From: an uncultured Gemmatimonadota bacterium
GTDB taxonomy: Bacteria > Gemmatimonadota > Gemmatimonadetes > Gemmatimonadales > Gemmatimonadaceae
NCBI GenBank assembly: GCA_903900795.1
Contig: CAIUOO010000061.1
Span: 1 to 32,171 of the forward strand
DNA length: 32,171 nt
Direction: 5' to 3'
Part shown: in pieces, positions 1 through 32,171 of the stretch
How positions within the stretch are numbered: position 1 is the first letter of the stretch
Layout: each line of letters begins with the position of its first letter
Notes under the pieces: model-generated
Database searches by the model: none
Seen by the model: the letters and a program-made list of their open reading frames with translations, nothing else
What the model was told of the DNA's origin: nothing
Made by a program: the position numbers and the translations under genes

Positions 1-116
1 ACGCAGCATCCGGAACGCTGGCGCGGGAACACCCGCGACTGGTCGCGCCCGACGACGGTGTACTTGAATGATGCACGATCCGCGAGCGCCACCGGCGTCG
101 CGGGATAGAACGTCAT
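1..116 (-). CDS. possible start of a further operon gene, cut by the window edge
   Basis: An ATG on the minus strand at 116 opens a frame that stays open to the window edge (38 complete codons beginning MTFYPATPVALADRASF). It starts 19 bp after the stop of the truncated ATPase, a spacing that fits one more gene of the same operon. I do not recognise the sequence and see no strong Shine-Dalgarno. It could also be a frameshifted piece of the ATPase, but its sequence does not resemble what normally follows a Walker A domain. Sequence beyond the left edge is needed to decide. Confidence 0.3.
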   Translation of the reverse strand, partial: MTFYPATPVALADRASFKYTVVGRDQSRVFPRQRSGCC

Positions 117-135
117 ACGACAACTATCTTGACAC

Positions 136-912
136 TCACCGCGAGGCATAGTCGCGATATTCTTTCTCCAGTGAAACTGAGGGTACGAGCACATCGACTT
201 CGTACCCGAGAGCTCGCGCTTCCCGCATGAGCTGTTGTCCTACAATTGTCTTGCCGGAGCCAGGCGGCCCTTCGCCAATCACCAGCCTTGGTTCACCGCG
301 CGCGCCAGCACTCCCAAACGGCAGAACACGATTGAAAAACCGTTGCTGCGGAGAAAACAGGGCGTACTCGATGACGCCCGCCGCAGCGTCAGACGAGCTG
401 GTCGCCATGCTATCCAGTCGTTCAGCCGAATACTGGGCGATCTGATCCGCCGCGGCGCCTGTCTTTGCCTCTGCGAGCACGTGCTGGTGGAAGTGCCCGA
501 TTCGAGCAAGAAAGGCATCAATCGCGTACGCTCGTGCACGATGCTCTACAAGATGTATGAACGCAGCAAGTGTCCCGTCGAGCCGTGGTACAGTGGTAAA
601 TACTGCACGAACGTCGGCTAACCGCAGCCTGAATTCGCGGCCTGGCGTGTGGGATAGTGCCCGAAGCTTTGAGCCGCGCGTTGTACGGAGCCTCCTCCAC
701 GCGCTTGCCAGCGTGGCGGCCAGATCCTGACACGTCTGGCCATGATGTTCGGCCTCATCCCTTGCCTCACGATGCAGATAGACGGCGGCAATTCGATCAT
801 TCGACGACATCGTACCTCGATAGCACTCGAGGGTGTCGTTCTTGCGGGTCCTGCTCGCGCCACTCAATGCAGAAAGCTGTGGGGACCACTTTCGCGGACC
901 GACAGGAATCAC
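136..912 (-). CDS. P-loop ATPase/helicase-like protein, apparently truncated after Walker A
   Basis: This 258-aa protein begins with a GTG that overlaps the TGA of the upstream DUF262 gene (GTGA). An internal ATG at 810 (MSSNDRIAAVYL) is an alternative start. The first roughly 200 residues are alpha-helical and charged, with no family I recognise. Near residue 215 a clear Walker A appears (GEGPPGSGKT), followed by a helix and a beta strand (YEVDVLVPSVSLEKEY) as in superfamily 1 or DUF2075-type ATPases. The reading frame then stops at 136, so no Walker B, arginine finger or motor motifs exist in this frame. Either the gene was broken by a nonsense or frameshift mutation, or the product is an unusual short protein. 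Nucleotide binding is plausible; motor activity is not. Confidence 0.6.
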   Translation of the reverse strand: MIPVGPRKWSPQLSALSGASRTRKNDTLECYRGTMSSNDRIAAVYLHREARDEAEHHGQTCQDLAATLASAWRRLRTTRGSKLRALSHTPGREFRLRLADVRAVFTTVPRLDGTLAAFIHLVEHRARAYAIDAFLARIGHFHQHVLAEAKTGAAADQIAQYSAERLDSMATSSSDAAAGVIEYALFSPQQRFFNRVLPFGSAGARGEPRLVIGEGPPGSGKTIVGQQLMREARALGYEVDVLVPSVSLEKEYRDYASR

Positions 913-2663
913 TCATCCGCGTCGCCCGGAATCACAAGCATTTTGCGCAGTGCGTGCTTGAGCAATTCCCGCCGGGCGTCGGTGAACGCAATAAAGTCCG
1001 TCAAATCCCTACCGACATTCGGAATGAAGTGCTGCGTGCCGTACGCAGCGGCAGCAGATGGATTGCCACTGAATTGCGCATCGTACCATTCACCAAACGG
1101 CAGGTCCGACTTGGACTGGTTCACATGGCCCTGCAGCAGCTGCAGGTTGGCCAGGCTGTCACGACGATCGACGGATTCTTCCCGGGCGTCGGCGTCGGAC
1201 ATACCAGATTTCTTGAGCTGCGACAGCGTGATCTTCGACCGCGGATGGACATGGTCGATGTGAAACTGATTGGCGAAGTCGAGCCAGGGGTAAAGCAGCG
1301 CCAGCGTCGGGAAGACATATCCGCTGTTATAGTCCTCCTCGAGCATGCGATCGAGGTCGGTGTCGGTGACGCGCATGTCGCGCGCCTCAAGGTCCAGCCG
1401 ATGGACGATTGTCGCGGCCGGAAATACCCCCGGACTTGCGCTAGCGAGCACCTCGCGGACTGCGCGCAGCACGGAGTCGGGCTGACCCGTGAAGGTCCGT
1501 TTGAGAAGCGCCGTGAGCAGCCACCGCCGAATGCGTTCACGATCCTGCTTGTGCGAAGAGGACGTGAGGTACGCGGCGCCGTTTTGCTGCTGCGCCAGAT
1601 AGTACGCGATGGGCACCACGGCGTTCGAGGATGGGATCGTGGCGGACGACAATCCAAACGACGCGAGCAGCTGTGCCGTCTGGTGCAGGGCGTTACGGAT
1701 GCGTGGCCACCGCTCCTCGATGACACGCATGTTCTCTGTAGAGAAGTTTGCGGTCGAGAACCGCGTTTCGAAGTCCGCCAGCATTAGGCAGGTCTTGAGC
1801 ACGAAGTCCTTCGTAAAGGCAAACCCCTGCCCCACCTTGTTCAGGTCGTCGACGAGCAGGTAGATCGCCTCTCGCGCATCCGTGTCCTTCCACTCGGCCG
1901 TCGCGATCGATAGCAGTAGGTCCGAGTACGACAGCACTGTCCCACCGCTGTTCACGCGTACGAAGATCGAGAGGACCTTGTCCAGATCGGGCGCCTTCTC
2001 GAGGTACGCCGACACAGTGCCGCGATCCACTACGTGCCTATAGAGATCGGAGAGCACCTTGGTGGCCAGCTGGTTGTTGCCGAGATCTCTATGCTGAAGC
2101 GCTTGAATGATGTCGAATGGGCTTGAATAGCCCATGACGGTGCCGACACGGAACCACGTGTCGCCCGCATCGTCCACGAGAAAGTCCTCGGTGGACTCCC
2201 GGAAGCGAAGATCATATTCCATCTCCGGATCTTCCGGCTTCTTGGTGAGGCAGACGTACAAGCGCTGCCTGGGATAGGCATTCGGGTTGGTCTTCCGCAC
2301 GCGCGGTTTGCGAAAGGCATACGTGCCACAAAGCCCGATAAACAACGCGGTGAGTCGCTGCTGGCCGTCGAGGACCGCCGTGACATCGTTAGCCCCGGTG
2401 AGCACCGCCTTCTGATTGTGGCGCGCATCCCGCTCGTGATAGTCCTGCACGAAGTGGTAGAACGCGTAGTCGGACGTCCGCGCAGCAGGAACCATCCAGA
2501 AGAGGAAGCTGCCGATTGGATATCCCTTTAGAAGGGAATCGAACAGCTTGACGATCTGGTCGGGCTTCCAAACGAACTCCCGCTGAATCGACGGGAGCAC
2601 ATATTTTCGGTCATTGATGTTGCGGACGGCGTCAGCAACACTGATAGGAGTTTCGAAGGCCAT
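909..2663 (-). CDS. DUF262/HNH nuclease, GmrSD-like type IV restriction protein
   Basis: The 584-aa product begins at the ATG at 2663, 13 bp after the HNH gene's stop; the frame is open further upstream, but only as a shadow of that gene. DUF262 hallmarks are present: VLPSIQREFVW (about residues 22-32), the nucleotide-binding VLDGQQRLTAL (about 97-107) and FVRVNSGG (about 232-239). The C-terminal third has an HNH-type core, HIDHVHPRSK (about 468-477), then DSLANLQLLQGHVNQSKSD, as in DUF1524/GmrD. Known GmrSD enzymes combine an NTP-dependent DUF262 module with an HNH nuclease and cleave modified DNA. Here both halves are in one chain. Target specificity cannot be read from the sequence. It is translationally coupled to the downstream ATPase. 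Confidence 0.85.
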   Translation of the reverse strand: MAFETPISVADAVRNINDRKYVLPSIQREFVWKPDQIVKLFDSLLKGYPIGSFLFWMVPAARTSDYAFYHFVQDYHERDARHNQKAVLTGANDVTAVLDGQQRLTALFIGLCGTYAFRKPRVRKTNPNAYPRQRLYVCLTKKPEDPEMEYDLRFRESTEDFLVDDAGDTWFRVGTVMGYSSPFDIIQALQHRDLGNNQLATKVLSDLYRHVVDRGTVSAYLEKAPDLDKVLSIFVRVNSGGTVLSYSDLLLSIATAEWKDTDAREAIYLLVDDLNKVGQGFAFTKDFVLKTCLMLADFETRFSTANFSTENMRVIEERWPRIRNALHQTAQLLASFGLSSATIPSSNAVVPIAYYLAQQQNGAAYLTSSSHKQDRERIRRWLLTALLKRTFTGQPDSVLRAVREVLASASPGVFPAATIVHRLDLEARDMRVTDTDLDRMLEEDYNSGYVFPTLALLYPWLDFANQFHIDHVHPRSKITLSQLKKSGMSDADAREESVDRRDSLANLQLLQGHVNQSKSDLPFGEWYDAQFSGNPSAAAAYGTQHFIPNVGRDLTDFIAFTDARRELLKHALRKMLVIPGDADE

Positions 2664-2676
2664 GAGGAATGCGTGC

Positions 2677-3450
2677 TCAATTGGTGGTTTTGAAGAGGTG
2701 CTGCCGGTGCCACGCGAAGTACGGTGCGTGCGCGGGCGCGACGGGAATTGCGCAGGCCTCGCCGTCCAGCCCGAGTACTCGCCGTTCAATTGTTGGCAGA
2801 CTTGGTGATACGAGGACTTCACCTTGGGGCCCCACACCGATGAGACCTCGATCAAAAGCCGCATCCAGGTGTGCGGCCAGCAGCAGGCCATTATGCACGT
2901 CCAGCCGCTCGACGTCAGTGGCTTCGCTCCACGGTTTCGCGTGCGACGCGCGCAGCAGTGCCGGCTCGGTGACTCCGGAAATCGGGCAGCGGCCATCCCA
3001 GTAGCCGATTAGCGCCTCACGAAAGTTGGCCTGCCCGATGCGCTGCCGGACTTCGGCGACGCGCTCTGTTTCGCGATCGGCGCTGCTCCGCTCCAGTTCC
3101 TCAAGGACTTGCTGCTCAAAGCGAACCAGCGGCTGGTTCGGGAGGACCTTACCCAGAACGGCGATCCGTCGGCAGAGTGCGTCGAGGGCGCTGTCAGTCC
3201 CGCAGGACCACGCGGCAGTAGCGCCAAGCGGGAGTTCTCCGCTCCACTGCTCGACCGCTGGGACGGAAGCCAATTCCTCGGCAACCGAGGCGGGAGCTGC
3301 CGCGACAATACGTTTGTGCCCCCGGCTCGTGAGCCAGAGTGTCGTGATGCTGTTCGGCGACGTGAAGCGAAGCCATTCACCGTCGGCCCCCAGTTCACGC
3401 TCAAACCCGGCGTCCGTTGCGCGCATGCGAAGAAGCGTATCATCACGCAT
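2677..3450 (-). CDS. HNH endonuclease
   Basis: This 257-aa protein starts at the ATG at 3450, 3 bp after the methylase stop (TAG-CCA-ATG). The C-terminal half carries a classic HNH_2-type domain: RIGQANFREALIGYW (about 136-150), CPISG, a histidine in RASHAKPW (about 171), then the LDVHNGLLLAAHLDAAFDRGLI core (about 185-205). These ββα-metal nuclease histidines and asparagine appear intact. The N-terminal 120 residues are not recognised and could be a DNA- or partner-binding module. It lies directly downstream of a methyltransferase in a tight operon, so it could act as the cleaving partner of a restriction-like system. That role is inferred from position. Confidence 0.85.
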   Translation of the reverse strand: MRDDTLLRMRATDAGFERELGADGEWLRFTSPNSITTLWLTSRGHKRIVAAAPASVAEELASVPAVEQWSGELPLGATAAWSCGTDSALDALCRRIAVLGKVLPNQPLVRFEQQVLEELERSSADRETERVAEVRQRIGQANFREALIGYWDGRCPISGVTEPALLRASHAKPWSEATDVERLDVHNGLLLAAHLDAAFDRGLIGVGPQGEVLVSPSLPTIERRVLGLDGEACAIPVAPAHAPYFAWHRQHLFKTTN

Positions 3451-3453
3451 TGG

Positions 3454-6400
3454 CTATCCAGCTCCAAAGATGCGATCCCACGCCTCAAGCACCAACCGTC
3501 GTGTCCGGTATTCTCCGAACTCGCGGACTTCTTTGTCCTTCAGTACACGGAATGTCTCACTTGGATAGTCCGCGCCCATTACGGACCGAGGATCCAAGAC
3601 GAAATCGAGATCCTGCCGCGTCAAACCGAAGATGCGTCCGCAGCAAGCGTCAATTTCAGCACGAATCGTTGCTTGACGATCCGAACTCAATCTGGGGTGA
3701 GTATCTACTTCTAAGTCGCTCGCCCAGCCGCTCAGGCTCTTGCTTGTGCACGAAAGTTCCGCAACGCGCTGGACAATGTATTCCACCGTAGAAGGCTCGA
3801 TCGTTCGTGGATCCGGGACTGGTAGCTGGCGAAGAATAAAGTACGTCAGGTGGATTCCGCCGACCTTGATTCGTGCGCAGTAGTCGAAGATGAGCGACGA
3901 GAAGATCGCGGAGAGTAGTGCGCCGTGCACCGCCGCGCGCTCGTCCGGCAGAATCAACAAGGGCATCGTGTGCCCGACAGCTACCCTAGGGATAGGTGTG
4001 GCGATCACCGTACGCTCGTCAGTCGCTCGACAGATATCTCTCCATCCCAAAAGCCAGGGTCGCTTCCATCCGATCGCATCTAGGCGCTCGTCAAGGTCCT
4101 CCTGCGGCACCCAATACCGCGGACGCACCTCAAAGCTCGGATCCTGCTTCTCTTGTTCGGTCACGCCGCGAACAGCCTCCTCGTCCCCGCCCGTGTACGT
4201 GGCCCAGCGATGATCGAATTGATGCATCATCTTCGCCTCGTACAGCGGCACGAGTCCCGGGCCGGGTGCGGTGCGAAAGAGTCCCGAGTCGTTCGCCATG
4301 TCGAAGAGTCTCGTAAAGGAGAGCCCCCATGGATTTCCGTCCTCGCGCGTTTCATCCCACAGCACCGGTACGTTCCGGTAGATCTTGGCCGTCAACTCGG
4401 CATCAGCCTTCGATCGAAACACCGGCGCGTTACCGGTGTTGGGATTCAGCCGGCGCAAGTCTTCTGCTGCGAGAGTAAAGCGTCGTCGTTCATCGAAACG
4501 CTGCTCGGGCTGCGTAAGGAAGAAGGCGAAGCGGGGCTCATCGCTTCTCCCAATCGTGAGAAGGCAGAACTTGTAGCTGCGGTGAACGCCGGCGAATAGC
4601 GCGTCCCGATTCTCGAAGTCGATCAGCGACGCGAGACGACCATCGGCCACGTGCCGGAAGTACGGGGCGGTGCCCGCGTCACTCGCGATGCCTGAGGGAA
4701 GCACGAGACCGGCCCGACCATCTGGGTTCACCAGCCGCAGCCCCGCTTCAGCAAAGAGCGCGTACAGGTTCACGTCGCCCGATCCAGTTAGCGGGAAGCG
4801 ACCGCCGTTGCGTGCATATTGACTGGTTCCCTCGGCTTCCTGCTTGGCGCGCTCAAATGCGTCAGCCAGACGACGCGCGGCCGAACCCGACGGCGCGTCA
4901 GTGAGCGTCCGGATCGCCCGCGTGCGGGCTGCGGCGTTCACGGCGTTCGCGATCCGTGGGTCGCGGGTGGCGAAGAACTCCTTCTCACTGAGCTTCACCT
5001 TCTCCCACGGCGGGTTGCCCAGCACGCAGTCAAATCCACCGCGCGCCATGATTTGCGCGAACGTGATCGGCCAATGCAGGAATGGAACCTCGCGCGACAG
5101 CGCCGCCACGGCCTGCTGCATCGGCTGCGGCGGCTCCATGCCCAGGGCGAGGTTGCGCAGTGTCCCCGTCGTAGGCACGAGCGCCCGCCCCGCCTTGTCC
5201 TTGCGCAACAGAAACGCTGCCACGTACGCGTCGCACGCAAACCGGTACCGCGCATCCTCTCGTGATCGGGCCCCTTCCAACGCCTCGCGCTTGGCCTCGA
5301 TCTCCGCCAGCGTGCCGTCTGGCAACGCGTCCACCGCCGCCAGTTCCCGTGCGAGTGACGACGCGTCGAAGCGCACCGTGAGCTGCCCCAGCCGCTCCTG
5401 CTCGAGGGCTCTCAGGTCGGCTGCGTTAGCCTTCTTGAGCGCTTTCAGCACGTCGGCGTCGTCGCCCGTAAGCGGCGTGAAGGCCGCAGCCGGGATGCCG
5501 TCTTCGAGTACCGCTGGGTCGAGCACGCCCAGGATCGCGTCACCGTGCGCCAAGTGATGGTCAAGGAAGGCAAGGGGCTTGCCGGGTTCCATGGCCTCGA
5601 GCCACAGAGCGATCCGCGCGAGCTCCACTGCCATGGCGTTCTTGTCCACACCGTACACGCAATGCGCGACCACGTCGCGTAGGGCATGCCGGAATGCGTC
5701 CGGCCCCGGTGTGCCATCCACCCGAAGGCGGGCGAGGTGGGCTGCAAGGCGTCGCGCGGCACCAAGCAAAAAGTGCCCGCTACCCATGGCGGGGTCGAGC
5801 ACGGCCAAGCGCAGCAGCGCTTGTTCCGGATCCGCGGTATTGAGCGCGCGCGCAATGACAGGCTCCAGCGCCGAGTCGAGCAGCGCCTGCACAAGGGAGT
5901 CGGGCGTGTAATAGCTGCCGCTGAGCTTGCGCGCATTGCCGCTCGTCGCGGCAGCGCTTCCACCGTCCTGCCCTGGTGCCACATCCCCCACGAAGCCGAA
6001 TTTCCAGGCCCCCTCGGCCACCTCCGGGACCAGCTCAAGCAACGACTCGTACACACTGCCCAGCTCCTCCGTGCCCATGTCTCGCCAATTCACTCGCACC
6101 ACTGCGTGCTCGTGCGGCAGCCAGGTAAGCCGGAATACGGCATCAAGCAGCGCCCGATTCGCGAGTCGTGCTGTATCCAGATCCGCGCTCTGCGTGACCG
6201 CAAAGAGTCCACCAAGGCCGGGTAGACCCAAGCGCGGCTCCCCCACCGCGCAGCCACGAAACGCCACCACCAGACTGTCCCATGCGTCATCGTGACGATC
6301 GTACGCCCGACGACGGGCCGAGCGCTCCCGCAGCCGCTGCAGGCCATAGCCAGCGCGGTACATCGTGATGGCACCGGGGTCGTCGGCGGCGGCGTGCAGT

Positions 6401-7311
6401 AGCTCGCGCTCCTCGGCGACGAGCAAAAAGATCATGCGGTACACGACGCGCAGCAGCTGTTGCTGGTAGGCCGCGGCGTCGAGGGCCCCGCTCGTCAGCC
6501 GTTCACGCAGTGCGCTGTTCGACGGGTGCGCTAGAAACCCGGTGCCGAGTGCCCGAAGTGCCGCCTCCACGCCCTCGCGGAGTCGGTCGCGCGCGACGGT
6601 TCCCGCTTCGAGCCCCGCAGCACGCCACTCTTCAAGTATCGCCTCGTGGGCCGGCGCATCGGCACGCCCGAAGCGTGACTCGTGCAGCAACAGCCAGCAG
6701 AGCGAGAAGTCCGCGTACCGCTGCTCGGCAAAGATACGCGCTAGATCCACCTCGATCCACGCCGGTCTTGTGAGCGACGCGTTGTCGCGCACGACTCGTA
6801 GGATGCGCCCATTCGTGACCAGCCCCCACAACGCCCCCTCACTGGCGTTCAGGAACTCCTGCACCAAGCCGAACGGCGAGCGTCGCCGGGCGCCGTCACC
6901 AAAGCGCACGTTCGCGGCATCGAGGTCGTCGTTCGCCGGTGCCACCACAATTGGCACGCTGCCGGCGAGCGCGGAGGCCGTAATCGGGTATGCGCGATCG
7001 CCGAGGAACGGCGCGGAGGCCATGGGCTGGATCGTCTGCCACCCCAATGCGTCACGGAGCAGTGCGAGTACAGCGCGTTCCCGCGCAGCGTTCCCGCCCC
7101 TCGCATCGCCCAACACTTCGCGCCAGTGCGCTTCCGCGATTCGCCAGGCTCGTCCGATCTCGTCGCGGACCGAGAGCCCACGAGGGACCCCGTAATCGGA
7201 GGCGGCCTGATGGCCCGCGTCGAGTGCGGCCACGCGCGCGAGGAAGTCGGCCGAGATCAGCCCACCCTCCACGCGGACGGCATCAAAGGCCAGTGCCGGT
7301 TGGCGCGCCAT
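3454..7311 (-). CDS. Eco57I-like N6-adenine DNA methyltransferase (DISARM/BREX-type large methylase)
   Basis: The 1285-aa product starts at the ATG at 7311, which overlaps the TGA of the SNF2 helicase (TGATG); an in-frame ATG nine codons upstream (7338) is less likely. Methylase motifs are clear: motif I LDPAMGSGHFLLGAARRLA (near residue 505), GVDKNAMAVELARIALWLEAM soon after, and catalytic motif IV LGNPPWEKVK (near 765), typical of gamma-class N6-adenine enzymes. The N-terminal 450 residues resemble the non-catalytic N-terminal part of Eco57I/PglX-type proteins; I do not see a confident PD-(D/E)XK motif there. The C-terminal 400 residues likely hold target recognition (GWRDICRATDERTVIATPIP). 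Sandwiched between two helicases and two nucleases, it probably marks self DNA for this operon's system. Confidence 0.9.
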   Translation of the reverse strand: MARQPALAFDAVRVEGGLISADFLARVAALDAGHQAASDYGVPRGLSVRDEIGRAWRIAEAHWREVLGDARGGNAARERAVLALLRDALGWQTIQPMASAPFLGDRAYPITASALAGSVPIVVAPANDDLDAANVRFGDGARRRSPFGLVQEFLNASEGALWGLVTNGRILRVVRDNASLTRPAWIEVDLARIFAEQRYADFSLCWLLLHESRFGRADAPAHEAILEEWRAAGLEAGTVARDRLREGVEAALRALGTGFLAHPSNSALRERLTSGALDAAAYQQQLLRVVYRMIFLLVAEERELLHAAADDPGAITMYRAGYGLQRLRERSARRRAYDRHDDAWDSLVVAFRGCAVGEPRLGLPGLGGLFAVTQSADLDTARLANRALLDAVFRLTWLPHEHAVVRVNWRDMGTEELGSVYESLLELVPEVAEGAWKFGFVGDVAPGQDGGSAAATSGNARKLSGSYYTPDSLVQALLDSALEPVIARALNTADPEQALLRLAVLDPAMGSGHFLLGAARRLAAHLARLRVDGTPGPDAFRHALRDVVAHCVYGVDKNAMAVELARIALWLEAMEPGKPLAFLDHHLAHGDAILGVLDPAVLEDGIPAAAFTPLTGDDADVLKALKKANAADLRALEQERLGQLTVRFDASSLARELAAVDALPDGTLAEIEAKREALEGARSREDARYRFACDAYVAAFLLRKDKAGRALVPTTGTLRNLALGMEPPQPMQQAVAALSREVPFLHWPITFAQIMARGGFDCVLGNPPWEKVKLSEKEFFATRDPRIANAVNAAARTRAIRTLTDAPSGSAARRLADAFERAKQEAEGTSQYARNGGRFPLTGSGDVNLYALFAEAGLRLVNPDGRAGLVLPSGIASDAGTAPYFRHVADGRLASLIDFENRDALFAGVHRSYKFCLLTIGRSDEPRFAFFLTQPEQRFDERRRFTLAAEDLRRLNPNTGNAPVFRSKADAELTAKIYRNVPVLWDETREDGNPWGLSFTRLFDMANDSGLFRTAPGPGLVPLYEAKMMHQFDHRWATYTGGDEEAVRGVTEQEKQDPSFEVRPRYWVPQEDLDERLDAIGWKRPWLLGWRDICRATDERTVIATPIPRVAVGHTMPLLILPDERAAVHGALLSAIFSSLIFDYCARIKVGGIHLTYFILRQLPVPDPRTIEPSTVEYIVQRVAELSCTSKSLSGWASDLEVDTHPRLSSDRQATIRAEIDACCGRIFGLTRQDLDFVLDPRSVMGADYPSETFRVLKDKEVREFGEYRTRRLVLEAWDRIFGAG

Positions 7312-10121
7312 CAGCGCACCTCCGGCAGCAGAATCCATGCACCGATCACGTCAGCCGGTTCCATCGCACGAACCGAATACGCACCGCGCGCTTTCGCGGC
7401 GTCACGCACCCGCCGGTGATCCGCCAACAGGGCATCAGCGCGGCGGCGCGCCACGTCGGCCAGTACCGGCGCCAGTCGTGCCTGTTGTGATACCAACCAT
7501 TCGAGCTGTGCCGCCCGTACTCCATCGGGGAGCGTGCCACTCGGCTCAGCCAGCAGGAGACGCGAGGCCTCTTCGTCGGTGAGCGGGGCATCCGCGCCGG
7601 CAACGATCGCGACCGGCAGCGCCTCCTCGACCAGCGACTGGATCGCGGGCTTGTCCTTGCGCGCAATGGTGAGTTCGTATCGGAGCCGCGCCACCACGAG
7701 CAGCGTACGCGTGGCGACCGCCGGTGTTGGCCACACGCCGGTGCGCCCCAGCACCGTGGCACCGCCATGGATGCCGTCGCTGTCGAGGGTGTGCTCGAGT
7801 AGGGTGTCGGCCAGCGTGGCCGGGAGCGGATGGCTTCGGCGCATCGGAAGCGCAGCACCGACGGCCACATCACCTGGCACCACGCGTAGTCGCCGCCCCG
7901 CGATACCGGCCAATTCCAGCCGTTCGCGCATGGCTTGGTCGAAATCGTCGAGATTCAGCGTGAGCACGCCGGATGCCGATCGTTGGGGCGCCGAGCCGAC
8001 GCGCGCGCTGGCGCGCTCCACGAAGCGCGTGAGCTCGACCACATTGCCAAGCGCTTCCTGTGCACGGGCAAACTCCGGCGCGACGTCCTCCGGCTTGAGG
8101 CGCCGTTGCGCGAACTTCGTCGCGACGCGACTGGCCCTCGCTTCGGCGTTCTGCCACGCCACATCCACCGCCTTCGCTTCAGGCAGACCGGCAAGTTCGA
8201 GCGTTAGCTGACCAGCGTCTGGCCGGTTTCGGCGTCGCAGTAACACGGCACGAAGGAGCGCTTCGGTGAGCTGTCGTTCCTCGTCGGGAAGCGGTACGGG
8301 GACACCTAGGCGGGCGGCGATCGTCGCGGCCTTGCGAAGGATCACTTCAAGCACCGCACCATCCACCGGATTATTTGCTCCGAACAGCAGGACGGTACGC
8401 ACCACGGGAGAAGCCTGACCGAAGCGGTCGACGCGCCCCTCACGCTGCTCATGACGCGTAGGATTCCACGAGAGGTCGTAGTGCACGACCGCATCGAACC
8501 GATCCTGCAGGTTGACGCCCTCAGAGAGACAGTCCGTGGCCACCAGAATGCGCGGGGACTCACGGTCGAACGCGTCCACCAGTTCCGTCCGCGCGTCGGA
8601 GGGTAACTCGCCCGTTACCGCTGTGACCTGTACACCGGGGAACCGATGGCGCAGGTGCTCGGCCACATAGTGCGCCGTGGCGATGTAGTGGCAGAACACG
8701 ATGGGGGCGAAGCCTTCGGCCAGCAGTGTTTTGAGCTGGTCGCCGAGCGCGTCGAGCTTTGGGTCCGCACCTTCACCGGCGAGCGCCTTGGCATGCTCCA
8801 GGAGCGCCTGCACTTCGGCCGCCCCCGTATCTGCGGCCGGCTCGGCGTCGACGGACGACTCACCCTCATCCGGGTCGAGCTCGAAGACCTGTTCGCCCAG
8901 TCGTTCAACGGCCTCGTTATCGAGCGCGCCTGCGAGGCGTGTCTGGAGTGCGCGGATCGCGGCCGCAGGCGAAGAGGCTACGCAGCGCAGCAAGGCGAGC
9001 GTGCCCCAAAAGGCGAGTCGGCGCTCCCGCGTGCCGGTTCCGGCCGCTTCGGTGACCTCCTCGCAATACGCCAGCACCTCCTCGAGAAATGACTCCCAGG
9101 CGCCCGTCAGCCGGTACGGTAGATCTGCCGACTCTCGATGGGGAAAGAGCGTCTCGTCGTGCCACTCGCGGATATCGATGCGTCGCCGCTGCACGAGATG
9201 CCCTGCCAACCGGTCGCGAAACGCAGGCGTCATGTCCTGATCGCGCATGTCCTCGAGTTGCGCGAACGAAGGATCAACGAGGGCAAGCAGACGCACAAAC
9301 GCGGTTTCGTCACCGCTGTGCGGCGTCGCCGTGCACAGGATGGCGTGCCGGTCGGCCGACTCGAGAAGCTGGGACAGCAGGCGGTAGCGCTGGTGTCGAA
9401 CGCCGGCACCGGTCGTACAGGTGTGCGCTTCGTCCACCACAATGGCTTCCGGGCAGCTGCGGGCAAACTCGTCGCGACGACGATCGCTCTTGATGTAGTC
9501 GAGTGAGACCACGGTGAACGGGTGCGCATCAAAGAGCGATGCGCCCATCGGCAATCCCCGTTCCAGTCGGCGGGCTGTGCCGGCTGTGACCGCTTCAGCC
9601 GCGAAGTGGAATCGCGTGCGCAATTCCTTTACCCACTGATCCACGAGATGCGGCGGGCAGAGGACGGCGAATCGGCGGATCTCGCCGCGATCGTACAGCT
9701 CACGCATGATGAGCAGCGCCTCGATCGTCTTGCCAAGACCTACGTCGTCGGCAATGAGTAGCCGCACGGTCTCCTGCGAGAGGGCCATCATCAGCGGTAC
9801 GAGCTGGTAGGGCCGCGGGCTCACGTCCACCTGGCCAAACGAGCGGAACGGACCAGCACCTCTGCGCAGTGAGAGCCGGAGCGCATCGTGCAGCAACACG
9901 GCGTCGGCATGTCCGCCTTCCTGGTCGGCGCGTGGCCACGGGAATGTGGCGGCGGCAACATCGGGCTCGAGGCCAAGATGCAGTACGGTGGCGTCCTCCT
10001 CGCTGCCACTCAACGGGCGCAGGCGGAGCACGTCGCCCGAACTGCCGGGCTGCACGACCCATTCACGGCGGCGGGCGCGTACCAGCGTTCCGGGTACAAA
10101 ATTACGTATCGTGAGAGACAT
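7311..10121 (-). CDS. SNF2-family DNA helicase/translocase of the defence operon
   Basis: The 936-aa protein starts at the ATG at 10121, overlapping the stop of the large helicase (TGATG). The N-terminus (FVPGTLVRARRREWVV) looks like a small SH3-like fold. RPYQLVPLMMAL leads into Walker A LLIADDVGLGKTIEALL (about residue 125), Walker B/DEAH VVDEAHTC (about 228), motif III CTATPHSGDE, and a helicase C lobe with ATDCLSEGVNLQ and motif VI REGRVDRFGQ (about 560). The last 300 residues are helical. SNF2 proteins translocate on duplex DNA. Similar helicases sit next to large methylases in DISARM (DrmD), but this N-terminus does not match the DrmD I recall, so I give no symbol. Confidence 0.9.
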   Translation of the reverse strand: MSLTIRNFVPGTLVRARRREWVVQPGSSGDVLRLRPLSGSEEDATVLHLGLEPDVAAATFPWPRADQEGGHADAVLLHDALRLSLRRGAGPFRSFGQVDVSPRPYQLVPLMMALSQETVRLLIADDVGLGKTIEALLIMRELYDRGEIRRFAVLCPPHLVDQWVKELRTRFHFAAEAVTAGTARRLERGLPMGASLFDAHPFTVVSLDYIKSDRRRDEFARSCPEAIVVDEAHTCTTGAGVRHQRYRLLSQLLESADRHAILCTATPHSGDETAFVRLLALVDPSFAQLEDMRDQDMTPAFRDRLAGHLVQRRRIDIREWHDETLFPHRESADLPYRLTGAWESFLEEVLAYCEEVTEAAGTGTRERRLAFWGTLALLRCVASSPAAAIRALQTRLAGALDNEAVERLGEQVFELDPDEGESSVDAEPAADTGAAEVQALLEHAKALAGEGADPKLDALGDQLKTLLAEGFAPIVFCHYIATAHYVAEHLRHRFPGVQVTAVTGELPSDARTELVDAFDRESPRILVATDCLSEGVNLQDRFDAVVHYDLSWNPTRHEQREGRVDRFGQASPVVRTVLLFGANNPVDGAVLEVILRKAATIAARLGVPVPLPDEERQLTEALLRAVLLRRRNRPDAGQLTLELAGLPEAKAVDVAWQNAEARASRVATKFAQRRLKPEDVAPEFARAQEALGNVVELTRFVERASARVGSAPQRSASGVLTLNLDDFDQAMRERLELAGIAGRRLRVVPGDVAVGAALPMRRSHPLPATLADTLLEHTLDSDGIHGGATVLGRTGVWPTPAVATRTLLVVARLRYELTIARKDKPAIQSLVEEALPVAIVAGADAPLTDEEASRLLLAEPSGTLPDGVRAAQLEWLVSQQARLAPVLADVARRRADALLADHRRVRDAAKARGAYSVRAMEPADVIGAWILLPEVR

Positions 10122-13100
10122 CAGCGTGCGGATTCGAGGTACTTGGACAGACGGAGGAACAGATCCGGCCAGCGTCCGACATCAGCGGGGAAAGAGAACA
10201 GCGTCGTGCCCTCGTTCTCGAGTTGTTCCTTCAGGGCGGCTGGTGTATCAGCGAGGACCACTGCCGCATAGGCCGCGGCCCATCGGGGCGCCGAGTTGCC
10301 GGCTATGGTCCAGGCAGGGAGCGTGATACCGGAGGCGGCGCGCGCCTCTTCCCAGCGGATAAGCCACGGTGATCGCTCGTGCGGATCGATGAGCACGTCG
10401 TGCACATCGAGGGATGGCGGAGCGTCGTGGACAGCGGTCGCGATCTGGGCCAGGCGCAGCAGCAGTCGTCGCGTGGGAATGTCTGTGCGGTCGACGGCGT
10501 CGTGGTCGGGCTGATTGAAATACGACAGCACGCACCGATAGCAGGCGCGTACGCAGGCATCGGGGGTGTCGGCCAACGCTTCTGCGCTGGGCAGCGTGGC
10601 GTCGGCTCTCCAGTCAGGCAGGTCAAGGTGCATGAGCCGAAGCGCCTCGTGCGCGACCCGCGCCATGGCATCGGGCTCGTGCACCAAGCGAGTAAGCACA
10701 CCAGCCCCTCCTTCAGTGGCTTCGTAGAAGAGCAACCCACGGCGCCGCTCCCGGTCAGGGAGCGGTTCCACGAGTAGCTCGCCTTCTTCCAGCTGGTATA
10801 CGAGTTCTATGGCACGTCGCACCGCGTGCTGAAACGTCGCCCGCGTAGTGGCCGACAGATTCTCGTCATCAAAGAATCGGAGCAGCAGCGCGTTCTTCTG
10901 ATCTTGGACAAAGGGTACGACACGTTGAGCAGCCACTCGTCCGGGATTCGGCCCGTCGCTGTCATCGTCGCCTAGGCCGCGCCCCCACCATCCTGTGCTG
11001 GGGTTGATGTCGAAGCCGTGTGACGAGCGTTCCTTGCGGCGACGAAGACCCAGATTGATACGCGTGATGGTCGCGCTGGACCCATACTGTAGTAACAGCA
11101 CGTCACCGGCCGCGTCCGCGGCTCGCACCGTGCGCACGCTTGGTCCGTCCCCGCGCTCTGCCCAGCGGAACGTGGTAACGAGCTCAAAGCCCTGCCGCTG
11201 ACGCTCTTCGTCGTCGGCGGTGATACGCTCTGTGGGGCGCGTATCCACGTGCTCAATACGGAGCAGGTTCCTGACCAGCATGGCGTTGCCCAGTGAGGCG
11301 CCGCATGCATGGCAGCCATTGCGGTGCGTCTCAAGGTGCCCACCACCGCATGTCGTGCACACACGCACCTGCTGCACCGCCAGTTGTCCAACCTGTGGGG
11401 CCGTCCCTTCCTGGCGTCCCCCGAGGCGCACTTTCACCACGCGATACGTGCGACCCTCGTGATACAACAATGATTTCGGACCAAACTCGGAGAGCGCCAG
11501 AAAACGCGGGCGCTGCACGTAGGCCTGATCTTTCTCACGCTCTCCGGGAATGCATGCGAGCAGCGGCAGTCGCGGGAAATTATAGCCGGGCAGGAAACCT
11601 TCGGTCGCGAGGTAGCGATAGAGATTGAAGTCACTTGACTGCTCCTGATTTCGGTCCTGCAGGGCAAGCAACAGGTCCGTGGCTACCGCCTGCTCACGCT
11701 TTGCCATCCACTGCTGCTCGGGTGGCTGGGTATGATCGTCAAGTATGCGACGTGCCTGGTCGCGCTGGTGGAGCGCGCTCTGATACAGCGAACGCCAGCG
11801 CTCAAACGCGCGATCAAACGAGCGGCCGGCAGCATCGATGACGCGGTCCGCAAAGGCAGCCGCACTATCGAACCATGGGGCGCGTGCAGGGTCAAGTTCG
11901 TCCGTCAGCAAACCGAGTACGCGTATGCTTCTCTCACGGGCCTCCGCCGCTACTTCGGGCAACGACAACGGATCCATGACTTCCGGCAACACCGCCTGAG
12001 TCCCGCCGGCACTCAGATCAAGCACCTCGCTGATGCCCTTCGGGAGCGGATGACGCGAGGATGCAAGCCAGACCGCATGCAGATGACTGGAGATGAGGTC
12101 GCGATTGGCAAGGTCGAGCAGCGGCGCACGTACTTCGCCGTGTACCATCGCACGCGGCTTACGGAAGAAGTGCTGATCGTGAGGGCTTCGCGACGCACAG
12201 TACGTCACGACGAGTGCGGCCATACCGCTGCGTCCGGCGCGACCGCTGCGCTGTGCGTAGTTGGCGGGCGTCGGCGGTACGTTGCGCAGATACACAGCGT
12301 TGAGCGCCGAGATGTCGACGCCCAACTCCATCGTGGGCGAGCAGAACAGGAGCGGCAGGAACGAGGCGCGCTCCCCTTCCGCCCGACGCTCCGCGCTCGT
12401 CTCGAGTTCTCTCTTCTCCTCTTGCCCGAAGCGAAAGCGCTTCTCGCGGAGGCGCCGACGAACATCCTTCACCTGGGCCGTATGCTCACGCGCCTCGAAG
12501 CCAAAGAGCGGCGAGTCACCCGCGTTCAACTGTGCAGCGATGGTCTCGTAAAGCCGCACGAAATACGGGTTCGCCGTCTCGTTCGGAGCGGCCGCGACAT
12601 AGCGAACGGCATCGGCAGCCAACTGCCAACCCGGGACGCTGAATGGTGTTTGCGGCGTCTTGGTAACGAGGCCGTGGTAGCGCAGAAACTCTAGCAGATT
12701 GTTGATCAAATCGGCGTACGCTTTTCGGTCAGGCGCCCAGCTTGACCGCTCGCCCCACAGGGAGGCCTTGCGAAGCTGTCGGCCAAGCGTGGTGGTGAAG
12801 CCGCCGCGAAGCAGCCGCTCAGCGTCACGCGCAGTGACTCGTGCAGGCGCCTCAACCGTCATCCATGCGGGAACTCGTGGGTGCTCATCGCGCGCGATGC
12901 CCCACGAGGCCTGAAGCATGGTTTGGCTGCGGGCCTGCGTCGTCTCGAAGGCTGTCCTCTCAAAGGCCGGCGCATCGACCGCAGAGCCGAGTCGCAGGTG
13001 GTCGAGTACTGTGCGCATTACCCGCGCTCGCACGTCCGGTGCGACGCCAGGTAACGTACCGGGTGCATCCTTCATGGCGGCCTCGTCGCGCACTAGCGTC

Positions 13101-15418
13101 TCGAGGCGGTCGTACCGTGCGTGCACGAGCCCGAGGCGCTCTAGCGTCGGGTTGGTGTAGCGCCACCCGCGCCGCTGATCGAGCCAGATTCGGTAGGCCA
13201 GTACCTGACGTAATGCAGCTGCTGCGTCTTCAACCTTGCCGGGCCCGACGTCGGGATCAAGAAGCCACGCTGCCAGATGCGAGTCCTTCGGAACTTCGTC
13301 ACGAAGCAATGGCCGGTCGAAGCCGAGCGCACTTTGCATCGCGGCGCCCACCTCATCAAGCGTGAGGCCAGTCGCGCCCGCGCGCTGAACAGCGAGCAGC
13401 AGTGCGCCACGTGTGAGGCATACCTGAACGAAGTCGTTGAAATGACCGGCTTGGAGAGCCGCATCCTGCCGATTGTCGGTGAACGCGAGCAGTTTACGGC
13501 TATATGTCGGGAGGTCGTCTGACACGTGCATCCACCGTAGCACGGATGCGGTGAGCATGGTCGTGGCCGACGAGCGGCCCTCGGCCGAGAGCGACGCAAG
13601 GCGGGTAATGTCCTTCCCCTGCGCTCCCCAGCTCGTACCACATCGCAGGCATAGGCGGAATTTCCCGGGCATGAACCACGCCTGGTATCCCGACGGCGTT
13701 TCACGACCATCAGAGCCGACGCGCACCGCTTGTGCTCGATACGGCTTGTAATTGGACCGGATGCGGCGCGAGCCATTCGCGCGTGTCTCGAGCCAATCCT
13801 CAGGGTACGCCTCGTCCGTACCATCAAACTCGAGAGGATCACCTGAAGACAGCCCCGCGAGCGTGATGAACCCTACGATCTCATGCTCGCCGTCTTCGCC
13901 AGTATCATCCTCGTCGTCGGCGGTGGTGCGTACCGGTCCGTCGTCGATGCTGCGCGGCAGCATGAGTCCCTTCACACGCCGCACCGGATGGTACTCGTGG
14001 CCGCAGTTGCGGCAGAAGTGCGTCTCGTACAGCCGCTTGTCCGGCGCAGCTGGCAAGAATGGTTGCGCCTCGAGCTCCACGACGCGGGCGCCGGGTGGCT
14101 CCAGTGTGCTGTACACCGTGCCCGCACCAGAGAGGAACTGGTGCAGCTTGAACGCAAAGAATGGCGAGGCTGAAGCACTCGGGTCGCCAGTGCGCTCTTG
14201 TTCCGAGCGTGCCGCGAGCAGCAAGAATGCGGCCAATGCCGGCTCAACCACCTCGCGTGACGCGCCGGAGACGGCGGTGAGTTCATCGATCGCCTCCTTG
14301 AGTGTCCGCGGCTTGGCACGTACCAGACGGGCGCCGGGCTCACGGGCCAGCCCGAGGGTATTCTCTACCCACACGGACAGCGGATGCCCCTCAAGTTGCT
14401 CGTCGGTTGCCGACGATGACGGCAGGGTCTCAAGTGCGGCAGCCAGCCGAGGCGCGATGCTGGTCTCAGTCTCGGCTCGATCGGTGACTCGTACCAGCGT
14501 CTCGGTGACGACGCTCGTGTACGGGATGTCGGCCGCAAAGATCCGCGACGCGACCTCCGCAACCCGCCGATTGCGCTCGACGTAGTCTCCCTCAGATGCC
14601 ATGGTCGCTGACGTACCGATGCAGATCAGCCGCTCGCCCGCCAGCCGTTCACGCACACGACGGACGAGCATCGCAACGTCGGCCCCTTGTCGACCACGAT
14701 ACGTGTGCAGCTCATCGAGTACGAGGAACTGGAGGTCCGATGCATTCGCGATGACGGCACGATCAAGCGGCGCCTGACGTGTCATCAGGAGCTCAAGCAT
14801 CATGAAGTTCGTAAGCAGGATGTCGGGCGGGCTAGCCCGGATCCGCTCACGCTCATCCTCCCGTTCCTGGCCGGTGAACCGCCCGAAGGTCACCGGCGGC
14901 TTCGGCAGCCGCCCGGGGAACTTGCCCAGTTCCTCAAGCTGTGAGTTTGCGAGAGCATTCATCGGGTAGATCACGATCGCTCGTGTGCGCGGCGTCGGAT
15001 CAAGCGCCTTCGCCTTGATAATCGCATCGATGATCGGCACGAAGAAACAGAGCGATTTTCCGGAGCCGGTTCCCGTGGTTACGACAAAGCTCTTGTCGGC
15101 CTGGGCAAACGCGAGCGCTTCGCGCTGGTGCCGATGCAAGCGGAGGGGTTCGCCGGCCGTACCCGTTCCTTCGGGGTCGCGGCGCCGAAAGATCCGCGCC
15201 ATGTCGGTATGGAGGCGTCCCTCAGCGACCAGCTCCTCGACGGTTTTCGACGGCTCGAACCGCGGGTTGATTTGCAGCAGCGGTTCTGGCCAGTAGCGAC
15301 CGCTCGCATAGGCGCTGTCGACCTGCTCCCGAATATCCTGCGCGCGTATGCCCGTAAAGGAACGCGCAAACCGTTCATAGTCGGCGACTAGGGTGTTGCG
15401 AAGGTCGAAGACGTCCAT
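10121..15418 (-). CDS. giant DEAD/DEAH helicase with Zn-binding DUF1998-like C-terminus (DrmA/DrmB- or DruE-like)
   Basis: The 1765-aa protein is the first gene of the minus-strand operon (ATG at 15418). Superfamily 2 motifs: HRHQREAL (Q-like), TTGTGSGKSLCFFVP (Walker A, about residue 116), VIYPMNALANSQ, VLDELHTYRGRQG (DELH variant of DEAH, about 233), GTSATM, SPTMELGVDISAL and QRSGRAGRSG (motif VI, about 1057). Several cysteine clusters suggest zinc sites: CRNCGHEYHP (about 469), CLRCGTSWG (about 592), CTTCGGGHLETHRNGCHACG (about 1345-1365) and CVRACYRCVLSYF (about 1622), the last typical of DUF1998/MZB ends. In DISARM the helicase (DrmA) and DUF1998 protein (DrmB) are separate; Druantia DruE is similarly huge. 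Which it is closer to needs a profile search. Confidence 0.88.
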   Translation of the reverse strand: MDVFDLRNTLVADYERFARSFTGIRAQDIREQVDSAYASGRYWPEPLLQINPRFEPSKTVEELVAEGRLHTDMARIFRRRDPEGTGTAGEPLRLHRHQREALAFAQADKSFVVTTGTGSGKSLCFFVPIIDAIIKAKALDPTPRTRAIVIYPMNALANSQLEELGKFPGRLPKPPVTFGRFTGQEREDERERIRASPPDILLTNFMMLELLMTRQAPLDRAVIANASDLQFLVLDELHTYRGRQGADVAMLVRRVRERLAGERLICIGTSATMASEGDYVERNRRVAEVASRIFAADIPYTSVVTETLVRVTDRAETETSIAPRLAAALETLPSSSATDEQLEGHPLSVWVENTLGLAREPGARLVRAKPRTLKEAIDELTAVSGASREVVEPALAAFLLLAARSEQERTGDPSASASPFFAFKLHQFLSGAGTVYSTLEPPGARVVELEAQPFLPAAPDKRLYETHFCRNCGHEYHPVRRVKGLMLPRSIDDGPVRTTADDEDDTGEDGEHEIVGFITLAGLSSGDPLEFDGTDEAYPEDWLETRANGSRRIRSNYKPYRAQAVRVGSDGRETPSGYQAWFMPGKFRLCLRCGTSWGAQGKDITRLASLSAEGRSSATTMLTASVLRWMHVSDDLPTYSRKLLAFTDNRQDAALQAGHFNDFVQVCLTRGALLLAVQRAGATGLTLDEVGAAMQSALGFDRPLLRDEVPKDSHLAAWLLDPDVGPGKVEDAAAALRQVLAYRIWLDQRRGWRYTNPTLERLGLVHARYDRLETLVRDEAAMKDAPGTLPGVAPDVRARVMRTVLDHLRLGSAVDAPAFERTAFETTQARSQTMLQASWGIARDEHPRVPAWMTVEAPARVTARDAERLLRGGFTTTLGRQLRKASLWGERSSWAPDRKAYADLINNLLEFLRYHGLVTKTPQTPFSVPGWQLAADAVRYVAAAPNETANPYFVRLYETIAAQLNAGDSPLFGFEAREHTAQVKDVRRRLREKRFRFGQEEKRELETSAERRAEGERASFLPLLFCSPTMELGVDISALNAVYLRNVPPTPANYAQRSGRAGRSGMAALVVTYCASRSPHDQHFFRKPRAMVHGEVRAPLLDLANRDLISSHLHAVWLASSRHPLPKGISEVLDLSAGGTQAVLPEVMDPLSLPEVAAEARERSIRVLGLLTDELDPARAPWFDSAAAFADRVIDAAGRSFDRAFERWRSLYQSALHQRDQARRILDDHTQPPEQQWMAKREQAVATDLLLALQDRNQEQSSDFNLYRYLATEGFLPGYNFPRLPLLACIPGEREKDQAYVQRPRFLALSEFGPKSLLYHEGRTYRVVKVRLGGRQEGTAPQVGQLAVQQVRVCTTCGGGHLETHRNGCHACGASLGNAMLVRNLLRIEHVDTRPTERITADDEERQRQGFELVTTFRWAERGDGPSVRTVRAADAAGDVLLLQYGSSATITRINLGLRRRKERSSHGFDINPSTGWWGRGLGDDDSDGPNPGRVAAQRVVPFVQDQKNALLLRFFDDENLSATTRATFQHAVRRAIELVYQLEEGELLVEPLPDRERRRGLLFYEATEGGAGVLTRLVHEPDAMARVAHEALRLMHLDLPDWRADATLPSAEALADTPDACVRACYRCVLSYFNQPDHDAVDRTDIPTRRLLLRLAQIATAVHDAPPSLDVHDVLIDPHERSPWLIRWEEARAASGITLPAWTIAGNSAPRWAAAYAAVVLADTPAALKEQLENEGTTLFSFPADVGRWPDLFLRLSKYLESAR

Positions 15419-15528
15419 TGGCGGGCAAAAAAGAGGGTGCGGTTACTGCAATCGCTCCAAACTTACGCTTTAACGGTTGAAAGGGGGCATCCGCGTGAGC
15501 CGGGCCGGTACGCGAGGCCCCCGCGGGG

Positions 15529-16135
15529 TGAACCGCCCCGGCAATACAGGAGGCTCTTCTCCGTGAGTAATTGGAGCGATGGTGAAATCCCGAACTCGAT
15601 CGATTACATCCTGTCGTTCGTGAACGGGCCGGCCGATTGGTCCGCGAGCAGTATCCCCACCCTTTCCCCAGTGAGCCGCTAATTCGGCCATTTCACCGAA
15701 GTTAGGCCGTCGAAGCATACGTTGCGTCGACGGCTCTTGAAGGCTGAGCAGGACGCCGATGGGCGGTCCGGTACCACAAGCAGTTACGCGGATCGACTGG
15801 TCGCACTCGAGCGCACGAATTGTGGGTTGAAGCGGGCGAATGACATCCTGCTCAGGGCGAGTATGTGCCGTATGGTGTCGAGCCGATCTGCCGGGGCTTG
15901 GCCATCGCACCGTCCGACGATTACACCGATTTCTCCCGCCTCGTGGATCCCACGCAGGGTCCGTCGTGGGCGCAGCGCGATCGGAATACGTCTCCACTGG
16001 GTGAACTGGACACCTGGACGCGGCTGGCGTCGCGACCTTCGTCGGCAACGCCTAGGATAGCGCGCTCGCCGAAACGTTGGTCGCTTTTTGCGCGACCGAA
16101 GTAATCCAGCGGTAGGAACCGTGGCATCGGGTGCG
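15529..16135 (+). mobile_element. degraded IS3-family insertion sequence (remnant)
   Basis: Translated fragments on the plus strand match the order of an IS3-family element, but in shifting frames with stops. Near 15529 there is a TGAACCGCCCCGG end typical of IS3-type inverted repeats. OrfA pieces follow: RERAGRLVREQYPHPFPSE (about 15618-15676), TLRRRLLKAEQDAD, then VALERTNCGLKRANDILLRAS (about 15805-15867), the OrfA leucine-zipper segment. OrfB pieces are YGVEPICRGLAIAPSDDYTDF (about 15868-15930) and, after a large internal deletion, FVGNA-DSALAETLVAFCATEVIQR (about 16034-16112), the segment around the catalytic glutamate. No right inverted repeat was found. It cannot encode an active transposase. 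Confidence 0.75.
15722..16112 (+). pseudogene. IS3-family transposase orfA/orfB remnants
   Basis: The readable part of the transposase within the IS remnant. From 15722 the OrfA C-terminus is open and contains the conserved LERTNCGLKRANDILLRAS helix. It runs straight on to OrfB-like residues (YGVEPICRGLAIAPS) in another frame. The integrase core between that N-terminal part and the DSALAET segment is missing: only about 35 codons lie where roughly 150 would be expected. Two in-frame stops interrupt the last OrfB piece. The order OrfA, OrfB N-terminus, OrfB C-terminus is kept, so this is one decayed element rather than several insertions. Confidence 0.72.
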
Positions 16136-16284
16136 CCGCTCTGCGTGCAACCCCCTCGAAGGCATCGTATATATTGGCGGTAGGGGTTGGCAAAGACCGT
16201 GTGACGTCGCCGAACCAGAGCCTAATCGGCTTAAAATTTGACTTTCCCCTTTGTATTTCAACATCCAGTGACGAGGACGAGTGC

Positions 16285-16875
16285 GTGCAAGGGAGAATAA
16301 AGTGGTTCGACTATTCAAAGGGATTTGGCTTCGTCACGCCCCAAGACGGAAGCCCGGATGCATTTATCCACGAGAGTGAGCTTTCGCCAACTGATCTCCG
16401 GCCATTCTCTGAAGGTGAAGCCGTTGAATTTGAGATCGTTGCCGCCAGGCTAGGCCCTGCCGCTGTTAACGTGCGGCGCATTGACGCACTCATGACTGGG
16501 TCGCCGGTCGGCGACTCCGCAGTGAGTGCCAGTACTAGGCCGTTAGCTCCCGCATCTGGCGATGTGTTCAATTTCCTGAACCAGAACCAGCGAATCGTCC
16601 TTAATGTTGACAGCATGTCCGAGGAGCAGAAGCAGACACTGCTCAGCTGGGGAATGCATATGTACGGCCTTGGCCAGCACCGGGTCGCGAACATTGAAGC
16701 CATCAAGTACGATGGTCGGCTGATCGTGCTGGATGATGGTTCGCGCTGGGAAGTAAAATCCAGTGATCATCTGACTGCTTCGATATGGAGCGAGTATGAG
16801 CAGGTGGTCATCATAGATGACAAGATGTTTCTCTTGAACGAGAGTGAGGCCATTGATGTCGAGGAAGAGGCGTAG
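16285..16875 (+). CDS. cold-shock-domain protein with C-terminal SH3-like barrel
   Basis: I chose the GTG at 16285 because it gives the normal cold-shock N-terminus (QGRIKWFDYSKGFGFV) and has a GAGGA element about 10 bp upstream; the frame is open back to a TTG at 16174. The 196-aa product has a cold-shock domain at residues 1-70 with RNP1 KGFGFV and RNP2-like DAFIHESEL, which bind single-stranded nucleic acid. A variable linker follows. The C-terminal 60 residues (IVLDDGSRWEVKSSDHLTASIW... MFLLNESEAIDVEEEA) look like a small SH3-like beta-barrel seen in many bacterial proteins. Free-standing Csp proteins are about 70 aa, so this is a fusion. It lies just upstream of zorA on the same strand, so co-transcription is likely. 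Confidence 0.85.
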   Translation: MQGRIKWFDYSKGFGFVTPQDGSPDAFIHESELSPTDLRPFSEGEAVEFEIVAARLGPAAVNVRRIDALMTGSPVGDSAVSASTRPLAPASGDVFNFLNQNQRIVLNVDSMSEEQKQTLLSWGMHMYGLGQHRVANIEAIKYDGRLIVLDDGSRWEVKSSDHLTASIWSEYEQVVIIDDKMFLLNESEAIDVEEEA

Positions 16876-16878
16876 CCA

Positions 16879-17004
16879 TTGATCACCGAACTCTTGCAGT
16901 CGCACCGTTCGATCGTGGCTCCGGAAGCTTTCCTCGTATCGCTGACCAAGGCGACTTTGGCGAAGCTAACGAGTAGTGCCGGAGGCACTAAAGAATGCCA
17001 GTGA
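16879..17004 (+). CDS. possible 41-aa small protein between the cold-shock gene and zorA
   Basis: A short open frame starts at a TTG 3 bp after the cold-shock stop and ends with a TGA 10 nt inside zorA. It encodes LITELLQSHRSIVAPEAFL followed by VSLTKATLAKLTSSAG and a short tail. A purine-rich GAGGAAGAGG (16861-16870) lies 8 nt before the TTG, and third-position G+C (about 65%) is similar to neighbouring genes. The peptide would form an amphipathic helix. There is no ATG, and a TTG start weakens the case. It could simply be spacer that happens to be open. Confidence 0.35.
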   Translation: MITELLQSHRSIVAPEAFLVSLTKATLAKLTSSAGGTKECQ

Positions 17005-19004
17005 CATGGTTGTTGATTCAGGCCGCTGACGCACCGATGCAGCGCCTCGGTTTGGGTGAGTTCCTCCGGAAGATCCCACCGGAGATTCTCGGATTCTCTT
17101 ACGTGCTTGCAGGGGTATTTGTCGCCTCCTGCGTTTATGGCTTCGTCGGAATCCGTCGGGTTCGTAACGCCAGCGGCGCTGTGCAAGGGTCGCTAAGGCG
17201 ACTGGGCACTCTCGACGATGATGCGCGACTCGACGGGCGTACACTGGCCAGTGTCGACGACTGGCGTGCCGCGTCCCAGAAGCTGCCAAAACCTTACCAT
17301 CCCCTAGCTGAAGAGATCGAGCGCGAGCTCGTGGCATCGCTGGACACCAATGGACGTCGGCGATTTCGGCTAAGGAACGGCGAGGGTGGGCTCTGGACGC
17401 TAGAGCGGTTCGCCGGGCGCTTTGTGAACCTCGACTATCTCGACGCGGTGCCGGGGACCCTCACAGCGATTGGGCTCGTCGGGACATTTCTCGCGATTGC
17501 TTTGGGCCTCGCAGGCCTCAAGTCCGAGAACAATGTGATCACTGGTGTCGATGCGCTGCTCGGCAGTCTCGGCGGCAAGTTCGTTTCGTCGATCATAGCC
17601 CTGTCACTGGCGCTCGCGTTCCAGCTGGTCGATTTGCTGCTATTTCGACGGGCCTATACGAAGGCACACCAAGGCCTGCTCGACGCGGTCGCTGATGGTT
17701 TCCCGACGCTCTCGCCAACCCAGCAGCTCACCGACCTTCTGGAAACATCACGCCGCCAAGAACAGGCGCTGTCGAACATTTCCAGCGACGTCGTCAATCG
17801 GTTTTCCGACGTGTTCACGAGCAATCTGTTGCCCAACCTTGGCGACTTGCTGGCCAAAAGCGTTCAGACGGAGATGGGGCCCGTGCTTGCCCAGGTCGCC
17901 TCAGGGATCGCTGCTTTGGACGAGGGGATTCGCCGCCTCGAGTCTGGCAAGCAAGAGTCCATCGGCGCAGAACTTCGGGCGCTTACCGGCAATTTGGAGT
18001 CATCGCTTCGGCAAGCATTGGAGCAGATGGGAGCTCAGTTTCGCGAGGCGCTTGCAGGTAATACCGACGATGAGTTTAAGCGAGCAGCGGAGGCCATGCA
18101 GGGCAGTGCGGCCGTACTCTCTGGGATGAACAACTCATTCGCTGAAATGCAGTCTTCCATGCAGCGTATTTTCGAGGAAGCCGAGCGGCGAGGTAGCCGC
18201 TCATTTGAAGAGGGAGAGGGAAGAACGAAGGCGCTGAACGAGCTCGTTGAACGTCTCGTGGCCCAACTGGGCGAGAACGCAAGTTCGAACGCGTCGTATG
18301 TGCAGAAGCTGTTGGTAGAAGCAGTTTCGGGAATGGGCGCTAAGCTTGCGGAGGTCACCGGTGAGATTGAGCGCCGCACCATGGAAGCCAACGAGCAAAA
18401 CCAGCGGACGAGCAAGGAGCTTCTAGAGAAGGTTACTGGTGCCGCTGAAAGGACGACGTCGGAGACCGAGCGGTTGTTATCCACGATCGGTGAGCGCGCT
18501 GGTGATTTCGTAGCGGCCGCAGATCAGCTGCGCGAGTTGCGAGTCGGTGTCCAGTCGGTCCTCGCGGAGACGGGCGAACGAGTGCGTGATATGCAGGCCG
18601 CTGCTGACTCATTCCGCTCGGTCGCTACCGAGGCCAGCGCCATGACGCGCACCCTCCGCGATGCGCAGGCGTCTCAGCTAATGACGGCAGAAATCACTGG
18701 CGGCATCGTTAAGAGCACAGGGGAGGTCGTCGAACGACAGGCGGCAGTCGTTCGGCTGTCCCAGGAGACGTACGGAGAGGCCGCGCGTGTTCTCGATGGC
18801 ATTGACGAGCAGCTCGCGAGCGCACTGCAGACGATCTCGACGCGCATGCAGGATTACAATCGTCAGGTGGAGAAGAACTTCGAGACGATCATCAAAACAG
18901 TCAACGCGAGGATGCCGGAGCTCTTTGAGCGGCTGGAAGGGCTTTTGCAGCAGGTGACAGAGGCCGTCGAGGAGCTGAACGATACGCTCCGTCGGCGAAG
19001 CTAG
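16995..19004 (+). CDS. zorA: Zorya type I motor protein ZorA (MotA-like)
   Basis: The 669-aa product starts at an ATG 9 nt after a GGAGG (16981-16985). Three hydrophobic segments are visible: about residues 31-52 (ILGFSYVLAGVFVASCVYGF), about 149-176 (AVPGTLTAIGLVGTFLAIAL) and about 190-215 (KFVSSIIALSLALAFQLVDL). This gives the MotA/TolQ/ExbB-like channel core. From about 230 to the end the protein is a long, heptad-rich alpha-helical region, matching the cytoplasmic tail of ZorA in Zorya. ZorA pentamers surround a ZorB dimer and form an inner-membrane ion-driven motor that responds to phage invasion. The operon order zorA-B-C-D and the presence of zorC identify type I. Confidence 0.93.
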   Translation: MPVTWLLIQAADAPMQRLGLGEFLRKIPPEILGFSYVLAGVFVASCVYGFVGIRRVRNASGAVQGSLRRLGTLDDDARLDGRTLASVDDWRAASQKLPKPYHPLAEEIERELVASLDTNGRRRFRLRNGEGGLWTLERFAGRFVNLDYLDAVPGTLTAIGLVGTFLAIALGLAGLKSENNVITGVDALLGSLGGKFVSSIIALSLALAFQLVDLLLFRRAYTKAHQGLLDAVADGFPTLSPTQQLTDLLETSRRQEQALSNISSDVVNRFSDVFTSNLLPNLGDLLAKSVQTEMGPVLAQVASGIAALDEGIRRLESGKQESIGAELRALTGNLESSLRQALEQMGAQFREALAGNTDDEFKRAAEAMQGSAAVLSGMNNSFAEMQSSMQRIFEEAERRGSRSFEEGEGRTKALNELVERLVAQLGENASSNASYVQKLLVEAVSGMGAKLAEVTGEIERRTMEANEQNQRTSKELLEKVTGAAERTTSETERLLSTIGERAGDFVAAADQLRELRVGVQSVLAETGERVRDMQAAADSFRSVATEASAMTRTLRDAQASQLMTAEITGGIVKSTGEVVERQAAVVRLSQETYGEAARVLDGIDEQLASALQTISTRMQDYNRQVEKNFETIIKTVNARMPELFERLEGLLQQVTEAVEELNDTLRRRS

Positions 19005-19013
19005 GAAGATGAC

Positions 19014-19706
19014 GTGAAGAACGGTTCCGGTGCTACCTCGTCGTCATTGACTGACATTCTGGCCTCGCTTGTAGCAGTGTTTGTCCTGCTCTTCGTCGCG
19101 GCCCAGAACAATCGCGGAGCGGGCGTGGCGACCGCCCGTGATGTGTTGATCAAGCAGTTGCGAGGAGAGCTGGTAACGGCAGGAATCGACAGTGCTGCTG
19201 TCGACTCTGTCCCCAACGATCCGAGTTCGGTTGTGGTGATCCTCCCCGACAGTGTCCTGTTCGAACGGGGAGATAACCTCATGTCGGCGGCGGGGCGGAA
19301 TGTTGTGCGCACCGCGACGCCCCTGCTTGTCGGCGTCATATGTGCGGACAGTATTCGACGAACGCTTGATCAGATGGTTGTTGAGGGGCATACCGACAAC
19401 ACGATTCCATGGGGTATGCTGCCCGAATCTGGTCGCATGTTCAATCTCGAATTGAGTCAGCGGCGCTCGATGAATTTTGTGGCTACGAGCACGGCAACAC
19501 TTGCCGGTCGCGATAAGCTGCTCGAGTGCTACCTCAGTCTGGTATCGGCAACTGGGCGTGGGCAGGAGAACCCGTTGCCGAACATACCCGCCGATTCGTC
19601 GCCGCAGCGACGGGTTGTCCTGCGCCTGCGCCTCAGGACTGAGATACGGGACTCCGTTCGTATCGCGCCAAGGGCTCTCGGAGGTGTGGATGCAAAAGAT
19701 CCTTGA
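19014..19706 (+). CDS. zorB: Zorya motor protein ZorB (MotB/OmpA-like)
   Basis: The 230-aa product starts at a GTG 9 bp after zorA, with AGGAAG just upstream. A single N-terminal membrane helix at residues 12-30 (LTDILASLVAVFVLLFVAA) carries an aspartate at position 14, in the position of the ion-carrying Asp of MotB-like proteins. The periplasmic part has the OmpA-like peptidoglycan-binding signature VVEGHTDN (about 122-129) and downstream LELSQRRSMNFV. It would pair with ZorA as the rotor and anchor to the cell wall. Its 3' end overlaps zorC by 17 bp, so translation is probably coupled. Both the ion-binding Asp and the OmpA motif look intact. Confidence 0.93.
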   Translation: MKNGSGATSSSLTDILASLVAVFVLLFVAAQNNRGAGVATARDVLIKQLRGELVTAGIDSAAVDSVPNDPSSVVVILPDSVLFERGDNLMSAAGRNVVRTATPLLVGVICADSIRRTLDQMVVEGHTDNTIPWGMLPESGRMFNLELSQRRSMNFVATSTATLAGRDKLLECYLSLVSATGRGQENPLPNIPADSSPQRRVVLRLRLRTEIRDSVRIAPRALGGVDAKDP

Positions 19707-21069
19707 GTCGATGCGGCGAGTCCGTGCGTTAGCCGCCGTAGATGTCGACTCGCGCATGGCTCTGTCGCTCGATGCAGACGTCGAGTTGAGGCCTCTGGCG
19801 GAAGCGCTGGTACGACTGCGTGAGGCCCGGCCTGTCGACAGCGCGGAAAGCCCGCCAGGCTTCGACATCGATGCACTCTGGGACCGCTGGAATTCTGCAA
19901 ACGAGACGCTCAACGACTTCAGTCTTCGCGAGCTTCGTGCGCTATGCTGGGATCGACGAGCCGCCGAGGATCGGCGCTTTCTCGACGCGCTCGAAGCATC
20001 GGGATATGTGCCCGCTCGGCTCGGATTCCTACGCGGTCTGTGGCACAGCCATCAGCATCATTGGCGACTCGGCACGGCCAGCTTGCTCGAGACGTACCTT
20101 GAGGCTGCGGCGGCCCTTCCGGGTCATCTCCCTCGTTGGCTAGAGTGCGTGAATGCGTTGCCGGGAGTCTTTTCCGAAACTGCCCCTCGAGCGGTCGGCG
20201 GTGCGTTCTTCAAAGATCTCGCGGGAGTCGCTGAAACCTTCGGCCGGCTGCGATTGAGTGCGGAAGGACTTCTCGCACAACGGGCATTGCGGGACTGCCG
20301 TGGTCGGTGGCTCGACGCCATCAAGAAATGCGCGGCGCAGGATCACGAGAAGGTGAAACTGCTCTTTCGAGCAGGCGTCAACGGAGTGTTGAATAGTCAG
20401 CTGACGAGCAAGGACGACTTTCTCTTGGTGGTTGAGCGGCTCCTTGGTATGCTGGACAGCTCGGGAGTGCAGTATCGGGACGCAGTGGCGGAGTGGATTG
20501 TCGTCGACCGGCGATTGGGCCATCCTCGGCGAAGTGCGACGAGCGGGAACTGGGTTGGTGTTTCGGAAGGGGCGAGACTCGCGGCGCTGCGGTTGTTCGC
20601 AGCAAAAGATATCGGTCGGTTCTTTGACATTCTGATCGGCCGGAAGTTCGACACGCAGCAGCGCCGGCCGTTCTGGGAGCAGTACATCGACTCACCGCAG
20701 TTTGTCGACTATTCGATAGCCTGTGATCCAGAAGACCGAAAGCGGTTGATTGCGGCCTGGACGGATGGTAAGCCGGATGTCGCGCGCATGAACGGAGCCC
20801 CGGAGCGGCACAGTGCATTCATCATGCGTTTTCGCACAACCCAGTACGATCTCCTGGTTGTCGAGATGAGCCGCTCAAATAACGCCATGTATTTGTTTAA
20901 CACGGAGGATTTCGAGGAGCGCGTCGGCACAATCGACGGCGCCCGTTTTCTCTTCGCTGCACTGAAGGATAAAGCGATGGCCGTCGACCATTGGGCACAC
21001 ATAACGGGCTGGGAGCCTCGCTTTAGAGAGAGGCTGAGGCGATACGGTATCCATCGAGGTCAACGGTGA
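19690..21069 (+). CDS. zorC: Zorya type I protein ZorC (EH-signature domain)
   Basis: The 459-aa product starts at the ATG at 19690, inside the end of zorB, preceded by a strong GGAGGTG; the frame is open upstream only as a shadow of zorB. It is soluble and mostly helical, with no membrane segment. The C-terminal 90 residues, with FIMRFRTTQYDLLVVEMSRS, NAMYLFNTEDFEE and HWAHITGWEPRFRERLRRYGI, match the EH_signature family that defines ZorC. ZorC works with ZorD as the cytoplasmic effector in type I Zorya and is proposed to bind DNA. Its stop overlaps the zorD start (GTGA). Confidence 0.88.
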   Translation: MQKILESMRRVRALAAVDVDSRMALSLDADVELRPLAEALVRLREARPVDSAESPPGFDIDALWDRWNSANETLNDFSLRELRALCWDRRAAEDRRFLDALEASGYVPARLGFLRGLWHSHQHHWRLGTASLLETYLEAAAALPGHLPRWLECVNALPGVFSETAPRAVGGAFFKDLAGVAETFGRLRLSAEGLLAQRALRDCRGRWLDAIKKCAAQDHEKVKLLFRAGVNGVLNSQLTSKDDFLLVVERLLGMLDSSGVQYRDAVAEWIVVDRRLGHPRRSATSGNWVGVSEGARLAALRLFAAKDIGRFFDILIGRKFDTQQRRPFWEQYIDSPQFVDYSIACDPEDRKRLIAAWTDGKPDVARMNGAPERHSAFIMRFRTTQYDLLVVEMSRSNNAMYLFNTEDFEERVGTIDGARFLFAALKDKAMAVDHWAHITGWEPRFRERLRRYGIHRGQR

Positions 21070-24000
21070 GCGAAGGCAAGCTGGTCGTACTGCCTGATAT
21101 GCTATGGCTCGCGGCAACAAACGACGCGCTCCTGATAGGGAAGAATCCAGTCGGCGACCGACCACCGCTTCGGAGCCTGTCTCTCGGCAGCGATGCCCAA
21201 GGCGAGCTCGCCGCAGATATTGCCATTCTCCGTGAGCAAGGGATTGCTGTCGACCACGAGGTCGGGTGGCAGGTCGCGTGGTGTGACTGGCCGCTCGCCC
21301 TAGACCTTGGTGCGAAGAGTCTTCTCGCCTATTCCACGCCGTGTCATTTCCTTCTCGAGATCGACCGAAAGGGTGAGGTTGGTCGTCCCGATTTTCGCTA
21401 CATCCTTCGTTGGCGTGAGGGGGCACGCGACGTAGAGGTGGAGCGCTATGGAGCGTACGTCCGACATAGTGCGACCGACCGGGTCATGCACCTCGATAGC
21501 CGTCTCCTGGAGATTGTTCAGGCGGTGGATCACTTCAATGCGCTTTCGCCTGAACGCCGGCAAGACCCAGGCACGGCGTGGGGAACGTTAGCGGGAATCA
21601 CTGACAACGCCCGCGCGCTCGGAGCGCGGCTGGACCGCCATCTCTCCGGTAACGTTGTGATCGTACCGCCGACGATCGGTCTCATCATCCGTGGAGACGG
21701 CGAAGGAAATGTCAGTTTTCTTCCCAAGCTCGTTGGTGACGGGATCGGCGAAGCCTTCTCGGTGGAGTTTCAGCGCGCGCTGGAGATCAACGACGTAATG
21801 TCGGTGACTCTTCCCGACCGGAGAACGGCGCGGGTGTTGCTTTCCGAACCCCAACGCGAAGTCCTGCGGCGCATGCGCCAGGTTCGCCGGGTGCCGATGC
21901 AACAGGTCGAGGAGCTCCTCGAGGATCCATCGCCGGTTTTCGATGGCGTTATCGATGCGATCGATCTGGCCGACGTGTCCCGGGAGTACCCTTTGCGCGT
22001 GATCGGTATCGGCAAACTGATACTGCCGACCGACGTACGGCACGAAGGTGGCCCGTCCGTTATCGATCGGCTCCAACTGCCGGCCATCGCTTCCGAAGGC
22101 TCGACCGCGGCGGCGGCCGGCGGCGCTTCTGAGGAGAGCGGCGGCGCGGCGACCAGGCGATCGGCCGTCTCGATCGATCTGCTCGAGGCCGAGACTGGGC
22201 AAATCCGGACGGTGCGACTCTCGGGCGATGACGCAGTGCGCGAACTGCGAAGTCGGGTCAAGGAAAGTCTCGACGCCGGAAACGAGAGTTTCGTTCACGA
22301 GGGGGTGGCGATAAGAGTTGAGCCGGAGCTTATCGCTGCTTTGGACCGTCATGTCAGCGGGCCAAATCCTGGCAAGACGGACGATCTCGGATCAGTGGGT
22401 CGCTCCGGGCACCTGTATCTTCTCATCAACGAGCACGAGGACACGCTGACCCCGGGGCTGGAGGTTTTGCCTCTTCCCGAAGCGGATGCGCAGGAAGCGC
22501 CGCTGCACATTCCCGCCGCGCTTCATGAGTCTATCAAGCTCAAGAGCCATCAACTTGACGGCGTCCGGTGGCTCGCGACCTGCCGCGGCATGAATGGCCG
22601 CCGCGGCGCGCTGTTGGCCGATGACATGGGGCTCGGCAAGACGCTCCAGGTGCTCGTACATGTCGCCGGGCTGATCGAGTCCGGCGCGTTGGGCGACGGT
22701 CCCGCAGCCGCTCGCAATGGTCCCTGGCGTCCCGTGCTGATCGTCGCGCCTCTCCTTCTCGTAGAGTCTGGCGTGTGGACAGAGGAGATGCGCGCTCGGT
22801 TCGCTGATGCCGGGCGCATTTTTGAGCCGTTCGTCGTGTTGCGCGATGAGGGGATTCGTAAAGTCACGCACAACGCCGGTGGGCGAGACTTCCTTGGTAA
22901 GCCTATCCTCGATCCAGCAAAGCTCATGGCACACAAGGTCGTTATTACGACCTACGAAACCATGATGTCATATCAGCACAGCCTCGCTCAGCTCGTTGGT
23001 GGGCGCCCAATTTGGTCGTTGGTAGTCTTCGACGAAGCACAGGAGGTGAAGTCCCCCAAGACCAAGCAGAGCATCGCCGCCAAGGCGCTCGATGCGCAGT
23101 TCAAGCTGGCAGCGACCGGCACGCCGGTTGAAACGCGCCTCCGTGATTTATGGAACCTGCTCGACACCGTCGAACCGGGCAGGCTCGGTACGCAGAAAGA
23201 GTTCGTTACCAGCTACGAGCGGCCTGCGATGAACTCCGGGTCACAGGCCGATCGTGAGGCGGCGCTCCACTCGCTACGAGCAGCCATTCGGTATGAACGG
23301 CCTGGGGCACTGTTGATCCGCCGGGATAAGAGCATCCTTCCCGATTTGCCCGAACGGATTGAGCATCGCGTCGCTTGCACGATGACATCGCTCGAGGAGG
23401 AGACGATGGGGCGCATCCGGAGCGCGCTCGGCTCCCAAGCCGGTCGCCGCCAGCCCCTTGCTGCCCTCCAACAGCTGCATCTCTGCACGCAGCATCCAGT
23501 GCTTGCCGGTGCCCCGTTGGCCCAACACGGGGTCGATGCCCTGATCGCTACGTCGGCACGTCTAGCGGCACTCGTTAAGGTTCTGCGTGACATCAAGGCG
23601 CGTGACGAAAAGGTGCTGATTTTTGCGCGGAGCGTCGAGGCGCAGCGGCTACTCGCGCGCGTCATTTCTAAGTCCCTCGGGATTCCCGTGGACATCATCA
23701 ACGGGCAGACCGGAGTTACTGGGAGCCGAGCAGCGAGTGGCACCGTACGCCGGGAGATTCTTAGCCGGTTTCGTGCCGCTCCGGGGTTCGGCGCTATTGT
23801 CCTCTCGCCGTTCGTGGCGGGCGTAGGCCTGACGCTTACCGAGGCGAATCACGTTATCCACTACGGGCGATGGTGGAATCCCGCCATCGAGAATCAGGCG
23901 ACTGACCGCGCCCATCGGATTGGTCAGACCAAACCGGTGCACGTCTACTACCTCATCGGCGTCCACGGCGAGCCAGGGCAGCCCTCGTTCGATGAGGTCC

Positions 24001-24560
24001 TCGACACACTCCTGCGAGAGCGTCGAGACCTCGCGCGCGATTTCCTGTCGCCAGCGCCGGAGGAGGCCACGGCGGATTTGCTGGTCCACCGACTGGGCTC
24101 GCAGGACCGTCCGATGCCAACGCGAAGAGAGCCAACGACGGTAGCTGAGGTTGCGGCCGTACTCTTGTCCGAAGCACGCACTCGCGGTGAGTCAGCCGGA
24201 TGGCTTGGGGAGGAGGGCATGTACGGCGTGCACGTACTCACGCGAGGCGCAGCCGGCCTACGCGCCATACGAATCGTAGACCGGGCGTCAGACGTTGAGC
24301 AACGGATTCTCCTTTCGGGTCAGAAAGCGTGGCAGGACGCGCTCGGGTTGGGCTCGGTCGAGGGATTGCTTGTTGCACGCGTAGCCACCGCTGGTACTCC
24401 TGCTGGAACGTGGCGAGAGGTTGCACAAGCGGCGGCTCAGCGCGGCGAGAGCGGCGCGGACGAGGCGTATCTGCTTATGCCCCTGAGGCGTGTCGACAGT
24501 GTCCGAGCGGCGCTTTTTGGTGATGGGGTCCAGCCCACGAGTGTTGCTCGCAATCCTTAA
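21066..24560 (+). CDS. zorD: Zorya effector ZorD (SNF2-like helicase/nuclease)
   Basis: The 1164-aa product starts with a GTG overlapping the zorC stop. The N-terminal 480 residues are a Zorya-specific region. The SNF2 motor follows: HQLDGVRWLATC, Walker A LLADDMGLGKTLQVLV (about 518), Walker B as DEAQ in VVFDEAQEVKSPKT (about 654), ATGTPVETRLRDLWNL, and a helicase C lobe ending GRWWNPAIENQATDRAHRIGQTKPVHVYY (motif VI, about 940-955). About 150 further residues close the protein. In type I Zorya, ZorD is the ATP-dependent effector that acts on invading phage DNA. All motor motifs look intact, so the zorABCD set appears functional. Confidence 0.93.
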   Translation: MSEGKLVVLPDMLWLAATNDALLIGKNPVGDRPPLRSLSLGSDAQGELAADIAILREQGIAVDHEVGWQVAWCDWPLALDLGAKSLLAYSTPCHFLLEIDRKGEVGRPDFRYILRWREGARDVEVERYGAYVRHSATDRVMHLDSRLLEIVQAVDHFNALSPERRQDPGTAWGTLAGITDNARALGARLDRHLSGNVVIVPPTIGLIIRGDGEGNVSFLPKLVGDGIGEAFSVEFQRALEINDVMSVTLPDRRTARVLLSEPQREVLRRMRQVRRVPMQQVEELLEDPSPVFDGVIDAIDLADVSREYPLRVIGIGKLILPTDVRHEGGPSVIDRLQLPAIASEGSTAAAAGGASEESGGAATRRSAVSIDLLEAETGQIRTVRLSGDDAVRELRSRVKESLDAGNESFVHEGVAIRVEPELIAALDRHVSGPNPGKTDDLGSVGRSGHLYLLINEHEDTLTPGLEVLPLPEADAQEAPLHIPAALHESIKLKSHQLDGVRWLATCRGMNGRRGALLADDMGLGKTLQVLVHVAGLIESGALGDGPAAARNGPWRPVLIVAPLLLVESGVWTEEMRARFADAGRIFEPFVVLRDEGIRKVTHNAGGRDFLGKPILDPAKLMAHKVVITTYETMMSYQHSLAQLVGGRPIWSLVVFDEAQEVKSPKTKQSIAAKALDAQFKLAATGTPVETRLRDLWNLLDTVEPGRLGTQKEFVTSYERPAMNSGSQADREAALHSLRAAIRYERPGALLIRRDKSILPDLPERIEHRVACTMTSLEEETMGRIRSALGSQAGRRQPLAALQQLHLCTQHPVLAGAPLAQHGVDALIATSARLAALVKVLRDIKARDEKVLIFARSVEAQRLLARVISKSLGIPVDIINGQTGVTGSRAASGTVRREILSRFRAAPGFGAIVLSPFVAGVGLTLTEANHVIHYGRWWNPAIENQATDRAHRIGQTKPVHVYYLIGVHGEPGQPSFDEVLDTLLRERRDLARDFLSPAPEEATADLLVHRLGSQDRPMPTRREPTTVAEVAAVLLSEARTRGESAGWLGEEGMYGVHVLTRGAAGLRAIRIVDRASDVEQRILLSGQKAWQDALGLGSVEGLLVARVATAGTPAGTWREVAQAAAQRGESGADEAYLLMPLRRVDSVRAALFGDGVQPTSVARNP

Positions 24561-25067
24561 AACTTCCGGCGCAACAAGTCTCTTTCGGCCGATAGCTCGT
24601 TGCCCGATCGCCGGAGGCCTCCTTCGACTAGCCGACGGACCGGTTCGACGAGTGCAACATACTATTGCCCCTCTCGATCTGAGCTGGAGGCTCCACAAAT
24701 TCCTCTAATCCTGAATTCACACGCGATTACTTGATATTGGTTAAACGCCGAATTCAGGGCGAAGAGAGTTGATCGTGCCTTGTGGCTGGCAGCAGATGTC
24801 GCAATGAGCCCGCCGCGTATGAGATCATCGAGGCCTCTCAGCATCACGCCGTTAATGGAGTGCCCGCAAATCGCATCAACTTTATGAATGTGTTACGACC
24901 ATAGCCGTAGCACCGTACTTAGTAAGCGCCAACTTGAGTCTCGCATTGGTAGGCTCTGAGCCATATTCCGCAGTTGAAAAACCCGCAGTCTGCCGTCTTG
25001 CTTTGACGTAAATTCGTGAAGCCCGCCGCTGTTCATTCGCGCCAACCATTTGCACGAAGCCCTCTCA
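24561..25067. other. gene-free, lower-GC region between zorD and mcrB
   Basis: This stretch of about 500 bp has no reading frame that I can tie to a family and is visibly more A+T-rich than its flanks. A 61-codon frame on the minus strand (about 24662-24847) has no good start context or recognisable motif, so I do not call it. Just after zorD there is a weak hairpin candidate (arms 24563-24571 and 24609-24617, one G-U pair, long loop). The region must contain the zorD 3' end and the mcrB promoter. I could not identify promoter boxes with confidence. Confidence 0.5.
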
Positions 25068-27557
25068 ATGTCATCCAGCATTAGCAATCCCATCTGGCAG
25101 GAATTCTTGGAAACGTGGCCAATTGAACGGCTGCGTACCATGACGCTCTCCGAGTACACATCAGCGGGTAGCAAGGATTGCTTCGTGTTTTGGTTGGAGA
25201 GTCGCCTCGATAAGCTTGGCAGCATCTGGGGGGGCTCTGCATTCAAGTTCGGGATCTACTCGCGCAACGCAACGACCGTCGAAGAGGGCGACACGGGGCG
25301 CGCCTACGACGCGAACTACGGGTGGTACCGCAAGTTCGGTGAGACATCGGCCGAAGCGTTTGAAGCAGTCCGTGCGCAGGTCGTGCGCGTCGCCGAAGCT
25401 GCGCGTGCCGGGCGCCTCGAAGAGATCGACGACGTGCCGCTCGGCAACACGTACAAGTGGAAGATCGCGTTCCACTACCAGAATACGGACGCCCCGGCGA
25501 TCGTCTGCATCTTCCAGCGCAAGCCGCTCATGGTGGCGCTCGACATTCCGCTTACGGATCGGCAGACCCCACTCAGTGTGCTGTACCGTCAAGTGGGCGC
25601 GCAGCGGCCACCCGCCGAGTCAATCGTGGCGTTTAGTAAGCGACTGTGGACATCCGCCGCGCTGATCTCACCGTACGAACTACGTCTCCCCGAGTCGGCG
25701 CTACGAAAGGGGACGCTGCCCTTCAGCCTTGGTTCGGCCCCGTTCCCAGCCACCATGCATGGCGGTGCAGCCGAGTCGCAGGCGGCGCAGGCGGCACGGT
25801 TCTGCACCGACACGGGGCTAACCTTCGAGTCGGACGTGCGGGGCATGGGCGATGGCAAGGGGATGCTTCGTCGGCGACTTGGCGACTACTACGCGCAGAT
25901 CGGAGCGTCGACAAAGACTGTACTCGTGATCTCACCGCAACCGGACGGATCGTTTTTTATTGGGCGAAAGGGCTTCTCGCCGCCGCCGGTGAGGAGGCTC
26001 GTCGTGCCGCCATTCAGGCCGACATCGAGCGCGCCCCTCAACCAGATCCTCTTTGGCCCGCCCGGCACGGGAAAGACGTACCACGCGATCGATAAGGCGC
26101 TCGAAATCCTCGACCCAACGTTCCTTAGTCTACACGCGCACGATCGGGCGGCGCTTAAGGCTCGTTTCGATGCGCTGACTGCCGCGGGACAGGTGAAGTT
26201 TGTCACGTTCCACCAGAGCTTCAGCTACGAAGACTTCGTCGAAGGACTCCGCGCGGAGTCGGATGAGGAAAGTGGCGCGCTGCGCTACGAGGTAGCCGAC
26301 GGCGTGTTCAAACGACTCTGTGAGTCGGCGCGGCTGCGTGTTGAGCATGAAGCCCCCGCGCCAATTGATGTCGTTGGACGTCGCATCTGGAAGCTGTCGC
26401 TTGGTAACGCCACGACAGAACGGCACGTGTACCGGGAGTGCATCGAGAAAGGGTACGCGCTCCTGGGATATGGCGCGGGTGCTGACTTCTCCCGCTGCAA
26501 GACACGCGACGACATCGTAGACGTGCTCAAACGGGCAGGACAAGATCACGAGTCCACCGACTTTGCCGTCACGGCGGCCAATGCCTTCGTGTTGCAGGTG
26601 AAGCCTGGCGATCTGGTAGTCGTGAGCGAGGGCAATCTGAAGTTCCGTGCGATCGGTGAGGTGACGGGTCACTATCGCCGATTGGTTCGCGACGACGGAG
26701 ATCACTATGTGCAGTGCCGCGATGTCCGCTGGTTGCGGGTATACAGCACGGCCCTCCCGTTTGAACAGTTGATGGACGTTCGGTTCAGTCAGGCGACTAT
26801 CTACGAGCTGCGCGACGGTTCCATCAACCGCTCGAAGCTGCAGGCGCTGTTGCCGCCGGGGGAGCCGATCGCCGAGGGCGAGGTGCCGCGTGTGCTCATC
26901 ATCGATGAGATCAACCGCGGCAACGTGTCGCGCATCTTTGGTGAGCTGATCACCCTCATCGAGTCGTCGAAGCGGGCTGGGGCCGCCGAGTCGCTGGAAG
27001 TGGTGCTGCCGTACTCGAAGCAGAAGTTCAGCGTGCCCAGCAACGTGCATCTCATTGGCACCATGAACACGGCCGACCGTTCGCTGGCAGGCGTCGACAT
27101 CGCGTTGCGTCGCCGCTTCCAGTTCGTGGAGATGCCTCCGCGCCCGGACTTCCTGTCCGGCGTGAGGATTGCAGGGGTTCATCTCAGCGAACTGCTGACG
27201 GTTATGAACCAACGCATCGAGGCGCTGCTCGATCGGGAGCATCAGCTCGGGCACGCGTACTTCATGGATTTGGCCAGCAGTGAGTCGATCGACGCGCTGG
27301 CGAGCGTATTCAGGCATCAGATCCTGCCGTTGCTGCAGGAGTGTTTCTTCGAGGACTGGCAGCGTATCGCGTGGGTGCTGAACGATCATCGCAAGCCAGT
27401 AGGCTGCCGATTCGTGGTGCAGCAGAGCACGAGCCGTGCGGAGATGTTTGGCGGGGGCGTGGACGGGGAGACGGAGGCGACGCTCTGGCGGCTCGATGCA
27501 ACCGCGTTCGGCAACGCCACCAGCTATCGCGGCATCGTGGCTGCCGGCGACGCCTAA
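25068..27557 (+). CDS. mcrB: McrB-like GTPase of a type IV restriction system, with EVE-like insertion
   Basis: The 829-aa product starts at the ATG at 25068; an upstream in-frame TTG (25050) is less likely. The N-terminal 320 residues are the DNA-recognition part, starting NPIWQEFLETWPIERL. Walker A FGPPGTGKTYHA lies near residue 328. A segment at about 434-590 (RIWKLSLGNATTERHVYREC... VLQVKPGDLVVVSEGNLKF) looks like an EVE/PUA-type modified-base reader placed inside the AAA+ module. Walker B VLIIDEINRGNVSRIFGELI (about 608) and the McrB signature MNTADRSLAGVDIALRRRF (about 664) follow. McrB forms GTP-driven hexamers that load McrC on methylated or otherwise modified DNA. It is 4 bp upstream of mcrC. 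Confidence 0.92.
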   Translation: MSSSISNPIWQEFLETWPIERLRTMTLSEYTSAGSKDCFVFWLESRLDKLGSIWGGSAFKFGIYSRNATTVEEGDTGRAYDANYGWYRKFGETSAEAFEAVRAQVVRVAEAARAGRLEEIDDVPLGNTYKWKIAFHYQNTDAPAIVCIFQRKPLMVALDIPLTDRQTPLSVLYRQVGAQRPPAESIVAFSKRLWTSAALISPYELRLPESALRKGTLPFSLGSAPFPATMHGGAAESQAAQAARFCTDTGLTFESDVRGMGDGKGMLRRRLGDYYAQIGASTKTVLVISPQPDGSFFIGRKGFSPPPVRRLVVPPFRPTSSAPLNQILFGPPGTGKTYHAIDKALEILDPTFLSLHAHDRAALKARFDALTAAGQVKFVTFHQSFSYEDFVEGLRAESDEESGALRYEVADGVFKRLCESARLRVEHEAPAPIDVVGRRIWKLSLGNATTERHVYRECIEKGYALLGYGAGADFSRCKTRDDIVDVLKRAGQDHESTDFAVTAANAFVLQVKPGDLVVVSEGNLKFRAIGEVTGHYRRLVRDDGDHYVQCRDVRWLRVYSTALPFEQLMDVRFSQATIYELRDGSINRSKLQALLPPGEPIAEGEVPRVLIIDEINRGNVSRIFGELITLIESSKRAGAAESLEVVLPYSKQKFSVPSNVHLIGTMNTADRSLAGVDIALRRRFQFVEMPPRPDFLSGVRIAGVHLSELLTVMNQRIEALLDREHQLGHAYFMDLASSESIDALASVFRHQILPLLQECFFEDWQRIAWVLNDHRKPVGCRFVVQQSTSRAEMFGGGVDGETEATLWRLDATAFGNATSYRGIVAAGDA

Positions 27558-27561
27558 CGGC

Positions 27562-28842
27562 ATGCACACGATCGTTGTCCGCGAGTTCGCTCGGCTCACC
27601 ACGGCCGACGTCATGGCAGGCTCCCTTGACGTGGCGCAGGTGACCGCGTCTGCGTTCGACTGGTTGTGCCGTGAGAGCGCGCGGCTGCAGCGGACAGGGG
27701 CGTCGCTCGTGCAACTAGAGGACCGGCGGTGTCTCCGTCTCGACAACTACGTTGGCGTGATGGAAACGCCGTGCGGCACGCGTATTGAGATCTTGCCGAA
27801 GAGCCTCGATGACGCGGACGACGCCTCTGCGTCGCGGCGCACGTTGCGGCGGATGCTGGAAGGGTGCCTTGATGTTCGGCGGCGTGAGACCGCGCCCACG
27901 GACATCCAAGCGTTCGAGGCGCCGCTCACCGAATGGGTGATGCGGCAGTTCTTGCAGGCGCTGCAGCTCTTGGTGAAGCGGGGCGTGCGCTTCGAGTATC
28001 ATGCCGTGCGCGAGGAGCAGCGGTTCCTTCGTGGCCGCTTGGAGATCGCGCGGCAGCTACGCCAGCCGCCGGGTCGCGCGCATCTCTTCCAGATCGAGCA
28101 CGACATCTTCGACGCCGACCGTCCCGAGAATCGGCTGTTGCGGACCGCGCTCGACCGCGTGTGCCGACTTACGCGCGACGCGGGGAACTGGCGGCTGTCA
28201 CACGAGCTCGCGACGTACTTGGCGCCCGTGCCTGCTAGCGCCGATGTCGCAGCCGACTTCCGCCGGTGGCGCAACGATCGGCTACTCGCTCATTACCGCC
28301 CCGTGCGACCATGGTGTGAGCTGATCCTGGGCGACCAGATGCCGATCTCCGTGCTAGGGTCGTGGCATGGGTGCAGCTTGCTCTTCCCCATGGAGAAGTT
28401 GTTCGAGCGGTACGTGGAGGCGTGTCTGCGTCGCACGTTACCTGAAGGGGCGGTGCTCAAGGCGTCAGCGAAGAGTCGTCACCTCGCACAACACGAGGGC
28501 CAGCCGTGGTTCACCCTCGTGCCGGACTTTCTGCTGACCGTGGGCGGGCAGATGCGCGTGCTCGATACCAAGTGGAAGCGCATCGACCAGCTGCAGAACA
28601 ACGCGAGTGACAAGTACCGGTTGCGACAGGAGGATTTCTATCAGCTGTTCGCGTACGGGCAGCGATACCTGAATGGGGCCGGCGACTTGCTGCTGATCTA
28701 TCCCAAGACGTCAACGTTCTCCGCGCCGTTGCCGGTGTTCGAATTCTCGGACACGCTACGGCTGTGGGTTGTGCCGTTCGATTTGGAGCTGGGGCGGCTG
28801 ACGATTGGGAGCAATCAGCTCTGTGAGTCATCCGCGTGTTGA
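27562..28842 (+). CDS. mcrC: McrC nuclease subunit
   Basis: The 426-aa product starts at an ATG 4 bp after the mcrB stop; the frame is open further upstream as a shadow of mcrB. The N-terminal half contains NYVGVMETPCGTRIEILPK, a McrC hallmark, and FEYHAVREEQRFLRGRLEI. The C-terminal PD-(D/E)XK nuclease core shows LVPDFLLTV and, one strand later, VLDTKWKRI (about residues 318-340), the metal-binding Asp, Asp and Lys. McrC activates McrB GTP hydrolysis and cuts DNA between modified sites. Both halves of the type IV system therefore appear intact. Confidence 0.92.
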   Translation: MHTIVVREFARLTTADVMAGSLDVAQVTASAFDWLCRESARLQRTGASLVQLEDRRCLRLDNYVGVMETPCGTRIEILPKSLDDADDASASRRTLRRMLEGCLDVRRRETAPTDIQAFEAPLTEWVMRQFLQALQLLVKRGVRFEYHAVREEQRFLRGRLEIARQLRQPPGRAHLFQIEHDIFDADRPENRLLRTALDRVCRLTRDAGNWRLSHELATYLAPVPASADVAADFRRWRNDRLLAHYRPVRPWCELILGDQMPISVLGSWHGCSLLFPMEKLFERYVEACLRRTLPEGAVLKASAKSRHLAQHEGQPWFTLVPDFLLTVGGQMRVLDTKWKRIDQLQNNASDKYRLRQEDFYQLFAYGQRYLNGAGDLLLIYPKTSTFSAPLPVFEFSDTLRLWVVPFDLELGRLTIGSNQLCESSAC

Positions 28843-28862
28843 TGGACTCCGGGCACGAAGGC

Positions 28863-28881
28863 GCGGGGCGCAGTTCCCCGC
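28863..28881. terminator. possible hairpin between convergent mcrC and the barrel-protein gene
   Basis: A perfect 6-bp GC stem (GCGGGG/CCCCGC) with a 7-nt loop lies in the 52-bp gap between the convergent stops of mcrC and the minus-strand gene. Position suggests a bidirectional terminator. No U-tract follows on either strand, so intrinsic termination is not assured. Confidence 0.4.
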
Positions 28882-28894
28882 ACGCGACACACAG

Positions 28895-29497
28895 TCAGCG
28901 GAAATACATCCGGCCACCGAGATTGAATCGCGACGACCAGATGGCGTCGCCACGGTAGTCCGGGACTGGCGCGCCGTTCACCGTGGCGTCGGTGAATGTG
29001 CCGTACGAGACGAGCAGGCCGGCGTCGAGCGCGATGCGGCGATCGAGGAAGTGCTGAATGCCGCCGCCGAACGTGGCGGCGGTGCCGGTGAATGCTCGCT
29101 CGTTCGTGTACGCCGCCTGGTTCCAGGCGCGTCCTGAGAGGGCACCTTCCACGTAGGGCACGGTCGCGGATGTGCCGTCGGCCAACGACAAGCGCAGGCC
29201 GACGTCGGTGTGAATTACGGCGTAGTCCATAAGCCTCGTGCTGAGCGTGGCCACATCGTAGGCGAGAAAGAACGCGACCGTCTGGTTCACACCGTAGGAG
29301 AGTCGGAGTCCAACGCCGGCGCCCTTGTCGGTCGCGCTGTCGGGCGATCGAATGGCCGAGGTATTGAGATGCATCCCGACCGACAACCCGCTCGTGTTTG
29401 ACGTTGCCGAAAGGTCGAGCGGCTGCGCACTGGCACTCGCTGCCATCGTCATGGCCAGCGCAGTACCTGACAGCATTCCCAACGTCCATCGATGCAT
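28895..29497 (-). CDS. small outer-membrane beta-barrel protein
   Basis: The 200-aa product starts at an ATG preceded by GGAGG about 7 nt upstream. It opens with a signal peptide: MHRW, a hydrophobic core, and a SASA-QP cleavage site near residue 25. The mature part alternates hydrophobic and polar residues (VGLRLSYGVNQTVAFFLAY, IHTDVGLRLSLADG, ATFGGGIQHFLDRRIALDAG) and ends NLGGRMYFR, with the terminal aromatic-X pattern of outer-membrane barrels (OmpW/OmpA-like folds, 8 strands). It has no obvious link to defence and probably belongs to the host chromosome flanking the island. Exact family unknown. Confidence 0.8.
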   Translation of the reverse strand: MHRWTLGMLSGTALAMTMAASASAQPLDLSATSNTSGLSVGMHLNTSAIRSPDSATDKGAGVGLRLSYGVNQTVAFFLAYDVATLSTRLMDYAVIHTDVGLRLSLADGTSATVPYVEGALSGRAWNQAAYTNERAFTGTAATFGGGIQHFLDRRIALDAGLLVSYGTFTDATVNGAPVPDYRGDAIWSSRFNLGGRMYFR

Positions 29498-29561
29498 GCG
29501 CGGCCTCCGGAGCGGGTGTGCCGCATGATGCCGAGTGGGGCCGCCGCTCGCAATCCCCCGC

Positions 29562-29626
29562 GCCATCGCGCCGTACACGTCGTGGGATGGCGCGCGGGGT
29601 GTCGTACATTGATCTCGTGGCACCGC
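29562..29626 (+). pseudogene. decayed fragment of the M28-type peptidase gene
   Basis: This 65-bp stretch closely matches the intact peptidase gene at 31812-31917, with about 40 bp deleted in the middle. The second block (GGATGGC...GTGGCACCGC) is near-identical, with one deleted base and two substitutions. It corresponds to the residues AIAQYKSWG and RRGVSHIDLVAP of the peptidase. It lies in the same orientation and has no coding capacity of its own. It ends about 20 bp from the stop of the broken MazF remnant. Confidence 0.75.
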
Positions 29627-29646
29627 TATGGTTGTGGGTGCGGTGC

Positions 29647-29817
29647 CTAGGGCCTCCACGTGACGTTGCCCAGCTGTCGCACCAGGCGATCCTTCGAGAC
29701 GGAGCGCAGCTCCTCGCACTTGATGTAGCTGTCGACGGTCAATCCGGCTTCGCCTGCTGGTACCAGGACATGCGTCGGGATGCCTCGCTTGGTCTTCGTG
29801 CGCGGCACCACCACTAC
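29647..29817 (-). pseudogene. MazF/PemK-like toxin, N-terminus deleted
   Basis: The frame directly continues past the antitoxin stop in another phase. It reads VVVVPRTKTKRGIPTHVLV, then AGLTVDSYIKCEELRSVSKDRL and VRQLGNVTW, matching the second half of MazF/PemK endoribonucleases (strand, substrate loop, and the SxxxCEELRSV-KDRL region). The N-terminal 35-40 residues, with the RGD-type start and RP-VVV strand that carry the catalytic arginine, are absent. The C-terminal helix is also shortened by a TAG. No start codon with a ribosome site exists at the junction. It should be inactive, leaving the antitoxin an orphan. Confidence 0.7.
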
Positions 29818-30056
29818 GCATGCGTCACACCGTCTGCGCCCGCGCCGTCCCACGCCAGGCGTTCCGCCTGCTCTTCGCGCCATGCCGTGCCGTCCCGCTT
29901 GACCGCCGCGAACGCGGCATTGATCTCGTCGAGCATCCGGTCGCGATGGAACGCCTGCAACGCTTCGTGAATGATTTCCTGATGCTGCTTCCCGGTGCTG
30001 GCGGCCAGCTCCTGCAAGAGCGCGTGGTCGCTGTCGAGAATTCGCGTCTGTGCCAT
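29814..30056 (-). CDS. ribbon-helix-helix-type antitoxin (partner of MazF-like toxin)
   Basis: The 80-aa product starts at an ATG with GGAGG 7 nt upstream. The N-terminal half (TRILDSDHALLQELAASTG, then EIIHEALQAFHRDRMLDEIN) fits a ribbon-helix-helix DNA-binding antitoxin. The second half (AAVKRDGTAWREEQAERLAWD) is the toxin-wrapping helix typical of antitoxins paired with MazF. The last few residues (GADGVTHA) may be altered by the deletion that removed the start of the toxin. Such antitoxins usually repress their own operon; a candidate operator lies just upstream. Confidence 0.78.
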   Translation of the reverse strand: MAQTRILDSDHALLQELAASTGKQHQEIIHEALQAFHRDRMLDEINAAFAAVKRDGTAWREEQAERLAWDGAGADGVTHA

Positions 30057-30070
30057 GATGACTCCTCCGG

Positions 30071-30088
30071 TTACTGGTCAGTTTACTG
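30071..30088. promoter_or_regulatory. possible antitoxin operator
   Basis: TTACTG occurs twice 12 bp apart, and the first copy forms an inverted repeat ACTG-GT-CAGT. It lies 15-32 bp upstream of the antitoxin start, where a self-repressing ribbon-helix-helix protein would bind. The spacing is suggestive, but binding is not shown. Confidence 0.3.
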
Positions 30089-30170
30089 AGCGGTAGACGG
30101 AATTGTTAACGCGTGCGTCACCAAGGCTGCCGCGGTGGAGGGTCAGCGTCGGAGTGATCGCGTTAGGACC

Positions 30171-30219
30171 TGTAACACGATCCGCTGGTATGGTTCGATT
30201 TCGCCGCTTTTGTAACACG
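30171..30219. repeat. direct repeat TGTAACACG, two copies
   Basis: TGTAACACG appears at 30171-30179 and 30211-30219, exactly 40 bp apart, in the gap between the antitoxin and the DUF1016 nuclease gene. The spacing is near four helical turns, so both copies would face the same side of the helix. Function unknown; it may be chance. Confidence 0.35.
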
Positions 30220-30251
30220 TCTTGCATCATGACAGATGCCCGCGTCCGCGC

Positions 30252-31307
30252 TTACGTCGCCCGGTCCTCAGGTAGGTCGCGCCCGTCCACTTCGGAAAGA
30301 TCGCGTGACAGCTCCGCTTCGATCTCCTCGATGCTCGGCAGGTTCGTATCCAATGGCTCAGGCAGCGACCGCACGAGTTGATACTCTGCCACGCCGATCG
30401 GCTTGTCGATGCCGGACAGGGCGTACTCCGCCACCAGCCGGTTTTGCGATCGGCAGAGCAGCAGACCGATCGTCGGGCGGTCGTCTGCGGCCTTCACCTG
30501 CGCATCGATGGCACTCAGGTAGAAGTTCAATTGACCCGCGTGTTCGGGCTTGAACTCCGTCGCTTTGAGCTCGACCACGACATGGCACTTGAGGCGCGTG
30601 TGGTAGAACAGCAAGTCGACGAAGAACTCGTCGCCGCCCACCTCGAGGCGAACCTGACGACCCAGAAACGCGAACCCCGCTCCCAACTCCAGCAGAAAGC
30701 GCGTGATGTGGCGCATCAGCGCGTGCTCGATGTCGCGCTCTCGGGCTTCGTCGCCGAGTCCGAGAAAATCGAAGTGGTACGGATCCTTGAGAATCTGGGC
30801 TGCCATGCCGGCTTGTTCCGCCGGCAGGCGCTGAGCGAAGTTGGTCACGGCCGAACCCTGCCGCAGATGCAGCTGACTGCGGATTTGCTGGTTGAGCGTC
30901 TCGCGGCCCCATGCCTGTGCGATGGCCTCGCGGGCGTACCATTCGCGAAGTGTGGGCGTGTCGAGCTTGGTGATGAGTGTGACAATGTGGAACCACGGCA
31001 ATTGGGCAGCAGACTGCTGCCCAATTAGCAATCCCGGACAGTGCTCAGCGAAGACCTTCATATACTTGAGGTTACGCGACGAGAATCCTTTCATCTCAGG
31101 GAACTCGGCGCGAAGGTCGGCTGAAAGCCGGTCGATGATCTTCGACCCCCATGCGTCGCGCGACTGCCGTTCAAGAATGTCCTGTCCGATCTCGTGATAG
31201 AGGCGGATCTGCTCGACGTTGGCCGAGAGCACAGCCCGCTGACGGGCACCCTGGATGCGCTGTTTAAGCGATGCCAGCCACGCGCCGTACTCCGCGGGGA
31301 GCGCCAT
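30252..31307 (-). CDS. DUF1016 (YhcG-type) PD-(D/E)XK nuclease
   Basis: The 351-aa product starts at the ATG at 31307 (ALPAEYGAWLASLKQRIQ); a GTG five codons upstream (31322) is an alternative. The N-terminal DUF1016_N winged-helix part contains LYHEIGQDILERQ, GWGS-like WGSKIIDRLSADL and FPEMKGFSSRNLKYM. The C-terminal nuclease has GDEFFVDLLFYH (metal-binding Asp), CHVVVELKATEF (E-x-K) and AGQLNFYLSAID, the YhcG core. Relatives are found in restriction and phage-defence loci and as stand-alone nucleases. Catalytic residues are intact. A perfect inverted repeat lies inside the gene (31000-31026). Confidence 0.9.
   Translation of the reverse strand: MALPAEYGAWLASLKQRIQGARQRAVLSANVEQIRLYHEIGQDILERQSRDAWGSKIIDRLSADLRAEFPEMKGFSSRNLKYMKVFAEHCPGLLIGQQSAAQLPWFHIVTLITKLDTPTLREWYAREAIAQAWGRETLNQQIRSQLHLRQGSAVTNFAQRLPAEQAGMAAQILKDPYHFDFLGLGDEARERDIEHALMRHITRFLLELGAGFAFLGRQVRLEVGGDEFFVDLLFYHTRLKCHVVVELKATEFKPEHAGQLNFYLSAIDAQVKAADDRPTIGLLLCRSQNRLVAEYALSGIDKPIGVAEYQLVRSLPEPLDTNLPSIEEIEAELSRDLSEVDGRDLPEDRAT
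31000..31026. repeat. perfect 12-bp inverted repeat inside the DUF1016 gene
   Basis: AATTGGGCAGCA, a 3-nt spacer (GAC), then TGCTGCCCAATT: a perfect 12-bp stem that would form a stable hairpin in DNA or mRNA. It encodes IGQQSAAQLP in the N-terminal domain. Inverted repeats this long and exact are rare in coding DNA by chance. Confidence 0.8.
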
Positions 31308-31568
31308 CGGCACGCGGCTCACGCCGTCGTCCGCGAAATCGTGATGCAGGCGTACTGATTGAACGGAATACTGAATCCCATTGTGGTCTCCTCGTGATCG
31401 ACACACGCGCGCCGCTGATACTCACATGATGCGCGATCGATCTGACAGAGACTAGGCTTTCGTGGGAGATCCGACAGCGTCTGGGTGTCCCCCGCCTCTC
31501 GCGTTCCCCCCTCCCCAGCTGAATTGTGCGGGATCCCCGCTCCCCCCACGCCCCACCCGCTCCCACCC

Positions 31569-32171
31569 ATGTCCTCCCCCATCCGGCGCACAGCGGCCCT
31601 CGCCGCCGTCGCCACCGCCCTCGGCCTCTCGGCAGCCGCACAAGCAAGCGCCCAGCGCCCAACGACCTTCCCCACCGACAACCCCGCCATCAAGCGCATC
31701 TGGCAGATCGGTATGGACTCGTCCCGCGTCGAGCCACTCGGCCAGGCACTCCTCGACTCCATCGGTCCGCGCCTGACGGGAAGTCCGGGGATGCTGGCAG
31801 CCAGCGACTGGGCCATCGCGCAGTACAAGTCGTGGGGCATCGACGCCAAGCGTGAGAACTACGGCACCTGGCGCGGATGGCGGCGCGGGGTGTCGCACAT
31901 CGATCTCGTGGCACCGCGCACGCGCTCGTTGGAAGGCACCATGCTGGCCTGGAGCCCGGGCACGAAGGGCAAGCCGGTGAAGGCCGAGGCGATCGTCCTC
32001 CCCAAGTTCAAGGACAGCACGGAATTCGTGGCGTGGCTGCCGAAGGCGCGTGGCAAGATCGTGCTGCTGTCACCGGCGTATCCGACCTGCCGCCCCAGTG
32101 AAGATTGGGTGCGTTTCGCCACGCCGGAGTCGAAGGCGCGCATGGACACGCTGGTCGCGCAGACGAGCCAA
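31569..32171 (+). CDS. secreted M28-type peptidase (5' part, cut by the window edge)
   Basis: The open frame starts at an ATG and runs to the window edge without a stop (201 codons). The N-terminus is a signal peptide (IRRTAALAAVATALGL... AQASAQ) cleaved near residue 28. The mature N-terminus (NPAIKRIWQIGMDSSRVEPL, LLDSIGPRLTGSPG, AIAQYKSWGID) matches the pre-catalytic region of M28-family metallopeptidases with an inserted PA domain, common in Gemmatimonadota and Acidobacteriota. The zinc-binding catalytic half lies beyond the window. No Shine-Dalgarno is obvious upstream. A decayed copy of codons near 82-116 occurs at 29562-29626. Confidence 0.82.
   Translation, partial: MSSPIRRTAALAAVATALGLSAAAQASAQRPTTFPTDNPAIKRIWQIGMDSSRVEPLGQALLDSIGPRLTGSPGMLAASDWAIAQYKSWGIDAKRENYGTWRGWRRGVSHIDLVAPRTRSLEGTMLAWSPGTKGKPVKAEAIVLPKFKDSTEFVAWLPKARGKIVLLSPAYPTCRPSEDWVRFATPESKARMDTLVAQTSQ

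Follow-up and report, generated by a model that had tools for sequence, protein, structure and literature searches.

An ARMADA Type I lineage with a decayed helicase-fused Vsr domain and a co-inherited HNH nuclease gene

Gene content of the locus

The window analysed here, 32,171 nucleotides from an uncultured Gemmatimonadota bacterium, is an entire contig, one of 580 in its assembly. Reading of its open reading frames (ORFs) together with Pfam places six real, co-directional and tightly packed genes on the minus strand (g1 to g6; Table 1), with neighbouring genes overlapping by up to 28 bases or lying at most 13 bases apart. Chance would not place six long ORFs with domain matches of this kind in tandem, and the tight six-gene operon of the original prediction is borne out. 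The last gene, g6, is incomplete: its frame stops at 136 and another frame is open to the contig end. The start of g5 is most likely at 2663 and not at the ORF start, 2996, because a relative in another locus (L121) aligns from that methionine, and an overlap of g4 and g5 is therefore not necessary. For g3, Met10 at 7311 may be an alternative start.

Table 1. Features of the minus-strand operon in the window.
Feature	Position	Strand	Description and basis
g1	10121..15418	-	YprA/DruE-like giant helicase (ARMADA I "YprA homologue"), 1765 aa; Pfam DEAD, Helicase_C, MZB
g1 tail	10124..10501	-	decayed Vsr-type nuclease, residues 1640-1765; hhalign to intact tails
g2	7311..10121	-	SNF2/RapA-like (BrxHII-like) helicase, 936 aa; Pfam SNF2-rel_dom
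g3	3454..7338	-	PglX/Eco57I-like N6-adenine methylase, 1294 aa; Pfam Eco57I/N6_Mtase, PADLOC DrmMI
g4	2677..3450	-	HNH nuclease, 257 aa; Pfam HNH_2
g5	909..2663 (most likely start)	-	GmrSD/DUF262 type IV restriction-like protein, 584 aa; Pfam GmrSD_N, PADLOC HEC-05
g6	136..912	-	P-loop NTPase start, 258 aa readable; Pfam AAA_30, nSTAND3 below cut-off

The giant helicase g1 has a Walker A motif (GTGSGKS) at residue 116 and a DELH motif at residue 235. Pfam finds an MZB/DUF1998 domain at residues 1529 to 1630, so that helicase and DUF1998 are fused in one chain; neither a separate DUF1998 gene nor a phospholipase-D gene (DrmC) is found by Pfam among the six genes, as had been predicted. In PADLOC the protein scores 288 bits against DruE1 versus 48.5 bits against its best DrmA model. 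A model of its C-terminal part resembles MrfA (6znp) and DrmB (7s9v_B), and its best sequence matches in the PDB are two helicases of known structure, 9tu7 (2108 aa) and 9wae (1970 aa), which may be DruE. CxxC pairs can be read at residues 469 and 590, and a long stretch separates the helicase halves.

The second helicase, g2, carries GLGKT at residue 128 and DEAH at residue 230, and its best match among solved structures is RapA. Its PADLOC matches are led by a full-length match to a model named DpdE (603 bits), followed by DrmD (255 bits) and BrxHI/BrxHII (229 bits). Annotation calls for some caution here, as the model of that name in PADLOC-DB 2.0.0 covers the ARMADA SNF2 helicase at full length. 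The methylase g3 has the motifs DPAMGSG at residue 515 and NPPW at residue 775 and scores 218 bits against DrmMI.

The g4 protein consists of an N-terminal domain (about residues 1 to 105) and an HNH domain with 32% identity over 139 residues to that of VcaM4I, an EVE-HNH modification-dependent nuclease (6yex; PMC7897488). Its active-site residues are H170, N187, D196 and D200, the catalytic H/D/D of this type being equivalent to H224, D250 and D254 of VcaM4I, and this active site shows no variation in any of 22 cases. With GmrSD_N (DUF262; 101 bits) and a GmrSD_C domain with HNH (19.9 bits, below the cut-off of 23), g5 has the make-up of GmrSD type IV restriction; it matches nearly the whole PADLOC HEC-05 model (699 bits, model positions 15 to 593 of 600), although it differs from that system in sitting in an ARMADA operon.

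Relation to known defence systems

By gene order, domain content and profile scores, the g1-g2-g3 core corresponds to ARMADA Type I, recently described by Bell et al. (bioRxiv 2025; PMC12458937), and this core is not undescribed, contrary to the original prediction. The order is the same, with a YprA-like helicase, a BrxHII-like helicase and a PglX-like methylase; the YprA homologue is nearer DruE than DrmA and has its DUF1998 fused; and the Vsr-type C-terminal domain is present, here as a remnant. The YprA homologue of Type I is described with a BrxA-like insert after RecA1 and with a zinc-binding beta-barrel and a MarR-like insert in RecA2 (PMC12458937). The CxxC pairs of g1 and the long stretch between its helicase halves would be compatible with these. 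Two features set the window locus apart: the Vsr domain, which is typically predicted to be active in Type I (PMC12458937), is decayed, and an HNH gene stands as a stable fourth gene. Because its tail lacks the Vsr catalytic residues, we file the locus as an ARMADA I variant rather than a standard member. In the main text of PMC12458937 the word HNH occurs a single time, within the title of a cited work, and a role for an HNH fourth gene in ARMADA I was not found in print.

ARMADA Type II, represented by the phage-stopping ArmABCD of E. coli NCTC 12900 (PMC12458937), has homologous helicases and methylase. Its order, however, is BrxHII-like helicase, methylase and YprA third, with a helicase carrying a RelE-like domain (RelE-GajB-like) fourth, and neither that order nor that fourth gene occurs here. 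The original prediction had likened the core to DISARM without DrmB and DrmC, and this relationship holds. Class 1 DISARM (DrmD, DrmMI, DrmA, DrmB, DrmC) shares the SNF2 helicase, the adenine methylase and the DUF1998-type canopy fold, but has split DrmA and DrmB and a phospholipase-D DrmC, where the window has the fused g1 and no PLD match among its six genes. DruE is accompanied in Druantia by DruH, by DruA-D or by DruM/F/G. The Druantia protein is the closest profile to g1, yet a methylase and a BrxHII-like helicase are present here, and none of the DruE partners is among the PADLOC matches listed for the six proteins (at most 25 each). Nor do the Pfam and PADLOC matches listed for them include the BREX ATPase BrxC or PglZ.

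Decay of the Vsr tail and its association with the HNH gene

The original prediction was silent on the nuclease domain at the C-terminus of g1. Judged by sequence, this tail is homologous to intact Vsr tails without their catalytic residues: 34 non-actinobacterial decayed tails, that of the window included, align to 48 intact tails with an hhalign probability of 99.3 (E 3.8e-20). Across 108 relatives, the Vsr domain is intact in 48, decayed in 43 and unreadable in 17, two loci (L151, L157) having been set as intact by hand from their motif. All 34 non-actinobacterial decayed tails have lost the last catalytic D and the H by deletion, a count that is partly circular in that the intact/decayed call is a motif pattern covering three catalytic positions. 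The glutamate column lies outside this pattern, and here the catalytic E is kept in 3 of 34 decayed tails versus 48 of 48 intact ones. Decayed tails have dN/dS of 0.21-0.32 versus 0.05-0.075 for the bodies of the same helicases (computable for 4 of 7 pairs, of which three come from one set of three sequences), and intact tails 0.16-0.20 versus 0.12-0.16 (3 pairs).

An HNH gene follows in 26 of 35 decayed loci versus 1 of 31 intact loci, counting those with an HNH detected or with 4 kb or more readable past the methylase. Requiring at least 4 kb downstream throughout gives 24/33 versus 1/31, and a cut at 5.4 kb gives 26/32 versus 1/22. Extension past the fetched DNA was made for three decayed loci only, whose HNH a genome-wide search had already shown, which favours the idea of replacement; with these removed the counts are 23/33 and 1/31. 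Seven of the nine decayed loci without HNH are actinobacterial, and the other two are disrupted, by a split methylase (L052) and by an IS21 insertion (L141). In all, nine actinobacterial loci show Vsr decay without HNH, seven of them with enough DNA. For these counts, 17 of one set of 80 loci (L102-L118) were left out beforehand as other SNF2 helicases (g2 match of at most 219 bits), near-copies such as L034/L138/L144 and L124-L128 were counted separately, and the plasmid sample consisted of 19 records, chosen by organism, fetched out of 220 with a g2-like match (40 listed).

A genome-level search for the HNH matched 8 of 10 records; in the genomes of L040 and L052 the sole HNH falls outside the ARMADA-linked group. 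Six searched genomes with loci cut by a contig end had been predicted to hold the HNH elsewhere, and this held in part. In one (G143), a full-length HNH lies on a contig that, in operon direction, begins with the C-terminus of the methylase (59 residues, 78% identical), and another (G229) has an HNH near the start of a short contig; of the other four, two gave weak partial HNH matches only and two gave none.

The g2 tree was built from 104 of the 108 loci counted, without L097 and rows shorter than 500 aa. In it, the decayed loci from outside Actinomycetota form essentially one clade, with L031 apart, and a single origin is not rejected by the AU test (p 0.167). Independent pairs number 3 on starred branches and 6 in all, too few for significance. 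The two traits, Vsr decay and HNH presence, have changed together only once or twice, so that replacement of the one by the other is inferred rather than shown.

Inheritance of the HNH gene with the ARMADA core

Divergence of the HNH follows that of the core (Mantel r of 0.89 with g2, 0.86 with g1 and 0.67 with g3, 0 of 5000 permutations each; 25 of 27 HNH loci, L041 and L045 being left out as incomplete), and the methylase gives 0.79 with g2. That the HNH tracks helicase divergence as closely as the methylase does counts against it being a mere add-on. It is under purifying selection, with dN/dS of 0.09-0.18 in 5 of 7 pairs, dS being saturated (above 1.7) in four of those five. ARMADA-linked HNHs cluster in the HNH tree with support of 92/89, below the star threshold, and three other HNHs nest inside their group, one of which adjoins a methylase remnant. 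Many loci hold variable genes (SMC-like, UvrD-like and others) between methylase and HNH; the HNH could serve these instead, which counts against a replacement of the Vsr. Plasmid pISP0 of Sphingomonas sp. MM-1 provides a compact operon of four genes, G432_RS20340-20355, with nothing between them. The conserved unit is these four genes, helicase, helicase, methylase and HNH, and one large lineage of ARMADA I has the HNH as a stable component, the place that had been proposed for it in a system with a likely defence role.

The other two genes behave differently. A GmrSD 60% identical to g5 lies downstream of the ARMADA-HNH genes of L121, with an RmuC gene between, and close GmrSD genes occur in 2 of 26 decayed HNH loci, the window and L121 (the DNA past the HNH being short in some). 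L039, about as near a relative, has no such gene in the roughly 10 kb that follow its HNH. More distant DUF262 genes occur in L046 behind the HNH, in L038 further downstream, and in L142 upstream. Other g5 matches in 395 genomes reach at most 43% identity; on plasmids, relatives occur in 372 records, mostly of Klebsiella and Escherichia, counted whether or not they carry ARMADA (38-42% identity among the 20 listed). The GmrSD is a lineage-restricted rider that most likely contributes a further, type IV layer of restriction aimed at phage DNA carrying modifications. For g6, no match was found in plasmids or in 297 other genomes.

Proposed mechanism and alternatives

We consider it reasonably probable that in this ARMADA I lineage the Vsr nuclease fused to YprA has decayed and the HNH encoded after the methylase cuts DNA in trans, so that the HNH probably replaces Vsr activity rather than adding to it. 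The PglX-like methylase would mark self DNA, and the RapA-like and YprA-like helicases would load onto phage DNA that is unmarked or abnormal and travel along it. The HNH would be restrained by its own N-terminal domain and linker, as in VcaM4I, until contact with the helicase complex released it to cleave the phage DNA. A fuller version, for which we see an even chance, is that the lineage retired its fused nuclease for a gated HNH in trans with a new sensor or docking N-terminal domain, SMC-like ATPases, UvrD-like helicases, RmuC and GmrSD being extra layers inserted or added.

The HNH might instead have joined ARMADA as an auxiliary or back-up nuclease, the Vsr having decayed for other reasons, for instance if another part of the complex makes the cut or if protein displacement or a replication block suffices. 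One locus (L047) does hold an intact Vsr together with an HNH, the actinobacterial tails decayed without one, and PMC12839542 terms HNH, GmrSD and other nucleases of BREX and BREX-related systems auxiliary or compensatory. Against this, of the 31 intact loci in which 4 kb or more can be read, 30 gave no HNH, while 26 of the 28 decayed ones outside Actinomycetota gave one, and HNH divergence keeps as close to the helicases as the methylase's, which makes this account rather unlikely. Still more doubtful is the original proposal of one obligate composite system in which the methylase marks, the helicases sense or move DNA, the HNH and GmrSD cut and the ATPase assists. The continuous coupling of all six genes and the same order of HNH and GmrSD in L121 speak for it, but the close GmrSD is confined to two decayed HNH loci, in the phylum sample 7 of the 10 GmrSD-bearing genomes have no ARMADA-type g2 match, and g6 lacks relatives in the genomes and plasmids searched. 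The four-gene order recurs; the six-gene order is not conserved. The expectation that homologues of the core carry both nuclease genes held for the HNH in most decayed loci but in one intact locus only, and for a close GmrSD in a single relative.

That the HNH is an independent stand-alone restriction gene, hitch-hiking in the same defence island, seems to us very improbable. Related HNH genes do occur outside ARMADA on plasmids, and two of those nested in the ARMADA-linked group (L160, L161) have no ARMADA remnant detected in the 12.6 and 8.4 kb read. Yet the gene is co-inherited with g1 and g2 (r 0.86-0.89), in the window, L038, L044 and L140 it overlaps the methylase by up to 3 bases or lies within a few bases of it, and it follows the methylase not only in the phylum of the window but also in alpha-, beta- and gammaproteobacterial, campylobacterial and myxococcal loci.

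The HNH is a fourth ARMADA I component for annotation tools to seek. A natural lineage that lacks the helicase-fused Vsr active site and has a co-inherited HNH makes the way in which ARMADA stops phage DNA testable by changes to single genes or residues, for which compact four-gene examples such as pISP0 are available.

Identity of the operon core

The operon's six genes (g1 to g6, in order) are arranged in tandem on the minus strand, spanning 15418 to 136, with neighbours overlapping or at most 13 bases apart, on a contig that is one of 580 in the assembly and is covered entirely by the window. Motif inspection of g1 to g3 found the helicase motifs and, in the methylase, NPPW and GSG. Near the end of the contig g6 breaks off, with a stop at 136 and another frame open through 1-136, reflecting either a true interruption or an assembly error.

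Features of the window, with the models that assign them
Feature	Position	Strand	Assignment
g1, first in operon		-	DEAD helicase with MZB/DUF1998 (Pfam)
g2	7311-10121	-	SNF2 helicase (Pfam)
g3, third		-	Eco57I-type N6 methylase (Pfam)
g4, fourth		-	HNH_2 nuclease (Pfam)
g5, fifth	start corrected to 2663	-	GmrSD (DUF262) protein (Pfam)
g6	ends at 136	-	Short AAA start, match below cut-off (Pfam)
Cold-shock gene	16174-16875	+	Cold-shock domain protein, between ARMADA and Zorya operons
Zorya type I, complete	16995-24560	+	ZorA, ZorB, ZorC (EH signature), ZorD (PADLOC ZorABCD type 1 models); adjoins ARMADA
McrB-like AAA_5 gene and McrC gene	25050-28842	+	Pfam McrBC, 342 bits; further type IV restriction system of the same island
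YhcG/DUF1016	30252-31406	-	Nuclease-family protein (PADLOC PDC-S02)

Among PADLOC profiles, g1 is closest to DruE (288 bits), with DrmA far lower (48.5 bits), and the predicted structure of its C-terminus (pLDDT 78.5) resembles MrfA and DISARM DrmB. The top match of g2, at full length and 603 bits, is PADLOC-DB 2.0.0 model PDLC02853, named DpdE, followed by DrmD and BrxHI/BrxHII; g3 is closest to DrmMI and type IIG enzymes. According to the preprint of Bell et al. 2025, ARMADA Type I generally runs from a YprA-like helicase through a BrxHII-like helicase to a PglX-like methylase, and its first helicase, most similar to that of Druantia, carries a C-terminal Vsr nuclease predicted to be active (PMC12458937). 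The window core agrees with this description in gene order and in resemblance to DruE, but its Vsr tail is decayed. The original prediction that the six genes form an undescribed system is not borne out; the operon is a variant of ARMADA Type I. For Type II, the same preprint reports phage protection by one system, with all four genes required (PMC12458937). In the literature searched, we found no description of a four-gene ARMADA lineage in which the fused nuclease is retired and an HNH protein co-inherited. Because PDLC02853 matches the SNF2 helicase at full length, annotation with this model may give ARMADA loci a wrong Dpd label.

Decay of the helicase-fused nuclease

The survey of g2 relatives drew on 395 genomes of the window's phylum, plasmids (220 records matched, 19 fetched), 80 genome loci, and two class samples of 337 and 369 genomes. 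Removal of 17 weak loci left 108, with the helicase tail readable in 91. In the intact tails (48/91), each of the Vsr-like nuclease columns E, D, D, and H is present in 48/48; the other 43 tails do not have this set. The 34 decayed tails from outside Actinomycetota, with which the window's tail agrees in kind, are homologous to intact ones (hhalign probability 99.3); all 34 have the last D and H deleted, and three retain the glutamate. In computable close pairs, dN/dS was 0.21-0.32 for decayed tails versus 0.05-0.075 for the remainder of those helicases, and 0.16-0.20 versus 0.12-0.16 where tails are intact. These ratios point to relaxed constraint on the decayed tails, yet with some constraint left.

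Vsr catalytic residues are also lost in nine actinobacterial ARMADA I-like loci (L063, L064, L070, L072, L074, L076-L079), where E is gone in all nine and H often, the tails being near full length. HNH was not found with these nine; McrB-like genes lie near some of them.

HNH as a component of the operon

With a search profile built from 11 of these HNH proteins, HNH was located in 26 loci with a decayed tail and in one with an intact tail (L047), -3 to 5356 bases past the methylase, three loci having been extended before the count because the operon ran past the fetched stretch. Where HNH was found or at least 4 kb downstream was readable, loci with and without it numbered 26/9 among decayed versus 1/30 among intact tails (Fisher p 1e-9, kinship ignored). 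The counts become 24/9 versus 1/30 when at least 4 kb is strictly required, 26/6 versus 1/21 when 5.4 kb is required, and 23/10 versus 1/30 with the three extended loci kept as first fetched. The nine decayed loci without HNH are seven actinobacterial ones, L052 (split methylase), and L141, where an IS21 element follows the methylase. A genome-level search covered six loci truncated at contig ends, of which five are decayed and one, L154, is of unknown state. A full-length HNH from the same family was present on another contig in two genomes; two gave weak partial hits, and in two no HNH was found. In one of the first pair, G143, the HNH contig, read in operon direction, begins with the methylase's last 59 residues, 78% identical.

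Across 25 loci, HNH distances correlate with those of g2 (r 0.89), g1 (0.86), and g3 (0.67), with 0/5000 permutations as high; among core genes the values are 0.79 for g3 versus g2 and 0.96 for g1 versus g2. In the HNH tree the 25 ARMADA-linked proteins cluster (92/89), with three others nested inside. The distance correlation and this grouping indicate that HNH is a long-standing component of the ARMADA lineage. HNH dN/dS was 0.09-0.18 in 5/7 pairs, dS being saturated in four of these and the unsaturated pair giving 0.18. One of the nested proteins lies on a Paracoccus versutus plasmid (L159:3755-6700), with a short upstream remnant of an ARMADA methylase C-terminus, 78% identical to that of L048; no core helicase was found within the 12.7 kb read, and this is probably a decayed ARMADA locus.

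In the g2 tree, L031 aside, decay outside Actinomycetota is essentially confined to a single clade (support 90), made up of 31 decayed loci and one whose state is unknown. A topology test did not reject a single origin, and an independent-pairs test of the HNH/Vsr pairing had too few pairs. One or two events underlie the association between HNH presence and Vsr decay. L047, carrying both, suggests that HNH may have arrived first and rendered Vsr dispensable.

Accessory genes and the surrounding island

Many loci hold extra genes between methylase and HNH, encoding an SMC-like protein, a UvrD-like helicase, or a PDC-S39 protein. The SMC-like protein (~650 amino acids, weakly like Lamassu LmuB) occurs there in 11/27 HNH loci (L034, L039, L041, L047, L048, L050, L137, L138, L143, L144, L149) and past the methylase in the intact-Vsr loci L040, L073, and L075; it may be a further ARMADA I accessory. 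The UvrD-like helicase immediately precedes HNH in L041:19188-21854, L051:18096-20804, and L139:19305-22007; distantly GajB-like, it is reminiscent of the fourth gene in ARMADA II, which also resembles GajB.

In the window, no gene separates methylase from HNH, and GmrSD follows HNH. Its closest relative (60%) lies past HNH and an RmuC-family gene (L121:16474-17880) in a genome of the same family, at a locus among the window's nearest relatives with readable downstream sequence. More distant DUF262 genes occur after HNH in L046, further downstream in L038, and upstream in L142. Of 10 phylum-sample genomes with GmrSD at E 1e-60, two have it adjoining ARMADA, one (G139) has both on separate contigs, and seven lack an ARMADA-type g2 match. 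For BREX and its relatives, a survey classes HNH and GmrSD among auxiliary or compensatory nucleases (PMC12839542), which sets a precedent for the idea but not for the system described here.

At L138, too, there is a cold-shock gene, located after HNH. In E. coli, a Zorya II system adjoining ARMADA II is described in the preprint (PMC12458937).
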